Notes: a model not told the origin generated them from the sequence alone. 64,000 nucleotides of DNA from Acidimicrobiales bacterium (GCA_035294085.1 DATGLP010000015.1:1-64000), one strand, 5' to 3'. Counted from the first letter of the stretch, positions 1 through 64,000 are shown. Numbers and translations are program-made.

Positions 1-252
1 GTCGCCCTGCTCGTAGAGGATCGGCTCGCGCCCTTCGACCAAGATCGCGTAGCGCAGCCCCGGCTTCAGGCGGTTCCAGCCCGGGGTGAGCGTCGAGGTG
101 ATGTAGCGGACGTTCTCGTCGTACATGCACAGGATCGCCCCGAGGCCGTGGCGGCGCATCGCCTCGCGTGCCCGGCCGAGGCGGTACTCGCGCATGCGGG
201 CCCAGTTGATGCGCTCCTGCCAGTCCATCCCGACCGTGCCGAACGAGGCCAT
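1..252 (-). CDS. M24-family peptidase/creatinase-like protein, N-terminal fragment
   Basis: Only the first 84 residues are inside the window; the gene runs off the left edge. They read MASFGTVGMDWQERINWARM, then a segment with ILCMYDENVRYITS and a proline/tryptophan-containing TLTPGWNRLKPG. That pattern resembles the N-terminal creatinase/prolidase domain of Xaa-Pro-dipeptidase-like M24 proteins; the metal-binding catalytic domain is not visible. The ATG at 250-252 is preceded by a good ribosome-binding site (AAAGGAGC on the minus strand). It is divergent from the isomerase gene at 372, with a palindromic site between them, so it probably belongs to the same catabolic locus. The family call rests on the N-terminus alone. 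Confidence 0.6.
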   Translation of the reverse strand, partial: MASFGTVGMDWQERINWARMREYRLGRAREAMRRHGLGAILCMYDENVRYITSTLTPGWNRLKPGLRYAILVEGREPILYEQGD

Positions 253-313
253 GGCGCTCCTTTCCCCGCTCCCAGGCGGGCACGTCCCCGCCTCCCGGCG
301 GGCAGGCGCTGCG

Positions 314-325
314 ATCTTATAAGAT
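314..325. promoter_or_regulatory. Perfect palindrome ATCTTATAAGAT, putative GntR operator
   Basis: A 12-bp perfect palindrome, AT-rich in an otherwise very GC-rich stretch, lies between the divergent M24 peptidase and isomerase genes. Its ATCT-N4-AGAT core recurs at 10446-10457 in the other divergent intergenic region of this locus. The locus encodes a GntR/FCD regulator, a family that binds short palindromes, so this is likely its operator. Only the sequence symmetry is observed; binding is inferred. Confidence 0.55.
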
Positions 326-371
326 GTGGCGCGACGACCCGCAAGTCCGCCCAGCCCTCGAGGAGACGCGC

Positions 372-1250
372 ATGGCCGCACGGGACACGCAGGTCGAGCC
401 GCGGCTCTCGATCAGCGCGGCGACGACCTACGACGCCAGCTACGAGGAGGACCTCGCCGGCTACGCGGCCGCGGGCGTCGCCGGGATCGGCATCTGGGAG
501 TACAAGATCGTGGGACGCGACGACGCTGCCCTCGTCGACGCGCTCGAGGCGAGCGGCCTGCGCGCGACCGTGTGCGTGCCCGGCGCGCCGAGCATGTTCC
601 CGAACACGCTCTTCCCCGCGCCGGCCGACCCGCGGGACCGGCTGGCGAGCCTGCGCGCGTCGATCAAGCGCTTCGCCCGCTTCAACCCTGCCTCCTGCCT
701 CGTGCTCGCCAGCTTCCCCCCGGACGACGACCCGGAACGGGCGCGTCCGGTGATCGTCGACGGCCTGCGCGCCGCCGCGGAGACCGCCGGCGAGGCGGGC
801 GTGCGCCTCGTGCTCGAGCCGCTGCGCCGCGAGCTCGGGACGCTCGCGGTGCTGCCATCCGAGGCGCTGGCGCTCATCGAGGAGGTGGGCGCCACGAACA
901 TCGACCTCCTCCTCGACACGTGGCACTTCTGGGACCTCCCGGGGATCCGCGAGGAGCTCGCGGCGCACGTCGGGAGGATCGGCGCGGTGCAGATCAACGG
1001 GCGCGCGCCGCAGCCACGGTCGTGGTGCGACCGCCTCCTGCCCGGCGAGGGCGTGATCGACCTCCCGGGGTTCATCGCCACCTTGGAGTCGGCCGGCTAC
1101 CGCGGCTGGTACGACGTCGAGGTCTTCTCGGACAACGGCCGCTACGGCGAGCGCTACCCCGACTCGCTGTGGGCGCTGCCCGCCGCGGAGGTGGCCCGGC
1201 GCGCCGTGGAGGGGTTCCGCCGGGCCTGGGCCGCCTACGAGCAGCGATGA
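372..1250 (+). CDS. Sugar phosphate isomerase/epimerase (TIM barrel)
   Basis: A 292-residue protein of the xylose-isomerase-like TIM-barrel superfamily, which converts sugars, keto sugars or inositol derivatives using a divalent metal. Family-like strand and metal-site segments are visible: GIGIWEYKI near the N-terminus, VLEPL, DTWHFWDLPGI and GWYDVEVFSDNGRYG. The ATG at 372 is chosen over one at 324 because a GAGGAGA ribosome-binding site lies just upstream and the protein then starts like its paralogue. It shares long motifs with the minus-strand isomerase at 9522-10388 (WHFWDLPGI, WCDR-LPG-G, WYDVEVFSD), so the two are clear paralogues. It leads a same-strand run with the cyclase, GntR and aldo/keto reductase genes. 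The substrate cannot be told from sequence. Confidence 0.88.
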   Translation: MAARDTQVEPRLSISAATTYDASYEEDLAGYAAAGVAGIGIWEYKIVGRDDAALVDALEASGLRATVCVPGAPSMFPNTLFPAPADPRDRLASLRASIKRFARFNPASCLVLASFPPDDDPERARPVIVDGLRAAAETAGEAGVRLVLEPLRRELGTLAVLPSEALALIEEVGATNIDLLLDTWHFWDLPGIREELAAHVGRIGAVQINGRAPQPRSWCDRLLPGEGVIDLPGFIATLESAGYRGWYDVEVFSDNGRYGERYPDSLWALPAAEVARRAVEGFRRAWAAYEQR

Positions 1251-1305
1251 CCGGACCACGACGGCGGTATCGTGTGCCGTCGCGGCGTGCAGGGAGGAGA
1301 CCGAC

Positions 1306-1995
1306 GTGCGCCTGATCGACCTCTCCCAGGACATCTACGAGGGCATGATGGTCTACCCGGGCCACTCGAAGACCGCGCTGTGGGACCACGCCTCGCACGA
1401 GGAGACGGCCTCCCGCTTCGAGGGCGGCTTCTCGTTCCAGACCAAGGCGTTCACCATGAACGACAACGGCCCGACGCACGTGGACTCGTTCTCGCACCTC
1501 GACCCGACGCCCGGCGCGCTCACGATCGACCAGATGCCGCTCGAGCTGTTCATGGGGACGGGCGTGTGCCTCGACGTGAGCGACGTTCCGGCGCGCACCG
1601 ACATCGAGGCGTCGCACCTCGACGAGGCGAACGACCGGTCGCCGGAGAAGGTGGCGCCCGGCGACGTCCTCCTCCTCTACACGGGCACCTGGAACCGCTA
1701 CCGGGGCGAGCGTCGGTACCTCACCGAGCACCCGGGCCTCGGCGAGAGCGGGAGCCAGTGGATCCTCGACCACGGCGTGAAGATCTTCGGCGTGGACTCG
1801 CCGACGCCCGACAACCCCGTGAGCCGGACCTATCCGTGCCACATGATGTGCCGGCGGTCCTCCATCACGCACTACGAGAACCTCGCCAACCTCGACCAGG
1901 TCGCCGGACGGCGCTTCACCTTCATCGGCTTCCCGCTGAAGCTCCGAGGCGCCCACGGCGGCCCGACGCGCGCGGTCGCGCTCGTCGAGGACTGA
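1306..1995 (+). CDS. Cyclase-family metal-dependent hydrolase (kynurenine formamidase-like)
   Basis: A 229-residue protein starting at GTG 1306, with AGGGAGGAGA as ribosome-binding site. The start MRLIDLSQDIYEGMMVYPGH is typical of the cyclase/formamidase family. The family's metal-binding HxGTHxDxPxH motif appears here as NDNGPTHVDSFSHLD: the second His, the Asp and the last His are kept, but the first His-x-Gly is Asn-x-Gly. Members hydrolyse amides or lactones. A position between a sugar isomerase and a GntR regulator suggests action on a catabolic intermediate such as a lactone or amide. The real substrate is unknown. Confidence 0.8.
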   Translation: MRLIDLSQDIYEGMMVYPGHSKTALWDHASHEETASRFEGGFSFQTKAFTMNDNGPTHVDSFSHLDPTPGALTIDQMPLELFMGTGVCLDVSDVPARTDIEASHLDEANDRSPEKVAPGDVLLLYTGTWNRYRGERRYLTEHPGLGESGSQWILDHGVKIFGVDSPTPDNPVSRTYPCHMMCRRSSITHYENLANLDQVAGRRFTFIGFPLKLRGAHGGPTRAVALVED

Positions 1996-2002
1996 GGCCG
2001 CG

Positions 2003-2773
2003 GTGTCACCCGCCGAGCCCGAGACCAGCGCGCCGAGGACGCGCAGACCGGCCAGGCCCCGGTCCGCGAGCGACTTCCTCGACGACACCCTCGGGCGGCG
2101 GACCGCGCACGAGCTCGTGCGCGAGCACCTGCGCCGCGCCATCCTGAGCGGGGCGGCACCCGGCGGGTCGCGCCTCGTCCAGGCCGACGTCGCCGCGCGC
2201 CTTCGGGTCAGCACGACACCGGTGCGCGAGGCGCTGCGGGACCTCGTCACCGAGGGCCTCGTCGAGTTCGATCCCCACCGCGGCGCCGTCGTGCACAAGC
2301 CGAACCTCGAGGAGGTCCTCGAGCTCTACGCCGTGCGCGAGCTCATCGAGCCCTTCGCGCTGCGCTTCGCCTACGCGCGCCGGCCCGACACCACGCTCGC
2401 CGAGGCGAGCGCGATCCAGGCGCAGCTCGACGAGACGACGGACCCGAGCACGTGGGCGGAGCTCAACTGGCGCTTCCACGAGGCGCTCATCGCGCCGGCG
2501 AGCCAACGCCTGCGCTCGATCGTGAAGATGCTGCACGACGCCTCCGCGCTCTACGTCGCCCGGGCCGTGACCGTCGACGCGGAGCGGATCGCGTCCGGCA
2601 ACCGCGAGCACCACGAGATGCTGGCGGCGCTCAAGCGCGGCGACGTCGATACCGCCGCGAGCCACCTCAAGGCGCACATGAGCTCGACGCTCACCGGCAT
2701 CCTGATCTTCGCGCGCACCGAGCTCGACGGGGAGGTCGCCACCGAGGGCGCGCCGGCCGGTGACGCCCGCTGA
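2003..2773 (+). CDS. GntR-family transcriptional regulator, FCD (FadR-like) subfamily
   Basis: A 256-residue regulator. Residues about 35-100 form the GntR winged helix, with LRRAILSGAAPGGSRLVQ, VAARLRVSTTPVREALRDL and a wing ending in HRGAVV. The rest is an all-helical FCD effector-binding domain (YAVRELIEPFALRFA, NWRFHEALI, REHHEMLAALKRGD) that keeps Asp/His residues used for metal or acid binding in this subfamily. GTG 2003 lies 7 bp after the cyclase stop, so it is cotranscribed. Such proteins usually repress neighbouring carboxylate or sugar-acid genes until the ligand binds. The shared ATCT-N4-AGAT palindromes at 314 and 10446 are its most likely targets. Confidence 0.92.
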   Translation: MSPAEPETSAPRTRRPARPRSASDFLDDTLGRRTAHELVREHLRRAILSGAAPGGSRLVQADVAARLRVSTTPVREALRDLVTEGLVEFDPHRGAVVHKPNLEEVLELYAVRELIEPFALRFAYARRPDTTLAEASAIQAQLDETTDPSTWAELNWRFHEALIAPASQRLRSIVKMLHDASALYVARAVTVDAERIASGNREHHEMLAALKRGDVDTAASHLKAHMSSTLTGILIFARTELDGEVATEGAPAGDAR

Positions 2774-2777
2774 GCCC

Positions 2778-3758
2778 GTGGAGTACGTCAACCTCGGCGC
2801 CTGCGGGCTGCGCGTCTCCCGGCTGTGGCTCGGCATGATGAGCTACGCCGACCACAAGCTGCGCGACTGGGTGCTCGACGAGCGCGACGCGCTCCCGATC
2901 CTGCGCGCCGCGGTCGATGCCGGCATCACCTGCTTCGACACCGCCGACATCTACGAGAAGGGGGGCAGCGAGGAGCTCTGCGGGCGGCTGCTCCCCAAGC
3001 TCCTGCGCCGCGACGAGCTCGTCCTGGCGACGAAGGTCTTCCTGCCGCTCGAGCCGGGCGAGAACGCCGGCGGACTGTCGCGCAAGCACATCCTGTCCGC
3101 GATCGACGCCTCGCTGCGCCGCCTCAACATGGACTACGTCGACCTCTACCAGATCCACCGGTGGGATCCGCGCACGCCGATCGAGGAGACGATGGAGGCG
3201 CTCCACGACGTCGTGCGCGCCGGCAAGGCCCGCTACATCGGCGCCAGCAGCATGCGAGCCTGGCAGTTCGCCAAGGCGCAGCACGTGGCCGCGGTGAACG
3301 GCTGGACGCGTTTCGTGTCGATGCAGAACCACTACAACCTCCTCTACCGCGAGGAGGAGCGGGAGATGATCCCGCAGTGCATCGACCAGGGGGTCGGCGT
3401 CCTGCCCTGGAGCCCGCTGGCGCGGGGACGGCTCGCCGGCAACGTGACCCGCAGCGGCGAGCGCCGGACGGTGCGCGCTCGCTCCGACGCCTTCGCCGAG
3501 TCGCTCTACGACGAGCCCGCGGACTTCGACGTCATCGAGCGCGTCGCGGAGGTGGCGAGGGAGCTCGGCGCGACGCCGGCGCGCGTCGCCCTCGCGTGGC
3601 TGCTCGGCCGGCCGGGCGTGACGGCCCCGATCATCGGCGCGACGCGCCTCGAGCACCTCGAGGACGCGCTCGCGGCCCTCTCGCTCCGGCTCGAGCCCGA
3701 GGTGTGCCAGCGCCTCGAGTCCCCCTACCGGCCGCACGCGGCGCGCGACTACTACTGA
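2778..3758 (+). CDS. Aldo/keto reductase
   Basis: A 326-residue NADPH-dependent aldo/keto reductase. GTG 2778 is preferred over GTG 2760 because it gives the classic start MEYVNLGACGLRVSRLWLG and follows the GntR stop by only 4 bases. The catalytic tetrad is visible: Asp and Tyr in FDTADIYEKGG, Lys in LATKVFLP, and His in LYQIHRWD. The C-terminal cofactor region includes VALAWLLGRPGVTAPIIGA. It probably interconverts a carbonyl intermediate and an alcohol in the pathway of this locus. Its stop is 19 bp from the convergent permease stop. Confidence 0.92.
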   Translation: MEYVNLGACGLRVSRLWLGMMSYADHKLRDWVLDERDALPILRAAVDAGITCFDTADIYEKGGSEELCGRLLPKLLRRDELVLATKVFLPLEPGENAGGLSRKHILSAIDASLRRLNMDYVDLYQIHRWDPRTPIEETMEALHDVVRAGKARYIGASSMRAWQFAKAQHVAAVNGWTRFVSMQNHYNLLYREEEREMIPQCIDQGVGVLPWSPLARGRLAGNVTRSGERRTVRARSDAFAESLYDEPADFDVIERVAEVARELGATPARVALAWLLGRPGVTAPIIGATRLEHLEDALAALSLRLEPEVCQRLESPYRPHAARDYY

Positions 3759-3777
3759 GCGCGTCGCGCCCCGTCTT

Positions 3778-4950
3778 CTACGGCCGGGCCTGCAGCTCCT
3801 GCGGGCGGCCGCGCCGGACGAAGTGCGCGATCGACTGCGCCACGCCGGACTGGCCGCCGCGGCGGGACCCCCGCCGTGAGCTGATCACCACCGTCGCGAT
3901 GATGATCGCGCCCTCGGCCATGAGCTCCTCGGGACTCGAGACGCCGAGGATGACGAGGGCGTTGCCGATCACGCCGAGCAGCAGGGAGCCGACGAGCGCC
4001 CCGACGACGCTGCCGCGCCCGCCGGTGAGCGCCGTGCCGCCGATGATCACGGCTGCGAGCACGTTGAGGAGGTCGGACGAACCGCCGAGCGTCGCCGTCG
4101 CCGTCGTGTACTGGCCGAGGTAGATGAGGCCGCCGAGGGCGCCCCCGAGCCCGGCGAAGATGAACACGAGGACGCGCACTCGCTTCGTCTTGATCCCCGA
4201 GAACCGGGCGGCCGCCGCGTTGCCGCCCGTCGCGAGCACCTGGCGGCCGGCGCGGGTGTAGCCGAGGACGTAGACGCCGAGCAGGACGGCTCCGAGCGTC
4301 CAGAACACCGTGACGCTGATCGGGCCGACGTGGCCCTGACCGAAGATGCGGATGTAGGCGCGGTTCGAGACGCTGAGGGTGGCGTCGTTGGCGATCACCT
4401 CGGCGTAGCCCGACAGGAACCCGAGCATGCCGAGCGTCACGACGAACGAGGGGATGTTGAGCCCGACGGTGACGATGCCGTTGATCAGGCCGACCCCGAA
4501 TCCGAGCCCGAGCGCGGCGAGGACGGCGATGACGACGCCGTGGGTCGGCATCAGGATCGCCGCGACGTAGGCGGCGACCGGGATGACGTAGGCGAAGGAG
4601 AGGTCGATCTCGCCGGCGCAGATCACGAAGACCAGCGGCACCGCCATGACCGAGTCGGCGCACGTCGTGTTGACGATGCTGACGAGGTTCGTCGTGCTGA
4701 AGAACGACGTGTGGTTGAGGACGATGGCGAAGATCCCGACGAACGCCACGAGGACGATGACGAGCAGCCCGGCGTTCTCGCCGTGCAGCGTCTTCGAGGT
4801 CGTCTGGCGCAGCCAGCTCCTGAACGGCGACGACCCACCGGCCTCCCAGGCGGCGGGGACGGGCTCGGGCTCTTCGGTCCCGTGGCGAGCGCCGGCCTGC
4901 GGGGGCGCCGGCGTCAGCGTTCCTGGATGTCCGCTCTCACCTGATGACAT
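3778..4950 (-). CDS. Ribose-type ABC transporter permease
   Basis: A 390-residue membrane protein of the RbsC/BPD_transp_2 family with about eight to ten hydrophobic segments. The signature FVICAGEIDLSFAYV corresponds to the conserved AGEIDLSVG-like loop, and RGSVVGALVGSLLLGVI is also typical. A hydrophilic N-terminal extension of about 70 residues precedes the first membrane segment. The ATG at 4948-4950 follows the ATPase gene by 23 bp on the same strand, so it is the last gene of a binding protein-ATPase-permease operon. It would form a homodimeric channel across the cytoplasmic membrane for a sugar or polyol. Confidence 0.92.
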   Translation of the reverse strand: MSSGESGHPGTLTPAPPQAGARHGTEEPEPVPAAWEAGGSSPFRSWLRQTTSKTLHGENAGLLVIVLVAFVGIFAIVLNHTSFFSTTNLVSIVNTTCADSVMAVPLVFVICAGEIDLSFAYVIPVAAYVAAILMPTHGVVIAVLAALGLGFGVGLINGIVTVGLNIPSFVVTLGMLGFLSGYAEVIANDATLSVSNRAYIRIFGQGHVGPISVTVFWTLGAVLLGVYVLGYTRAGRQVLATGGNAAAARFSGIKTKRVRVLVFIFAGLGGALGGLIYLGQYTTATATLGGSSDLLNVLAAVIIGGTALTGGRGSVVGALVGSLLLGVIGNALVILGVSSPEELMAEGAIIIATVVISSRRGSRRGGQSGVAQSIAHFVRRGRPQELQARP

Positions 4951-4973
4951 CGACGGCGCCTCCGTTCGCACCT

Positions 4974-6563
4974 CTAGCCTCCCGCTGGCAGCGCCTGTGC
5001 ATGCGCCGCTGCCAGCTGCGAGCGCCGCTGCATCTTCGCGAGGATCGTGGACTCGTCGAACTCGGGCGTGCCTCGCCCGATGCTCTCCTGGATCGTCCCG
5101 TCCGACAGGACGAGGATGCGGTCGGCGACGGTCAGCAGCTCGTGCAGGTCCGAGCTGACCCACAGCGCAGCGTTGCCGGCGGCGACGAACTCGTGCACGT
5201 AGCGGGCGACGTCGCGCGAGGCGCCGATGTCGACGCCGAAGGTCGGCTCGTCGAGCAGGAGCAGGCGCGCGTCGGTCTGCACCGCCTTGGCGATGACCAC
5301 CTTCTGCTGGTTGCCCCCGGAGAGCTCGGACACGACCTGGTCCGGGCCCTTCGCGCGGATGCCGAGCTGCTGCATGGCGCTGCGAGTCCGCCGCCGGGCA
5401 CGCGACATGCGCAGCACCCCCCACGACCGAAGTCGGTCGAGCACCGACAGCGCCACGTTCTCCACGATCGCGCTCGACAGGACGAGGCCGTGCACGGCCC
5501 GGTCCTCGGGAATGAGGTAGATGCCGCGCCTGATCGCATCGGCCGGGTGCCCGGGCCGCACGGGCCTGCCGAACAGCCGGACCTCGCCGGCCGCCGGGCG
5601 GATGTCCCCGTAGAGGACCTTGAGGAGCGTGGACCGCCCGCTTCCCGCGAGCCCGACGAGACCCACGATCTCGCCTGGCAGCACCTCGAAGGAGACGTCG
5701 TGCAGCTTGCCGGGCACGAGGAGCGACCGGACCTCGAGCGCGACCTCGCGGCCCTCCCCGGGTCCCGTCCCCGTGGCCGCGGACTGGCGCGCCTGCGACG
5801 CGTACTGCTGGGCGAGCGCCGAACTCTCGCCGACGATCGCGGTGATGAGCTCGTCGATGTTCGTCTGCTGCGTCGGGCACGACAGCGTGACGCGTCCCTC
5901 GCGCAGGCACGTCACGAAGTCGGCGATGTCGAAGACCTCGCCGAGGTGGTGCGTGATGAGGACGACGCCGACGCCCGTCGCCGCTGTCGCCCGGATCACC
6001 TTGAACAGGTCCTGGACCTCGCTCCCGCCGAGGGGTCCGGTCGGCTCGTCGAGGATGATGAGCCGGCGGGCGACGCGCAGCGCCTTCGCCACCTCGAGCA
6101 TCTCCTGCTCGACGGCGCTCATCTCGCCGACGCGGCGGCCGAGGAGCGCCGGCGAGACGCCGAGGCGAGCGCAGATCTCGGCAGCCTGCCGGTACTCGAC
6201 GCCCCGGCGGATCCGGCGCGTGATGCCGCGCACCTCGTTGTTCAAGAACAGGTTGTCGAGGCCGCTGAGCGTGGGCACGAGGCTCCGCTCCTGGTAGACC
6301 ATGCCGACGCCGAGCGACCGCACGAGCGAGGGCGTTGGTCGCCTGAGGACGTGACCGCCGAGAAGGATCTCGCCGGCGTCGGCCTGGTGCACGCCCTGCA
6401 GGATCTTCATGAGCGTCGACTTGCCCGCGCCGTTGTGGCCCACGACCGCGTGAATCTGGCCGGGCTGGACGGCGAGGCTCACGTCCTGGAGGACGTAGGT
6501 CCCGGCGAAGCTCTTGTAGATGTGCCGCAGCTCGACAGCCGGCACTGGCGAAGTGGCCGACAT
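4974..6563 (-). CDS. Ribose-type ABC transporter ATP-binding protein (two ATPase domains)
   Basis: A 529-residue RbsA-like protein with two nucleotide-binding domains in tandem. The first has Walker A GHNGAGKST and Walker B IILDEPTGPLGG. Its signature position reads VGEMSAVEQEM, a degenerate LSGGQ. The second half has a modified Walker A (GLAGSGRSTL), an intact signature LSGGNQQK and LLLDEPTFGVD. This asymmetry is normal for the family. ATG 6561-6563 has an AGGGGAAG ribosome-binding site. A strong hairpin separates it from the binding-protein gene upstream, which would lower ATPase and permease expression relative to the binding protein. Confidence 0.94.
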   Translation of the reverse strand: MSATSPVPAVELRHIYKSFAGTYVLQDVSLAVQPGQIHAVVGHNGAGKSTLMKILQGVHQADAGEILLGGHVLRRPTPSLVRSLGVGMVYQERSLVPTLSGLDNLFLNNEVRGITRRIRRGVEYRQAAEICARLGVSPALLGRRVGEMSAVEQEMLEVAKALRVARRLIILDEPTGPLGGSEVQDLFKVIRATAATGVGVVLITHHLGEVFDIADFVTCLREGRVTLSCPTQQTNIDELITAIVGESSALAQQYASQARQSAATGTGPGEGREVALEVRSLLVPGKLHDVSFEVLPGEIVGLVGLAGSGRSTLLKVLYGDIRPAAGEVRLFGRPVRPGHPADAIRRGIYLIPEDRAVHGLVLSSAIVENVALSVLDRLRSWGVLRMSRARRRTRSAMQQLGIRAKGPDQVVSELSGGNQQKVVIAKAVQTDARLLLLDEPTFGVDIGASRDVARYVHEFVAAGNAALWVSSDLHELLTVADRILVLSDGTIQESIGRGTPEFDESTILAKMQRRSQLAAAHAQALPAGG

Positions 6564-6708
6564 CAGGACTTCCCCTCGGGTCCCTTCCGGCACCGGCGCG
6601 GCCCCCGCTCGCCCGCGCCCTTGACCCACGCACAGCATGCCACAGCGGCGGGCACCTCGGTTCCCGGGGCCCGCACTGCGTCAGGGCCGACAGCGTCCTT
6701 CGACGGCG

Positions 6709-6759
6709 GGGGGCCGCCCGCCCGGCGGGTCGTCCGACCCGTCGGGCGGTGCGGCCCCC
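6709..6759. terminator. Long GC-rich hairpin downstream of the binding-protein gene (attenuator)
   Basis: The arms GGGGGCCGC-CCGCCCGGCGGGT and its near-perfect complement form a stem of about 22 bp with one bulged A, one G-U pair and a 7-base loop. It lies 36 bp beyond the binding-protein stop and before the ATPase gene. There is no T tract. It can act as an mRNA-stabilising stem or partial terminator that raises binding-protein expression over the transporter. Confidence 0.7.
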
Positions 6760-6794
6760 GGATGCCGGTGTTCAACACGACACCCGTTGCGGCC

Positions 6795-8087
6795 TCAGCA
6801 GTCGGCCGGCGGGCACGGGATGTTCGGCCCGTGCATGTAGATCCAGGCGTTCCGGTAGTTCTTCGACGTGACCGCGTCCGTGGGGACGATGACGAAGCGC
6901 GGGTACTTCGCGTGGATCGCGCGCAGCGCACCGAGCGCCGCCATGATCCGGCCGCCGTCGTAGATGTTCTGGGCCATGTCGACGGTGATCAGGCCGCCGT
7001 GGGCGAGGGAGTGCGTCCCGGCCTCGGCGAGGTCCATCGTCACGACCTTCACCTTGTTCTGCAGGTGCAGCGCCGTGATGGCAGCCGCCTCGCCGAGCGC
7101 GGGCGGGTTCTCCCACGGGGCGAAGATGACCTGCACGTTCTTGTGCGTCTGCAGGAACGACTCGGTGTAGGACTCGGCGCTCGTCGCCGTCGGGCTCGAG
7201 AAGCCGGAGTTCGTGCACGAGGCGCACGCCGGTCCGTTGGCCGCGACGACGTGGATGTTCGGGTACTTCTTCAGGCCGTCGAGCAGGCCGCTCTCGCGCA
7301 GCAGGATCGCCTGGACGTCGTTGATCCAGTGGATGTACCCGAGCGTGACCCCGTGCGGGTACTTGTCGTGGATCGCCTTGGCCATCTGCAGACCCAGGTA
7401 GTACCAGTCGTAGCCGACCAGCGCGTTCAACTGGCCGCTGGGCCCGAGCGCGAGGCCCGGGCCGTCGTTGCCCCACGAGATGAGGATCTTGTGGGCGCGG
7501 ATCACCGGGCCCATGAGGCTCGCCATCTGCGACGGGTTGAGCGTGCCACCCGCGATCACGATGTCGGGGTTGAGCGGCATGACGGCGCTCACGTCACCGG
7601 CGACGCCGGTGGGCGAGAACTCGGAGTCGGTGACCCGGATGAGCCGCACGCCGAGCGCGTTGAACTCGTTCCGGATGCCGTCGATCATCGCCTGGTTGTA
7701 GGTGACGTTGCTCCAGTTCAAGAAGACGGCCTTGAGGTGCAGCTTGCAGATCCGCTGCGCCTGGGCCGGCGTGATCTTCACCTGCGTGTAGGGAACCGGG
7801 AAGATCGAGGCCGCCGAGGCCGGTCCCCCCCAGTCCTTCGCCGAGTCGTGCACCTTGATGAGCGACGGCGGCGGCAGCGTCGTCGCCGGGTCGAGGTTCG
7901 CCGGCAGGGTCGGGTTCGGCAGGAAGTGCGCCTTGGCGCAGTTCGTGACGAGACCGCCGGGCTTGGGCAGGAACGCCGGCCGGCTCGTGGCGCTGGCGGG
8001 CACTGCCAGGGGCGCGACCAGCCCGAGGAGCCCGACGGCCCCCGCGAGGGGCCAGGCGGCCCTGCGGAATCGACGCTTCAGTCTCAC
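6795..8087 (-). CDS. Sugar ABC transporter substrate-binding protein
   Basis: A 430-residue exported protein. The basic N-terminus MRLKRRFRRAAWPLAG, the hydrophobic stretch to about residue 30 and an Ala-x-Ala region (VPASATSR) form a signal peptide. No lipobox cysteine is evident. The mature part is a type I periplasmic-binding fold (ribose/galactose-like) with INALV-type hinge segments, e.g. PDIVIAGGTLNPSQM and ITVDMAQNIYDGGRIM. GTG 8085-8087 is preceded by GGGGGAGAGC. It is the first gene of the transporter operon and delivers an unknown sugar or polyol to the permease. A promoter with an AT-rich operator-like patch lies upstream. Confidence 0.88.
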   Translation of the reverse strand: MRLKRRFRRAAWPLAGAVGLLGLVAPLAVPASATSRPAFLPKPGGLVTNCAKAHFLPNPTLPANLDPATTLPPPSLIKVHDSAKDWGGPASAASIFPVPYTQVKITPAQAQRICKLHLKAVFLNWSNVTYNQAMIDGIRNEFNALGVRLIRVTDSEFSPTGVAGDVSAVMPLNPDIVIAGGTLNPSQMASLMGPVIRAHKILISWGNDGPGLALGPSGQLNALVGYDWYYLGLQMAKAIHDKYPHGVTLGYIHWINDVQAILLRESGLLDGLKKYPNIHVVAANGPACASCTNSGFSSPTATSAESYTESFLQTHKNVQVIFAPWENPPALGEAAAITALHLQNKVKVVTMDLAEAGTHSLAHGGLITVDMAQNIYDGGRIMAALGALRAIHAKYPRFVIVPTDAVTSKNYRNAWIYMHGPNIPCPPADC

Positions 8088-8152
8088 GTGCTCTCCCCCA
8101 TGCTCGGGCGCGCCGGACCGTCGCCACCCGGACGACCCCGGCTCTCGCCATT

Positions 8153-8191
8153 TCTTGTAAATTGCATAATACCTCGGTTACCGCTCGTCAA
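8153..8191 (-). promoter_or_regulatory. Promoter of the ABC importer operon with operator-like patch
   Basis: On the minus strand, TTGACG (8186-8191) is followed after 17 bp by TATGCA (8163-8168). An alternative -10, TATTAT, sits three bases earlier. Transcription would begin near 8156, about 70 bp before the binding-protein GTG. The overlapping patch TCTTGTAAATT matches 8 of 11 bases of the palindrome at 315-325, so the same regulator could block this promoter. Base matches are observed; function is inferred. Confidence 0.5.
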
Positions 8192-8209
8192 GGAGGTCGA
8201 GGCGCTCGG

Positions 8210-9478
8210 TCAGCGACTCGCCGAGCGGTCGAAGGCCAGGACGTAGACGCCGCTGTTCTTCTCCGACACGTAGATCACGCCGCGCCGGTCGACGAGGACG
8301 TCCTCGGCCTGGTGCACGAGGGTCGTCGGGAGCGGCCCCCGCCGCTCGGTGGGGTCGTCCGGGATGAAGTAGCCGACGATGTGCGGGTCGCGTGGGTCGC
8401 GCACGTCGTAGATCTGCAGGCCGGCGTTGAAGTAGGTGAGGTAGACGAGGTCGTCGTTCGGCGCCAGGCAGGCGAGCCCCTGGTGCTGGTGCTGGTTGTG
8501 CGGACCGAACCTCCCGCCCTTCTCGCAGAAGCTCGGGGCGTCGTAGCCGGGGGGGACCCGGGGCTGGGGGAAGAGCGCGAGGAGGACCGGGTCCTCCTCG
8601 TCGCTCACGTCGACCGTGCCCGCGAAGCCCGCCGGCTCGTCGCAGCGCTCCCGCAGGGCCTCGCTGTTCACGACGACGACGTCGCGTCCCGGGAGCGGCA
8701 CCGCGGAGTGGAGCGCGATCGTGCTCCCGAGCGGGGGGTGGAAGGGCAGGTTGGACACGAGGCGCGGGGCACGCACGTCCTCGACGTCGAGGATCACGAG
8801 ACCGCCGCGCATCCACGGGCAGTAGGCCCTCGTCCCGAGCACGTAGGCCCCGCCGTGCAGCGAGAGCCCGTGGCTCGGGTGCTCCTCGCTCGGGTAGGGC
8901 CTGCCGCGACGCAGCCGGCGCAGGTCGTCGGACGAGTACTGCTCGCCGCCGGCGCGGTGCTGCCCTGGGTACCACCAGGTCCCGAGGTGGCGAGGCGAGG
9001 CCGGTTCGGAGATGTCGACGGTCGCATAGACGTGGCCGTCGAAGCCGGGAAGGGTCGTGGTCGCGTGGACGACGTCGCCCCCGTTGTAGAAGTTGCGGTG
9101 CGTACCGCTCGCCCCGCTGCGCCACTGGCCGAGCAGGCGCGGGTCGTCGGGCTCGGAGACGTCCCAGACGAAGAAGCCGTCCATCGGCTCGGCGTCCGAG
9201 CCGCCCGCCGACCAGCCAGGGGGGACGTGCTCGAGCGCGGTGATCATCTTGCCGTCCGCGACCTGCACCTGGATGGTCCAGGTGTTCGGAGGACCCTCGA
9301 CCCAGCGCAGGAAGCGCGGGCGCTCCGGCTCGGTGACGTCCACGATCGACCATCCCGAGTGCCACAGCGCCGCGACGTACAGGAAGAATCGTCCGTCGCG
9401 CTCTTGCAGCGCGAGCTTGAAGCTCGAGCGTCCCTGCAGGTCCTCGTACGCCAGGAGCTCGACGTTCTCGCTCCACAC
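8210..9478 (-). CDS. LVIVD-repeat beta-propeller protein
   Basis: A 422-residue protein made of repeated blades such as GWSIVDVTEPERPRFLR, GFFVWDVSEPDDPRLLG, GLVILDVEDVRAPRLVS and GLQIYDVRDPRDPHIVG. These are LVIVD repeats, which fold as a beta-propeller. It also resembles selenium-binding-protein-like propellers, and carries several His/Asn/Gln clusters (FGPHNQHQHQG). No signal peptide is visible, so it is probably cytoplasmic. GTG 9476-9478 is 43 bp after the isomerase stop, so the two genes are likely cotranscribed. Its role is unknown; a pathway enzyme or ligand-binding scaffold is possible. Confidence 0.8.
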   Translation of the reverse strand: MWSENVELLAYEDLQGRSSFKLALQERDGRFFLYVAALWHSGWSIVDVTEPERPRFLRWVEGPPNTWTIQVQVADGKMITALEHVPPGWSAGGSDAEPMDGFFVWDVSEPDDPRLLGQWRSGASGTHRNFYNGGDVVHATTTLPGFDGHVYATVDISEPASPRHLGTWWYPGQHRAGGEQYSSDDLRRLRRGRPYPSEEHPSHGLSLHGGAYVLGTRAYCPWMRGGLVILDVEDVRAPRLVSNLPFHPPLGSTIALHSAVPLPGRDVVVVNSEALRERCDEPAGFAGTVDVSDEEDPVLLALFPQPRVPPGYDAPSFCEKGGRFGPHNQHQHQGLACLAPNDDLVYLTYFNAGLQIYDVRDPRDPHIVGYFIPDDPTERRGPLPTTLVHQAEDVLVDRRGVIYVSEKNSGVYVLAFDRSASR

Positions 9479-9521
9479 GGAAGGGTCCTCCCCTCGCTCG
9501 TCCCCAGGCGCGGGCGTCGCC

Positions 9522-10388
9522 CTAGGCCGGTCGGCGCCGCTCGCTCCAGAGCCGCTCGAAGGACGAGACGCACCGCCGGCACACCTCGTAGGGATCGAGC
9601 GCCCAGACGGAGTCCGGGACCGCGCTGCCGAAGCGCCCGTCGTCGGAGAACACCTCGACGTCGTACCATCCGTCGTAGCCGGCAGCGTCGAGCACGCCGA
9701 AGATCGACCGCAGGTCGATCTTCCCGTCCCCCGGCAGCCGCCGGTCGCACCACCCCAGGTAGGGATCGCGCCGGTCGTTGATCTGGACGCCGACCAGCCG
9801 GTCGGCGAACCGTGCGAGGTCCGCCTCGATCCCCGGGAGGTCCCAGAAGTGCCAGGTGTCGGCGATCACCGCGACGTTCGGCTCGCCGACGTCGTCGATG
9901 AGCCGCACCGTGTCGGGCAGCGTGGTCACGAGCGAACCGGCGTCCGCGCGGTACGGCTCGAGCCCGATGGTGATCCCGAGGCTGGCCGCGAAGCGGGCCA
10001 CGGTGCGCAGCCCCTCGACCGTCACGCGGCGCATCTCCTCGACGTCGCGTCCGCGCGGGTCGCCCGTCACGCACAGGACGGCGACCGGGTCGAAGGCCGC
10101 CAGGCGCTCGATCGACGCACACATCGCCTTCACCCGCTCGGCAGGCTCGCTCGGCTCGGTGAAGTAGGCGTCCGGGTAGACCGAGGGAACGGTCCCGGTG
10201 CACAGCGTGGCTCGCAGGCCAGCCTCGCGCACCGCGGCGACGACGTCGTCGTCCCGGCCGGAGGGCGGGAGCTTGAACTCCCAGATGCCGATGCCCGGAG
10301 CACCAGCCGCCTTGCACGCCGCGATGTCGACCTCGACGGGGGCGCCGTAGGTCGTCACGGCAGCGATCGACAGACGTGGCAGCGACAT
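9522..10388 (-). CDS. Sugar phosphate isomerase/epimerase (TIM barrel), paralogue
   Basis: A 288-residue xylose-isomerase-like TIM-barrel protein. ATG 10386-10388 gives MSLPRLSIAAVTTYG and has a GGGGGACGCGAG site upstream. Motifs shared with the plus-strand isomerase at 372-1250 include ADTWHFWDLPGIE, GVQIN, GWCDRRLPGDGKIDL and GWYDVEVFSDDGRFG, followed by PDSVWAL. The two therefore arose by duplication, and each sits at a divergent promoter bearing the same palindrome. This copy pairs with the LVIVD-repeat gene. They may act on successive or stereoisomeric intermediates of one pathway; substrates are unknown. Confidence 0.9.
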   Translation of the reverse strand: MSLPRLSIAAVTTYGAPVEVDIAACKAAGAPGIGIWEFKLPPSGRDDDVVAAVREAGLRATLCTGTVPSVYPDAYFTEPSEPAERVKAMCASIERLAAFDPVAVLCVTGDPRGRDVEEMRRVTVEGLRTVARFAASLGITIGLEPYRADAGSLVTTLPDTVRLIDDVGEPNVAVIADTWHFWDLPGIEADLARFADRLVGVQINDRRDPYLGWCDRRLPGDGKIDLRSIFGVLDAAGYDGWYDVEVFSDDGRFGSAVPDSVWALDPYEVCRRCVSSFERLWSERRRPA

Positions 10389-10444
10389 CTCGCGTCCCCC
10401 CTGGAACGAGGCTGACGGCCCAACGGCCATCAGATATCCTACAC

Positions 10445-10458
10445 GATCTGCTCAGATC
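10445..10458. promoter_or_regulatory. Palindrome GATCTGCTCAGATC, putative operator
   Basis: A 6+2+6 inverted repeat lies in the divergent space between the isomerase (minus) and SDR (plus) genes. Its ATCT-N4-AGAT core is the same as at 314-325. A TAGGAT hexamer on the minus strand (10436-10441), a good actinobacterial -10 for the isomerase, lies right next to it, so a bound repressor would block that promoter. Confidence 0.55.
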
Positions 10459-10545
10459 GGGCCGGCCCGGACGGCGCCGTGCCCGTCGGCACAACACCCG
10501 GGCAGCCGCCCGCCGGCGGCGAGCCAGCGAGCAAGGGGGCTTGAG

Positions 10546-11307
10546 GTGGCGACGAACGTGATCGTGACCGGCGCGGCCGGCGGGATGGGCGCGGCGACGG
10601 TGCGCCTGCTCGCCGAGCGGGGCGTCAACGTTCTGGCGGTGGACCGCGACGCGGAGGCGCTCGAGCGCCTCGCGAGCGAGCTCGACGGCAAGGGCTGCGA
10701 GATCGTCGGGCGAGTCGCCGACGTCGGCAGCGCGACCGACGTGAAGGCGTTCGTCGACGAAGCCGCCGAGCGGTGGGGCGGGCTCGACGGGATCTTCAAC
10801 ATCGCCGCCATCCTCGGCGAGTTCGCGCCGATCACCGAATCCTCCGACGAGGGCTTCGACGAGGTGATCCGGGTGAACACGAAGAGCGCCTGGTACGGCA
10901 TGAAGTACGCCATCCCGCACCTCATCGCGCGCGGCGGTGGCGCCGTCGTGAACACCGGGTCCTACCTGGCCTGGCACGGCTGCGGCCTGCTCGGTCCGTA
11001 CAACGCGTCGAAGCACGCGCTCGTCGGTCTCACGAAGACGGCGGCGATCGAGTACGCGAAGTACAACGTGCGCGTCAACATCATCTGCCCCGGCTCGATG
11101 GACACGAAGATGAACATCGACACCGCCGCGGGCTTCCACCCCGAGGACCCCGAGGCGGGTCTGCGCGAGCTCGCCGCGAACACCTTGACCGGCCGGGTCA
11201 CCCGCCCGGAGGAGGTGGCCACCGTCGGCGTCTTCCTCCTCCTCGATGCACCGATCCAGATGACTGGTGCGCTCGTGCCGGTCGACGGCGGCTACTCGGC
11301 GAAGTAG
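10546..11307 (+). CDS. Short-chain dehydrogenase/reductase
   Basis: A 253-residue classical SDR. The cofactor motif TGAAGGMG is at residues about 8-15; Asp in VDRD suggests NAD(H) preference. NIAAILG replaces the usual NNAG. The catalytic Ser is in VNTGSYLAW and the Tyr-Lys pair in YNASKHALVG. The C-terminal IQMTGALVPVDGGYSAK is family-typical. GTG 10546 is preceded by a weak AGGGGGCTTGAGGT site. It is divergent from the isomerase operon and convergent with the dioxygenase-like gene, whose stop is 4 bp away. It likely oxidises a polyol or sugar intermediate. Confidence 0.92.
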   Translation: MATNVIVTGAAGGMGAATVRLLAERGVNVLAVDRDAEALERLASELDGKGCEIVGRVADVGSATDVKAFVDEAAERWGGLDGIFNIAAILGEFAPITESSDEGFDEVIRVNTKSAWYGMKYAIPHLIARGGGAVVNTGSYLAWHGCGLLGPYNASKHALVGLTKTAAIEYAKYNVRVNIICPGSMDTKMNIDTAAGFHPEDPEAGLRELAANTLTGRVTRPEEVATVGVFLLLDAPIQMTGALVPVDGGYSAK

Positions 11308-11311
11308 GGCG

Positions 11312-12283
11312 CTACGCGCAGAGGTTCCCCGTCGGGCCCCAGCGGAAGAACTGCTCGGGCACGAGCTCGTCGGGCAGCTGGCCGCGCACCTCGTCCCACA
11401 GGCGCGCCCAGGCGGCGGGATCGGCCAGGGCGGACGCGGGCGCTGCCGCGGAGCGCGCGACGAAGGCCGGGAACAGCGGCCGGCCCGTCGCCTGCCCCGT
11501 CGGCTGGTAGCGCAGGTCGAGGCTGACTCGCACGTCCGACTCGCTCGTGTTGTGGAGCGAGGCGTGCACGGTGCGCCGGTCGAGGAAGACGACGCTGCCG
11601 GCCGGCACCTCGAGCGCGACGGGCTCGCCGAGCTCGCAGACGAGCTCGGCCGGTATCTCGTACTGGTTGACCTGGAGGCAGTGGCGAAGGACCGGCGCGC
11701 GCTGCGAGCCGGGGACGACCTGGAGACAGCCGTTGCGCACCGTGGCGTCGGTGACCGCCACCCACGCGGTCACGAGGCAGGTGTCGTCGGCCTCGGCGAG
11801 CACCACACCGCTGTCTTGGTGCCAGGGGACCATCGCGGCGAGGAAGCCGGCGTCGCGCGGCATCGCCGCCTGCGGCAGCTTGATCCGCAGGTGCTGCACC
11901 GGGTTGCAGGTCACCTCGGGACCGACGAGGCAGGCGACGGCGTCGAGCAGGCCCGGGTCCACGAGGACGTCGAAGACGCTCCGGCGGGTGTTCATCGGCG
12001 TGTCGCGATCGACGTGGCCGCGCACGGGGAGGCTGATGTCGAAGTGCTGGCTGTGGTCGCGACCGGTCGCTCGCGCCAGCTCGACGAGCTGGCGCTGCCA
12101 GGGGAGCGCGGCGACCGCCGCCTCGACCTCGCCACGTTCGATGGCCGCGGCGACGAGCCCGACGGCGATCTCGGCGCAGTCGTCCAGCACGGCGGCGAGG
12201 CGCGCCGCGCCGACGACGCCCTCGACGACGAGGTAGCCGTCCTCGAAGAAGCGGCCCAGCTGGTCGGCACCGAGCGTTGCCAT
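11312..12283 (-). CDS. Phytanoyl-CoA dioxygenase (PhyH) family protein
   Basis: A 323-residue Fe(II)/2-oxoglutarate oxygenase-like protein. It starts with MATLGADQLGRFFEDGYLVV, typical of the PhyH family. The iron-binding facial triad is visible: His and Asp in VPWHQDSGV (HxD) and the distal His in DRRTVHASLHNTS. An Arg after it (VRVSLDLRYQ) would hold 2-oxoglutarate. Such enzymes hydroxylate small molecules. Being next to a sugar-catabolic locus suggests an accessory substrate, but it could be unrelated. The start at 12283 has only a weak G-rich site upstream. Confidence 0.85.
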   Translation of the reverse strand: MATLGADQLGRFFEDGYLVVEGVVGAARLAAVLDDCAEIAVGLVAAAIERGEVEAAVAALPWQRQLVELARATGRDHSQHFDISLPVRGHVDRDTPMNTRRSVFDVLVDPGLLDAVACLVGPEVTCNPVQHLRIKLPQAAMPRDAGFLAAMVPWHQDSGVVLAEADDTCLVTAWVAVTDATVRNGCLQVVPGSQRAPVLRHCLQVNQYEIPAELVCELGEPVALEVPAGSVVFLDRRTVHASLHNTSESDVRVSLDLRYQPTGQATGRPLFPAFVARSAAAPASALADPAAWARLWDEVRGQLPDELVPEQFFRWGPTGNLCA

Positions 12284-12393
12284 CCGCACCACACCCCCAC
12301 GGAGGCGGCGACGGCCCGCCTGCGCGCCCGCGCACGATAGGCCCCGGCGCACGCCGTGTACAGGGCGAGGGGGGCGCGCCCCCCCGGGCCGCC

Positions 12394-14976
12394 TCAGGGC
12401 AGCTCGACGGTTCCCGAGAGGCGGAGACGTCCGGACGACTGGCCCACCCAGACGACGTAGCGGCCGGGGACCGTCGACCAGGTGCCGTCGACGAGGCAGC
12501 GGAGCGCGCCGGCCGGGACCGACAGCGTCACCCGCCTGCTCGCCCCCGGCCCGAGCGGCACGGTGGCGAAGGCCACGAGCTTGCGCGGCTCGCCCGCCGC
12601 GCTCGGGAACGCGAGGTAGGCCTGGACGACCGCCGTGCCGGCACGGCGCCCGAGGTTCGCCACCGACACGGACGCGGCGATCGAGTCGCCCGCTCGCTCG
12701 ACGGCGAGGTCCGAGAGGAGGAAACGGGTGTAGGACAGCCCGTAGCCGAAGGGGAAGAGCGGCGTCTGCCCGGTGAGCTCGTCGTAGCGGTAGCCGATGG
12801 CGAAGCGCGTGCCGAAGTGGACCACCCCGTCGACGCCCGGCCACGACGCGACCGAGGCCGCGTCGCCCTGCGAACGGGAGGCCGGGAAGGTGATCGGCAG
12901 GTGCCCCGCCGGGTCGAACCGCCCGAAGAGCACCGCCGCCGTGGCCGCCCCGTCCTCCTCCCCCGGGTACCACGCCTCGAGGACGGCGCCGACGCGCCCG
13001 AGCCAGGGCATGAGGACCGCGCCGCCGGTGTTGAGGACGACGACCGTGCGCGGGTTCGCCCGGGCGACGGCCTCGATGAGGGCGTTCGCGTCCCCGGGGA
13101 GCGACAGTCCTGGACGGTCGACGCCCTCGCTCGACCAGTCGCTCACGAACACGACGGCGGCCTGCGCGTGGCGGGCCGCTCGCGCCGCGGCCTGGATCGC
13201 GGGCGTCTCGAAGCGCATGCCGATGCGGGGAGGGCCGGCGAGCGTCGGGAACCAGGCGACGTCGAGCGCGTAGCGGCGACCGGCGACGAGGGGCACCGAC
13301 ACGGCCCACGTCGAGCGGCCCTGCTCGCCTGGCTTCGCGTACAGCAGCCGGCCGTCGATCCGGAACCAGATGTCGCCGCCCCCGGTGATGGAGAAGGTGT
13401 ACAGGCCGCTTCGCGCCACGACGAGCGTCGGGCGCCAGTGGTCGAGGTAGGTGAGGTCTCGCTGCGGGATCGATCCCGTCGCGGCGGCCTTCGAGGCGTC
13501 GAGCTCGGCGAGCACCGCGGCCTGGCCGAAGGGGGTCATGCCGATCGGGGGGTCGGGGACCGGCTCGTCGCTCGATCCCGGCCCGAGGTCCCCGAGGGGG
13601 ATGGGCGGGAGCGGCCGATCGCCGCTCCCGCCGGGCTCGTAGGTCACCGCGCGCCGCAGGTTCCGGCGGATCGCGCCGAGCGGCGTGATGCGGAACGGCG
13701 CCACGACGTTGGCGCTGCCGAACCCCGCCGTCATCGCCTGGCTCGAGGCGTCGACCCCGATGACCGCGAGGGACCGCAGCCTGCGCGCGTCGAGCGGGAG
13801 CAGCCCGCCCCGGTTCTTCAGCAGGACCATCGAGCGCTCGGCGGCGGCGAGCGCGAAGGCGGCGTGCGCCGGACTGTCCACGTGCCGCCCGATCCAGCCC
13901 CGGCGCGGGCGGGAGATGAGCCCGTAGGCGAACATCTCGGCGAGCACCTTCTCGACCGCGTCGCGGACCGTCGAGCGCCTGAGCGCGCCCGAGGCGACGA
14001 GCCCGGCGAGCTCGCCGGGCGAGGCACGCTTGATGAGGTCGAGACCGGCAGCGAAGGCCCTCGCCGGCTGGGCCACCGAGTCGAGATCGGAGCGGACGAA
14101 GCCCGCGAAGCCCCAGCGCCCGCGCAGGACGTCGTAGAGTCCGGGGTCCTGGCACGCGTTCGTGCCGTTCACGAAGCCGTAGGCGCACATGACCGACGCG
14201 ACGTGGGCCACCTCGACGGCGGCGCGGAAGGGCGGCAGGTACACCTCCGCGAGGGCGCGGCGCGAGATCACCTGGTCGAGGTGGACGCGGTCGATCTCCT
14301 GCGTGTAGCCGGCGAAGTGCTTCGCCTGGGCCATGACGCCTTGGGACTGGATCCCCTCGATCTCGGCGACGCCCATCCTCGCGACGAGGAGCGGGTCCTC
14401 TCCGTAGCTCTCGAAGGCGCGCCCGGACTCCGGGACGCGCTGGACGTTGAGGTCGGGGGCCTGGACGACGTCGATGCCCTGGCCGCGGGCCTCGGCGCCG
14501 AGCACCTCGCCGTAGCGGCGGGCGAGGTCGGGGTCGAAGCTCGCGGCGATCCCGAGGGACGAGGGCAGCTGCGTCACGCCCACGTCGTGGAAGGCGAGGC
14601 CGTTCGGGCCATCCTGGAGGGTGAGGGGCGGGATGCACAGCGAGGGGACGCCGGTGTTCTCGTTCTCGTAGCCGTTGCGCGCCCGAAGGACGAGGAAGGC
14701 GAGCTGCTCGCGAAGCGTCATCCGCCGGACGACCTCGGCGGCGAGCTGGTCGGGCGAGCTCGCCGCCGCCGCGGCCGGGCTCGCCCACGGGCAGCGCGCC
14801 CCCCGGTGGTGCCCGGCCGGGTGCGGGTGCCGGGTTCGCGCCGCGGCGACGGGCGCGAGTGCGAGGGCGGGGAAGCAGCACGCCAGCGCGAGGGCGGCGA
14901 GACCGTGGCGCGCGGTGCGCGAGCGCCTCGGGCCGGCCGCGAGCAGGCGAACGGGAGGGCTCGGCCGCAGGAGCAC
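12394..14976 (-). CDS. Secreted glycoside hydrolase family 3 beta-glucosidase-like enzyme with PA14-like insert
   Basis: An 860-residue enzyme. GTG 14974-14976 starts a long signal peptide with its hydrophobic core at ALALACCFPALALAPVAAA. The GH3 N-domain follows, with LTLQDGPNGLAF, KHFAGY and the nucleophile Asp in FVRSDLDS (about residue 297). The GH3 C-domain is interrupted by a PA14-like insert at about residues 500-610 (YLDHWRPTLVVARSGLYTF, GGGDIWFRIDGRLLY). It then continues with WSSEGVDRPGLSLPG and FPFGYGLSYTRF, and ends with a fibronectin-III-like domain. PA14 inserts in GH3 enzymes bind oligosaccharides. It probably releases glucose or a related sugar outside the cell. Confidence 0.92.
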   Translation of the reverse strand: MLLRPSPPVRLLAAGPRRSRTARHGLAALALACCFPALALAPVAAARTRHPHPAGHHRGARCPWASPAAAAASSPDQLAAEVVRRMTLREQLAFLVLRARNGYENENTGVPSLCIPPLTLQDGPNGLAFHDVGVTQLPSSLGIAASFDPDLARRYGEVLGAEARGQGIDVVQAPDLNVQRVPESGRAFESYGEDPLLVARMGVAEIEGIQSQGVMAQAKHFAGYTQEIDRVHLDQVISRRALAEVYLPPFRAAVEVAHVASVMCAYGFVNGTNACQDPGLYDVLRGRWGFAGFVRSDLDSVAQPARAFAAGLDLIKRASPGELAGLVASGALRRSTVRDAVEKVLAEMFAYGLISRPRRGWIGRHVDSPAHAAFALAAAERSMVLLKNRGGLLPLDARRLRSLAVIGVDASSQAMTAGFGSANVVAPFRITPLGAIRRNLRRAVTYEPGGSGDRPLPPIPLGDLGPGSSDEPVPDPPIGMTPFGQAAVLAELDASKAAATGSIPQRDLTYLDHWRPTLVVARSGLYTFSITGGGDIWFRIDGRLLYAKPGEQGRSTWAVSVPLVAGRRYALDVAWFPTLAGPPRIGMRFETPAIQAAARAARHAQAAVVFVSDWSSEGVDRPGLSLPGDANALIEAVARANPRTVVVLNTGGAVLMPWLGRVGAVLEAWYPGEEDGAATAAVLFGRFDPAGHLPITFPASRSQGDAASVASWPGVDGVVHFGTRFAIGYRYDELTGQTPLFPFGYGLSYTRFLLSDLAVERAGDSIAASVSVANLGRRAGTAVVQAYLAFPSAAGEPRKLVAFATVPLGPGASRRVTLSVPAGALRCLVDGTWSTVPGRYVVWVGQSSGRLRLSGTVELP

Positions 14977-15140
14977 GCTCGGACCTCGTGGGGGGCTTGG
15001 TCGGGCGACGGGGAGGCTAGCACCGCCCGTCTCGCACCGGTCCCCGCCCGCCTCGCCGCGGGCGGGCGGCACCTCGCCGCGGCGCCTCGAGGGCCGAGGG
15101 TGCCCCTGCCAGCGGGCCGGGGACGGCGAGGCCCGGACCG

Positions 15141-18100
15141 CTAGTTCGTCGCCAGCCCCACCACGCTCCCCGCGCTCGAGCCGGCCCGCCCCTCGTAGCG
15201 GGCGTCGCCGAAGGCGTAGACGGCGCCGGTTCGGGTAGCGAGCCAGTAGCCGCGGCCGTCCGGGGTGGCCGCGAGCGCGACGACGGGTCCGTCGGCGACG
15301 CCAGCGGCGGAGCCGTAGCTGCGGGCATCGCCGAAGGCGTAGACCGCGCCGGCGCGCGTCGCCACCCAGTACCCCTTCCCGTCCGGGGTGGCCGCGATGG
15401 CCGCCGCGACGTCGCCGGCGCCGAGGACGGGCGAGCCGAGCCGGACCGCCGAGCCGAGCGCCTCGACGCTGCCGTTCGCGCCGAGGAGCCAGCACCCGTG
15501 CCCGCCCGAGGAGGGCGCGAGGCCCACGACGGGGGAGGAAGGCCGGGGGCGCGCACCGCCGAAGGCGGGGGCGTCGCCGTAGGCGTAGACGGCGCCCGAA
15601 GGCGAGAAGAGCCAGTACCCCCCGCCGTCGGCGTCGGCGACGATCCCCGCGACGTGCACCGCCGGGCCCCCGTGCGGTGACGCGTCCCCGAACGCGTAGA
15701 CGTTCCCGCCGGCGGTGGCGAGCCAGTAGCCCTGGCCGCTCGGCGTCGCCGCGATACCGACGACGCGCGCGCCGGGCGGCGAGCCGACGAGCCCGCCGAG
15801 GGCCGGGAGGCTGCCGAAGCCCACGACCTCGCCGGCCGAGGTCGCGAGCCGGTACCCGTCGGCGGAGAACCGCACCTCCACCGGGCCACGCCTCGCGGCC
15901 GGCCCGACGCCGTGCCGCTCGTTCACCGCGGCGACGGAGAAGGTGTACGCCGCCCCCACCGAGAGCCCGCTCGCCACGGCGGCGCGGGCACCGGGTCCGA
16001 CGCGCCAGTGCAGGACCGGCACGCCCGGCGCGCTCGCCGAGACCGCGTAGCCGGTGATCGGCGAGCCGCCGTCGCTGAGCGGGGCCCCCCAGCGCAAGAG
16101 CGCCCGGTCCCCGTCGATCGCGACGCGAAGGCCGACGGGCGGGCTCGGCGGGCTCGGCAGGTAGCGGAAGGTCGTCGCGGGCGACGTCAGGGTGCGCCCG
16201 GCGCGCGTCACGACGCGGATCGGCACGCTCGCGCCGGCCCGCCCGGGAGCGGAGCTGACGACGAGGAGGTAGGGGTCGCCGTCGGGGTAGCCCGACCCGG
16301 CGGCGAGGCGGCGCGCCAGGTTGCGCCCGAAACGGACCGCGACGGCGCCGTCGAGGTTGTCCCCGAACAGCGCGACGCGCGTCCCGCCGGCGGCGGGGCC
16401 GCTGCGCGGGTGCACCGCCGCGAGGCTCGGCGAGGCGGGGTTGAAGTAGACGAAGGTGTCGACCGACGGGTTGCGCCGGGCGCAGCCCGTGGGGCTGCAC
16501 GGGACGACGTCCACGGGGCCCGGCAGGCTGCTCGGCGCGACGACCGTGATCGAGCGGTCGGAGACCACCCGCACGTCGTAGCTCGTCGCCGCGCCCGATG
16601 GCGAGGTCACGTCGAAGGGGATGAAGGCGACGTCGCGCACCTGGGCGAGGCCGGAGCCGGTGATGCGCACGAGCGTGCCGCCCGTCGTCGGACCGCCGTA
16701 GGCGCCGATCCGGCGGACGAGGGGGATGCCCGCGTAGGCGAAGCGCACCACGTTGCTCCGGCCCCCGACGCTCTGCACGCTGACGCCTCCTGCCAGCGGC
16801 TTCGGCTCCGCGCTCGCGCTGGAGGCCGCCGGCGGCGGGTCGATCATGATCGTGCTCGAGGAGATCTCGGTGATCTGGAGCTGCTCGCTCGAAGGATCGC
16901 TCGGCGGGCCGAAGTTGACCCACTCGAAGCTGTTGAAGGCGAAGCCGCTGCCGTGGATCGTCACCGGCGTGGACCCCGACGCGTCCGCGGGGTTCGGGGA
17001 GATCGAGGTGATCGTAGGTGCCGGCGCGTAGTCGTACTCGGTCGCCGCGGGAGCGACCTCCGTCTCGGGCGTGGGGTCGACGACGCCAGCGGGTGTGAAG
17101 ACGACGGGCCCCGAGAGCGACGGCAGGATCGGCGCCGTCGGGCTCGTCCCGCCGGCGCCCGCCACGACGACCTGCACCTGGCACAGCGTGGCCGGGTCGA
17201 AGCCGGGGCCCGAGGCGCAGCTCGTCGCGCTCGACTCCGGCGGCACGGTCGCCGTGAGCTCGAAGTCGCTCACGACGTGGACGTCGCTCGCCGGAACACC
17301 GCCGAAGGTCACCGAGACGGGCCCGCCCACGAGGAAGCCCGCGCCGAAGACGTCGACCGTGTTGCCGCCAGCGACGTTCCCACCGCTCGGCCCGATCCCC
17401 GTCACCACCGGCACGGGCGAGGAACCGCTCTCGGCGACGTAGTCGTAGGTCGCCGCCGGGCCGGGAGCGCTCGTCGCGATCGCGTCCTTTGCGAGGACCG
17501 TCACGGTGACATCGACCGGGCCGGCGCCCGCGAAGCTCGCCGCGCTCGGTGAGCGCGTGCTCGGCGGCGCGACCACCGTCACGGAGCTCGCGCCGACCGA
17601 GGTCACCTGCGCCGGCGCGGCGCCGAAGTCGACGCGCAGCGCCCCTGGGTCGCCCGCGGGGAAGCCCGAGCCGGTGATCGTCACCGCGGTGCCGCCCCCG
17701 CTCGGGCCGTACGCAGGGCTGAGGCCGGTCACCGTGGGTCTCGGCGGCACGACGAGGGAGCTGCCCGTCGCGAGGGCGCACAGGGTGTCGGCGAGTCCGC
17801 CGCCGGCGGGCCGCGTCAGGACCGGCGAGCCGAGCCCGGTGGCGAGGTCGTAGCCGGGACCGGCCGAGTAGCCCTGACCCAGGCCGAAGACGTCGTTGGA
17901 CCCCCGGGTCACGTCGTTGAAGTCCCCGGGGTAGTCGAGGGCCGCCGCCCGGTAGAGCAGGGGCGCGAGGAAGCCGAGGGTCGGACCGGCCGCCGTCGTC
18001 GAGAGCGAGGCGCAGGCCGGCGAGCTCGCCGTGTCCGCCATCATCGCCGCCCAGATCGGCGTCGCGGACGAGGTCCCCCCGAGCGTGGTCCACCCCGCCG

Positions 18101-19718
18101 AGCGACGCGGCCGGCGCGGGGCGTCAGCGCCGAGGCGCGGCGTCGGGCCGAAGGAGCTGCTGTAGACGGTGATGCCCCGCCACTCGTCGGCCGACGCGCT
18201 CACGTCCGGGACCTGGCGGTTGGCGGTCGGGTCGACGCCGGGGACGCCCGAGTCCGCCTGCCAGGCGGGGCTCGGCCACGTCGTCGAGATCCCGCCGCCC
18301 GTGCCGCCCCAGTTGGCCCCGTCGTTCCACACCGTCTCGGCCCCGGCGAGCGGCGGGTCGTCGCGGCTGAGCGAGGTCCCGCCGACCGCGACGACGTAGG
18401 GCTGGGCAGCCGGGTCGTCCACCGAGAGGTACGGCTTCACCGGCACGTTCGAGGCGAAGGGCGTCCCGGCGCAGTCGTCGGACCCCGTGTCCCCCGTGGC
18501 GGCGAAGACGGTCTGGCCCTGGGCGGCAGCCTCCTCGAACAGGTAGTTCTCGAGCTGCTGGGCACCGGGCGCGGCGACCTGGAGCGCCGACTCGCACTGG
18601 CCCCAGCTCGTCGAGACGATGTTCGCCGCGTCCTGGCTGACGATCGCGTTGTACTCGTCGAGGGCGCCGAAGGTGGTGTTCGGCGCCTCGTACACGAGGA
18701 CCTGCGCCTGGGGGGCGAGGGCGACGAGGTTCTCGAGGTCGAGGATCGACTCGCCCGAGCCGGACCCGCTCAGGTCGAAGCCGTCGACGGGGACCGTGGT
18801 CACCTGGCTGGTGCGGTCGGCGCCGAAGTAGCAGCGCTCGAAGGTGGCGAGGTCGTGCCGCGAGAAGGGCTCGAGCTCGTAGAGCGCGATGCGCTGCCCT
18901 GCGCCGAGGCCACCGCGGGCGAACAGGCCGCTCAGGCCGTAGGCGGCAGCCACCTGGGTGTCGGTCCAGCCTCCCGCCGCCCGCGCGGCCGCCGTCGCCG
19001 CGGCGCACGCCCGCGGCGTCGTCGAGGCCGGCCCGCCGCCACCGACCCTCGGCGCGAGGCGCGCCCGTGCGGGCGGGTGCGCCGGGCGCGCGAGGAGCGC
19101 GTGCGGCACGACGAGGTTGTCGAGACCGAGCACGCTCGCCACGTCGCCCGCCCAGCGCGCCGGCAGGAGCGGCGCCGAGGTCGCGGCCCAGCCCTCCTGT
19201 CTGCCTGGGAGCCGGTAGCGCTCGAGGCGCACGTGGAAGGCGGCCTCCACGCGCGCCGCGCTGCCGGCAGCGGGGACGACCATCCGATTCGCCGGGACCC
19301 GACCGACCTCGAGGCCGGCCGCGCGGAGCCCCCGCGTCACCGCCGCGACCGCGGCCTCGGTCGGCCCGAAGCGGCGGGCGAAGGCGGCCGGCGTGAGGAA
19401 GTGCCGGTACAGGCGCGAGCCGGGATCGGCCACCGCGGCCGCGTAGGCGGCGAGGCCGGCCGGGTCGCGCGGCCGCAGCGCCACCCCCACCTGGAGGATC
19501 CGGCGCGCCCCGAGCGCGCCGCCGGGGCGGGCCGAGCGCGGCAGGCGGGCGGGGGCGCCGACCGCCACGAGCGCTACCGGCCCCGGCTCGGCCCCGGCGG
19601 CCGCCGGCGAGGCGGCGACGGCGGCCAGCGCGAGCGCCGCGCCGAGGAGCCGCGGTCCGGCCCGGCGCGCCCGGGCGGCGGGCCCGCGGCGCTGCTCGGC
19701 GCTCGGCGCCACGACCAC
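15141..19718 (-). CDS. Secreted sedolisin (S53) peptidase with IPT/TIG, fibronectin III and propeller-repeat tail
   Basis: About 1525 residues. GTG 19716-19718 (or 19712) precedes a signal peptide ending near AAVAASPAAAGAEP. A pro-kumamolisin domain follows, then the S53 catalytic domain. The Glu and Asp of the triad lie in SGESILDLEN (about residues 321/325), the Ser in LGGTSSATPIW (about 549), and the calcium site in DFNDVTRGSNDVFG. Residues about 650-1190 hold IPT/TIG-like domains (TGLSPAYGPSGGGTAVTITG and similar). A fibronectin-III domain comes next, then six propeller-like repeats of the GYWLATAGGNVYAFGDA type. S53 peptidases work at acid pH, so this suggests an acidic habitat. The tail probably anchors it to surfaces or polymers. 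Confidence 0.92.
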   Translation of the reverse strand: MVVAPSAEQRRGPAARARRAGPRLLGAALALAAVAASPAAAGAEPGPVALVAVGAPARLPRSARPGGALGARRILQVGVALRPRDPAGLAAYAAAVADPGSRLYRHFLTPAAFARRFGPTEAAVAAVTRGLRAAGLEVGRVPANRMVVPAAGSAARVEAAFHVRLERYRLPGRQEGWAATSAPLLPARWAGDVASVLGLDNLVVPHALLARPAHPPARARLAPRVGGGGPASTTPRACAAATAAARAAGGWTDTQVAAAYGLSGLFARGGLGAGQRIALYELEPFSRHDLATFERCYFGADRTSQVTTVPVDGFDLSGSGSGESILDLENLVALAPQAQVLVYEAPNTTFGALDEYNAIVSQDAANIVSTSWGQCESALQVAAPGAQQLENYLFEEAAAQGQTVFAATGDTGSDDCAGTPFASNVPVKPYLSVDDPAAQPYVVAVGGTSLSRDDPPLAGAETVWNDGANWGGTGGGISTTWPSPAWQADSGVPGVDPTANRQVPDVSASADEWRGITVYSSSFGPTPRLGADAPRRPRRSAGWTTLGGTSSATPIWAAMMADTASSPACASLSTTAAGPTLGFLAPLLYRAAALDYPGDFNDVTRGSNDVFGLGQGYSAGPGYDLATGLGSPVLTRPAGGGLADTLCALATGSSLVVPPRPTVTGLSPAYGPSGGGTAVTITGSGFPAGDPGALRVDFGAAPAQVTSVGASSVTVVAPPSTRSPSAASFAGAGPVDVTVTVLAKDAIATSAPGPAATYDYVAESGSSPVPVVTGIGPSGGNVAGGNTVDVFGAGFLVGGPVSVTFGGVPASDVHVVSDFELTATVPPESSATSCASGPGFDPATLCQVQVVVAGAGGTSPTAPILPSLSGPVVFTPAGVVDPTPETEVAPAATEYDYAPAPTITSISPNPADASGSTPVTIHGSGFAFNSFEWVNFGPPSDPSSEQLQITEISSSTIMIDPPPAASSASAEPKPLAGGVSVQSVGGRSNVVRFAYAGIPLVRRIGAYGGPTTGGTLVRITGSGLAQVRDVAFIPFDVTSPSGAATSYDVRVVSDRSITVVAPSSLPGPVDVVPCSPTGCARRNPSVDTFVYFNPASPSLAAVHPRSGPAAGGTRVALFGDNLDGAVAVRFGRNLARRLAAGSGYPDGDPYLLVVSSAPGRAGASVPIRVVTRAGRTLTSPATTFRYLPSPPSPPVGLRVAIDGDRALLRWGAPLSDGGSPITGYAVSASAPGVPVLHWRVGPGARAAVASGLSVGAAYTFSVAAVNERHGVGPAARRGPVEVRFSADGYRLATSAGEVVGFGSLPALGGLVGSPPGARVVGIAATPSGQGYWLATAGGNVYAFGDASPHGGPAVHVAGIVADADGGGYWLFSPSGAVYAYGDAPAFGGARPRPSSPVVGLAPSSGGHGCWLLGANGSVEALGSAVRLGSPVLGAGDVAAAIAATPDGKGYWVATRAGAVYAFGDARSYGSAAGVADGPVVALAATPDGRGYWLATRTGAVYAFGDARYEGRAGSSAGSVVGLATN

Positions 19719-19862
19719 CCCCTCCCCGTCTCGGCACGCTCCTGACACGGCTCGACCCCCGGCGTGGCCCGCTCGGACCAGGTGCGGGGCAGGGGCCGTA
19801 CAGCCCCCGAGCGGGCGCACGATAGCCTGCGGCGCGCGCGGGACCGGACGCGCGGGCCCCGT

Positions 19863-20303
19863 TCAGGAGGGCGGCGCCGGGGCCTCGGAATGCCGGAGAC
19901 GCCGCCCGGTGATCTCGCTCGCGACGATCCGCACCCAGTGGCCTCGCTCGCCCGTCACCCACGTGCGCAGCGGGAGGGCGCGCTGGCGCTCCGAGCGCTC
20001 GTCGAGCGCCGAGGTGATCTCGCGGCCCACGCCGCGCACGAGGACGCTCCAGCCTTCGCGGACCGCCGGATCCAGCTCGTCGACCTCGAAGGCCACCTTG
20101 TCGAGGCTCGAGTGGGCGAGCTTCGTCCCCGGGTCGCTCCTGAAGACGATGTCGTCTCCGTCGAGGACGTAGTTGACCGGGACGACGAGCGGCTGGCCGT
20201 CAGCGACCACCGCGAGCCGACCGACGTCCTTCGTCGCGAGCAGGCGGCGGCACTCGCTCTCGTCGAGCTCGTCCAGGCTCCCTGTGCCGCTGTCGGTGTC
20301 CAT
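19863..20303 (-). CDS. Pyridoxamine 5'-phosphate oxidase family protein
   Basis: A 146-residue split-barrel flavin-binding protein. CRRLLATKDVGRLAVVADG and PLVVPVNYVLDGDDIVFRS are the characteristic strands, followed by VAFEVDELD and GWSVLVRGVGREI. Single-domain members bind FMN, F420 or haem and act in redox or stress functions. ATG 20301-20303. It is divergent from the M50 protease gene and lies at the edge of a dormancy-like gene cluster; proteins of this type recur in mycobacterial hypoxia gene sets. The cofactor cannot be assigned from sequence. Confidence 0.88.
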   Translation of the reverse strand: MDTDSGTGSLDELDESECRRLLATKDVGRLAVVADGQPLVVPVNYVLDGDDIVFRSDPGTKLAHSSLDKVAFEVDELDPAVREGWSVLVRGVGREITSALDERSERQRALPLRTWVTGERGHWVRIVASEITGRRLRHSEAPAPPS

Positions 20304-20495
20304 CGCAGATCGCGCCTCCCATCGAGGTCACGCTCGGGCCCGCTGCCGCGAGGCTGCACACGAGTCTGCGTCGCTCGCGTCCCGCAGGCCAGGGCGGAAG
20401 GTCACGGCCGGCTGCAGGACCTCGCCGCGTCCCGGGTCGAGAAGGGGCCGGGCGCCCCTAGCGCGCCGCACCCGGCGCGCCTCGACTCGGGGTCG

Positions 20496-21548
20496 ATGAG
20501 AGGTTCGGTCCGCGTCGCGACGGTGGCCGGCATCCCCCTGCGCGTCCACTGGAGCCTCGGCCTCCTCGTGGTCCTCGTCCTCGCCACGACTCCCTCGGGC
20601 GGCAGCGCGCTAGCCGGGCGCGCCGCCTACGTCGCGGGCCTGTTCGCCTCGGTGACCGTCCACGAGCTCGCCCACGGGATCGTGGCTCGCCGGCGCGGCC
20701 TCGTGGTACGCGACGTCGTGCTGCTCCCGATCGGCGGCGTCACCGAGGTCGAGCACCTCGGTGAGTCCGCGCGCGACGAGCTGCGCGTCGCGATCGCCGG
20801 GCCGGCCTCGTCGCTCGCGATCGGCGCGCTCCTCGCGGCGGCCGCGGCCGGCGCGGGCTCGGCGCTCGTGCCGCCGGCCATCTTCGAAGGTGCCTGGCTG
20901 CCTCGCTTCGCCTGGGCGAACCTCGTGCTCGGCGCGTTCAACCTCCTCCCCGCGATCCCCCTCGACGGCGGGCGCATCCTGCGCGCGCTCCTCGCCCAGA
21001 AGGACGAGGAGCGCGGGACGGTCGTCGCCGCGCGCGTCGGCGAGGTGCTCGCCGTCGCGATGGTCGTCGCGGGGCTGCTCGTCGACCTCTGGCTCGTCGT
21101 CATCGGCGCCTTCGTCCTCGTGGGCGCTCGCGCCGAGCGGGCCGCCGCCGTGCTGCGCGCCTCGCTGCACGGCGCGCGCGTCGTCGACCTCATGAACCTC
21201 GAGCCCGCCGTCCTCGACGCCGCCGCCACGCGGGTCGAGGCCGCGCGAGCCCTGCGCCGCGCGCCGGATGGCGTCGTCTTCGTCACCGAGGCCGGCCGCT
21301 ACCTCGGCACCCTCACCGAGCGGGCGCTCGAGCGCAGCGACGCCGAGCACGCGGGCGGCGCCGCCGACCGCGACGCGCCCGTTCTCGAGGCGACGGCCGA
21401 GCTCTACCCGGACGCGGCCGAGGCGCTGGCGCGCTCCCGCCTGCCCGCCCTCGCCGTCGTGTCCGACGGCGAGATCGTCGGCGCACTGCGTGCCGACGAC
21501 CTCGACCGCCTCGTCCGCCGACAGGCTCGCGCCGGCGCCCGCCGCTGA
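20496..21548 (+). CDS. Site-2 protease family (M50) membrane metalloprotease with CBS region
   Basis: A 350-residue membrane protein. ATG 20496 gives MRGSVRVATVAGIPLRVHWS, the usual start of this subgroup. The zinc motif is in SVTVHELAHGIVARRRG (HExxH), and the second metal ligand in NLLPAIPLDGGRILRAL. About five to six membrane segments are followed by a soluble region from residue ~230 that looks like a CBS pair (VVDLMNLEPAVLDAAA, LPALAVVSDGEIVGALR). The architecture matches mycobacterial Rv2625c-type proteins of the DosR regulon. It probably cleaves a membrane-bound regulator. Confidence 0.9.
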   Translation: MRGSVRVATVAGIPLRVHWSLGLLVVLVLATTPSGGSALAGRAAYVAGLFASVTVHELAHGIVARRRGLVVRDVVLLPIGGVTEVEHLGESARDELRVAIAGPASSLAIGALLAAAAAGAGSALVPPAIFEGAWLPRFAWANLVLGAFNLLPAIPLDGGRILRALLAQKDEERGTVVAARVGEVLAVAMVVAGLLVDLWLVVIGAFVLVGARAERAAAVLRASLHGARVVDLMNLEPAVLDAAATRVEAARALRRAPDGVVFVTEAGRYLGTLTERALERSDAEHAGGAADRDAPVLEATAELYPDAAEALARSRLPALAVVSDGEIVGALRADDLDRLVRRQARAGARR

Positions 21549-21561
21549 CGCCCCGCCCGCC

Positions 21562-21575
21562 AGGACGAAGGTCCC
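21562..21575. promoter_or_regulatory. DosR-like box AGGACGAAGGTCCC upstream of the universal stress protein gene
   Basis: GGAC-N4-GTCC is the core of the DosR/DevR operator (consensus GGGACTTNNGTCCC). This site has the full core and the last C; the first base and the two T positions differ. It lies in the 92-bp gap after the M50 gene, 65 bp upstream of the stress-protein ATG, a normal activator position. A weaker look-alike, GCGACCGAAGACCC, is at 24649-24662 before the CtpE-like gene. Confidence 0.5.
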
Positions 21576-21640
21576 TGGCGGCGCGAGGTAGCGGGCGCCC
21601 ATCCTCGAGACGACCACGAACCGCACCGAGCCGGGGCGCC

Positions 21641-22096
21641 ATGTACGAGATCCTCGCAGCGATCGACGGCTCGCTCGCATCCGACCGGGCCCTCGAGGCG
21701 ACCGTCGAGCTCGCGAGGGCGACGGGCGGGCACGTGCACGTCGTGCACGTGCGCGAGCTCGCCACCGTCGGCGCCTACGGCGCCGTCTACCGGTCCGAGC
21801 CCGAGGAGGCGGAGCGCCTCGTCCAGGGCTACGTGGAGCGCCTGCGCGCCGCAGGCGTCGAGGCCGACGGAGCGCCTCGCGACGCCACGCACCCCGAGGT
21901 GGCGCGTGACATCGTCGAAGCCGCCCGGGAGCACGACGCGTCGGTGATCGTGGTCGGCTCGCGCGGCAGGGGCGACATCGGCTCGATCGCCCTCGGGAGC
22001 GTCTCCCACGACCTGCTGCGGCGCGCCGACCGCCCGGTGCTCGTCGTCACCGCGCGCTGCGCGCGAGGCCCGGGCGACGGCCAGCGCTCGGCCTAG
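21641..22096 (+). CDS. Universal stress protein
   Basis: A 151-residue single UspA domain. MYEILAAIDGSLASDRALE gives the first strand with its Asp. The C-terminal ATP-binding motif Gly-x2-Gly-x9-Gly-Ser is present in VVGSRGRGDIGSIALGSVS, followed by RPVLVV. ATP-binding members of this type regulate growth in dormant mycobacteria. It has its own upstream DosR-like box. It is convergent with the P1B-5 ATPase gene, and the two stops overlap by 4 bp. Confidence 0.95.
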   Translation: MYEILAAIDGSLASDRALEATVELARATGGHVHVVHVRELATVGAYGAVYRSEPEEAERLVQGYVERLRAAGVEADGAPRDATHPEVARDIVEAAREHDASVIVVGSRGRGDIGSIALGSVSHDLLRRADRPVLVVTARCARGPGDGQRSA

Positions 22097-24516
22097 GCCT
22101 CGCTGCCCACGCGGTCGGCCGCCGGCGCCCCGTCAGTGCTCGCGAGCGAGAAGTAGGCCTCCTCCTCCTGGGCGTTGTGCAGGCGGACGAGCGCGTCGAG
22201 CCCGTAGAGCAGGCGCGCGAGCTCGCGCTGCTGCTCGTCGTCGGGACCGCCCTGGTCGAGCTCGCCGGAGAGGCCGGCGAGGAGGCGGGCGAGGTGGGCG
22301 ATCTCGACGTGGGAGCGGCTCATCGGCCCGGTCGGGTCCCGGCCGCCGAGCACGCGCGCGACCGCCGGGTAGAGCTTCTCCTCCTCCAGGCGCTCGTGGG
22401 GCAAGAGCTCGCGCTCGAGGAACTCGCACAGCGCGCGCAGCTCGGCCCGCGCCACCTCGGGCGCCAGCGTGCCGAGCGAGTCGGCGAGCGCCCGCCCGCG
22501 CGCGAGGCGGTCGGCGAGCTGGCGGTGCTCGCCCTCGAGGCGCCGGGCGAGCTCGGCCGGCGGGCCCACGAGGCCGCGCGCTGGGCGCTCGCCGAAGGCG
22601 GCGCGCAGGGCGTTGGCGATCGCGACCACGTCGATCCCCTCCTGGAGGATCGCCCCGGCCAGCGGGGGCAGCCGGCCGAGCGCCGCCGCGACCATCGCGA
22701 CCAGCGACAGCGCCATGCCGACGGCGGCGCTCTCGAGCGCGATGCGACGTGCCCGGCGCGCGACGCGCAGCGTCGCCACGAGGCCGTCGAGGCGGTCGAG
22801 GGTGAGGACGACGTCCGCGGCGTCCGACGAGGCGGACGCCCCGCGCCCGCCCAGCGCGACGCCGACGTCAGCCGCCGCGAGCGCCGGAGCGTCGTTCACG
22901 CCGTCGCCGACCATCACCGTGGTCCCGGCGGCCCGCTCGACCCCAATCGCAGCGACCTTCTCCTCGGGGCTGCGCTCGGCGAGCACCTCGTCGACGCCGA
23001 GCACGGCCCCGACGGCCTCGGCCGCCGGCTCGCGGTCGCCGGTCGCCATCACCACCCGCGACACGCCGAGCTCGCGCAGCGCGCGAATCGAGCGCGCCGC
23101 GTCCGGACGCAGCGGGTCGTCGAGCACGACCGCCCCAGCGAGGCGGCCGTCGACCTCGACGAACACCGACAGCGCCCCCTCGAGCGCGATCCGCCGGCGA
23201 ACGGCGCGCACCCACGAGGCGTCCTCGGTGGCACCCAACCAGGACAGCCGCCCGACGCGGACACGGCGACCGCCGATCTCGCCTGCGACGCCGCCCGCGA
23301 CGGACTCCTCGACGGCGCCCGGCCACTCGAGCGCGATGCCCCGTGCGGACGCCTCGCGCACCACGGCGGAGGCGAGCAGGTGGGCCGAGTGCTGCTCGAG
23401 CGAGGCGGCGAGGCGCAGCACCTCGCCCTCGTCCGTCCCGGGCGCGGTCACGACCTCGCGCACGCGCGGCGCTCCGCGCGTCACCGTCCCGGTCTTGTCG
23501 AGCACGACGACCCGGGTCTGCGCCAGGCGCTCGAGCACGCCGCCGCCCTTCACGATCACCCCGCGGCGCGCGGCCGTCGACAGGCCCGAGACGATCGCGA
23601 CGGGGACGGCGAGCAGGAGCGGGCACGGCGTCGCCACGACGATGACGGCCACGGCGCGCGTCGCGGACCCGCTCGCCGCCCAGGCGCCGCCAGCGAGCGC
23701 GAGCGCGAGCGGCACGAAGCCTGCCGCGAGACGGTCGGCGAGGCGGGCGGCCGGCGGGCGCTCGTCGACGGCGCGCCGCACCAGGCGGACGATCGCGGCG
23801 AAGGTGCTCGCCTCCATCGAGGCCACCGCACGCAGGTCGAAGGCGCCGCCCACGTTGACCGAGCCACTCGCGACGACCTCCCCCCGGGCAAGGGCAACGG
23901 GGAGGGGCTCACCGGTGATCGAGGAGGCGTCGACGGCGGCTTCGCTCGACGCCACGCGACCGTCGACGGGGACGACCTCCCCAGGCTTGACGAGCAGGAG
24001 GTCCCCTGGCTCGACGGCCCCGGGGTCCACCTCGACGAGGGCGCCCCCCTCGTAGCGGTGCGCGACGAGGGGGGCGCCCTCGAGCAGGTGCCGCAGGTCG
24101 CGCGCCGCGCGCTCGCTGGCACGAGCCTCGAGGACCCGCCCCGTCGCGACCATGAGCCCGACGACCGCGCCAGCGGCGAGCTCGCGCACCGCGAGCGTGC
24201 CGACGAGCGCCAGGACGGCGAGTACGTCGACGCCGATCCGCCGCCGCCAGGCCTGGGCGGCGACGGCCCCGGCCGTCACCGCCAGCGCGAGCAGGGCACA
24301 GGCAGCGAAGAGCGCGTCCGAGGCGCCGGCCGCCCCTGCCAGGCGCGCGCCGACGCCGGCCGCGATCGTTCCGGCCGAGGTGGCGAGGAGCGCGCCGTCG
24401 CGCGCGAGGGCGCCCGAACGCCAGGGGCGCCCCGTTCCGGCGCCGAGGGCGCGCCCGCCGGCCGGAGGACGCCCCTCCACCCGGACCTCACCGGCCCCGG
24501 CACGCACGCGACTCAC
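22093..24516 (-). CDS. P1B-5-type transition-metal ATPase with C-terminal hemerythrin domain
   Basis: An 807-residue membrane pump. It has SSITGEPLPV, the phosphorylated Asp in DKTGTVT (about residue 339) and GDGVNDAPAL (about 535). The membrane metal site reads VATPCPLLLAVPVA (about 297), i.e. Thr-Pro-Cys rather than Cys-Pro-Cys, which defines the P1B-5 group. No N-terminal CxxC metal-binding domain is present. Residues about 650-790 form a hemerythrin-like helical bundle with iron ligands in LEGEHRQLA, LPHERLEEEKLYP, SHVEIAHLA and LHNAQEEEAY. Known P1B-5 pumps with this fusion occur in Acidothermus, and relatives export nickel or iron. The diiron domain may sense oxygen or metal. GTG 24514-24516 is the likely start. 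Confidence 0.93.
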   Translation of the reverse strand: MSRVRAGAGEVRVEGRPPAGGRALGAGTGRPWRSGALARDGALLATSAGTIAAGVGARLAGAAGASDALFAACALLALAVTAGAVAAQAWRRRIGVDVLAVLALVGTLAVRELAAGAVVGLMVATGRVLEARASERAARDLRHLLEGAPLVAHRYEGGALVEVDPGAVEPGDLLLVKPGEVVPVDGRVASSEAAVDASSITGEPLPVALARGEVVASGSVNVGGAFDLRAVASMEASTFAAIVRLVRRAVDERPPAARLADRLAAGFVPLALALAGGAWAASGSATRAVAVIVVATPCPLLLAVPVAIVSGLSTAARRGVIVKGGGVLERLAQTRVVVLDKTGTVTRGAPRVREVVTAPGTDEGEVLRLAASLEQHSAHLLASAVVREASARGIALEWPGAVEESVAGGVAGEIGGRRVRVGRLSWLGATEDASWVRAVRRRIALEGALSVFVEVDGRLAGAVVLDDPLRPDAARSIRALRELGVSRVVMATGDREPAAEAVGAVLGVDEVLAERSPEEKVAAIGVERAAGTTVMVGDGVNDAPALAAADVGVALGGRGASASSDAADVVLTLDRLDGLVATLRVARRARRIALESAAVGMALSLVAMVAAALGRLPPLAGAILQEGIDVVAIANALRAAFGERPARGLVGPPAELARRLEGEHRQLADRLARGRALADSLGTLAPEVARAELRALCEFLERELLPHERLEEEKLYPAVARVLGGRDPTGPMSRSHVEIAHLARLLAGLSGELDQGGPDDEQQRELARLLYGLDALVRLHNAQEEEAYFSLASTDGAPAADRVGSEA

Positions 24517-24699
24517 GGAGCCATCGTCCCGCCAGGAGGGTCGGGACAGCGAAGGCACGAGCGGAGAGCCGAGCGCGCCACGGCTCCAGTATCGAGGGGC
24601 GGCGCGGCCGGCCGAAGTGCCGGAGGTCCCGACGCCCGCCAGCAGGTTGCGACCGAAGACCCTGGTCGGGACGTGCGGGTAGCACGACGCTGAGCGCCG

Positions 24700-27114
24700 A
24701 TGCGCGCCGCACCGGCTCCGGTCACCCCCGACACCCGAGCCGGCGGCCTGAGCGACGCGGGCGTCGCCGAGCGGGTCGCGCGCGGGGCGATCAACGGGCG
24801 CGCCGCCGGCACGAGCCGGGGCTGGCGGTCGATCCTGCGCGCCAACGTCCTCACGCGCTTCAACGCGCTCCTCGGCGCCATGTGCGTCCTCGTCCTCGTC
24901 GTCGGGCCCCTCGAGGACGCCCTCTTCGGACTGATCCTCGTCATCAACACGACGATCGGCGTGATCCAGGAGGTGCGCGCCAAGCGGACGCTCGACCGGC
25001 TCGCGCTGCTCCACGCGCCGCGCGCCCGAGTCATTCGCTCGGGGGTCCCCCGGGAGGTCCCGACCGCCGAGATCGTCCTCGACGACCTCCTCGAGCTCCG
25101 TCGGGGCGACGAGCTGCCGGTCGACGCCGTGCTCGTCGAGGGCTCGGGAATCGAGGTCGACGAGTCGCTCGTCTCGGGCGAGTCCGAACCGGTCGACAAG
25201 GCAGTCGGCGACTCGCTGTACTCGGGGAGCTTCGTCGTCGCTGGCGAGGGCGTCGCCGTGGCAACGGCTGTCGGCGAGCGCTCGCTCGCCAGGAGCCTCG
25301 TCGACGAGGCGAGACGGCTCCGTCCGGCGAGCTCCGAGCTGCAGCGCGCCATCAACGGCATCCTGCGCATCGTCACCTGGGTCATCGCACCGCTCACCGC
25401 ACTGCTGTTCTGGAGCCAGCTGAGCGGCACCGCGACGACCGCCGACGCGCTGCGGGCCTCCGTGGCCGGGACCGCCAACCTGGTCCCCGAGGGGCTCGTC
25501 CTGCTCACGAGCCTCGCCTACGCGCTCGGCGCGCTGCGGCTGACCAGGTCGAACGTCCTCATCCAGGAGCTCCCCGCCGTCGAGAACCTGGCACGCGTCG
25601 ACGTGCTGTGCTTCGACAAGACGGGGACGCTGACCACCGGACGCCTGCGCGTCGAGCGCCTCGAGCCCCTCGTCGAGCACGTGCCGCTCGGTGACGTCCT
25701 CGCCACCCTCGCGGCCACCGAGGCCGAGCCGACGCCGAGCCTGCAGGCGATCGCACGAGACTGCGGCGGCTCCCGCCTCGCCGGACGAGCCGCCGTGCCC
25801 TTCTCCTCGGCGCGGCGCTGGAGCGGCGTCGAGGTGCCCGGGCTCGGCAGCTACGTCCTCGGCGCGCCCGAGACGCTCCTCGCCGCGCGCCCCGACGCCC
25901 GTCTCGCCGGGCGCGTCGAGGAGCTCGCCCGCCACGGCGTGCGGGTGCTCCTCGTGTGCCGCTCGCCCGAGGCGCTCACGCCGGCGCGCCTGCCGGCCGG
26001 CCTCGAGCCGGTCGGGATCGTCGGCCTCGCCGAGGAGCTGCGGCCCGACGCGGCGGACACGGTCGCCTTCCTCGTCGCCCAGGGAGTCGAGCTCAAGGTC
26101 GTCTCGGGGGACCACCCCGCGACGATCGCGGCGGTCGCTCGCGCCGCCGGTGTCCCCGAGCGCGGCGAACCCGTCTCGGGCGAGGCCCTCCCGGCGAGCG
26201 GCTCCGCGCTCGAGCGCCTCGTCGAGGACCGCTCGGTCTTCGGCCGCATCGGGCCGCGGCAAAAACGCGAGCTCGTCGAGGCACTGCAGCGCCGCGGCCA
26301 CGTCGTGGCGATGACGGGCGACGGGGTGAACGACGTGCTGGCGCTGCGCCGAGCCGATCTCGGGATCGTGATGGGGAGCGGCAGCCCGGCGAGCCGGGCC
26401 GCCGGGCGCGTCGTCCTCCTCGACAGCGCCTTCGCCGCCCTCCCCGAGGTGCTCGCCGAGGGCCGCCGCGTGCTCGCCAACGTCGAGCGGGTCGCCAAGC
26501 TCTTCGTGGCGAAGACCGTCTACGTCGCGCTGCTCGCGCTCGCGATCGGCGCCGCGCACCTCGCCTACCCCCTCTTCCCGCGCCACTTCACCCTCGTGAG
26601 CACGCTCACGGTCGGCGTACCGTCCTTCTTCCTCGCCCTCGGCCCGGCCACGACGCGGCTTCGGTCGGGGTTCGCGGAGCGGGTCGCGGACTTCGTCGTC
26701 CCCGCGGGCGTCCTCGCCTTCGCCGGCGCCTTCGGGAGCTACCTCTACGCCCGTACCGCTCCGGGATCCACGCCCGCGGCTGTCCGCACCGCGACCACCC
26801 TCGCGATCGGCGTGGCCGGCCTCGCCGTGCTCGCCAGCGCGGCTCGGCCGCTCACCCGCTGGCGCATCGCCCTCGTCGCCACCATGGCCCTCGGGCTCGT
26901 CGGCGCCCTCGGCCTCGGCGCGTCCAGGCGCTTCTTCGAGTTCTCGGGGCCGAGCCCGGGCACGCTCGCGGCCGTCCTCGCCATCTCGCTCCCTCTCGGC
27001 GCGCTCGTGCTCCTCGCCACCTCGCGCTCGAACGGCCGCGTCGGCGCTGCCGTCGCCGCAGTGGTCCCCCGTCGGCGCGAGGACGCGCGCCGCCCGGCGG
27101 GGTCGCAGCAGTGA
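24700..27114 (+). CDS. CtpE-like cation-transporting P-type ATPase
   Basis: An 804-residue pump. NVLTRFNALLG and NTTIGVIQEVRAKR mark the first membrane region and actuator. VSGESEPVDK is the TGES-equivalent. ANLVPEGLVLLTSLAYALG is the membrane PEGL site and LCFDKTGTLTTG carries the phosphorylated Asp. AMTGDGVNDVLALRRAD replaces the common NDAPAL, as in CtpE/ExP7-like ATPases. The mycobacterial relative takes up calcium. No cytosolic metal-binding domain is seen. It is divergent from the P1B-5 gene (183-bp gap) and its stop overlaps the next start (GTGA), so it is cotranscribed with the kinase fusion. Confidence 0.9.
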   Translation: MRAAPAPVTPDTRAGGLSDAGVAERVARGAINGRAAGTSRGWRSILRANVLTRFNALLGAMCVLVLVVGPLEDALFGLILVINTTIGVIQEVRAKRTLDRLALLHAPRARVIRSGVPREVPTAEIVLDDLLELRRGDELPVDAVLVEGSGIEVDESLVSGESEPVDKAVGDSLYSGSFVVAGEGVAVATAVGERSLARSLVDEARRLRPASSELQRAINGILRIVTWVIAPLTALLFWSQLSGTATTADALRASVAGTANLVPEGLVLLTSLAYALGALRLTRSNVLIQELPAVENLARVDVLCFDKTGTLTTGRLRVERLEPLVEHVPLGDVLATLAATEAEPTPSLQAIARDCGGSRLAGRAAVPFSSARRWSGVEVPGLGSYVLGAPETLLAARPDARLAGRVEELARHGVRVLLVCRSPEALTPARLPAGLEPVGIVGLAEELRPDAADTVAFLVAQGVELKVVSGDHPATIAAVARAAGVPERGEPVSGEALPASGSALERLVEDRSVFGRIGPRQKRELVEALQRRGHVVAMTGDGVNDVLALRRADLGIVMGSGSPASRAAGRVVLLDSAFAALPEVLAEGRRVLANVERVAKLFVAKTVYVALLALAIGAAHLAYPLFPRHFTLVSTLTVGVPSFFLALGPATTRLRSGFAERVADFVVPAGVLAFAGAFGSYLYARTAPGSTPAAVRTATTLAIGVAGLAVLASAARPLTRWRIALVATMALGLVGALGLGASRRFFEFSGPSPGTLAAVLAISLPLGALVLLATSRSNGRVGAAVAAVVPRRREDARRPAGSQQ

Positions 27115-28622
27115 GTCGGGGCTCGGGCCTCGACGGGGTCGCCGGGCAGGCGCCTGCGGCGCCGGCCAGGGTGGTCGAGACCCACGTCTCGACGGTCTTC
27201 CTCGTCGGCGAGCGCGCGTACAAGCTGAAGAAGCCCGTCGTGGCCGACTTCGTCGACCTCTCCACCCTGGCGGCGCGCCGGGCCGCCTGCGAAGCAGAGG
27301 TCGAGCTGAACCGCCGCCTCGCCCCTGACGTCTACGAGGGCGTCGCCACGGTGTGCGGGCCGGGCGGCGAGCCCTGGGACCACCTCGTCGTGATGCGGCG
27401 GCTGCCGGACGATCGCCGCCTCACTCGGGTCGTCGAGCGATCGCGCTCGGCCGGCGAGCAAGCGGTCGTCGCCGTCGCGCAGGTGGTCGCGAGCTTCCAC
27501 AGGCGCGCCGAGCACTCCGAGCGCATCGACGAGGCGGGGGCGCCGGGGTTCGTCCTCGCCCTGTGGTCGTCGAGCCTGCGCACCCTCGAGGGCAGCGAGC
27601 TCCCGGCCGGCGCCCGGGAGCTCGCGGCGCGCATCGGCTCGCTGGCCCGCCGCTACGTGCTCGGCTGCGCGCCGGCCTTCGAGGTGCGGGTGCGCTCGGG
27701 GCGCATCGTCGACGGCCACGGCGACCTGCAGGCAGACGACGTCTTCTGCCTCGACGACGGACCGAGGTTGCTCGACTGCCTCGAGTTCGACGCCGAGCTG
27801 CGTCACGGCGACGTGCTCGCCGACGTCGCCTTCCTCGCCATGGACCTCGAGCGCCTCGGGCACGCGAAGCTCGCCGAGTGCTTCCTGCGCGCCTACGCCA
27901 GCGCGTCCGGAGACGCCTGGCCGGCCTCGCTGCGCGAGCACTGGGTCGCCTACCGGGCGCTCGTACGCGCGAAGGTGGCGGCTCTCCGTGCGGCCCAGGG
28001 CGACGTGTCGGCGAGCGCACGCGCGGCGAAGCTCCTCGCGCTGTGCTGGGCGCACCTCGAGGCTGCCATCCCCCGGCTCGTCCTCGTCGGGGGCCTCCCC
28101 GGCACCGGCAAGTCGACGCTCGCCGCCGGGATTGCCGCGGCGCGCGGCTGGCAGCTGCTGCGCAGCGACGTGGTGCGCCGGGACCTCGCGAACGACCAGC
28201 AGGCCTCGCCAGGCGCCCCGGGCTTCGGCACCGGCCGCTACCGTCCCGGCGAGGTCGCGAGGACGTACGCGGCGATGCTCGCCCGAGCCGTCGAGCTGGT
28301 GCGAGGCGGCGAGAGCGTCGTCCTCGACGCCACGTGGACGAGCCGTCGGCAGCGCCAGCTCGCGGCGCTCGCCGCGGCCAGCTGCGGCGCGCACCTCGTC
28401 GCGCTCCGCTGCGACGCGCCGCTGGCGCTCGCCGCGCGACGCATCGCGAGGCGCGCCGCCGCGGGTCTCGACGCGTCGGAGGCGAGCGCGCGAGTCGCGC
28501 GCGAGATGGCGGCGCGTGCGGACGCCTGGCCGGAGGCGGCGACCGTCGACACGACCGGGGCGAAGCGTACGAGCCTCGGGGCCGCCCTCAAGGCCATCGC
28601 CGCCTCCAGGCCGACGGGCTGA
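27111..28622 (+). CDS. Aminoglycoside-phosphotransferase-like / P-loop kinase fusion (Rv2004c-like)
   Basis: A 503-residue two-domain protein. The N-terminal half begins with VVETHVSTVFLVGERAYKLK, as in phosphotransferase-like kinases, and has a catalytic-loop-like GRIVDGHGDLQADD (HGDL). The C-terminal half starts at about residue 320 with Walker A VGGLPGTGKSTLAAGIA, followed by LLRSDVVRRDLA and VVLDATWTSRRQR, typical of the AAA_33/zeta-like kinase fold. The same architecture is found in Rv2004c of the M. tuberculosis DosR regulon. GTG 27111 overlaps the upstream stop (GTGA), indicating translational coupling to the ATPase. The substrate is unknown. Confidence 0.88.
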   Translation: MSRGSGLDGVAGQAPAAPARVVETHVSTVFLVGERAYKLKKPVVADFVDLSTLAARRAACEAEVELNRRLAPDVYEGVATVCGPGGEPWDHLVVMRRLPDDRRLTRVVERSRSAGEQAVVAVAQVVASFHRRAEHSERIDEAGAPGFVLALWSSSLRTLEGSELPAGARELAARIGSLARRYVLGCAPAFEVRVRSGRIVDGHGDLQADDVFCLDDGPRLLDCLEFDAELRHGDVLADVAFLAMDLERLGHAKLAECFLRAYASASGDAWPASLREHWVAYRALVRAKVAALRAAQGDVSASARAAKLLALCWAHLEAAIPRLVLVGGLPGTGKSTLAAGIAAARGWQLLRSDVVRRDLANDQQASPGAPGFGTGRYRPGEVARTYAAMLARAVELVRGGESVVLDATWTSRRQRQLAALAAASCGAHLVALRCDAPLALAARRIARRAAAGLDASEASARVAREMAARADAWPEAATVDTTGAKRTSLGAALKAIAASRPTG

Positions 28623-29152
28623 GGACGACCGATCGCGGACCTCGCCGACGTACCGAGAGCTCGGAGACGACGGGGCCAACGAGCACCTGGCGGCTCTCGC
28701 CCTCCTGCGCCCCACCGGTGCGGACCGCCCATGGAAACGACCGGCGTGCGCTGCGCTGACGCGCCGCAGCGGTCGGGGGCGTGCCGGACAGGGTGTTCGT
28801 CCGTCGTCGCTCGACGCCCCGTGCCGAGGCTTCGCCCCGCGCGGGCGCATCGCCCAGCCGCCTTCGCGCGCTTCGTGGCGCGAGGCGCAGGCTGCGGCCA
28901 GCCGACGTCCGGCCGGAGCGAGCGCGCGGCACCCTGCTCGCGGGCGTCGGTTCGCGCGCCCCTCCGCCTGGGGGCGGCCGCCCACGAGACGGCAGTCGCG
29001 CCGGGGACGCCCGACGTGCCGCCTTCGCCTCGTGTTCTCGCCGGGACGCACGCGCCGCCGCCTCGCCCGAGACAGGCCCGCCTCCGAGGCCGCCCCGGCC
29101 GCTGGGCCCGAGGGGCGAGCCGCGCCGATCGCCCGTCTAGGATGCGCCCGAC
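28623..29152. other. Intergenic stretch without a convincing gene
   Basis: 530 bp between the kinase-fusion stop and the SDR start. Both strands have open frames here, but their translations are Arg/Pro/Ala-rich low-complexity strings with no family motifs and no good ribosome-binding sites. I see no tRNA, no clear promoter and no terminator with a T tract. Confidence 0.6.
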
Positions 29153-29965
29153 ATGCGAGCGCGTGCCAACGAGACGGCGCCCGCGACGAGGCTCGACGGG
29201 GAGGTCGCCGCGGTGACGGGCGCGAGCCGCGGGATCGGTCGCGCCATCGCGCGCGCCTTCGCCGACGCCGGCGCCGCAGTGGCCCTCGCCGGCCGCGACC
29301 GCGCCGAGCTCGAGAGCGCCCGGGCAGAGGTCGAAGCCCGGGGGGCGCGCTCGCTCGCCGCCTACTGCGACGTGCGCGACCCCGACTCGGTGGACGCCTT
29401 CGGCGATGCCGTGCGCGAGGCGCTCGGTCCGCCGACCGTCGTCGTCGCCTGCGCGGGAGTCGCCGGACCAACGAAGCCGCTCCACGAGCTGGCTGTGTCC
29501 GAGTGGGAGGAGTGCGTCTCGACCGATCTGACAGGCGTCTTCCTCACGTTCCGACGCTTCATCCCGGCAATGCTCGAGCGGGGCGCGGGCAGCTTGATCG
29601 CGATCTCCTCCATGACCGGCAAGCGGCCCCTCGCCGGGCGTAGCCCGTACGCCGCGGCGAAGCTCGGCGTGATCGGGCTCGTACGGACGCTCGCGCTGGA
29701 GCTCGGACCGTTCAACATCCGCGTCAACAGCGTCTGTCCCGGGGGCGTGGACGGCCCGCGCATCGACCTGGTCCTCGAGAACCAAGCCCGCCTGCTCGGC
29801 ATCTCCGTCGACGAGGCGCGCCGGCAGATGACCGAACCCGCTGCCTTGAAGCGCCTCGTTCGCCCCGAGGAGGTCGCGAGCGCGTGCGTGTTCCTGGCGT
29901 CTGCCGCCGGATCGGGGATCACCGGCGAGGACCTCAACGTCACCGCCGGCCTCGTCATGTACTGA
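29153..29965 (+). CDS. Short-chain dehydrogenase/reductase
   Basis: A 270-residue classical SDR (fabG-like). The cofactor motif TGASRGIGRAIA is at residues about 23-34, VACAGVAG is the NNAG equivalent, the catalytic Ser is in IAISSMTGKRP, and the Tyr-Lys pair in YAAAKLGVIG. NIRVNSVCPGGVDGPRI and ITGEDLNVTAGLVMY complete the fold. The ATG at 29153 adds about 15 residues before the fold. It ends 44 bp from the convergent histidinol-dehydrogenase-family gene. It probably oxidises a secondary alcohol; the substrate is not assignable. Confidence 0.9.
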   Translation: MRARANETAPATRLDGEVAAVTGASRGIGRAIARAFADAGAAVALAGRDRAELESARAEVEARGARSLAAYCDVRDPDSVDAFGDAVREALGPPTVVVACAGVAGPTKPLHELAVSEWEECVSTDLTGVFLTFRRFIPAMLERGAGSLIAISSMTGKRPLAGRSPYAAAKLGVIGLVRTLALELGPFNIRVNSVCPGGVDGPRIDLVLENQARLLGISVDEARRQMTEPAALKRLVRPEEVASACVFLASAAGSGITGEDLNVTAGLVMY

Positions 29966-30009
29966 CAGGTGACCGCACGCGCCGCGGCGCGCCGGACTCG
30001 GACCGCGGG

Positions 30010-31281
30010 CTAGCCCCGCGACCAGCGCCGCAGCCGGAGGTCCGCCTGCTCCTTGTGCCCCCAGAAGCGTTCGACCTCGCAGATGCCCGAGACGTGGCGC
30101 CCAACGACGACACTCGCCTCGCGCGTCGCCCGCTGGTAGGTGACCGTCTTCAGGAACTTGCCGACCCACAGGCCGCCCGTGTAGCGGGCCGCGCCGCGCG
30201 TCGGGAGGATGTGGTTCGTGCCGATGGCCTTGTCGCCGTAGGCGACGTTCGTCGCCTCGCCGAGGAAGAGCGCGCCGTAGTTCCGGAGGCGTTCGAGGTA
30301 GTAGTCGGGGTCCGAGGTCAGCACCTCCACGTGCTCGAAGGCGAGCTCGTCCGCGAGGGCGACCGCCTCCTCGGCGCTGTCGACGAGGTAGATGCGCCCG
30401 TAGTCGCGCCACGCCGGCCCCGCGACGTCCGCCGTCGGGAGCGAGCGCAGCTGGCGCTCGCACTCGGCGAGCGTCTCGCGCGCGAGCCGCTCGCTCGTCG
30501 TGATGAGCACCGCCGGCGAGGTCGGGCCGTGCTCGGCCTGGCCGAGCAGGTCGGTCGCCACGAGCTCGGCGTCGCAGCTGTCGTCGGCGATGACGAGCAC
30601 CTCGGTCGGGCCCGCGACGAGGTCGATGCCAACCGTCCCGAAGAGCTGGCGCTTCGCCTCCGCGACGTAGGCGTTGCCCGGACCGCAGACCATGTCGACG
30701 CGCCCGATCGTCTCGGTCCCGAGGGCCATCGCGGCGATCGCCTGCACCCCGCCGAGCACGTAGATCTCGTCCGCACCCGCGAGGTGCATCGACGCGATCG
30801 TGGCCGGGTAGGCGCCGCCCTCCAGCGGCGGCGTGCACGCGATCACCCGAGGGACCCCGGCCACCTTCGCCGTGAGGATACTCATGTACGCGGAGGCGAC
30901 CATCGGGTAGCGGCCGCCCGGCACGTAGCACCCGACGTTCTGGACCGGGATGTGCCGATGGCCCAGGCGCACACCCGGGATCGTCTCCACCTCGAGCTCG
31001 TGCAGGGTCTCGAGCTGCGAGGTGGCGAAGCTGCGCACCTGGTCCTGCGCCCATCGGATGTCGTCCAGCGTGCTGGTCGGCACCTTGGCCAGGCTCCCCG
31101 CGATCTCGTCGTCGCCGAGGCGGAACGACGGCGGGCTCCAGCCGTCCAGCGTCGCGGACAGCTCCCGGACGGCGGCGTCCCCGCCGGTCCGCACCCGGTC
31201 GATGAGCTGGGCGACCCGAGGCGCGATCTCCTCGCTCGCGTCCGCGGGCGAGCCGAGCCCCTCCTTCACGGTCCGTACCAT
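30010..31281 (-). CDS. Histidinol dehydrogenase family protein (catabolic, HpsN-like)
   Basis: A 423-residue NAD-dependent dehydrogenase. VQNVGCYVPGGRYP, GVQAIAAMALGT, VDMVCGPGNAYV, DLVAGPTEVLVIAD and LLGQAEHGPTSPAVLIT are the conserved HisD blocks; the C-terminus has SGICEVERFWGHKEQADLR. ATG 31279-31281 has an excellent AAGGAGG site. No other his gene is nearby. It is next to an ABC permease pair, so a catabolic role such as sulfopropanediol or another polyol dehydrogenase is more likely than histidine synthesis. Distinguishing these needs a family tree. Confidence 0.88.
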   Translation of the reverse strand: MVRTVKEGLGSPADASEEIAPRVAQLIDRVRTGGDAAVRELSATLDGWSPPSFRLGDDEIAGSLAKVPTSTLDDIRWAQDQVRSFATSQLETLHELEVETIPGVRLGHRHIPVQNVGCYVPGGRYPMVASAYMSILTAKVAGVPRVIACTPPLEGGAYPATIASMHLAGADEIYVLGGVQAIAAMALGTETIGRVDMVCGPGNAYVAEAKRQLFGTVGIDLVAGPTEVLVIADDSCDAELVATDLLGQAEHGPTSPAVLITTSERLARETLAECERQLRSLPTADVAGPAWRDYGRIYLVDSAEEAVALADELAFEHVEVLTSDPDYYLERLRNYGALFLGEATNVAYGDKAIGTNHILPTRGAARYTGGLWVGKFLKTVTYQRATREASVVVGRHVSGICEVERFWGHKEQADLRLRRWSRG

Positions 31282-31555
31282 CGCCCCTCCTTGGCTCGCA
31301 GAGCGCCGCGGCTGGCGCCGCCCAGCGGCTGCCCGTCGAGCCGCGCCGGATCCGAGGCGCCCACCACCTTCAGCGCTCGGCCGGCGCGGTGCAAGTCGCC
31401 GACGCGCGCTCGTCGGACAGCTTCGTCGAGCGCCAGACGCTACATGTGCGCGAGGGCGACGCCGAGAGGTGTCGGTCCCGCGAGCTGCGAGAGACGCGGC
31501 GCGACGCGCGATCGCGACGCGCACCTCGATCGGCGCGTGGAACGCCCCAGGCTCG

Positions 31556-32560
31556 TCACGTCGGCTGCCGCCTGCCTCGAGCGAGCACGGCCGCCACGAG
31601 GATCGCCACCGCGAAGACGATGTCCTGGAGCGGGCCTCCCAGCCTGGCGCCGCCCAACATGGTGCTGAGCGCCTGGAGGACGATCGCCCCGGCCACCGTG
31701 CCGAGGAAGAGCCCCCTGCCGCCGGTCGCCGAGGCGCCACCGACCATGACGGCCGCGAGCGACAGGAGCAGGTACGGGTCGCCGATCGACAGGTAGCTCT
31801 GGCCTCTGAAGCCCGCGAGGAGCAGGCCACCGATGGCAGCGCTGACGCCGCTCAAGACATAGGCGCCGACGATCGTCGACCGCCTGCACGTGGACGCCAG
31901 CGCGGGCGGCCGCGCGCCCATGGCAGCGGGCTGGAGGGTCCTGCCGCGGGCCATCTTGGCCGTGACGGCTGTCCCGAGGATGAGGAACGCGAGCAGGACG
32001 ACGACGAGCGCCACGAGCGCGCCTCCGGAGAAGCCCCCGACGGCAGCCTTGGTGATCACCGCCGGCGCCGACCCCGTCGGCTGCCCGCCCGAGGAGACGA
32101 GCGCCGCTCCTTCGACGACGGAGTTCGTCGCAAGCGTGACAATGACCGGTGACGTCCGAGCCACCGTGACGACCAGCCCGTTGACGAGACCGATGAGCGT
32201 CCCGATCCCGAGCACGAGCAGGACGGCGGCCGGAGCGTGCGAGCTCAGCCCCTGCGTCACCCCGGTCAGCACGACCGCCGCGAGCGTCATCGTGGCCGGG
32301 ACCGACAGGTCGAACCCGCCGGTCAGCACCACAAGGCCCTGTCCGAAGCCCACAAGGGCAGTGAGCGTCGCCAGGCTGAGAACCGTCCGCACGTCGCTCG
32401 CCGAACCGGACCTCGTACCGACGAGGCGCGTGCAGGCGAGGAGGACGACCGCGACCACGTAGAGTGCGACGACCCCCCGGTTGGTCGCCCCGAGCAGCCA
32501 CCTCCGGACGGAGGCACGCCGGCCTGCCTCGGCGACCGGTCGCTCGAGCAGCGAGCTCAC
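31556..32560 (-). CDS. Ribose-type ABC transporter permease (second of an orphan pair)
   Basis: A 334-residue RbsC-like permease with about nine membrane segments. VVLTGGFDLSVPATMTLAA is the conserved loop and ATGGRGLFLGTVAGAIVL the C-terminal motif. GTG 32558-32560 overlaps the upstream permease stop (GTGA), so the pair is translationally coupled and probably forms a heterodimeric channel. No ATPase or binding-protein gene is adjacent. The histidinol-dehydrogenase-family gene lies 274 bp downstream on the same strand. Confidence 0.9.
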   Translation of the reverse strand: MSSLLERPVAEAGRRASVRRWLLGATNRGVVALYVVAVVLLACTRLVGTRSGSASDVRTVLSLATLTALVGFGQGLVVLTGGFDLSVPATMTLAAVVLTGVTQGLSSHAPAAVLLVLGIGTLIGLVNGLVVTVARTSPVIVTLATNSVVEGAALVSSGGQPTGSAPAVITKAAVGGFSGGALVALVVVLLAFLILGTAVTAKMARGRTLQPAAMGARPPALASTCRRSTIVGAYVLSGVSAAIGGLLLAGFRGQSYLSIGDPYLLLSLAAVMVGGASATGGRGLFLGTVAGAIVLQALSTMLGGARLGGPLQDIVFAVAILVAAVLARGRRQPT

Positions 32561-33645
32561 GCGCGCCCGTCCTGCGGTGCGGCGGGTGTGCTCGCGCCCG
32601 GCGCCGCCGGGCTCCCCCACCGGCCGACCCCGCTCCCGCCGTCGAGGACGAGCCCCTTGAGCACCGCAGCGAACAGGATCGCACCGTTGAGCACGCCCGT
32701 GTAGAAGGCCGGCACCTGGAAGGCAAAGAGGATGTCGTCGACCGAGGTGACGATGAAGGCACCGAGGATCGCCGTGAGAGGATCGCCGCGGCCGCCGCCG
32801 AGCCGAGTACCGCCGAGGACGACTGCGGCGATGGCGGTGACAACGAGCGTGCTGCCGAGGTTGGGGTCCCCGCTGCCGCTCATCGCGGTGAGGAGCAGCG
32901 CCGCGGCGCCGTAGAAGAGACCCGCCAGGGCATGGCCGGCGACGATCGTGCTCCGGACCCGCCTGCTGCTCGAGGGCGCGGCTTCGGCCTCGGAGCCGAG
33001 GGCATACAACCTGCGAACCCAGCCAGTCCGCTTCGTCGCCCACCACACGAGCACAGCCGCCACCAGGAGGTAGGTCGAGTTGGGGATGCTGATCAGGAAA
33101 GATCCGCTCAGGGTGCTCGCGAACCCGGATTGGACCGTCCCGCCAGGCTGCGACCTGACGAGGAGCGCCACGCCTTGCCAGAGGAACGACATCGACAGCG
33201 TTACCAGGATCGACGGGAGGTTGAGGCCGGCGACGAGCAGCCCGTTGGTCGCGCTGACCGCAACGCCAGTGGCGAGCACCTCGATCGAGACGCCCAGCTG
33301 GGAGCCTGCGGAGGCGCCCATCTGGCTGACGAGGATCACGTTGAGCAACGAGAGGATCGAGCCGATCGACAGGTCCAGCCCTCCAGCGACGACGACGACG
33401 GCCTCCCCGGCGGCGACGAGGCCCAGGCCGATGCCGCCGTTGGCGAACCCCTGGACCGACCCGGCCGTTCGCGCGCTCGGGTCGACGGACCAGTAGACGG
33501 CCAGCAGGACGAGGAGCAGCAGGACGGCAACGACCACGGAGCGCCGCTCGGCCCCCCACGCGCGGGCGTGCACCAGCAGCGACTGGGTCGGCGCCCGACG
33601 CGGCGCTTCCGCGCTCGTCAGCAGCTGACGCCCGACACCAGCCAT
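32557..33645 (-). CDS. Ribose-type ABC transporter permease (first of an orphan pair)
   Basis: A 362-residue RbsC-like permease. VVVVAGGLDLSIGSILSLLN is the signature loop and RLGGGRGDPLTAILGAFIV the C-terminal motif. ATG 33643-33645 has an AAGGAGG site. A short hydrophilic Pro/Ala-rich tail ends the protein. It is the first gene of this operon; upstream lies only a 412-bp gap and then tRNA-Ser. Energy for transport would have to come from an ATPase encoded elsewhere, possibly one of the two in this window. Confidence 0.9.
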   Translation of the reverse strand: MAGVGRQLLTSAEAPRRAPTQSLLVHARAWGAERRSVVVAVLLLLVLLAVYWSVDPSARTAGSVQGFANGGIGLGLVAAGEAVVVVAGGLDLSIGSILSLLNVILVSQMGASAGSQLGVSIEVLATGVAVSATNGLLVAGLNLPSILVTLSMSFLWQGVALLVRSQPGGTVQSGFASTLSGSFLISIPNSTYLLVAAVLVWWATKRTGWVRRLYALGSEAEAAPSSSRRVRSTIVAGHALAGLFYGAAALLLTAMSGSGDPNLGSTLVVTAIAAVVLGGTRLGGGRGDPLTAILGAFIVTSVDDILFAFQVPAFYTGVLNGAILFAAVLKGLVLDGGSGVGRWGSPAAPGASTPAAPQDGRA

Positions 33646-34057
33646 CGCGGACGACGCCTCCTTGATCGCTCGCGCGCCGCTGCGAGTATGAACGGGCGAC
33701 CAGCCTGTGTCATCGTGAGGACGCCGTTCGTTGAAGCGTCGCCGACCTCGTGCGAATGCCAGGGGCTGCTGTACCTGGTCGGCGATGGCGCGGATGCCCG
33801 AGCCCCGCTGCGCCGCACGTCACGCCCACGTCCTCGACGCAGCCGCGAGCCACAGGCACGGCGTCGACACTGCGCAGGCGACCAACCAGGACCAAGCCAC
33901 CTCACAATCACTCACGGCCGTCACGCTGCTGCGACCGGCCGCGGCCTCGGAGCAACCGATGATCGAACGAGTGCCGGGTCGGTGGCGCGCCGAGCCGGTC
34001 ATGGCGCCGACCGCCAGCGCGCCAGCCGCGAGGTTGCGGGTTAGAGTACGGGCACCG
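33646..34057. other. Intergenic stretch upstream of permease pair
   Basis: 412 bp between the permease ATG and tRNA-Ser. It must contain the permease-operon promoter and the tRNA promoter (a TAGAGT hexamer at 34042-34047 fits a tRNA -10). Translations on both strands show no recognisable remnant of an ABC ATPase or binding protein. Confidence 0.5.
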
Positions 34058-34147
34058 GGAGAGGTGCGAGAGCGGCCGAATCGGGCTCACTGCTAATGAG
34101 TTGACCCGGGGCAACCGGGTCCGAGGGTTCAAATCCCTCCCTCTCCG
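34058..34147 (+). tRNA. tRNA-Ser(GCU)
   Basis: A 90-nt tRNA. The acceptor arms GGAGAGG and CCTCTCC pair perfectly, with G as discriminator. The anticodon loop CTGCTAA gives GCU. A long variable arm (ACCCGGGGCAACCGGGT) is the class II feature expected of serine, and the T arm holds GGTTCAAATCC. The 3' CCA is not encoded. Confidence 0.97.
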
Positions 34148-34193
34148 CTCACCGATCGAGGGGTGCCTCGCGCCTGTCGCCGGCGACGTGCGC

Positions 34194-35231
34194 CTAGTTT
34201 GGCTCGCCGCCCTGCCGGCGACGGGGCGGGGGCGGCTTGGGGGACGGCGCCGGCCAGCCCCGACGAGCGCCGCCTCGCCCGTCCGTCGCTCCTGCCTCGC
34301 CCCCTCGCGCTCGTGCTGGTTCGACCTCCGCGGGTGTCTCCGGTGGCTGCACGTCGCTCGCTTCACCGCCGTCCGCGACCTCGGGTACGCCGGGCCACGC
34401 TGCTGATTCCTCGCGTGGCGCGACACGGGTCGCGCCACCGAGCTCCGCCAACAGCTCGATCCCCCCTTCGCGTGCGACCGACGCCGCGTTCGCGCCCTCG
34501 ACCGTCGCGCGCAGGTAGAGGTAGACGACGGCGACGAGCGCGATCTGCACCGGCGAGAGCAGGAGCTCGAGACAGTACGCGACCACCTGTGATGCCGTCG
34601 CGTTCGCGGCGCCTGACGACGCGAAGAGCGCGCCGACGATGAGGCCGACGACGAGCGAGATGACGAGCACGGCCGCCTCGACGAGGACAAACGCGCCGAA
34701 GACCGTCCACCACCGCCCCCGCACGAGCCGGCGAGACCGCCTGAGCGCGTCCCACCCGCCGCGACGTTCGATCACGATCGCAGGCATCGCGACGAACCAG
34801 GCGAACCAGAGGTAGATCCCCGGAGCGACGAAGCACACGAGACCGAGGAAGCCGAGAATCACGATCGCGCACGCGCCGGAGAAGAGCGGTCCGACCCGTG
34901 CCGCGGCAACCCGTACCGACTCCCTCCAGTCGGCAACCCCGCCGACGGCCGCGCTCACGGCAGCGTGCACCCCCGTCCCTACGGCGAGGAGGCCTCCCAG
35001 CGCGATGACCAGGGCACCGAGCACCGCCAAGAGCTCCGTCGAGCTGCTCGCGCGGCTCGCGCCGCTCCTGTAGGAGTCGAGTGCCCAGCCGCCGAGCGCG
35101 AGACACGGCGCGAGCGCGACGGCCGCCGCAGCCAGCAGGCACCGGTAGTGGGATCGTGCGAGGCGGAAGGCGGCGCCAGCGAGGTCGCCCGGTCCGGGTC
35201 GCCTGACCAGTCCGTCCGCCGCCGTGGACAT
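34194..35231 (-). CDS. Polytopic membrane protein of unknown function
   Basis: A 345-residue protein with about six hydrophobic segments between residues 30 and 250, for example GPLFSGACAIVILGFLGLVCFVAPGIYLWF (partly) and FVLVEAAVLVISLVVGLIVGA. RRGGWDALRRSRRLVRGRWW between two of these segments is typical of the YciC / glycerophosphodiester-phosphodiesterase membrane-domain-like family. The C-terminal 95 residues are Pro/Glu/Arg-rich and hydrophilic. ATG 35229-35231 has no clear ribosome-binding site, so a leaderless message is possible. It sits alone between two tRNA genes. Confidence 0.75.
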   Translation of the reverse strand: MSTAADGLVRRPGPGDLAGAAFRLARSHYRCLLAAAAVALAPCLALGGWALDSYRSGASRASSSTELLAVLGALVIALGGLLAVGTGVHAAVSAAVGGVADWRESVRVAAARVGPLFSGACAIVILGFLGLVCFVAPGIYLWFAWFVAMPAIVIERRGGWDALRRSRRLVRGRWWTVFGAFVLVEAAVLVISLVVGLIVGALFASSGAANATASQVVAYCLELLLSPVQIALVAVVYLYLRATVEGANAASVAREGGIELLAELGGATRVAPREESAAWPGVPEVADGGEASDVQPPETPAEVEPARARGGEAGATDGRGGARRGWPAPSPKPPPPRRRQGGEPN

Positions 35232-35341
35232 GGAGGAACGCTACCAAGACGACGTATGTCCACCCTGCCCCGACCGTGGTGCGCTCCGAGTAACCTGTTG
35301 ACCGCTGAGCGAAGGAGCCCTCGGGCCCTCTGTTCACGCGG

Positions 35342-35415
35342 GCGCTCGTAGCTCAATTGGAGAGAGCATCTGACTACGGATCAGAAGGTTGGGGGTTCGA
35401 GTCCCTCCGAGCGCG
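35342..35415 (+). tRNA. tRNA-Arg(ACG)
   Basis: A 74-nt tRNA. Acceptor arms GCGCTCG/CGAGCGC pair perfectly, the D arm is GCTCAATTGGAGAGAGC, and the anticodon stem TCTGA/TCAGA encloses CTACGGA (anticodon ACG). The T arm GGGGG TTCGAGT CCCTC has one wobble pair. The discriminator is G and CCA is not encoded. An integrase gene starts 124 bp downstream in the same direction, the classic layout for an element integrated at a tRNA 3' end. Confidence 0.97.
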
Positions 35416-35486
35416 CTAGAACAGTCCAGGTCAGACGGTCTTCTCGGGTCGTCGTCGCATCCTTGAGTTAGCCTGACCCTCGAAAA

Positions 35487-35516
35487 CCCAACACGAAACC
35501 CAACAACGCTGTTGGG
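35487..35516. repeat. CCCAACA repeats and hairpin between tRNA-Arg and integrase
   Basis: CCCAACA occurs directly at 35487-35493 and 35499-35505 and inverted (TGTTGGG) at 35510-35516. The last two form a 7-bp stem with a 4-base loop. The position fits integrase arm-binding repeats, an integrase regulatory site, or the tRNA terminator. Confidence 0.55.
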
Positions 35517-35539
35517 CGGGTCGGAGAGGGGGCCTCGAA

Positions 35540-36697
35540 GTGGCCGGCAGCATGAGGCAGGTGGGCAGGGACACCTGGGAGCTGCGGGTGTACCTGGGCA
35601 GGGACTCCGAGGGGCGGGTGCACCACCGCCATGCCCGCTTCCGGGGATCGCGCCGCCAGGCGGAGCGCGAGTTGGCCCGTATGGTGGCCGAACAGGAGGC
35701 CAGGCCCGCCCCCGCACTCGAGGAGCCCCGCCTATGGGGCCCTTCGACAACGGTCAACGACGCCATCTCGGCTTGGCGGGACAACGGCTGGGAGGATCTC
35801 TCGCCCAAGACCGCCCGCCACTACGAGAGCATCTGGCGCGTGCACATCTTCGCCTCGATCGGCCGGCGGGGGATCTCGTCTCTTACCACCTACGACGTGG
35901 AGCGTTTCTATCGTTCCCTCAAGGCGGCCGGCCTGTCGCAGGCGACAGTCCGCCAGGTCAAGTCGGTGCTGCACCGAGCCTGCCGCCTGGCGCAGAAGTG
36001 GAGCGGCGGCAGCTTGCACAACCCGGCCGCGGACGCCGATCTTCCGGTCTGGAGGCTGGAGGAGAAGCGTGAGGGCGTGCGAGCCCCTTCGCTCGGCGAG
36101 GTGCGGGCGTTGATCCAGGCGGCGATGGCGGCGGAGATCCGCTTCGGGACCCTTGTGCGCTTGCTGGCTGCCACCGGCATGCGCAGGGGGGAGGCATGTG
36201 CCCTTCGCTGGAGCGACGTTGAGTTCGACACGGGTCTGGTCACCGTGGACGAGAGCGTGGTTGGCGCCAAGGGTGGGGCAGTCGTCAAGTCCCCAAAGAC
36301 CAAGGCCAGCATCCGTAGGCTGGCCTGCGATCCGGCTACCGTTGCCGCGCTCCGGGAACTGCGAGCCGAGCAGGAGCGGCTGGCTTTGGTCTGCGGCGAG
36401 CCACTGACCGAAAGCGCGTTCGTCTTCTCCTTCGAGCCAGCGGGTCAAGTGCCTCCCTATCCAGACTCCTTCAGCCACGCCCTCGCCCGCCTGCGAGATA
36501 AGGGGCTGGTGGCCCCGGACGTGCACCTGCACTCGCTTCGACACTTTCACGCGACTGCACGCGACCCCGTGATCAGCGAGGCTCAGAAGCAGGCCCGTCT
36601 CGGCTGGTCCACCGTGCAGATGGCGCGCCACTACACCGACGGCCTGTCCGAGGAGGATCGTCGGGCTGCCGAGCACGTGGGCGAGCTTCTCGGTTGA
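35540..36697 (+). CDS. Tyrosine recombinase (phage/ICE-type integrase)
   Basis: A 385-residue site-specific recombinase. An N-terminal arm-binding part (residues ~1-55, VHHRHARFRGSRRQAERELA) is followed by a SAM-like core-binding domain (~65-165, with TARHYESIWRVHIF). The catalytic domain carries Arg in TGMRRGEACALRW, His-x-x-Arg in LHSLRHFHAT, and the nucleophile Tyr in QMARHYTDG. Trp stands where the second His often is (LGWST), as also seen in Cre-type enzymes, so this is tolerated. GTG 35540 follows a GGAGAGGGGGCC site. It marks the left end of an island inserted at tRNA-Arg. Confidence 0.94.
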   Translation: MAGSMRQVGRDTWELRVYLGRDSEGRVHHRHARFRGSRRQAERELARMVAEQEARPAPALEEPRLWGPSTTVNDAISAWRDNGWEDLSPKTARHYESIWRVHIFASIGRRGISSLTTYDVERFYRSLKAAGLSQATVRQVKSVLHRACRLAQKWSGGSLHNPAADADLPVWRLEEKREGVRAPSLGEVRALIQAAMAAEIRFGTLVRLLAATGMRRGEACALRWSDVEFDTGLVTVDESVVGAKGGAVVKSPKTKASIRRLACDPATVAALRELRAEQERLALVCGEPLTESAFVFSFEPAGQVPPYPDSFSHALARLRDKGLVAPDVHLHSLRHFHATARDPVISEAQKQARLGWSTVQMARHYTDGLSEEDRRAAEHVGELLG

Positions 36698-36699
36698 GA

Positions 36700-37502
36700 G
36701 CCCGGACCCGACCGCCGGGCGGTGTTCCAGACCTCGCGACGGACCTCGTCGAGGACGTCGGTGGCCCACTCTGGACGACATGAAAGCTGTCGATGCAGAG
36801 CGTGGCGTTCTTGGCCCGCTCGGCGACGACGTCGGCTATCCCCTCGGCCCCGTCGGCCGAGACGAGGGTGATCTGCGCACAGCGCTCTTCGCCGAGCAGG
36901 TCGAAGAACCTGTTCAGCGTCTTCTTGTCCCGGCCGACCGCCGCCCAGACGAGGCGCCGCGAATCGTGGTCGACACAGATCGTCAAGTAGCGGTGCCCGC
37001 GCTTGTAGCTGATCTCGTCGATGCCGATGCGACGGAGCCCGTCGAAGAGGTCGTGCGCGGCGCGCCCGCCCGCGACGACGCGGGAGACGACCGATCCCAC
37101 CGTGCGCCAGGCGACACGCATCATCGAATAGACCGTCGACTTCGCGGTGTGGGTGACGAGCCAGGCCACCTCGTCGTCGAAGTCCCGGGTGTGGCCGGCC
37201 CCGTGTCGGGCCCACGGCACCTGGGCGACCGTCGGTCCGTGGGTGGGGCAGCTCACCCTCGGCGAGTCGGCCTCGAGAAAGCACATCACCGTCCCGAGGT
37301 CGAGACACCGCCAGCGTCGCCGCCCCTCGCCCTGGTCATAACCTGGAGCACGGACCCCGCAGCGTCCGCAACGGCGCTTGGCCGCCTTCCTCGGGCGCAC
37401 GTGCGCGACGACCGCGTTCGCCTCCTCGTCGACCTCGACCGACTCGATCACGGTGGCCTTGTCGACACCGAGCATGCGCCGCCATACGTTGGCACCGAGC
37501 AA
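36700..37502 (-). pseudogene. ISL3-family transposase, frameshifted and 3'-truncated
   Basis: Reading from 37502, the N-terminal zinc-finger-like part (RRCGRCGVRAPGYD, SCPTHGPT) and the first DDE Asp region (GIDEISYKRGHRYLTICVDH) are intact. VSADGAEGIADVV and CIDSFHVVQ hold the second Asp and the downstream FHV motif. After FHVVQ the frame shifts near 36772; the expected continuation WATDVLDEVRREVWNTAR is in another frame. Sequence then ends near 36700, only a few bases from the integrase stop. About the last third of the transposase, including the catalytic Glu, is missing. The element is dead. Confidence 0.85.
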
Positions 37503-37645
37503 CGTCGTTCTCCTTGCCTCGTCTTCGGACCCTTCGTCAGGTCGAAAACGTAGACAGGAGGCGGCGTTGCTCGCGTCTCAGCTGCTCAACGCGCCCACGG
37601 ATCGGTCAGGAGAGCCACAAAAGCCGACGCCCGGCGCAGGGGTCA

Positions 37646-39061
37646 AGTCCGGCGGAGTGGTGTATGACGACTTCCGTGTCAACCGTGTTGCCTCGGTTCA
37701 GCTGATGGCTTCGAGCTCCGCTGGCACCACCTCCTTCGGGTCGGTTCCGACTGCGCCGCCGGCGGCGGCGCTCAGACGGGCTTTGGCGAGTGACTCGGCG
37801 CTCATGGAGCGTCGTGCCACGGCCCACTCGTCGTGCTGTTCGGCGAGGACGGCGCCGCAGAGGCGGATGAGGGCCGGGCGGTTGAAGAAGATGCCGACGA
37901 CGTCGGTGCGCCTCGGAGCTCCTGGTTGAGCCGCTCCTGGCCGTTGTTGGACCAGATCTGGCGCCAGTGCTCGACGGGGAACGTGGAGAAGGCGAGGAGG
38001 TCGGCCTCGGCGTCGGTGAGGAACGCTGCTGCGTCGGGGAACTGTCGCTCCAGCTGGTCGACGACCCGGTCGCACTGAGCCTTGACCTGGGCGGCGTCGG
38101 ACTGCGCGAAGATCGTGCGCACGAGGGTGGCGACCATCGCCTGGGCGGACTTCGGCACCCGGGTGAGCAGGTTGCGCATGGCGTGGGTGCGGCACCGCTG
38201 CCAGGTGGTCCCGGGCAGCACTGCCGCGATGGCGTTCTTCAGGCCTTCGTGGGCGTCGGAGACGACCAGGGCAACGCCGGACAGCCCCCGGGCAACCAGG
38301 CCGCGGAGGAACGCCGTCCACCCAGCCCCGTCCTCGGTGGTGAAGCAGTCGACGCCGAGGATCTCCCGATGGCCCTCCGCGTTCACGCCCGTGGCGATCA
38401 CCGTCGCCACGCTCACCACCTGCCACCCTCTCGCACCTTGTGGAACAGGGCATCGAGCCACACAGAGGTGTAGGGGCCGGCGTCGAGGGGGCGGTTGCGG
38501 AACTCGGTCACCTTCTGGTCGAGGTGCTTCGCCAGCTCGGAGACCTGGGACTTCGGCATTCCGTCGATGCCCATGGCGCGCACCAGGTCATCCACCCGGC
38601 GGGTCGAGACGCCCTCGACATACGCCTGGCACACGACGCTCACGAGCGCCTGCTCGGCTCGCCGGCGAGGCTCCAGCAGGTTCGGGAAGTACGCGCCCCG
38701 CCGCAGCTTGGGATGTCCAAGGTGATCGTGCCCGCCCGGGTGTCCCAGCGCCGGCGCCGATGCCCGTTGCGGCTGTTCACCCGGGCGTCGCTGCGCTGGC
38801 CGTAGCTAGCGCCGCAGAGCACGTCGACCTCGGCGTCCATGAGCAGCTCGGCCGCCATCTTCACCATCTCGCCGAGCAGTTCACTGCCCGCCTCGGACTC
38901 CAGGTACTTGCGCACGAGCTCACCCGCGCCCATCGTGTTGGTGACGACCACCGTGTTCTCCCTTCAGTTCCATCGCTGGTTCTTGAAGGTTGACACGGTG
39001 GTCGTCGCGTCTGGGGGACCCTCATGAGGGGCTACCCCTCGTACACCACTCTGGCGGACTC
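37646..39061 (-). mobile_element. IS256-family insertion sequence (decayed), with terminal inverted repeats
   Basis: The ends are imperfect inverted repeats: GTCCGGCGGAGTGGTGTA on the left (37647-37664), and its near-complement at 39041-39061, which on the minus strand reads GTCCGCCAGAGTGGTGTA. A second internal repeat, CCGTGTCAACC, lies inside both ends. The right end abuts the broken IS3 orfA, so this element probably inserted into an older IS3. Confidence 0.8.
37698..38951 (-). pseudogene. IS256-family (Mutator) transposase with several frameshifts
   Basis: The protein can be followed in pieces across three frames. The N-terminal part is LLMDAEVDVLCGASYGQRSD...RRRWDTRAGTITLDIP. A shift near 38715 leads to AYVEGVSTRRVDDLVRAMG and the first catalytic Asp in [12 protein letters not shown] second, near 38420, leads to [20 protein letters not shown], the second Asp in [13 protein letters not shown] and the Glu in [13 protein letters not shown] third, near 37915, leads to [23 protein letters not shown]. 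All domains and the DDE residues remain, so decay is recent and due to indels, but no active enzyme can be made. Confidence 0.88.
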
Positions 39062-39361
39062 AACTGGCGCAAGGATCTCGTTGGCCCGGCGGAGCTCTCG
39101 GTTCTCCTGCTCCAAGGCCTTGATCCGCGCGGCCTACTCGCTCGTCACCCCGGGCTTGACCCCGTCGTCGATGTCGGCCTGACGCACCCAGGCCCCCACC
39201 GACTCCTCGCCGTAGCCGAGCTGGCGGGCGACGCGCCCGATCGTTCCGTGCTCGGTGCCGAGCTCCGCGCGCGACTGTCGGACGAGGCGGACGGCCTGCT
39301 CCTTCTCCGCCGGCGTGTACCGGCGCGTCGACCGCTTCCCTGGGATCTTCTCTGTTGGCAT
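39062..39361 (-). pseudogene. IS3-family transposase OrfA, interrupted by an in-frame TAG and cut by the IS256 element
   Basis: ATG 39359-39361 follows a GGAAAGGAAG site. The helix-turn-helix is visible: RRYTPAEKEQAVRLVRQSRA and IGRVARQLGYGEESVGAWVRQ. A TAG stops the frame after GVTSE at 39134-39136, and in the same frame the leucine-zipper segment AARIKALEQENRELRRANEIL follows. Homology ends exactly at the IS256 inverted repeat. No OrfB (integrase core) is present. Confidence 0.85.
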
Positions 39362-39511
39362 GGCTCCATCTTCCTTTCCAAGGTGTGGAGCCTCCAAGGG
39401 ACCCAGTGTGGTTCATGCCGTCGGCCGGCCCGCACCCGACCGATGCTTGATCCGACGACGACGACGACCGACTACAACAACCGACCAAGCCAACTCCGCG
39501 GAGGAGCGCTA

Positions 39512-40435
39512 TCAGGTCCGATCACCGCGAATTCTGTTGATCGCAGAACGCGAGGATCCCTGATCGTCCACACCGTTGTTGGTTGCCGGCGGGGCAGGAG
39601 TGACTGGGGCTTCGAGTCGGTCTTCCAACACCCAGTACGTGTTGCGCATCCGCCTGTAGTCGAAGATGTCACCCTGCGGGATCTTCTTCACCGTCACGAG
39701 GCCGCGCTCGGCGAGCTCTCGGACACCCTTGGTCCACGTCTCGGGTGAGAGGTCATAGCGGATGTGGGCCTGACGAGGCGACACCCACTGAGCAGTGGGG
39801 CGGCCGCCTTGCAGGTCCAAGAGGATGATGAGGATCGCCAGCGCTGCTCCGGATAGCACGACGATCCAGCCGTTGCGCCACAGCCCGAGCGGTAGCCGCA
39901 CGTAGCGGTCGTCTCCGCCAGACGGCCGAACGTAGGGGTCGCCGGTCCCGGACTGGCTGAGGAGTCGCACCGGTCCCGGAGCACCGCGCGCCCGCTCGGA
40001 GACAATGAAGCGGTGCGACGCGAGCCATCTGATCGCGTCGCTCACCCGCCGGGCCCCGAGATGGTCGGGGTCGGCGAGATCGAGGGTCTCAGCCCACGAG
40101 CGCGCAGGGATCGCCCCTTGGATGTCGTAGGGCGGGCTCACGGCGAGCATCGCCATCGTGAGGTAGAGCTTCAGGCGGACCTCGCCTCCGCGGCCGCCCC
40201 GGACCATCTCGGCAAGCGGAGGTGGCGGCGCCGCTTCGTCACGACGGCGCACGAACGCCTCGGAGAGTGCGACGGCACTCCGCCGCTTCGAGCGCTCGAC
40301 CAGGACTTTCATGCGGCGTAGGGCCACTTCGGAAGGTTGGGCTGAGAGGTTCTTCGCCTTCGCAGCGGTCGATCCGGGCGTGCGAGGCGTGCTTGGTTGC
40401 TCTGGTCGTTCTTGGAAGTCCTTAATGTCCGCCAC
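39512..40435 (-). CDS. Hypothetical protein with two winged-helix-like domains (island gene)
   Basis: 307 residues from GTG 40433-40435. I do not recognise a named family. A basic N-terminal region (RRMKVLVERSKRRSAVALSEAF) leads to a first winged-helix-like block, VRLKLYLTMAMLAVSPPYDI...ARSWAETLDL...RRVSDAIRWLASHRFIVSE. Then YVRLPLGLWRNGWIVVLSGAALAILIILL, a hydrophobic helix likely to be buried rather than membrane-spanning, starts a second block ending in YDLSPETWTKGVRELAERGLVTVKK. Such tandem winged helices occur in mobile-element replication or regulatory proteins. It is divergent from the nuclease-like gene, with a 318-bp gap. Confidence 0.7.
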   Translation of the reverse strand: MADIKDFQERPEQPSTPRTPGSTAAKAKNLSAQPSEVALRRMKVLVERSKRRSAVALSEAFVRRRDEAAPPPPLAEMVRGGRGGEVRLKLYLTMAMLAVSPPYDIQGAIPARSWAETLDLADPDHLGARRVSDAIRWLASHRFIVSERARGAPGPVRLLSQSGTGDPYVRPSGGDDRYVRLPLGLWRNGWIVVLSGAALAILIILLDLQGGRPTAQWVSPRQAHIRYDLSPETWTKGVRELAERGLVTVKKIPQGDIFDYRRMRNTYWVLEDRLEAPVTPAPPATNNGVDDQGSSRSAINRIRGDRT

Positions 40436-40753
40436 AAGCGGGACTTTACTACAGAGAGGCGTACACGTGGATCCGGTAAGAGCGGTCTTTCTGTCTGGTG
40501 CAAGCGATATCTCTGATGGGCACAGGCGGCTTGTTCACGCGGATGTCCAGCGGTACCGGTTCTAAATCCCCATGGTACTGTGCGACTGGAGGCGCAGGTA
40601 GATGAGAAAGGGCCCGCTCCGGTACGAGCGAGCCCCCTCCCTCGGCTCCGACAAAAGCCAAAGCCGGCACCGCGGTAGCGGTGAATGTAGCAACCTCATC
40701 CTACCGTCGGCACCGGCCTGATTGCCCTGTATGGGCAGGAAGGAGCGTGTGCG
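40436..40753. other. Divergent intergenic region of the island, relatively AT-rich
   Basis: 318 bp between the winged-helix gene and the nuclease-like gene. It is visibly lower in GC than the flanking chromosome. It must hold both promoters; TGTAGTAAAG on the minus strand just before the winged-helix gene could be a -10 region. A 10-bp hairpin lies at 40610-40635. Short frames here have no recognisable product. Confidence 0.5.
40601..40635 (-). terminator. Hairpin with T-rich tail on the minus strand
   Basis: GGGCCCGCTC (40610-40619) and GAGCGAGCCC (40626-40635) form a 10-bp stem with one mismatch and a CGGTAC loop. On the minus strand it is followed by TTTCTCATC, resembling an intrinsic terminator. 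No minus-strand gene is known just upstream, so it may block antisense transcription or act as a regulatory stem in the leader of the nuclease-like gene. Confidence 0.4.
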
Positions 40754-42013
40754 ATGGTCGTACAGCTCAACGCCAGTGACGTCCCGCGGCCCGTCGAGGT
40801 CGATGAGCACGGTGTGCACATCAACCTGCTGGAGGATGACCCGACTGTGGTGCGGGTGGTCGGGGAGGCGGACGATCCCGAAAGGGCCGTCCGCACCTTC
40901 CTGCGGGTCGGGGCGGCAGCCACCTTGGTGGCCAAGACGGACTTCGAGAGCCACGTGGTCGAACGCCGCTTCGACGGGATGACCCGCAGGTTCGATTCCT
41001 CGCTCGACGCGGCGGTCACGAAGATCACCGACGTCGGCGCCAAGCTGCTCGATGAGGAGACCGGAGCCCTTCCCAGGACCTTCCGCGAGCTTAAGGACGG
41101 CATCGGAGCCATCCTCGACGAAACGTTCAACGAGGACTCGAAGAAGAGCGCCGTATCGAAGTTCGACGCCGTCCTTCGGGCGGCAGTGCAACAGCTCCAC
41201 GACGAGGTCCGCAAAACGTTCGACCCCGACTCCGAGGACGCGCCTCTGTCCAAGACGCGGCGGGAGATCTTGGAGGCGGTGCACGAGCACTTCCGCGACC
41301 TGCGGAGCGACATCGGGGAGCTAACGACTGCTCTCGCGGTAAAGAACGCCCGGGCGGTGGCCGAAGAGCGGACGGCGGTGAAGGGGTTCTCCTTCGAGGA
41401 CCTGGTCGAAGAGGGGCTCACCCGGATAGGGGCCGTCCACGGCGACGTCGTCGAGCGTGTCGGGACGCGGACCGGCGCGGCGGGCACGAAGGCCGGCGAC
41501 CTGCTGGTCACTGTCAACCCCGACGACACCGCCGGCAACGACGCGCGCTTCGTCGTAGAGTGCAAGGACCGCAAGCTGAGCCACTCGAAGGTGATCGAGG
41601 AGCTCGAGCGGGGCGCCGCCAATCACGACGCCGTCGCCTCACTCGGGGTCTTCAGCCGTCAGGACCTGGCTCCCACCACGATGCCGTTTGTGTGGTGGGG
41701 GAACCGGGCAGTGCTCGTCTACGACAAGGACGACCCCGACGACGCGGCCCTGCAGCTCGCATACTGCTGGGCCCGCTGGGTCACCCGGCGCGAGCTCGCC
41801 GGGCGGTCGGAGACCTTCGACGCGGCACGGGCCGAGGCGGCGCTCCAGCGGGCCCGAAAGGCGCTCGCCAAGCACCAGGCGGCGCGTGCGTGCTTCACGT
41901 CGGCGACGAACAAGATCTCCGAGGGCAGCCGCCACGTGGACGGTCTCGTCGAGGAGGTCCGCGCAGCGCTCAGGGAACTCTGGGACCAGCTGGAGGACCC
42001 CGGATCGGACTGA
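40754..42013 (+). CDS. Coiled-coil protein with PD-(D/E)xK-like nuclease domain (candidate defence protein)
   Basis: 419 residues. ATG 40754 has a strong AGGAAGGAG site. Residues ~60-205 are charged and helical, likely coiled coil (FDSSLDAAVTKITDVGAKLLDE, REILEAVHEHFRDLRSDIGEL). Residues ~210-330 look like a restriction-endonuclease fold: a helix Glu in GFSFEDLVEEGL, then Asp249 in TKAGDLLV and Glu269-x-Lys271 in ARFVVECKDRKLS. Together these fit the PD-(D/E)xK core. NHDAVASLGVFSRQD follows, as in related nuclease domains, and a helical tail ends the protein. No named family is certain. Its place on a mobile island beside an Abi-like gene suggests phage defence. A perfect-stem terminator follows. 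Confidence 0.72.
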   Translation: MVVQLNASDVPRPVEVDEHGVHINLLEDDPTVVRVVGEADDPERAVRTFLRVGAAATLVAKTDFESHVVERRFDGMTRRFDSSLDAAVTKITDVGAKLLDEETGALPRTFRELKDGIGAILDETFNEDSKKSAVSKFDAVLRAAVQQLHDEVRKTFDPDSEDAPLSKTRREILEAVHEHFRDLRSDIGELTTALAVKNARAVAEERTAVKGFSFEDLVEEGLTRIGAVHGDVVERVGTRTGAAGTKAGDLLVTVNPDDTAGNDARFVVECKDRKLSHSKVIEELERGAANHDAVASLGVFSRQDLAPTTMPFVWWGNRAVLVYDKDDPDDAALQLAYCWARWVTRRELAGRSETFDAARAEAALQRARKALAKHQAARACFTSATNKISEGSRHVDGLVEEVRAALRELWDQLEDPGSD

Positions 42014-42031
42014 CCCCGACGTCAGGTGATG

Positions 42032-42063
42032 CGAGAGGGTGGCCCGTATGGGCCACCCTCTCG
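42032..42063 (+). terminator. Perfect 14-bp stem terminator after the nuclease-like gene
   Basis: CGAGAGGGTGGCCC and its exact complement are separated by the loop GTAT, 18 bp beyond the stop codon. There is no strong T tract, as is common in high-GC actinobacteria. It should separate the nuclease-like transcript from the Abi-like gene at 42114. Confidence 0.8.
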
Positions 42064-42113
42064 ACCAGCACTGATCCGAAAGCCCCTCGGCGTCACGGTG
42101 AGAGAATCCGATC

Positions 42114-42911
42114 ATGCTGTCCGACGAAGTTGCCCTGGCAATCGCGCAGTTCTTTGCCGAGCGTCGCGGACCGTCCCATGACGAACTGGACCGGCTGATC
42201 GCGCGAGCTGGACTCGCACACGTCGATCCCCGGAGGACTGATGCCGTGGCCGGCAAGATGAAGCGGGTCCGGGCCGTCCTCCTGTACGCCACGAGCAACG
42301 ACGAAGAAGCCGGCGAACGCCTTGTGGGATCGCCAATCTCGGCGTTGCGAGCGGCGGGGTCGTTCAGGCCGGGCGACGACAACTACGCCGGGGCTGTCGC
42401 CGTCCAGGCCCTGCAACGTGCTCTGTCGACCCTCGGCTTCGATCTCACGGCCGATGGAGTGGTCAATCCCAAGTCGATGGAGGGGCTGAACGGCAGCCAG
42501 ATGACGGACGCGCTCCGAGCCCTTGTGAAGCGCGCTCGATCCGCCGGTGACGACGCCGCCCTGCGGATCGGGGCGGCGAAGGAACTGACGGAGGCGACCG
42601 CCCGGCACGTGCTGGTCGAGAGGGTCGGCAGCTACCCCGCTCACGGAAACTTCCAGACGACTCTCCACCAGGCGTACACCGTCCTCGGCCTCGCCGCGCC
42701 CAACCCGAGCGACCTGGGCGCCCTCGTCGGAGACGCATGAGAGAGCGTCGAGCGGGCCCTGTCCATCCTTGCCTGCGCAGTCAACCGCTACCGCAACGAG
42801 GCCGGGTCCAGCCATGGTCGCCCACGGGCGAGTACGGCGACCCAGGACCAAGCGAGGTTGGCTGCCGCAGCCTCTGCGCTCGTCAGCGAACTCTTGCTGT
42901 CTGAGCTCTGA
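42114..42911 (+). pseudogene. Abortive-infection-like gene (Abi C-terminal domain) interrupted by one in-frame TGA
   Basis: From ATG 42114 the frame runs 208 codons to TGA 42738-42740. Translation in the same frame then continues for 56 codons to TGA 42909-42911 (ESVERALSILACAVNRYRNE, then AGSSHGR...). The part before the stop has a helical N-terminus and IGAAKELTEATARHVLVERVG. The part after completes the Abi_C-type pattern, whose conserved ending includes N-x-x-x-x-x-x-Gly...His-Gly-Arg. A single CGA-to-TGA change would explain the break. The intact gene would encode about 265 residues. The truncated form lacks the conserved His-Gly-Arg segment, so it is probably inactive. Confidence 0.78.
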
Positions 42912-43221
42912 ATGTCCCGCCTGGCGCCGTTTTCCCAAGTGGCGGCGACGAGTGGGAGCTCAACTACCGTCCGGAAGCCCTGCAAGCCGCACAACCGTGT
43001 GTCGGGATCGCGGGGGGAAGGCTGGCACGCGACACGCCGCCCTCGTCTTGCTCGATATCCGCGTGGACACGAACTGCTCGTGCCACCGGCCGAGGATTCG
43101 TCAGCGCCTTGACGGACCCGATGGCCAGATCCCACCAGAGTCGGCCACGATGCCGCGAGCCGTGGACCGAAGGCAGGTGGCCTCCGGGCGTCGGTTTGTA
43201 CCTCCCTGGTACGTTTCCGTC
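42912..43221. other. Intergenic stretch, probable right flank of the island
   Basis: 310 bp between the Abi-like gene and the PPOX gene. No gene is supported. I looked for a copy of the tRNA-Arg 3' end (GGTTCGAGTCCCTC) as a right attachment site and did not find one here. Confidence 0.5.
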
Positions 43222-43632
43222 GTGGACATCGGCGAGGCCGTCGCCTTCATCGGCGCGAACCACCGTGCGGTGCTCGCGACGACTCGCGCCGACGGCCACC
43301 CGCAGCTGTCGCCGGTAACTGCCGCCGTCGACGAGCACGGCGTCGTCCTGATCAGCACGCGCGAGACCGCGATGAAGACGCGGCACCTGCGCGCCGACCC
43401 GCGCGCCGCGCTGTGCGTGTTCACCGACGCCTTCTTCGGACCGTGGGTCCAGGTCGAAGGCGAGGTCGAGATCGTCTCGCTACCGGCGGCCATGAACGGC
43501 CTCATCGACTACTACCGCCGAGCCGCCGGCGAGCACCCGAACTGGGACGAGTACCGGGCCGCAATGGTGCGCGAGCGGCGCGTCCTGCTCCGCCTCCACG
43601 TGCGGCGCGCCGGCCCCTCCGTCTCGGGCTGA
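43222..43632 (+). CDS. PPOX-class flavin/F420-binding oxidoreductase
   Basis: A 136-residue split-barrel protein. GTG 43222 gives MDIGEAVAFIGANHRAVLAT, the usual start of this class, then HPQLSPVTAAVDEHGVVLIST, KTRHLRADPRAALCVF and WVQVEGEVEIV. The segment LIDYYRRAAGEHPNWDEYRAAM is typical of the F420-using PPOX group, and VRERRVLLRLHVRRAGP ends the barrel. No ribosome-binding site precedes the GTG, so a leaderless message or an upstream ATG at 43150 is possible. It looks like chromosomal sequence beyond the island. Confidence 0.85.
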   Translation: MDIGEAVAFIGANHRAVLATTRADGHPQLSPVTAAVDEHGVVLISTRETAMKTRHLRADPRAALCVFTDAFFGPWVQVEGEVEIVSLPAAMNGLIDYYRRAAGEHPNWDEYRAAMVRERRVLLRLHVRRAGPSVSG

Positions 43633-44059
43633 GCCGCTGGCTCGCGCCTCGCTGTGGACCAGCGGGCTCCGTGCTGGGGACAAGCCGGGGATCGCCTCGG
43701 TCTCCTGTCGAGAACCTCGGGATCTCTGCCAAGAACCTTGACGGGAGCTTCTCGCTGCCGGATGCTTCACGGCGTAGGGTTCGCGGCGCTCGGGAGAAGC
43801 GGAGCGCGGTGGGCCGGCCGCAAGGCACGGTCCGCAGGGCTCGCCCCCCGGTGCCCCGTCCCTACGGTGCGTGGTGCGCGGCACCGTGCGGAGCGCTTCG
43901 GCGCGATGGCGGCGCCGCGGGGCTGGCGGATGGTGGCCCGCCGAGCCGCCGGTCGCGAGGCCGGCGGACGGCCCCAGCGCACGGGTAGCGGCCCCGGGGA
44001 GTCCGCCGGCTCGACCGGCGGCTACCCGGGGCTGCGCCGCGCCGTGGGGGGCGCAGCGG
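43633..44059. other. Convergent intergenic stretch without a gene
   Basis: 427 bp between two convergent genes. Translations give only low-complexity Arg/Gly/Pro strings. Its one clear element is the large hairpin at 43991-44032. Confidence 0.6.
43991..44032. terminator. Bidirectional terminator-like hairpin
   Basis: GCCCCGGGG...CCGCCGG, loop CTCGA, CCGGCGG...CCCGGGGC. Outer and inner arms pair, with a short unpaired GAGT/CTAC region between them. It lies between the convergent PPOX gene and the ATPase-permease fusion gene, where a two-way terminator is expected. Confidence 0.65.
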
Positions 44060-46642
44060 TCAGACGAGCCGGTCCCCGTGCCGTGGACGGCGCACGACCC
44101 CGGCGACCCCGACGATGAGCAAGAGCGCGAGGCCGGTCATGATGTTCTCGGCGAAGGGGTTGAAGTTGAGCAGGTCGAAGCCGTTCACCATGACGGTGAG
44201 GACCAGCACCGCAGCGGTCAGGCCACCGAGGCTGACGTAGCCGCCGAAGAAGCTCGCCCCGCCGAGGATGACGGCCGAGATCGCCTGGAACGCGAGCCCC
44301 GACCCCGAGTTGGGCGCGCCGCTGCCGAGGCGCGAGGTGAGGTAGAAGCCGGCGAGGCCTGCCATGAGACCGCTCAGCGCGTACGCGAACACGAGCAACG
44401 GCCCGCTCCGGATGCCGTTCGCACGCGCCGCGTGCGGATCGCGGCCGAACGCGAACAGGTGCTTGCCGAACGGGCTCCGGTAGAGGAAGAGACCAGCGAG
44501 GAGGAGGAGGGCGGCGAGCACGATCGTCGCCACCGGGACAGGACCGATGCTCGACGACGCGATCTGCCAGTACGTGCGCGGGATCGGCCCGACGCTCTGC
44601 GGGTACCAGATGAGCGCGAGGCCGTTCACGACGAGCGCCACCGCGTAGGTGACGAGGAACGAGGGCAGCCCCGCGAGCACGAGACCCGCGTTCACGAGCC
44701 CGGTCAGCAGGCCGATCCCGACGAACGCGGCGACGGCGAGCCCGAGGTCGTGGTCGACGAGGAGCTGGGCGGTGACGAGGTTGGTGAGCGTCAGCGTGGC
44801 GCCGATGCTGAGGTCGATCCCCGCGGTGAGGATCACGACGAGCTCACCGAGGCCGAGCAGACCGAGGATCACGACCTGACGGCCGATGTCCTCGAAGTTC
44901 GTGGCCGTCCCGAAGAACGACGTACGCGACGCCAGCGCGACGCACATCGCGGCGAGGGCGAGCAGCGGGACACCCGCGCTCGAGGTCGCGAACCTGGCGA
45001 TCGAGGTGCCGGGCCGGTGCACGGCTCGGAGCGCTGCCCGCAACGCAGCGGCGACGCCCCCGAGCGGGCGGGTGGGCCCGCCGACCGCCGCCGCGCCCTC
45101 GAGGGGCGGAACTGCCGCCGTGCGGGGGGCGCTGCTCGTCATCGCGCGCAGCAGCTCCTGGCGGGTCACGCGCTCCCCGTCGAGCCGCTCCACGATGCGC
45201 CCGTGCACCATGACGATCGCCGAGTCGCACAGCTCGACGATCTCGCGAGTGTCCGACGACACGACGAGGATCGCCATGCCGTCGGAAGCGAGCTGGCGGA
45301 GCACGCCGTAGATCTCCTCGCGGGCCGCGACGTCGACGCCGCGGGTCGGCTCCGCGGCGATGAGCACCCGAGGCGTCGACGCGAGGCAGCGGGCGAGGAG
45401 GACCTTCTGCTGCTGGCCCCCGCTCAGCATCGAGCACTGCCGGTCGAGCAGCTGCGGCGCGAGCGCCACCCGTCGGGCAGCCTCCTCGGTGCGCTCCGCG
45501 ATCCGCCGTCGCGACACGAGCGGGCCCCGCCGGGACGAACGGAGCACGCACGCAGCGACGTTCTCACGCGCCGAGCGCACGAGCACGAGGCCGTCCCGCT
45601 TGCGATCCTCCGGGGCGAAGGCGACGCCGGCGCGCACCGCCGCCTGCGGGCCGCGATCGTCGATCCGCCTCCCCGCGCAGGCGACCCGGCCGGCGATCGG
45701 ACGGCGCAACCCGGCGATCGTCTCGGCGACGGCCGTCGCGCCCGAGCCGCGCTGTCCGGCGAGGCAGACGATCTCCCCGCCCTTGAGCTGGAGCGAGACG
45801 TCGCTGAAGCTGTGACCGCTCAGGCCCTCGACCTCGAGCACGGTCTCGCCGGCGCGGCGGGCCTCCTGCGAACGACCACCCGCCCTCGCGTCGCGCCCGA
45901 CCATGAGCCGTACGAGGGAGCGCTCCTCGGTCTCCCCCGGCGACACCTGCGCGACGACGCGGCCGTCGCGGATGACGGTGATGCGGTCCGCGAGGGCGAG
46001 GACCTCCTCGAGGCGGTGCGAGATGTACAAGATGGCGAGGCCCTCCGCCTTGAGGGCCCGGACCACTCCGAAGAGCACCTCGCTCTCCCGGTGGCTGAGC
46101 GCCGACGTGGGCTCGTCCATCAGGAGCACGCTGACCTCGCGGCTCAGCACCCGCGCGAACTCGAGGAGCTGGCGCTCCGCGACCGACAGGCGAGCCACCC
46201 CCGTCCCGGCGAGCGCGCCGTCGAGGCCGACGCGCCCGAGCGATGCGCGCGTGGCCCGGAGCAGCTCACGCCGGTCGATGAGGCCGATGCGCCCCCGCGG
46301 CTCCCTGCCGAGGAAGGCGTTGTCCGCCACGGTGAGGTTGTCGAGGACCGTGAGCTCCTGGTAGACGGCGCCCACGTGCCGCTTCAGCACCTCGGAGGTG
46401 CCCAGCCCCGAGATCGGCCGGCCGTCCACGAGCACGCTGCCGGCGTCGGGCTGGAGCATCCCGGTGACGAGGTTCACGATCGTGCTCTTGCCGGCGCCGT
46501 TCTCACCGATGAGGGCGTGCACCTCGCCCCGTCGGCACTGCAGCGAGACGCCGCGCAGCGCCTGGACGCCCGGGAAGGACTTCGAGACCTCGCGCAGCTC
46601 CAGCGCCGGGACCTCGTCCTCGGGTGATGGACCGTCAGGCAT
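44060..46642 (-). CDS. Fused ribose-type ABC transporter ATPase-permease
   Basis: A single 860-residue chain. Residues ~1-500 are an RbsA-like double ATPase: Walker A GENGAGKST, degenerate signature LSVAERQ and Walker B LLMDEPTSALS; then the second half with a degenerate P loop GQRGSGATA, intact LSGGQQQK and EPTRGVD. Residues ~530-860 are an RbsC-like permease with VVILTAGIDLSIGATLTLTN and about nine membrane segments. The frame is open throughout. ATPase and permease are normally separate genes, so this is a natural fusion. ATG 46640-46642 has a GAGGAG site. A separate permease in the same operon would provide the second channel half. Confidence 0.92.
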   Translation of the reverse strand: MPDGPSPEDEVPALELREVSKSFPGVQALRGVSLQCRRGEVHALIGENGAGKSTIVNLVTGMLQPDAGSVLVDGRPISGLGTSEVLKRHVGAVYQELTVLDNLTVADNAFLGREPRGRIGLIDRRELLRATRASLGRVGLDGALAGTGVARLSVAERQLLEFARVLSREVSVLLMDEPTSALSHRESEVLFGVVRALKAEGLAILYISHRLEEVLALADRITVIRDGRVVAQVSPGETEERSLVRLMVGRDARAGGRSQEARRAGETVLEVEGLSGHSFSDVSLQLKGGEIVCLAGQRGSGATAVAETIAGLRRPIAGRVACAGRRIDDRGPQAAVRAGVAFAPEDRKRDGLVLVRSARENVAACVLRSSRRGPLVSRRRIAERTEEAARRVALAPQLLDRQCSMLSGGQQQKVLLARCLASTPRVLIAAEPTRGVDVAAREEIYGVLRQLASDGMAILVVSSDTREIVELCDSAIVMVHGRIVERLDGERVTRQELLRAMTSSAPRTAAVPPLEGAAAVGGPTRPLGGVAAALRAALRAVHRPGTSIARFATSSAGVPLLALAAMCVALASRTSFFGTATNFEDIGRQVVILGLLGLGELVVILTAGIDLSIGATLTLTNLVTAQLLVDHDLGLAVAAFVGIGLLTGLVNAGLVLAGLPSFLVTYAVALVVNGLALIWYPQSVGPIPRTYWQIASSSIGPVPVATIVLAALLLLAGLFLYRSPFGKHLFAFGRDPHAARANGIRSGPLLVFAYALSGLMAGLAGFYLTSRLGSGAPNSGSGLAFQAISAVILGGASFFGGYVSLGGLTAAVLVLTVMVNGFDLLNFNPFAENIMTGLALLLIVGVAGVVRRPRHGDRLV

Positions 46643-46694
46643 CGCAGCTCCTCGCGTCAGGGGCACCGCTCCCGGCGGGCCGGGAGGCCCCGAC

Positions 46695-46713
46695 GCCGGA
46701 GCGCTGCTCCGGC
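46695..46713. terminator. Hairpin between binding-protein and ATPase-permease genes
   Basis: GCCGGAGC-GCT-GCTCCGGC is a perfect 8-bp stem with a 3-base loop, 57 bp after the binding-protein stop. It repeats the arrangement at 6709-6759 and likely raises binding-protein expression over the downstream transporter gene. Confidence 0.6.
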
Positions 46714-46769
46714 GCCGGCGCCTCTGGCCACCGGCGTGGGGGAGATCGCCGTCGGGCCGCCCGCACTCC

Positions 46770-47918
46770 CTACGACTTGCAGTAGGGGTTGAACCTGCAC
46801 GGCATGGGCCCCGCCCACCACGCGTTGTCCGACTCCTTCAGGCCGACGTAGTGGGAGATGTTCGACGCGGTGATGTTCGGCTTCGGCACGATGAAGTCCT
46901 TCGGGACCGGCTTGCCCTCGAGGATCTTCACCGCCTGGAGCACCGCGTACATCCCGACGTCGACGGGGATCGGCGTGATGATCGACGGGATGTGCGTCTC
47001 AGCGACGATCTTCATCCAGCCGTTCGCGTCGTCCCCGGTCCACGCCTTGATCTGCGAGACCCGTCCGGCCTGCTTCACGGCGTCGTAGCAGCCGACCCCC
47101 TGGTTCCCGCTGATCGAGGCGACCGCCTGGATCGACGGGTAGCGCGTCAGGATCGCCCGCATCTCCTGCTCGCAGACGGCCGGCTGGTAGTTGGCGTACT
47201 GGGTCGTGAGCACCTTGATGCCCGGGTAGTGGGCCAGGATCGACTTGATGCCGTCGACCTCCTGCACCGTCGCACCGTTGCCCGGCTGCCCGCCGATGAT
47301 GACCACGTTCCCGTGCCCGTGCAGCCGCTCCGCGACCCAGGCACCCTGCAGCAGCCCGTTGTTGTTGTCGCCGTCGTTCAGGAACTCCGTGTAGTTCGAG
47401 CAGCTGACGGCGCGCTCCTCGATGAGGACCGGCACCCCCTCGCGCTCGGCCTTCGCGATGGACGGGCACAGGGCGGAGGTGTCGGTCGCCGCCAGGATGA
47501 TGGCGTCGACGTGCTGGGCGAGCAGGTTCTCGATGTCGCTGATCTGCTGGCTGATCGAGTCGTTGGCGTTCGTGTACACGAGCTTCGCCTTGCCGTGCGT
47601 GAGCGCGATGCCGTACTCAACCTCGGCCTTCGCCATGATGCGCCAGGAGTTCGAGAGCGACGCGTCCGCGTAGCCGATCTTGAACGGCGGCTTCTTCTTG
47701 AACTTCGTCGTGTTCACCATCACGCCCTTGAACGGCGGCGTCGGCAGCTTCGGCGGCTTGAACACGAAGGTGTCGCGCCCCCCGCTCGACGGCGCCCCCG
47801 CGGCCGCCGTCCCTGCCGCCGCGGCGACCGTGAGCAACGCGGCGGCCGCCGCGACGGCGGCCCTCCCGAGAACCCGGCTGCTCGATCTCGGCAGCCGGTG
47901 CTTGACCTCGCTGCGCAT
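46770..47918 (-). CDS. Sugar ABC transporter substrate-binding protein
   Basis: A 382-residue exported protein. ATG 47916-47918 lies after GAGAAAGGAAACGTG. The N-terminus MRSEVKHRLPRSSSRVLGRA and the following hydrophobic AAVAAAAALLTVAAAAGTAAAGA form a signal peptide with an Ala-x-Ala cleavage site and no lipobox. The mature part is a type I periplasmic-binding fold: FKIGYADASLSNSWRIMAKAE, QHVDAIILAATDTSAL, GGQPGNGATVQ, IQAVASISGNQGVGCYDAVKQAG. It is the ribose-like receptor for the second importer; the ligand is unknown, but neighbouring dehydrogenases suggest a polyol or sugar acid. Confidence 0.9.
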   Translation of the reverse strand: MRSEVKHRLPRSSSRVLGRAAVAAAAALLTVAAAAGTAAAGAPSSGGRDTFVFKPPKLPTPPFKGVMVNTTKFKKKPPFKIGYADASLSNSWRIMAKAEVEYGIALTHGKAKLVYTNANDSISQQISDIENLLAQHVDAIILAATDTSALCPSIAKAEREGVPVLIEERAVSCSNYTEFLNDGDNNNGLLQGAWVAERLHGHGNVVIIGGQPGNGATVQEVDGIKSILAHYPGIKVLTTQYANYQPAVCEQEMRAILTRYPSIQAVASISGNQGVGCYDAVKQAGRVSQIKAWTGDDANGWMKIVAETHIPSIITPIPVDVGMYAVLQAVKILEGKPVPKDFIVPKPNITASNISHYVGLKESDNAWWAGPMPCRFNPYCKS

Positions 47919-48003
47919 CACACGTTTCCTTTCTCTCCATCCCCGCTGCGCTCCGGACTGCGGCTCGCGCCGCAGGCCGAGGCGCGGCTGGTCGACTTGT
48001 CGT

Positions 48004-49272
48004 TCAGCGCCCGAAGGCGTTCAGCGGCTCCTCACCTCCAAGCAGCACCCCCCTTTCTCCTCCGTCACCGCTCCGGCTGGGCTCGGAGCAGACCTCGCGC
48101 GCCGCCGGATCCGCCGTGTGCGGCCCCAGCAGCTCGGGCCGCTTCCGCCGAGGCCGGCGGCCTCCCAGGCGATCCGCGAGCACGACGAGTCGCGCCGCGA
48201 CGCGGCCGCTCCCTCGCTCGAGGCGGGCGTGGAACATCAGCCCGAGCACGAGGATGGCGCCCGTGGCGACGGACTCGTAGCCGACGGGCACCCCCGACAT
48301 CGTCAGGAGGTCGAAGATCACGCCGAGCACGAGCGCGCCCCCGAGTGCGTTCGACGCCTCCCCCCTGCCGCCGAACAGGCTCGTGCCGCCGATCACCGCC
48401 GCGGCGATGGCGCTCAGCTCCATGCCCGAGCCGAGGAAGCTCTGCCCCGACCCCTCGTAGGAGGTCTCGAAGATCCCGCCGAGCACCGCGCCGAGGGCCG
48501 AGAGCGCGAAGGCCCAGACGAGAACCCGCCCCGTCCGCACGCCTGCCGCGATCGCGGCACGCCGGTTGCCGCCGACGAGGTAGAGCTCCCGCCCGCTCGC
48601 ACTGCGCCGGAGCAGCAGGCGCGTGCCGAGCGTCGCGACGAGCAGGACGGGCAGGCCGATGGGGATCCCGCCGAAGGAGCGGACGGCGAAGCCGGCGAAG
48701 CCCGGTGCCAGGTTGCTCGCCGGGCCGCCGGACGTCCACAGCAGGTTCGCCCCCTCGAGGATCAGCATCATGGCGAGCGTGACGATGAACGAGGGGATGC
48801 GGGCGAGCACGACGAGGGCCGCGTTCACGACCCCGACGCCGACGCCGATCGCGACGGCGAGCGCGACGATCGGCAGGATCATCGAGTTCTGCGAGGCCAT
48901 GAGGTTGGCGAGGATCACCGAGGTGAGCGAGACGATCGAGCCGACCGAGAGGTCGATCTCCCCGGCGATGAGCGCGAACGTCTGGCCGAGCGCGAGCAGG
49001 GCGACGGGCGTCGCCTGGCTCACGATGTTGTCGAGGTTGGCGACGGTGAGGAACTGCGGGAAGGCGACGGCGCCGGCCACGATGAGCGCGCCGAGGAGCG
49101 CGTAGCAGCCGGTCCGGGAGGCCGCGTTCGTGACCCGGAGCGCCCGGACGCGCTCGTCCTGGCTGAGCGGACGCGCCCACGCCCCGGCCGACGCAGGTGC
49201 AGCCGGGGCCGGGACCGGTGCGGCCAGCTCGGAGAGCCCCGTCCCGGTGACCCGTGGGCCGAGATCGGTCAC
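48004..49272 (-). CDS. Ribose-type ABC transporter permease
   Basis: A 422-residue permease. FALIAGEIDLSVGSIVSLTS is the signature loop, with NPxF-like ARIPSFIVTLAMMLIL and LFGGRGEASNALGGALVLG. N- and C-terminal hydrophilic extensions of about 55 and 65 residues are longer than usual. GTG 49270-49272 overlaps the ThDP-enzyme stop (GTGA). It lies 85 bp upstream of the binding-protein gene. Together with the fused permease downstream it would form a heterodimeric pore. Confidence 0.9.
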   Translation of the reverse strand: MTDLGPRVTGTGLSELAAPVPAPAAPASAGAWARPLSQDERVRALRVTNAASRTGCYALLGALIVAGAVAFPQFLTVANLDNIVSQATPVALLALGQTFALIAGEIDLSVGSIVSLTSVILANLMASQNSMILPIVALAVAIGVGVGVVNAALVVLARIPSFIVTLAMMLILEGANLLWTSGGPASNLAPGFAGFAVRSFGGIPIGLPVLLVATLGTRLLLRRSASGRELYLVGGNRRAAIAAGVRTGRVLVWAFALSALGAVLGGIFETSYEGSGQSFLGSGMELSAIAAAVIGGTSLFGGRGEASNALGGALVLGVIFDLLTMSGVPVGYESVATGAILVLGLMFHARLERGSGRVAARLVVLADRLGGRRPRRKRPELLGPHTADPAAREVCSEPSRSGDGGERGVLLGGEEPLNAFGR

Positions 49273-51086
49273 GGCCGCGTCCTGTCGGTGCGCCCGGGCG
49301 GCACGACGTCGTCACGGCGCGAGCTCGGCTGGGGGTGCGGGAGCGGCGGCAGCGCCCACGAGCCCGTCGCCAGCGGGGACGCCTCGGGGTCCACGACGAC
49401 GCTCACGACCGATGGCCGGCCCGACTCGATCGCCGCCGCGAGCGCCTCGGCGAGCTCGCCTGGCTTCTCGACGGCGAGCCCCTCGGCCCCCATGGCCCGC
49501 GCCATCGCCGCGTAGTCAGCGGAGTAGGGCTGGCCGTCCTCTCGCGCGAAGCTCGTCGCGAACTCTCGGCTCGGCCCGAAGTAGCCGCGCTGGATGTCCC
49601 GAATCGAGATGTAGCCGCCGTTGTTCCACACCACCCAGGTGACCGGGATCCCGTACTCGACGGCGGTCGCGACGGCACCGGGCAGCATGAGGAAGCCACC
49701 GTCGCCGACGACAGCGGCGACCGGCCGGTCCGGGGCGGCCAGCTTGGCGCCGAGCACGCCGGCGACCCCGAACCCCATCGCACCGAATCCCCAGCTCTGC
49801 AGGAGCGACGCGGGGCGGGGCGCCTGCCACGCCTGGACGATCCAGTTGTGGTGCACGCCGACGTCGGACACGAGGATCCCGTCGGCCGGGAGCACCCGGC
49901 GCAGGTCGTGCAGCAGCCGCTCGGGCCGGATGGGCGTCGCCTCCGAGCGCGCGTGCTCCGCGCCGGTGCGCTCCCAGTCACGACGCCACGAGGCGATCTG
50001 CGACCGCCAGGCGCGCCGCGCGTCGGCGGCCCCGAGGTCGGCACGCCCGGCGAGCGCCACGGCGAGGGCGCGGAGGAACGCTCGCGCGTCGGCGACGATG
50101 CCGAGCTCCACCGGGTAGTTGCGGCCGAGCTCCTGCGGGTCGATGTCGACGTGGATGAGCTTCGTGGGAGGGATCCGGTAGGTGTAGCCGGGGATCCACG
50201 AGCTCGCCGCCCGGTCGTCGAAGCGGGTCCCCACCGCCAAGATGACGTCGGCGGTGCTCGCCGCCCTGTTCGCGGGGAGGCCGCCGTTGCGGCCGACCTC
50301 GCCGACCGCGAGCTCGCTGGCGGGATCGAAGCAACCCTTCGCCGAGGGGCTCCAGGCGACCGGCAGGCCGAGCAGCCTCGACACCTCGACGAGGGCCGCA
50401 GCCGCTCCGGCGACCTCGACGCCGTGGCCGGCGATGGCGAGGGGGCGCTCGGCGGTCACGAGCAGCTCGACGACGGTCTCGAGGTCCTCGGGTGCGACGC
50501 CGACGCGCGACGAGATCCCGCGGCGCCACGCGGAGGGCTCGGGGAGCTCGACCTCCGCCTCCTCCACGAACACGTCGAGCGGCACGTCGAGGTTCGCCGG
50601 GCCGGGCCGGCCGGTGAGCATCGTCGAGAAGGCCTGGCGCAGCATGAGCGGGAGCTGCTCGGGCCGCGTCGCCTGGAAGCTGCGCTTCACGTAGGGACGG
50701 ACGACGCTCGGGAAGTCCGCCTGGAAGTAGCGCCCCGTCTCCTGGAAGGCTCCCCGGTTGAACTGCGTCGTCGGGATGTTGCCGGTGATGGCGAGGAAGG
50801 CCGACGAGTCGAAGAGCGCGCCCGCGAGCGCGATGACGAGGTTCGCCGAGCCCGGGCCGCACGAGGTGAGCGTGACGGCCGGCCGGCGCGCGACCCGGAA
50901 GTAGGCGTCGGCCATGAAGCCCGCTGCCGCCTCGTGGTGGACGGAGACGACGCTGAGGCGGTCGCGAGCGTCGAGGAGGGCGTCGAGGAGGCCGACGTTC
51001 CCGTGCCCGCAGAGCGCGAAGACGTGGCGGACGCCCTCGCGCTGGAGGTACTCGGCGATCATCTCCGAGCCGCGCATGCGAACCAT
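49269..51086 (-). CDS. Thiamine-diphosphate-dependent enzyme, acetolactate-synthase-like
   Basis: 605 residues with the three-domain ThDP fold. The catalytic Glu is in VSVHHEAAAGFMADAYF. The middle domain includes AVGTRFDDRAASSWIPGY. The ThDP motif GDG...NN is in VVGDGGFLMLPG followed by VTWVVWNNGGYISI. ATG 51084-51086 has a GGAGGGGGGC site. In an operon with a sugar importer and beside dehydrogenases, a role in carbon-chain cleavage of a catabolic intermediate is more likely than branched-chain amino acid synthesis; no small regulatory subunit gene is present. The reaction is unassigned. Confidence 0.88.
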   Translation of the reverse strand: MVRMRGSEMIAEYLQREGVRHVFALCGHGNVGLLDALLDARDRLSVVSVHHEAAAGFMADAYFRVARRPAVTLTSCGPGSANLVIALAGALFDSSAFLAITGNIPTTQFNRGAFQETGRYFQADFPSVVRPYVKRSFQATRPEQLPLMLRQAFSTMLTGRPGPANLDVPLDVFVEEAEVELPEPSAWRRGISSRVGVAPEDLETVVELLVTAERPLAIAGHGVEVAGAAAALVEVSRLLGLPVAWSPSAKGCFDPASELAVGEVGRNGGLPANRAASTADVILAVGTRFDDRAASSWIPGYTYRIPPTKLIHVDIDPQELGRNYPVELGIVADARAFLRALAVALAGRADLGAADARRAWRSQIASWRRDWERTGAEHARSEATPIRPERLLHDLRRVLPADGILVSDVGVHHNWIVQAWQAPRPASLLQSWGFGAMGFGVAGVLGAKLAAPDRPVAAVVGDGGFLMLPGAVATAVEYGIPVTWVVWNNGGYISIRDIQRGYFGPSREFATSFAREDGQPYSADYAAMARAMGAEGLAVEKPGELAEALAAAIESGRPSVVSVVVDPEASPLATGSWALPPLPHPQPSSRRDDVVPPGRTDRTRP

Positions 51087-51416
51087 GACCGAGCCCCCCT
51101 CCGACCCGCACTCCGGCGAGCACCCGCCGAGATCTTCGGGTGCGAGCGTCGCGCCGAGCCGCTGTCCTCCTGCTGCGTCTCGCCTGTTGCGTCTAGCGCA
51201 CTCGCTTGCGCACCCCACACGAGTATGCGACACTCGCCGGTAGCCGTCAAGCAGCGGGCGCGACGGCGCCGGTCTCTGCTGGCGCTGCGTGTTGACGCCG
51301 GCGCGACCGCCGGGGAGCATCTCCCTCGGTGCCCGCCGGGCAGCGCGTGGTCACGGCGCGGCCGGGTGCGAGCGCTCGGCCGGTCCGGGAGGTTGCGACG
51401 TGTCGGGGAGGTTCGC
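51087..51416. promoter_or_regulatory. Divergent promoter region with inverted repeat CGAGT-N7-ACTCG
   Basis: 330 bp between the ThDP-enzyme operon (minus) and the Idh/MocA operon (plus). The inverted repeat CGAGTATGCGACACTCG at 51220-51236 is the clearest symmetric element. The plus-strand operon ends with an IclR regulator, whose family often binds such repeats in divergent promoters. No gene is supported within the region. Confidence 0.45.
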
Positions 51417-52385
51417 ATGGACGGCCTGAGGTGGGCGCTCGTCGGCACGACCGGGTGGGCGGACGCGCTCTTCGCGCCTGCGCTGCGGCGCACGCCCGGG
51501 GCGGTGCTGCGCGGCGCGGCGGGGTCGGGCGCGGACGGCTCGACCGCGTTCAGGGATCGCCACGGCGCCGAACGTGCCTACCGCGACCTCGAGGAGCTCG
51601 CCGCGGACGACGCCGTCGACGCCGTGTGGGTCGCCACGCCGAACGACCTGCACGCCGCCCAGGCGATCCGCCTCCTCGAGGCCGGCAAGCACGTCCTCGT
51701 CGAGAAGCCGCTCGCCACGCGCGCGAAGGACGCCGAGCTCGTCGTCGACGCGGCGCGCCGCAACGGGCGCGTCCTGCGGGTCGGCTACCACCACCGGTTC
51801 CGCTCGGTGCACCAGGCCCTCCGCCGCTACGTCGCGGAGGGCCGGCTCGGCACGGTCGGCGCGGCGCGCTTCCACGCCTTCTCCGCCTACCCCCACGAGC
51901 CGCCGGCCTGGCGACGCAGCCCGGAGCGCAGCGGCGGCTGGGCGATCAACGACGTCGGCACGCACCTGCTCGACCTCGTCCTGTGGATCCTCGGGCCGGC
52001 CGAGCTCGCGGGCGCCTGGTTCGGCAACCCCCGCTTCGGCCTCGACACCGACGACACCGCCACGTTGCTGCTGCGGCTGGCCGGCGGTGGTTCCTGCGTC
52101 GTGGACACCTCGACGGCGCTCGAGAGCCCCGGCGCGAGGATCGAGCTCTACGGCACGCTCGGCTACCTGCGAGCCGAGCGGAGCTTCGAGGGGGCGGCCG
52201 TCCTCGACACCTCCTTCGGCGACGCGCAGCACTACCCCGAGGACGACGCCTTCCGCCTCGAGGTCGAGGACTTCCAGCGCGCCGTGGCGGGCGGCGAGTC
52301 GATCGGGGAGGCCGGGGAGCTCGCCGTGGAGAACGTGCGCCTCATCCAGGAGGCCCGCGCGCTCGACGCCCGGCGGGGCGCCTGA
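51417..52385 (+). CDS. Gfo/Idh/MocA-family oxidoreductase
   Basis: A 322-residue NAD(P)-dependent dehydrogenase. MDGLRWALVGTTGWADALFAPAL is a Rossmann start with a modified glycine motif. WVATPNDLHAAQA and VLVEKPLATRAKDA (EKP motif) are typical. The catalytic Asp/His are in GWAINDVGTHLLDL. ATG 51417 has a GGGGAGG site. It is the first gene of a tightly packed operon and probably oxidises an inositol- or sugar-like alcohol imported by the divergent ABC system. Confidence 0.92.
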   Translation: MDGLRWALVGTTGWADALFAPALRRTPGAVLRGAAGSGADGSTAFRDRHGAERAYRDLEELAADDAVDAVWVATPNDLHAAQAIRLLEAGKHVLVEKPLATRAKDAELVVDAARRNGRVLRVGYHHRFRSVHQALRRYVAEGRLGTVGAARFHAFSAYPHEPPAWRRSPERSGGWAINDVGTHLLDLVLWILGPAELAGAWFGNPRFGLDTDDTATLLLRLAGGGSCVVDTSTALESPGARIELYGTLGYLRAERSFEGAAVLDTSFGDAQHYPEDDAFRLEVEDFQRAVAGGESIGEAGELAVENVRLIQEARALDARRGA

Positions 52386-53833
52386 TGGGACACCCCGAGC
52401 TGGCGGACGCCAAGCGCCTGAGCGGCGTCCTCGTCGACGGCCGCTGGCTCGAGGACGGGCCGGAGTCGCCGGTCCTCGACAAGTACTGGCGCCGCCCCGT
52501 CGCCACCGTCGCGTGCGCGAGCGCCGAGCACGTGGACGCCGCGCTCGACGCGGCGTGGCGGGTGGCGGAGGGCGAGCCGCTCCCACCACGCCGGCGCGCC
52601 GAGGTCCTCGAGGCGGCGGCCGGTCTCCTCGCGTCGCGCGCCGAGGAGGTCGTCGGCCGCTACGTCGACGAGACCGGCTTCACCGTACGCGACGCCGAGA
52701 CCGAGCTCGCCCGGACCCGCGAGATCCTCCGCCTGTGCGCGGAGGAGGCGCGACGGATCGCCGGCGAGGTCGTCCCGATCGCAGGGGCCCCCGGCGGGGA
52801 GGGCCGCCTCTCGTTCACGCTGCGGGTCCCCGTCGGCGTCGTCGTCGCCATCTCGCCGTTCAACGCCCCGCTCAGCACCGTGGCCCACAAGGTCGGGCCG
52901 GCGCTCGCCGCGGGGAACGCCGTCGTGCTGAAGCCGGCGAGCGCGACGCCGCTGTCGGCCATCCACCTCTGCCGCGCCCTGTGCGACGCCGGCCTCCCGC
53001 CGGGCCACCTCGGGCTCGTGTGCGGACCGGGGTCGATCGTCGGCGAGCGCCTCGTCCCCGACCGACGCGTCCGGTACTTCAGCTTCACCGGCTCGACGCG
53101 CGTCGGCCTGCTCGTCAAGCAGCGTTCCGGGATCGCGAAGACCCAGCTCGAGCTGGGCGCCAACAGCGCGACCATCGTCTGCGCGGACGCCGACCTCGAC
53201 CTCGCCGCCCAGCTCGTCGTGCGCGGCGGCTACCGCAAGGCCGGACAGGTGTGCACCTCGGTCCAGCGAGTCCTCGTCGAGGAGGCGGTCGCGCGCGACC
53301 TCGAGGACGAGCTCGCCCGGCGGGTCAAGGCCCTGCGCGTCGGCGACCCGCACCTCGAGGGCACCGACGTCGGGCCGATGATCGCCGAGGAGGAGGCGGC
53401 ACGTGCCCTCGGCTGGGTCGACGAGGCCGTCGCGGCCGGCGCTCGCCTCCTCGCCGGCGGCACCCGCTCGGGGCCCGTCCTCGAGCCGACGCTGCTCGGA
53501 GACGTCCCGCTCGAGTGCCGGATCATGCGCGACGAGATCTTCGCCCCCGTCGTCGCGCTCCACCGGGTCGCCGACCTCGACGAGGCGATCTCGGTCGCCA
53601 ACGCCACCGCCTACGGTCTCCAGGCCGGCGTGTTCACGCGCAGCCTCGACGGCGCGCTGCGCGCCGTGCGCGCGCTGCGCGTCGGCGGCGTCCTCGTGAA
53701 CGACACCTCGAGCTACCACGCCGACCTCATGCCCTACGGGGGGGTGAAGGACAGCGGCTACGGCCTCGAGGGACCGCGCTACGCCGTCGCCGACATGACC
53801 GACACGCGCACCGTCGTCATCAGGGCCTCCTAG
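52385..53833 (+). CDS. Aldehyde dehydrogenase family protein
   Basis: A 482-residue NAD(P)-dependent enzyme. VVVAISPFNAPLSTVAHKVGPALAAG contains the Asn that aids catalysis, FTGSTRVG is the cofactor loop, the general base Glu is in TQLELGANSA, and the nucleophile Cys in KAGQVCTSVQR. EIFAPVVALH and MPYGGVKDSGYG end the fold. LELGANSA instead of LELGGNAP places it nearer the lactaldehyde/glyceraldehyde-type branch than to classic ALDH. ATG 52385 overlaps the preceding TGA by one base, indicating coupling. Confidence 0.92.
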   Translation: MGHPELADAKRLSGVLVDGRWLEDGPESPVLDKYWRRPVATVACASAEHVDAALDAAWRVAEGEPLPPRRRAEVLEAAAGLLASRAEEVVGRYVDETGFTVRDAETELARTREILRLCAEEARRIAGEVVPIAGAPGGEGRLSFTLRVPVGVVVAISPFNAPLSTVAHKVGPALAAGNAVVLKPASATPLSAIHLCRALCDAGLPPGHLGLVCGPGSIVGERLVPDRRVRYFSFTGSTRVGLLVKQRSGIAKTQLELGANSATIVCADADLDLAAQLVVRGGYRKAGQVCTSVQRVLVEEAVARDLEDELARRVKALRVGDPHLEGTDVGPMIAEEEAARALGWVDEAVAAGARLLAGGTRSGPVLEPTLLGDVPLECRIMRDEIFAPVVALHRVADLDEAISVANATAYGLQAGVFTRSLDGALRAVRALRVGGVLVNDTSSYHADLMPYGGVKDSGYGLEGPRYAVADMTDTRTVVIRAS

Positions 53834-53908
53834 CGCGAGGCGCCGGCGCTCGGGCGCGACGAGGGCCGGCCCCGACACCCGGGGCCGACGGAGGGAAAGG
53901 GGGAGCAC

Positions 53909-54319
53909 ATGGCAGGCCAGGGCATCGTGCGCAAGGTGACGGAGTTCGAGTGGGTCGACCTCGCCGGGCACCGCGACGCGGCGCTCACGAAGCTGCTCGT
54001 CACGAAGGAGACCTGCGGGGCGCAGAACCTCGACGTCTTCCTGTCGAGCTACGCGCCGAAGGCCTACGCCGAGGAGCACGTGCACGAGCGGACCGAGGAG
54101 TGCTTCTACATCATCGCCGGAGAGGGCCTCTTCGTCCTCGACGGCGAGCGCCACCTCGTCGGCCCCGGGACGATCGTCTTCGCGCCGCCCGGCACGCGCC
54201 ACGGCATCTTCAACACGGGCATGTCGGACCTCGTGTTCGTCGTCGCCGCCTCGCCGCCCGAGCCCGAGTTCCACGAGCAGTACGCCGACTACTTCGTGGC
54301 GCCCGGCGAGGCCCGCTGA
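53909..54319 (+). CDS. Cupin-domain protein
   Basis: A 136-residue single cupin. The metal-binding motif is in EEHVHERTEECFYIIAGEGLF (His-x-His...Glu), and the second motif in PGTIVFAPPGTRHGIFNTG. ATG 53909 follows GGGAAAGGGGGAG. It sits between two aldehyde dehydrogenase genes and overlaps the next by one base, so it is part of the pathway, perhaps as a sugar or keto-acid isomerase or a small dioxygenase. A strong own ribosome-binding site after a 75-bp gap suggests higher expression than its neighbours. Confidence 0.9.
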   Translation: MAGQGIVRKVTEFEWVDLAGHRDAALTKLLVTKETCGAQNLDVFLSSYAPKAYAEEHVHERTEECFYIIAGEGLFVLDGERHLVGPGTIVFAPPGTRHGIFNTGMSDLVFVVAASPPEPEFHEQYADYFVAPGEAR

Positions 54320-55830
54320 TGACGAGCACGACGGCGCCGGGGGCGGCGCTCGCCCCGGAGGTGCGCGCGTTCCTCGCCCACGACCACGGCGTGTGGATCG
54401 ACGGGGAGGAGCGCCCGACCGCCGGCCGTCTCGAGGTCCTCGACCCCTCCTCGGGCGAGCGCCTCGCCACGGTCGGGCGCGCCGGCGCGGCCGAGGTCGA
54501 CGCCGCCGTTGCGGCGGCCCGGCGCGCCTTCGAGGACGGTCGCTGGTCGAACCTCGCGCCCGAGGGGCGCGAGGAGGTCCTCCGACGCCTCGCCGACCTC
54601 GTCGAGGTCCACGGCGACGAGCTCGCCGCCATCGACTGCCTCGACAACGGGATGCCGCTGCGGCAGGCGAGCGGCGAGGTGCGCTCGGCGGCAGCCCACC
54701 TGCGCTACTTCGCCGGCTGGTGCTCGAAGATCCACGGCGAGACGCTCCCGCTGGCGCGCGGCGGCCGCTTCCACGTCTACACGCGGCGCGAGCCCGTCGG
54801 CGTCGTGGGCGCCATCACGGCGTGGAACTTCCCCCTCGACAACGCGACGTGGAAGATCGGTGCGCCGCTCGCCTGCGGGAACTCGATCGTCTTGAAGCCG
54901 GCCGAGGAGACGCCCCTCAGCGCCCTCCTCCTCGCTCGCCTCGCGCTCGAGGCGGGCGTGCCCCCGGGGCTGCTCAACGTGGTCACCGGGGTCGGCGAGG
55001 AGGCGGGCGCCGCGCTCGCCGCCCACCCCGGCGTGGACAAGGTGGCCTTCACGGGCTCGACCGAGACCGGCCGCCGGATCGTCGAGGCCTCGGCCGGCAA
55101 CCTGAAGCGGGTGACGCTCGAGCTCGGCGGCAAGTCGCCGCTCATCGTGCTGCCGGACGCGCCCCTCGAGTCGTGCATGCCCGTCCTCGTGCGCGCCGTC
55201 ATGCACAACGCCGGTCAGGTCTGCTCCGCGGGGTCGCGGGTGTTCGTCCACAAGGACGCGCTCGAGGGCTTCTTCGGCGAAGCCGAGCGCGTCGCGCGCT
55301 CGATCCGACTCGGGCCGGGGCTCGACCCGGCGAGCGAGATGGGGCCGCTCGTCTCCGCCACCCAGCTCGAGCGCGTCCTCGCCTACATCGCCTCGGGGCG
55401 CGACGAGGGCGCCCGCCTCGTCACCGGCGGCCGGCGGGCGACGGGCGCCCTGGGCGGCGGCTACTTCGTCGAGCCGACGATCTTCGCCGAGGTCGCCGAC
55501 ACGATGCGCATCGCGCGCGAGGAGATCTTCGGGCCGGTCATGTCCGTGCTCGCCTTCGACGACCTCGACGAGCTCGTGGCACGTGCCAACGAGAGCCACT
55601 ACGGGCTCGCGGCCGGGGTGTTCACCCGGGACGTCTCCCGCGCGCACTCGCTCGCCGCGGCGCTGCGCGTCGGGACCGTGTGGGTCAACTGCTACAACGA
55701 GTTCGACCCTGCCGTGCCCTTCGGCGGCTACCGCCAGAGCGGCTACGGCCGCGAGCTCGGGATGGCGGCGCTCGAGGGCTACACGAACCTCAAGTCCGTC
55801 TGGGTGAAGCTCGACGCGGTGGCGCCGTGA
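54319..55830 (+). CDS. Aldehyde dehydrogenase (NAD+-dependent type)
   Basis: 503 residues, the classic ALDH length. VVGAITAWNFPLDNATWKIGAPLACG, FTGSTETGR, general base Glu in VTLELGGKSPLIV, nucleophile Cys in NAGQVCSAGSRV, and EEIFGPVMSVL are all present. It therefore looks fully active, with betaine/phenylacetaldehyde-type similarity. ATG 54319 overlaps the cupin stop. Two different ALDHs in one operon suggest two aldehyde intermediates or an aldehyde and a semialdehyde. Confidence 0.95.
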   Translation: MTSTTAPGAALAPEVRAFLAHDHGVWIDGEERPTAGRLEVLDPSSGERLATVGRAGAAEVDAAVAAARRAFEDGRWSNLAPEGREEVLRRLADLVEVHGDELAAIDCLDNGMPLRQASGEVRSAAAHLRYFAGWCSKIHGETLPLARGGRFHVYTRREPVGVVGAITAWNFPLDNATWKIGAPLACGNSIVLKPAEETPLSALLLARLALEAGVPPGLLNVVTGVGEEAGAALAAHPGVDKVAFTGSTETGRRIVEASAGNLKRVTLELGGKSPLIVLPDAPLESCMPVLVRAVMHNAGQVCSAGSRVFVHKDALEGFFGEAERVARSIRLGPGLDPASEMGPLVSATQLERVLAYIASGRDEGARLVTGGRRATGALGGGYFVEPTIFAEVADTMRIAREEIFGPVMSVLAFDDLDELVARANESHYGLAAGVFTRDVSRAHSLAAALRVGTVWVNCYNEFDPAVPFGGYRQSGYGRELGMAALEGYTNLKSVWVKLDAVAP

Positions 55831-56660
55831 CGCACCGCCGCCTCGGCGCGGCCACCTACGGGTTCCTCTACTCCCACAGCCTCCCCGACGCGCTCCGGGC
55901 GCTCGCCGAGGCCGGCGTGCACGACGTGGAGCTCACGGCCGCCGCGCCGCACGTCGAGGACGGCGTGCTCGCGCCGCGCGACGCGGCGGCCCTGCGCCGC
56001 CTCGTCGGCGAGCTCGGGGTGCGGCTCGTCTCGCTGAACCCGACGTACCTCGACCTGAACCTCGCGAGCCTGAACCGAGGCATCCGCGAGGAGAGCGTCC
56101 GGCAGCTGCTGGCCGCCCTGCGCCTGTGCCACGACCTCGAGGCCGAGCGCCTCGTCCTGTTCGGCGGGCGCCGCCACGTCCTCCTCCCGGCGCCGATGGA
56201 GCGCGTCGAGCCCGTCCTCCTCGACGGCCTCGCCACCCTGGCCGCCGAGGCGGAGCGCCTCGGGGTGACGATCGGCCTCGAGAACGGCCCCACCCTCCTG
56301 CTCGAGCGAGGGCGCGACGTGGCGCGCGTCCTCGAGACGGTCGGGCACCCGCGGCTTCGCGCGGTGTTCGACGTCGCCAACGCGTGGATGGTCGAGGAGC
56401 CCGCAGCCGGGATCGAGCCCCTGCTCGACCGGCTCTGCCTCCTCCACCTCTCGGACACGACGAGGGCGCGCTGGGCGCACGCGCCGGTGGGCGAGGGCAC
56501 CGTCCCCTTCGCCGCGTTCGCCGAGCGCCTGGCGCTCGCCGGCGGCGACGAACCCAGTATCCTCGAGGTGATCGAGATGGGCGACCCCCTCGGCGGGATC
56601 AGGCGGTCGATCGACCGCCTGGAGCCGCTCGGCTGGGCGACGAGCGCGCCATGGCGCTGA
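55827..56660 (+). CDS. Sugar phosphate isomerase/epimerase (TIM barrel)
   Basis: A 277-residue xylose-isomerase-like TIM-barrel protein. MTHRRLGAATYGFLYSHSL starts the first strand. LVSLNPTYLDLNLAS, LVLFGGRRH, IGLENGPTLLLER, FDVANAW and LLHLSDTTRARW supply the metal-site strands. GTG 55827 overlaps the ALDH stop (GTGA). It is not closely similar to the two isomerases of region 1, as none of their WHFWDLPGI-type motifs occur. It likely isomerises a keto sugar or inosose in this pathway. Confidence 0.88.
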   Translation: MTHRRLGAATYGFLYSHSLPDALRALAEAGVHDVELTAAAPHVEDGVLAPRDAAALRRLVGELGVRLVSLNPTYLDLNLASLNRGIREESVRQLLAALRLCHDLEAERLVLFGGRRHVLLPAPMERVEPVLLDGLATLAAEAERLGVTIGLENGPTLLLERGRDVARVLETVGHPRLRAVFDVANAWMVEEPAAGIEPLLDRLCLLHLSDTTRARWAHAPVGEGTVPFAAFAERLALAGGDEPSILEVIEMGDPLGGIRRSIDRLEPLGWATSAPWR

Positions 56661-56691
56661 GGCCCGCCCCCACGACGCAGCGAGGTGGTCG

Positions 56692-57603
56692 ATGGCGAAG
56701 CGCCACAGCGAGGCCGCCGTGCGCGAGACCCCGGCGGGCCTCGTCGAGAGCCTGGAGCGCGGCCTCGCCATCCTCTCGCTCTACGACGAGGAGGCGACCG
56801 AGCTCGGCGTCGGGGAGATGGCGCGCGCCCTCGGCGTGCACCGCAGCACCGCCTCGCGCCTCGCGGCGACGCTGAGCCGGCGGGGCTTCCTCGTCCCCTC
56901 CGGGGAGCAGGGCCGCTACCTGCTCGGGGCGTCCCTCGTGCGCCTCGGGTCGCTCGCGGCGCGCCAGGTCGACGTCCGGTCCGCGGCGCTCGGGCCTTTG
57001 CGCGAGATGGTGGACGCCCTCGGCGAGACGGCCCACCTCGGGGTGCTCCAGGGCAGCGAGGTGGTGACGGACCTCCTCGTGGACGGCTGGCACAGCGTGC
57101 GCTTCCACTCGACGGTCGGCAAGCGCTCGCCGGCGCACTGCAGCGCGATGGGCAAGATGCTCCTCAGCGCCCTCGACGACGGCGAGCTCGAGGCGCTCTT
57201 CGGACGCGGACCGCTCGAGGTGCGCACGAGGAAGACGATCCGGAGCCTCCCGGCCCTGCGGCGCGAGCTCGCCGCCGCCCGCCGGCGCGGCTACGTCGTC
57301 GACGACGAGGAGCTCGAGGTCGGACTGCGCTGCGTCGCTGCGCCGGTGTTCGACTACAGCGGGCGGATGGTCGCCGCCGTGAGCGTCTCGGGTCCGGTCG
57401 GGCGACTCGACGGCCGGGCGATGGACGACGCCATCGACGCCGTGCAGCGCACCGCCGCCGCCATCTCGGCCCGACTCGGGGCGCGCGACGGATCGCTCGC
57501 CAGCCGGGCGGGCGCGCCCGCCGCCGTCGAGGCCGCACCGGCCGGCCGGCGCCGGCGCGCCGCTCACTCGCTGCCGAGCGTGACCGGCGCCGACGCCGGG
57601 TAG
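56692..57603 (+). CDS. IclR-family transcriptional regulator
   Basis: 303 residues. The winged helix at ~18-80 (LVESLERGLAILSLYDEEA, LGVHRSTASRLAATLSRRGFL) is followed by the IclR ligand domain (VGKRSPAHCSAMGKMLLSAL, the conserved Cys-centred segment, and LRCVAAPVFDYSGRMVAAVSVSG). The C-terminal 40 residues are a basic Ala/Arg-rich tail. ATG 56692 lies 31 bp after the isomerase stop. It probably controls this operon and the divergent importer. Its 3' end overlaps the convergent Tat-exported gene by 40 bp. Confidence 0.93.
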   Translation: MAKRHSEAAVRETPAGLVESLERGLAILSLYDEEATELGVGEMARALGVHRSTASRLAATLSRRGFLVPSGEQGRYLLGASLVRLGSLAARQVDVRSAALGPLREMVDALGETAHLGVLQGSEVVTDLLVDGWHSVRFHSTVGKRSPAHCSAMGKMLLSALDDGELEALFGRGPLEVRTRKTIRSLPALRRELAAARRRGYVVDDEELEVGLRCVAAPVFDYSGRMVAAVSVSGPVGRLDGRAMDDAIDAVQRTAAAISARLGARDGSLASRAGAPAAVEAAPAGRRRRAAHSLPSVTGADAG

Positions 57604-59198
57604 AAGCGGCGCCAGTTCGGCCGGGAGGGCTCGAGGCGCGAGGCCGGTCCGGCCGCGAAGACGCGCAGCACGTTCAAGGTGATGCGGGTGAGCACCGCCA
57701 TCGCCGGGGCCACCCCGAAGCGGAGCGCCCGCTGGAGCGGCGGCGATCCGTCCCACAGGAGCTGCACCCAGCTCGCGGTGCCGGTGGCGAAGACCCCGCC
57801 GCCGCCGCGCTCGGTGTAGTAGGTCGCGTCCGAGTGGCTCGGCGCGCCGGTGGCGTCGGGCGTCGGCGAGTGGGCGAGGATCTCGACGTCGCGGGGTCCG
57901 GGGAGGCCGGGCTCGAAGGCGTCGAACTCCGACCCGACCACGCCGGGCACCTCGTCGCCGTCGGCGAGGCCGGTCCCCGCGTACACGAAGGAGCTCGCGT
58001 CCACGACGACGAGCGGCGTTCGGACGGGGGGGTTCTGGTAGGACTGGTACATCGACCCGATGAGCTCGCTCTCGGGGCGCGGGTCGGGTGGCAGCGCCCA
58101 GTTCTGCGTGGACTCGGACGGATCGGTCTTCGACAGCGGGTCCTCGCTCGCGTCCTTGTAGCAGATCTCCCGGCGGTCGGGACCGAGGGGGGAGGGCGCG
58201 AGGCGGATGTGCCGGTAGCAGGCGTTGGCACCGAGGAACATGAGGTTGACCCCGCGATCGCGCGCCGTGAGCGCGCCGGTGCGCATGGCCGAGGACCAGT
58301 ACTCGTCGTGGCCGAGGCTCACGAAGCAGCGGTGGCGCTCGAGGCTGCCCGGGTCGCGGTGCAGGTCGATGTCGGTGGCGTAGGCCACGTCGAGGCCGTG
58401 GCGTTCCACGAGGTAGAGGAAGGGGAACTCGTTGCCGAGCCAGTCGCCCGAGCCGTAGGGGTCGAGGGGCGGGTGCCCGTAGGGGCGGTCGAAGGACACG
58501 ACCCGGGCGCGCTCCGCGTACGAGGAGGGGCCGCCGGCCGCGCTGCCGTAGAGGCTGTAGCCGCCCCAGAGGTTGTAGGCCTGCCAGGTCGTCACGGAGT
58601 TCTGCACGACGATGGCGGCGCGGCTCGTGTCGTCGCGCACGGTGAACGGCACGTAGCGCCTGCTCCCGTCGCTGCCCACCAGCTTGATGAGGTAGTTGCC
58701 GGGCAGGAACGCGTCGTCGATGCCGAGGGCGAACGAGCGGCGCCAGTGGCACTCCACCATGTGGGTCACCGGGTCGATCGCGGGGGGCGGCTGCGCCTCG
58801 CCGCGGCGCTCGGGGGTGACGTGGACGAGGCGCCCGCCCCGGCCCTGGTAGAAGCCCATCCGGTACACCTCGGCGCGGTAGCTCGCCGCCGTGGTGTTGA
58901 CGTAGACCCCGAGCTCGCCGCCTCGGGCGATGCTCACCGCGTCGGCGAAGCCCTCGATCACCTTCCCGGGGGCGCTCGTCGTGATCACCCAGCTCAGCGT
59001 GCCGGGGCGGGCGTTCTCCTCGACGAGCCAGCTCGCGACGGGGAGGCCGTCGACCTCCTCGAGCGCCCGCGCGCCGGCGCGGGACCGCTGGCGGGGACGG
59101 CGCAGGGCGCCCTGCGACGCACAGCCGCCGAGGGCGCCCGCAGCGGCCCCGGCGCCCGCGAGCGCGAGGAGGCCGCGCAGGAAGGTCCTCCGGTCCAC
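57564..59198 (-). CDS. Tat-exported protein with N,N-dimethylformamidase-like domain
   Basis: 544 residues. The N-terminus MDRRTFLRGLLALAGAGAAAGALGG has a twin-arginine motif (RRTFLRG), a hydrophobic stretch, and LGGCAS, which looks like a lipobox, so it may be a Tat-secreted lipoprotein. The body matches the family of the dimethylformamidase large-subunit C-terminal domain: VYVNTTAASYRAEVYRMGFY, NLWGGYSLYG, FVSLGHDEYWSSAMR and FLGANACYRH. The conserved GHDEYW segment is complete. GTG 59196-59198. The reaction is unknown; it is divergent from the Lgt-like gene (90 bp). Confidence 0.82.
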   Translation of the reverse strand: MDRRTFLRGLLALAGAGAAAGALGGCASQGALRRPRQRSRAGARALEEVDGLPVASWLVEENARPGTLSWVITTSAPGKVIEGFADAVSIARGGELGVYVNTTAASYRAEVYRMGFYQGRGGRLVHVTPERRGEAQPPPAIDPVTHMVECHWRRSFALGIDDAFLPGNYLIKLVGSDGSRRYVPFTVRDDTSRAAIVVQNSVTTWQAYNLWGGYSLYGSAAGGPSSYAERARVVSFDRPYGHPPLDPYGSGDWLGNEFPFLYLVERHGLDVAYATDIDLHRDPGSLERHRCFVSLGHDEYWSSAMRTGALTARDRGVNLMFLGANACYRHIRLAPSPLGPDRREICYKDASEDPLSKTDPSESTQNWALPPDPRPESELIGSMYQSYQNPPVRTPLVVVDASSFVYAGTGLADGDEVPGVVGSEFDAFEPGLPGPRDVEILAHSPTPDATGAPSHSDATYYTERGGGGVFATGTASWVQLLWDGSPPLQRALRFGVAPAMAVLTRITLNVLRVFAAGPASRLEPSRPNWRRFYPASAPVTLGSE

Positions 59199-59288
59199 GG
59201 CGCGAGATGGTAGGTGCGGACGGCCGACCGGGGCCCGGCGCCATACTGGACGCGAGGCGTCGTGGGGCGCCGCACTGGAGCGAGCCGC

Positions 59289-60128
59289 GTGAGACCGATC
59301 CCCGTCGTGTTCCACCTCGGGCCCCTGCAGGTGCACACCTACGGGATCGGCCTCGCCCTCACGTTCTGGTTCGGCTACCGCTACTTCGCCCGCCGGCTGC
59401 GCGCCCACGGCTACCCCGACGCGTGGCTCGGCGCGACCTTCGTGTGGATCGTCGCCGCGGCGATCGTCGGCGCCCGCGTCGTGCACGTCCTCGCCAACCT
59501 CGGCTACTACGAGCACCAGCCGGCGCAGGTCCTCGCGATCTGGAACGGCGGCCTGTCCTCGTTCGGCGGGCTCGCCCTCGCCGTGCCCGTCGGCCTCGTG
59601 AGCGCCCGGCGGCGCTGCCCGCAGCTTCGCGCGGCCGTCGCGGCGGACCTCGTCGCGCCCGTGCTCATCGCCGCCTGGGCGCTCGGACGGCTCCTCGGCC
59701 CCCAGCTCATGGTGGCCGGCGGCGGCAAGCCGACGAGCGCCTGGTTCGGCATGTACTACGCCGGCGAGGTGGGCAGGCGCCTGCCCGTGCCCATCTTCCA
59801 GGCGCTCGAGTGCACCGCCGTCTACCTCGTCGCGCTCTTCCTCGAGCGCCGCCTCGCCACGCGGCCGGTCGGGCTGGTCACGGCGGCGACGGTGGGGCTC
59901 TGGGGGCTCTCGCGCTTCTTCGACGAGTTCCTCTGGCTCCCCTACGACAACGGCACCGACGCCGTCGAGATCGGTTCGCTCGTGCTCTTCGCCGCTGGGG
60001 CGGTCGTCGCCGGCTGGCTCGTGTGGCGCGCCCGGACGTCGGGGGTGCCCGTGCCGGCGCGCCCGCTCGAGGCGCCGGGTGCCGGCCTCGGCGACAGGGC
60101 GCGTCGCAGCGAGCGCGCGCCGGCGTGA
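59289..60128 (+). CDS. Divergent prolipoprotein diacylglyceryl transferase (Lgt) family protein
   Basis: 279 residues with about seven membrane segments. GTG 59289 gives MRPIPVVFHLGPLQVHTYGIGLALTFWFGY, the standard Lgt start. IVGARVVHVLANLGYYEH and IWNGGLSSFGGLALAV follow, but the residue usually His in the GGxSxHGG loop is Phe here. The family signature GR-x-GNF-x-NGE is not recognisable (ALGRLLGPQLMVAGGGKPT). SRFFDEFLWLP matches the C-terminal Arg region. It may be a paralogue with altered activity. Canonical Lgt transfers diacylglycerol to the lipobox Cys; the neighbour on the other strand has such a box. Confidence 0.8.
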   Translation: MRPIPVVFHLGPLQVHTYGIGLALTFWFGYRYFARRLRAHGYPDAWLGATFVWIVAAAIVGARVVHVLANLGYYEHQPAQVLAIWNGGLSSFGGLALAVPVGLVSARRRCPQLRAAVAADLVAPVLIAAWALGRLLGPQLMVAGGGKPTSAWFGMYYAGEVGRRLPVPIFQALECTAVYLVALFLERRLATRPVGLVTAATVGLWGLSRFFDEFLWLPYDNGTDAVEIGSLVLFAAGAVVAGWLVWRARTSGVPVPARPLEAPGAGLGDRARRSERAPA

Positions 60129-61104
60129 GCGGGCGACGGGCGCGGACCGCGCTCGCCGCCCCGGCCCTCCTCGAGCGTGCCCCCCAGCTCGCGCGTCTCG
60201 CACGTCGGCCCCCACGGGCACGATCGTCTGCGACGCGGCCGTGCCGCTCCCGCCCGGGTGTCCCGCAGGCGCCTCGCGGCGCGCTCCGTCTCGCGAGATG
60301 CCCCCGAGCCGGCCTTCCGCGGCGACGACGGCGCCGGGGTCGCCCCCGAGGACACCTGGGGTCCCGACTGCGACGGGACGCACGGGTCGCGCGCGCCGGT
60401 CGGCCGACGCCGACGGCGAGGTGGTCGACGTCGACCGGCTCGACGAGCCGTGCGCCGACACCGGCTGGGTCCTGCCCGGCGGTGCCTGCCTCCTCGGCCC
60501 CAGCCCGCCCCGGCCGGGGAGGTCCGAGCCCGGCGCACCGGTCGCCGAGGCCTGCGCCTCGGTCGCTCGGCGGGAGGGCGGCCGCCGGGCCGCGTCGGCC
60601 GACGGCGAGCACTCCTCGTCCGCCGGCGGATGGGCGAGCCTGGCCAGCTGACCGGGTACCCGCCCGGCCACCTGGCCGGCGCGTCGACCGGCGCGCCCGT
60701 CCTCGCTGCGGGGTGGGCGCTCGGGCGGCGCACGAGCGAGCTCGTCACGCGCGCCGCCGCGAGCAGGCGGTCGAGCTCGGCGCTCGCCACGCTCTGGGCG
60801 AGGCCCGGCGCCCGCCGTGCGCGTCGACGGGCCGCGGGCCGGGGCCGGCACGGCCCGCAGGGAGCCGTCCGAGGTGCCCGACTCGTCGCCGAGGAGCGCG
60901 TGCGGCGATGGCTCGCTGCGGTGGTGCACCTGCAGCCGGCGACCTGCTCGCCGTCGTCGGCGCTCCCACGCTCGGCCCGGACGGGAAGGCCCGCGCCTCG
61001 AAGGCCGCGGCGGTGCGTCGGATCGGGAGCGATCGTCGCCCCGGTCGCGTCGGGCAGCCCGGCGGTGGCCGTGCCACCACGTCGTCTCGCGCAGGTGCTC
61101 TCGG
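60129..61104. other. Stretch of nearly 1 kb without a supportable gene
   Basis: Both strands have long open frames, as expected at this GC, but their products are Arg/Pro/Gly-rich, lack family motifs and good ribosome-binding sites, and the longest plus-strand one runs into the tRNA at 61105. A short plus-strand segment near 60400-60650 (VVDVDRLDEPCADTGWVLPG) reads more like protein and may be a decayed gene. Confidence 0.5.
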
Positions 61105-61178
61105 TGGGGACGGAGGGATTCGAACCCTCACTGCGGGCGTTTTAAGCGCCCCGCCTCTGCCGGTTGGGCTACGTCCCC
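61105..61178 (-). tRNA. tRNA with anticodon UAA (Leu by anticodon) and a short variable loop
   Basis: A 74-nt cloverleaf on the minus strand. The acceptor GGGGACG/CGTCCCC pairs perfectly, the D arm is GCCCAACCGGCAGAGGC, and the anticodon stem GGGCG/CGCCC encloses CTTAAAA (anticodon UAA). The T arm is GAGGG TTCGAAT CCCTC and the discriminator A. The variable region is only about five bases (GCAGT), whereas bacterial leucine tRNAs have a long variable arm. CCA is not encoded. It is a good tRNA structure, but its amino acid is uncertain. Confidence 0.85.
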
Positions 61179-62782
61179 GTTCCGTCGTCGCCGGCGAGGA
61201 GCGCGATCCCGACTGGGCGCGCCCCGACGAGCTGGCCGTCCACACGGTAGCGGGAAGCGGGTCGGTCCCAGAAGGACCGCTCCGCCTCGTAGGGGGCCTC
61301 CTCGACCCGGGTGGTCCGGCCGAAGCACATCGTCTCGCGCCGCTCGGTGCCGTAGCGCGGCCAGCGGCCGACGGCCGCGTTCGAGGGGTCGCCGCTCCCG
61401 GCGAAGGCCACCCAGCACGCCCGCATCTCGGCTGACAGCCGGCGCGCGTCGTCGTCGGTGCCGGCGAAGTACGAGATCACCGGGTGGTCGAGCGTCCCGA
61501 ACACGAACGGGAGCTCGAGGCCGTGGCAGGCCCCGAGGACGCCTCCGGCGAAGGGCGACTCCCAGTCGAAGTGGTAGGCGAAGACGCGCCCGTGGCGCGA
61601 CTGCGCCTCCGCGAGGCGCAGCTGCGGGAGCCGGAAGATCCAGTCCCCGGCGACGGCGTCGAGGACGTCGCGCGCCGCTGCCGCCTGGCCGCGCGCGAGG
61701 CGCGCGCCCCGGTAGTGGGCGACCGCCTCGGCCGCGGCGAGCGGAGCGCCCTCGACCCCGGAGGCGGCGAGGTAGCGCTCGATCAGACGCGTCACGCCTG
61801 CGTCGTCGAGCTCGCCCCGCCCAGCCGCGGCGAAGGAGAAGAGCTTGTACTCGTCGCGGTTCGAGCCGACGACGAGGTCGACGCCCGCCGCCGCGCCGTC
61901 GGCGATCGCCTCGGCAGGGTGGCGCCCGAGGAGCACGCCGTCGACGACCGGCTGGAAGGGCATGCCCTCGCCACCGTCGGTCTCGGCGACGATCCGCTGC
62001 TGCGCGGCGAGCAGGTCGGCGAGCGGCACCGCCGCGAGCGCGTCCCGGCTCACCTCGCGCAGCCCGAGCTCGGCGGCGAAGCGCTCGGCGACCGCGCTCG
62101 CGGCCTCGAGCGGGGCGGCGAGGCTGGCGCCGCTCTGGAGGATCGCCCGGCGGAACAGCGGCCGCGCAGCGGGCACGGCCAGCAGGTCGGCGACGGCCAT
62201 CGCGCCCGCCGACTCGCCGAAGAGGGTGACGCGCGCCGGGTCCCCGCCGAACGCGCCGATGTGGTCGCGCACCCAGGCGAGCGCGGCGAGCTGGTCGTAC
62301 AGGCCCCAGTTGGCGACGCAGCCGCCATCGGTGGCGAGGGCCGGGTGCGCGAGGAAGCCGAGCGCGCCGAGGCGGTAGTTGATCGTGACGACGACCGCCC
62401 CGAGCGCCGCGAGGGCCGCGCCTCGGTAGAGCGCGCTCGACCCGCTACCGGCCAGGAAGGCGCCGCCGTGCACGAAGACGAGCACCGGCAGCCGCCGGGC
62501 CGGCCCGGCGGGCGCCACGACGTTGAGGAAGAGGCAGTCCTCGTCCTGCTCGAGGGGGTCGCCGGGGACGTAGGTGCCGAGGCCCGAGCCCGCCTGGGGG
62601 GCGACGGGGCCGTACTCGGTGGCGTGCACCGCGCCCTCGAGCTCGGCGGGCCGCTGGGGCGGCCGGAAGCGCAGCGGGCCGACCGGCGGGCGTGCGAAGC
62701 GGATCCCACGGAACTCCACCGCGTCGCCCACGACCACGCCCGTGAGCCTCGCCGAGCCGATGCGCACGACCTCGTCCGCCAC
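61169..62782 (-). CDS. Type B carboxylesterase
   Basis: A 537-residue alpha/beta hydrolase. The oxyanion hole is in LVFVHGGAFLAGSG, QDEDCLFLNVVAP is the second family signature, the nucleophile Ser in VTLFGESAGAMAVADLL, the acid in VVGSNRDEYKLFSF, and the His in GACHGLELPFVFG. No signal peptide is present, so it is cytoplasmic. GTG 62780-62782 is chosen because it precedes EVVRIGSARLTGVV. The stop codon TAG (61169-61171) lies inside the 5' part of the downstream tRNA on the same strand, an overlap of 10 bases. Confidence 0.93.
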   Translation of the reverse strand: MADEVVRIGSARLTGVVVGDAVEFRGIRFARPPVGPLRFRPPQRPAELEGAVHATEYGPVAPQAGSGLGTYVPGDPLEQDEDCLFLNVVAPAGPARRLPVLVFVHGGAFLAGSGSSALYRGAALAALGAVVVTINYRLGALGFLAHPALATDGGCVANWGLYDQLAALAWVRDHIGAFGGDPARVTLFGESAGAMAVADLLAVPAARPLFRRAILQSGASLAAPLEAASAVAERFAAELGLREVSRDALAAVPLADLLAAQQRIVAETDGGEGMPFQPVVDGVLLGRHPAEAIADGAAAGVDLVVGSNRDEYKLFSFAAAGRGELDDAGVTRLIERYLAASGVEGAPLAAAEAVAHYRGARLARGQAAAARDVLDAVAGDWIFRLPQLRLAEAQSRHGRVFAYHFDWESPFAGGVLGACHGLELPFVFGTLDHPVISYFAGTDDDARRLSAEMRACWVAFAGSGDPSNAAVGRWPRYGTERRETMCFGRTTRVEEAPYEAERSFWDRPASRYRVDGQLVGARPVGIALLAGDDGTGT

Positions 62783-62848
62783 GACCGCCTCCCTCGCCGC
62801 CGACGCGCACGCTAACGGACCGACAGGCCAGCGGCGGCGCCGGAGGCT

Positions 62849-62884
62849 TTGACTTTCGATGCTGGTGTGGCCAGAGTTTCCACT
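62849..62884 (+). promoter_or_regulatory. Promoter for the NlpC/P60 gene
   Basis: TTGACT (62849-62854) is followed by exactly 17 bp and then CAGAGT (62872-62877), a plausible actinobacterial -10. Transcription would start about 62884-62885, at the GTG itself, so the message is probably leaderless. No ribosome-binding site is visible before the GTG, which agrees. Confidence 0.55.
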
Positions 62885-64000
62885 GTGGTGAACGTGGCCG
62901 GCCGCTGCGCGCGCCTCGCGGCGCCGGCGATCGCCGCTGCCCTCCTCCCGGCGCTCGCCACCCCTGCCGCGGCGTCGCCGCCACCGCCTCCGACCCCGGC
63001 GATCGCCTCGGCGCGCGCCGAGGCCGCCGCGCTCGCGGCACAGATCACGCGCGAGTCCGAGCAGGAGCAGGTCGCCGCGGAGCGCTACGACGAGGCGGGC
63101 GTTCGCCTCGGCCTGGCCCGGGTCCGGCTGCGAGCCATCCGGGCCGAGCTGCGGCGGGAGGCGGTGGAGATCGCCGTCCGCCGGGCGGAGGTGCGCGCGA
63201 CCGCCGTCGAAGCCTACGTCTACGGCTCGAGCGCCGACACGGAGGTCGCCGCGCTCCTCACGCGCAGCATCGCCGAGGCGGGCACGGTGACCACCTACGC
63301 GGGCGTGGCGGCGGACCGGCTGCACGCCGCGGTCGTCTCGCTCCAGTCCGCCGAGGCGCGCCTTCGCGCCAGCGAGGCCGCCCAGGCCGCCGAGGTGCGC
63401 GCCGCGAGCGGCGCGCTCGCGGCCGCGGCGAACGCCCGCGCCCTCGCCGAGCGCGCAGCTGCGTCCTCGCGCGCCACGCTGGCGAAGGTACGCGGCCGGC
63501 TCGCCCGCCTCATCGCCGAGCAGGAGGCCGCGGCAGCCGCGGCGGCCGCCGCGCGGGCGCGCGCCGCCGCCGAGGCCCGAGCGCGCGCCCAGGCGGCCGC
63601 GGCGGCTGCAGCGGCCGCGGCGGTCGCCGAGACGGTCGCGGCGAGCAGCCCCGGGACCACGACCGCGGCTGCCGCCGCGGCGGCGACGAGCGCGGCGGCC
63701 GCCGCGAGCGCCGGGAGCGGCCCGCCCCTCGGCCAGGCCGGGACGAGCGCGCCCGGCGAGGCTGCCGTCCAGGCAGCCGAGAGCTACCTCGGGGTCCCCT
63801 ACGTGTGGGGCGGCGCGAGCCGCGCCGGGGTCGACTGCTCGGGGCTCACGATGCTCGCCTGGGCCGCCGCCGGGGTGACCCTCGCCCACAGCGCCTGGTA
63901 CCAGTACCAGGAGACGCGTCGCGTCCCGCTCTCCGCCCTCGAGCCCGGCGACCTCCTCTTCTACGACTTCCCGAACGACGGCACCGACCCGGTGACCCAC
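62885..64000 (+). CDS. Secreted NlpC/P60 peptidoglycan endopeptidase, partial at right edge
   Basis: 372 codons are visible and the frame is still open at the window end. GTG 62885 starts a signal peptide (hydrophobic AIAAALLPALATPAAA). Residues ~40-260 are a very Ala-rich charged coiled coil (SARAEAAALAAQITRESEQE, then an Ala/Arg repeat). The NlpC/P60 domain begins with AAVQAAESYLGVPYVWGGAS, with the catalytic Cys in GVDCSGLTMLAW, then LEPGDLLFYD. The last codon in the window (PVTH) is probably the catalytic His. This RipA-like layout cleaves peptidoglycan cross-links during growth or division. Confidence 0.92.
   Translation, partial: MVNVAGRCARLAAPAIAAALLPALATPAAASPPPPPTPAIASARAEAAALAAQITRESEQEQVAAERYDEAGVRLGLARVRLRAIRAELRREAVEIAVRRAEVRATAVEAYVYGSSADTEVAALLTRSIAEAGTVTTYAGVAADRLHAAVVSLQSAEARLRASEAAQAAEVRAASGALAAAANARALAERAAASSRATLAKVRGRLARLIAEQEAAAAAAAAARARAAAEARARAQAAAAAAAAAAVAETVAASSPGTTTAAAAAAATSAAAAASAGSGPPLGQAGTSAPGEAAVQAAESYLGVPYVWGGASRAGVDCSGLTMLAWAAAGVTLAHSAWYQYQETRRVPLSALEPGDLLFYDFPNDGTDPVTH

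Follow-up and report, generated by a model that had tools for sequence, protein, structure and literature searches.

What pathway is served by a gene cluster in which an importer and an acetolactate synthase-like, ThDP-dependent enzyme are linked to a dehydrogenase, two aldehyde dehydrogenases (ALDHs), a cupin, and an isomerase-like protein? This study addressed this question for a 64,000-nucleotide stretch of an Acidimicrobiales genome (DATGLP010000015.1:1-64000), hereafter the window, in which the original prediction had placed an unassigned catabolic pathway at 46770-56660 and had suggested the ThDP enzyme as the chain-cleaving step.

Two divergent operons and their products

Open reading frame calls and Pfam and NCBIfam scans revealed two divergent, tightly packed operons at 44,060-57,603. 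Every gene named in the original prediction was present; the span given there was too short, with the IclR regulator and an ATPase-permease fusion lying just beyond it. From the gap outward, the minus strand carries genes for the ThDP enzyme, a permease, a binding protein, and the ATPase-permease fusion, and the plus strand carries, in order, genes for a Gfo/Idh/MocA dehydrogenase, ALDH1, a cupin, ALDH2, a PF01261 TIM barrel, and IclR. Two Actinomycetes MAG loci have almost the same gene content; locus L051 carries relatives of all ten genes, and L071, a short, partial contig, carries relatives of six. The features are as follows.

44060-46666, minus strand: ABC ATPase-permease fusion, CUT2-type (two Pfam ABC_tran domains and BPD_transp_2; homologue in L051)
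46770-47921, minus strand: periplasmic sugar-type binding protein (Peripla_BP_4; 64% identical homologue in L051)
48004-49272, minus strand: CUT2 permease (BPD_transp_2; 4-nt overlap with the ThDP gene)
49269-51086, minus strand: ThDP-dependent enzyme of an IolD/AHAS-like clade (motifs, tree, AlphaFold model)
51087-51416, no strand: divergent intergenic (promoter) region, 330 bp (weak sigma-70-like site, inverted repeat)
51417-52385, plus strand: Gfo/Idh/MocA NAD(P)-dependent dehydrogenase (PF01408/PF22725)
52382-53833, plus strand: ALDH1 (PF00171; NCBIfam models below cut-offs)
53909-54319, plus strand: small cupin (PF07883; alignment)
54316-55830, plus strand: ALDH2, BADH/phenylacetaldehyde-DH-like (PF00171; 65% identical homologue in L051)
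55827-56660, plus strand: PF01261 TIM-barrel isomerase/epimerase-like enzyme (invariant residues, model, structural matches)
56692-57603, plus strand: IclR-family regulator (IclR_C and HTH_IclR)

Four junctions (permease/ThDP, GFO/ALDH1, cupin/ALDH2, and ALDH2/TIM) overlap by 4 nt and the remaining junctions are short, which indicates an operon-like arrangement. The intergenic region contains one weak sigma-70-like site and an imperfect inverted repeat at 51351-51390; an operator search in this region returned only weak repeats, which were not conserved with L051. The IclR regulator scored 185/350 bits (score/cut-off, here and below) against the model of BhcR, the regulator of the beta-hydroxyaspartate cycle.

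As read from the sequences, every enzyme of the cluster retains its catalytic residues. The Gfo/Idh/MocA enzyme carries the EKP and GTH motifs, and both the catalytic Cys and Glu of the ALDHs are in place. The metal site of the cupin (H57, H59, E63, and H98) was invariant in an alignment of 18 relatives. The two ALDHs are dissimilar, as had been predicted, with 37% identity over 424 columns; ALDH1 falls in the neighbourhood of lactaldehyde, phosphonoacetaldehyde, and sulfoacetaldehyde dehydrogenases. In the TIM barrel, E152, D182, H207, and E247 are invariant and correspond to the Glu-Asp-His-Glu metal/catalytic set of ketose 3-epimerases. Its model (pLDDT 95) gave the best structural matches to a D-tagatose 3-epimerase-like protein (3wqo, Z 32.2) and UlaE (3cqi, Z 30.8), and the matches also included a 3-keto-glucoside 4-epimerase and a 2-hydroxy-3-keto-glucal hydratase. 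Both the modelled fold and the metal residues match ketose 3-epimerases, and the enzyme may epimerise a keto sugar. As PF01261 also includes dehydratases and beta-eliminases, it may instead catalyse a reaction of one of these types. The statement in the original prediction that the cluster encodes no kinase, dehydratase, or aldolase stands for the kinase and the aldolase among the ten genes, whereas the absence of a dehydratase cannot be claimed because PF01261 includes such enzymes.

The ATPase part of the importer is RbsA/AraG-like with two ABC domains and matches the AraG and RbsA models below their cut-offs. The relatives of the binding protein bind sugars, and those of the Gfo enzyme act on sugars, the nearest solved ones being 1,5-anhydro-D-fructose reductase and glucose-fructose oxidoreductase. 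The case for a sugar substrate comes chiefly from the CUT2 transporter and the Gfo enzyme, both of which suggest that this genome uses a sugar or polyol, whereas relatives probably use other substrates.

A distinct ThDP clade

The ThDP enzyme contains the catalytic Glu52, C26-G27-H28-G29, H412-H413-N414-W415, and a GDG...NN cofactor motif. In an alignment of 33 clade members, C26-G27-H28-G29, E52, H412-H413-N414-W415, and W487-N488-N489 were invariant, and CGHG...HHNW forms the signature of the clade. The GHGN sequence at the N-terminal active-site loop is common to this enzyme and the genome's own IolD but differs in AHAS, Gcl, and Xsc. The conserved Gly is followed by a His in IolD as well but not in those three. 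IolD is a ThDP enzyme that cleaves a ring. Glu52 is kept in the window enzyme, and E. coli Gcl has V at the same site. In the ThDP superfamily, residue 28 has been identified as an activity position (PMC3534367), and the H28A/N484A variant of cyclohexane-1,2-dione hydrolase (CDH) gains pyruvate-ketone ligation (PMC12247030).

The maximum-likelihood tree gave this ThDP clade a support of 100, and the same value was obtained for a group comprising the window enzyme, its L051 counterpart, and seven mostly actinobacterial sequences. A GHG-motif group including the clade and IolD received a support of 89, with AHAS, Gcl, and Xsc outside. The AlphaFold model (pLDDT 86) matched AHAS (Z 44.9), Gcl (43.9), HKA synthase (43.0), and CDH (41.5), and this fold comparison did not tell ring-cleaving ThDP enzymes apart from carboligating ones, Z being about 41-45 for all.

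No protein of the cluster reached the cut-off of any NCBIfam pathway equivalog. The ThDP enzyme scored 368/538 bits against the AHAS model (TIGR00118), 279/676 against Xsc (TIGR03457), 274/715 against IolD (TIGR04377), and 273/791 against Gcl (NF008431), and the Gfo enzyme scored below the IolG cut-off. The same genome contains an inositol operon on contig C30 (IolC 371/300, IolG 403/355, MmsA 694/448, IolD 893/715, and IolB 272/205) and an Xsc on contig C10 (809/676 bits); its own IolD is 30% identical to the window enzyme. The IolC kinase, the IolJ aldolase, and IolB are all missing from the cluster's ten genes, with IolC and IolB sitting on C30. The separate iol operon and Xsc indicate that inositol and taurine-type roles are already filled elsewhere and that the window enzyme is neither IolD nor Xsc. 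It belongs to a distinct clade and, by curated cut-offs, is none of IolD, AHAS, Gcl, and Xsc; the original view that the locus is not the standard inositol pathway was borne out. To our knowledge, no substrate or activity is known for any member of this clade.

Partners of the ThDP enzyme across phyla

A tblastn genome scan (E <= 1e-3) returned at least 567 candidate stretches for ThDP relatives, some of them distant. The best 80 of these were 49-63% identical to the window enzyme and came from Actinomycetota, Acidobacteria, Chloroflexi, Rokubacteria/Methylomirabilota, Nitrospinota, SAR324, Alpha- and Betaproteobacteria, Bacillota, and others. We counted partners in the 51 loci around ThDP relatives that spanned 15 kb or more; as the control, we used 20 windows of 20 kb drawn at random from other genomes of the class. 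Of the 51 loci, 20 contained a relative of ALDH1, 21 of the cupin, 17 of the TIM barrel, and 18 of IclR, compared with 0/20 random windows in each case. At least one of the six partners tested was present in 38 of these loci and none in 13; most relatives of the ThDP module had no related Gfo enzyme. The association of the ThDP module is conserved across many phyla.

The most constant ThDP partner was an aldehyde oxidiser. ALDH relatives occurred in 36 retrieved loci, and ALDH1 is a conserved partner whose relatives beside ThDP relatives are 41-67% identical. In two loci where no ALDH was seen, a gene for a tungsten-type aldehyde:ferredoxin oxidoreductase was found: in L033 (AFOR_N, AFOR_C), it immediately follows the ThDP gene, and in L060 (33% identical), it lies about 3.3 kb away. 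The presence of such an oxidoreductase in place of the ALDH in these two loci suggests an aldehyde as the product of the ThDP enzyme.

The transporter type beside ThDP relatives varied among sugar, branched-chain amino-acid, amino-acid, tricarboxylate, and MHS transporters; given this wide variation, members of the family at large probably act on more than one substrate. Quinate/shikimate was considered and set aside: a DHQase II present in two roseobacter loci matched only four loci, two of them weakly, and a transporter near ShiA in Amycolatopsis-type loci scored 347/538, below the ShiA cut-off; the window contains neither of them. Next to the L051 cluster lies a gene for a TcuA-like flavoprotein, and the window's genome encodes a 66% identical homologue on contig C26. 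It was not counted as a member, because four other genomes of the class carry close homologues in unrelated surroundings and have no close ThDP relative with them.

The distribution of the full cluster is patchy: among approximately 400 genomes each of the phylum and order, only the window's own genome encodes a close homologue of the binding protein or of ALDH1 (for the binding protein, no other among 396 in the phylum), and 15 of the 395 genomes searched in the class contain a ThDP relative at E <= 1e-100.

A proposed cleavage pathway, its rivals, and known systems

We propose that the CUT2 transporter would import a sugar-like compound or cyclic polyol, which would be broken down without phosphorylation. 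The Gfo/Idh/MocA enzyme would oxidise a hydroxyl to a ketone, and the TIM barrel, possibly with the help of the cupin, would isomerise, epimerise, or dehydrate this ketone. The ThDP enzyme would then attack the carbonyl of a 1,2-dicarbonyl, hydroxyketone, or oxo-acid and cut the neighbouring C-C bond, thereby releasing an aldehyde that ALDH1 would oxidise to an acid; ALDH2 may oxidise a second aldehyde, and IclR may control both divergent operons. To this sequence of import, oxidation, ThDP cleavage (IolD-like or by decarboxylation), and ALDH oxidation, in which we infer the step order, cleavage chemistry, and substrate class, we assign a probability of roughly 0.45. The originally suggested role of the ThDP enzyme as chain cleaver fits its IolD-like GHGN, its Glu52, and its steady pairing with an aldehyde oxidiser; we consider this role the best supported of the readings, with slightly less than an even chance. 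Counting against it are the 13 long loci devoid of every partner tested, the spread of transporter types among relatives, and the fold comparison, which did not discriminate between cleaving and carboligating enzymes.

The pairing with ALDHs is also consistent with the ThDP enzyme being a 2-oxo-acid decarboxylase, in which case a sugar would be converted through an acid and a 2-oxo acid to an aldehyde and the ALDHs would yield an acid shorter by one carbon. Glu52 is invariant, the sequence is near AHAS-type enzymes that decarboxylate pyruvate, and relatives sit with carboxylate-type transporters. However, the GHGN is like that of IolD rather than AHAS, none of the usual sugar-acid dehydratase families is represented among the cluster's genes, and the match to the 5-guanidino-2-oxopentanoate decarboxylase model was far below the cut-off (262/500); we regard this reading as the main rival, though an unlikely one. 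The enzyme could instead join carbon units, as a carboligase of the acetolactate or hydroxy-keto-acid synthase type. Its closest solved relative by sequence is titled an HKA synthase, and AHAS folds are among its best structural matches, but the catabolic setting with an importer, dehydrogenases, and two ALDHs, the failure of any AHAS model to score above its cut-off, and an AHAS-like paralogue elsewhere in the genome that groups with E. coli IlvI in the tree make a carboligase very improbable.

Another reading places the ThDP enzyme and ALDHs on a later fragment, with the cluster handling anhydrosugars or glycosides via 3-keto intermediates through a levoglucosan-like Gfo enzyme and a PF01261 beta-eliminase or hydratase. 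The levoglucosan layout (LgdA-LgdB1-LgdB2-LgdC) combines a Gfo dehydrogenase, PF01261, and an ABC importer (PMC10066097), as does the window; weak matches to the levoglucosan dehydrogenase and BT_2158 models, together with the 3-keto-glucoside 4-epimerase and 2-hydroxy-3-keto-glucal hydratase matches of the TIM barrel, point in the same direction. Nevertheless, the Gfo enzyme scored only 96/650 bits against the levoglucosan dehydrogenase LgdA model (NF052479), the levoglucosan pathway as described includes neither a ThDP enzyme nor an ALDH, and a related Gfo is missing beside most relatives of the ThDP module, which leaves this reading quite improbable.

If the preferred reading, cleavage of an unphosphorylated keto-polyol, is correct, the enzyme would be a new carbon-carbon lyase for sugar catabolism and for the biocatalysis toolbox. 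The clade, which occurs in many phyla and whose members carry no annotation beyond acetolactate synthase or thiamine pyrophosphate-binding protein in the records examined, would gain a defined catabolic role, and the shared ThDP-ALDH-TIM-cupin set could serve as a marker for finding its substrates. A broader claim, which we consider unlikely, is that the clade represents a third diketone/keto-polyol C-C hydrolase beside IolD and CDH and forms the core of a phosphorylation-free, aldolase-free route whose upstream oxidoreductases and transporters are swapped for cyclitols, sugars, or hydroaromatic acids.

In agreement with the original prediction, no homologous cluster with a known substrate that explains the gene set was found in annotated clusters, and a search of open-licence papers returned no description of it. 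The closest annotated ThDP relatives, 47-54% identical, lie on alphaproteobacterial plasmids (e.g., Aminobacter sp. MSH1 pUSP3 and Methylobacterium nodulans pMNOD01). Six alphaproteobacterial neighbourhoods contained a cupin and PF01261 in 6/6, an ALDH in 5/6, and IclR or LysR in most; the plasmid clusters, whose ThDP enzymes are 48-54% identical, are equally uncharacterised and differ in having other transporters, NAD-dependent epimerases, and FAD dehydrogenases. BbmA (PDB 8x3x, titled ThDP-dependent HKA synthase) is the best PDB sequence match of the window enzyme at 32-33% identity; however, it is a synthase by title rather than a catabolic lyase, and it lacks the GHG, with GGPL in the aligned region.

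The myo-inositol pathway proceeds through IolG-IolE-IolD-IolB-IolC-IolJ-IolA. Similar to this pathway, the cluster brings together a Gfo/Idh/MocA dehydrogenase, a PF01261 TIM barrel, a GHGN ThDP enzyme, a cupin-fold protein, and an ALDH; in contrast to it, the cluster has no kinase or aldolase, and its cupin is small and single-domain and does not match the IolB model. CDH, although approximately 28% identical in a structural alignment, compared at the fold level and set in a different cluster context, belongs to the same ThDP superfamily, and it converts a cyclic 1,2-dione to an oxo acid by C-C cleavage, the type of reaction that we propose for the window enzyme.

Candidate mobile elements and a putative second catabolic island

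By sequence reading, two candidate mobile elements were recognized in the window, approximately 10 kb or less from the ThDP cluster:

35540-36697: tyrosine-recombinase-like integrase
38640-38951: IS256/Mutator-type transposase remnant

Together with the patchy distribution of close relatives of the cluster genes, this proximity hints that the cluster may have been acquired horizontally. Besides the ThDP cluster, the window carries a second putative catabolic island (324-11307), the genes of which were likewise named from the sequence:

324-1250: PF01261-like TIM barrel
9522-10430: PF01261-like TIM barrel
within 324-11307: cyclase-like protein, GntR-like regulator, aldo-keto reductase, CUT2-like ABC genes, and SDR

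TcuA-like flavoproteins in the same genome

Elsewhere in the window's own genome (G000), one TcuA-like FAD dehydrogenase was located:

C26:38038-39507 (= L113:10038-11510): TcuA-like FAD dehydrogenase

This protein exhibited 66% identity to the counterpart adjoining the cluster of the Actinomycetes locus L051 and also resembled the proteins of clusters L043, L069, L070, L078, and L085; unlike these cluster-borne counterparts, it stands alone in G000. Another unassigned module of this genome (C13:4416-8310; L115:4416-8310) consecutively comprises a TIM barrel, a TcuA-like flavoprotein, and a TcuB-like membrane protein.

Related ThDP modules in other organisms

In the Nitrospinota-type loci L076, L077, L087, and L107, the ThDP enzyme is 52-53% identical, but its neighbours, acyl-CoA dehydrogenase-like and TRAP-like genes, differ considerably. 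These differing neighbours indicate that the function of the clade is not uniform.

A divergent module paralleling the window cluster was observed in G214, a genome of the same order (L168:6657-15745), comprising IclR, ALDH, Zn-alcohol dehydrogenase, ThDP enzyme (CGHTN motif; 39% identical), cupin, and ABC genes. A more distant GHG-motif ThDP enzyme is encoded on a plasmid of the haloarchaeon Haladaptatus (L117:8001-11975). Its gene is located close to one annotated as scyllo-inosose 3-dehydrogenase (iolM) and to one for a PF01261 protein, which hints at cyclitol use in the wider group.
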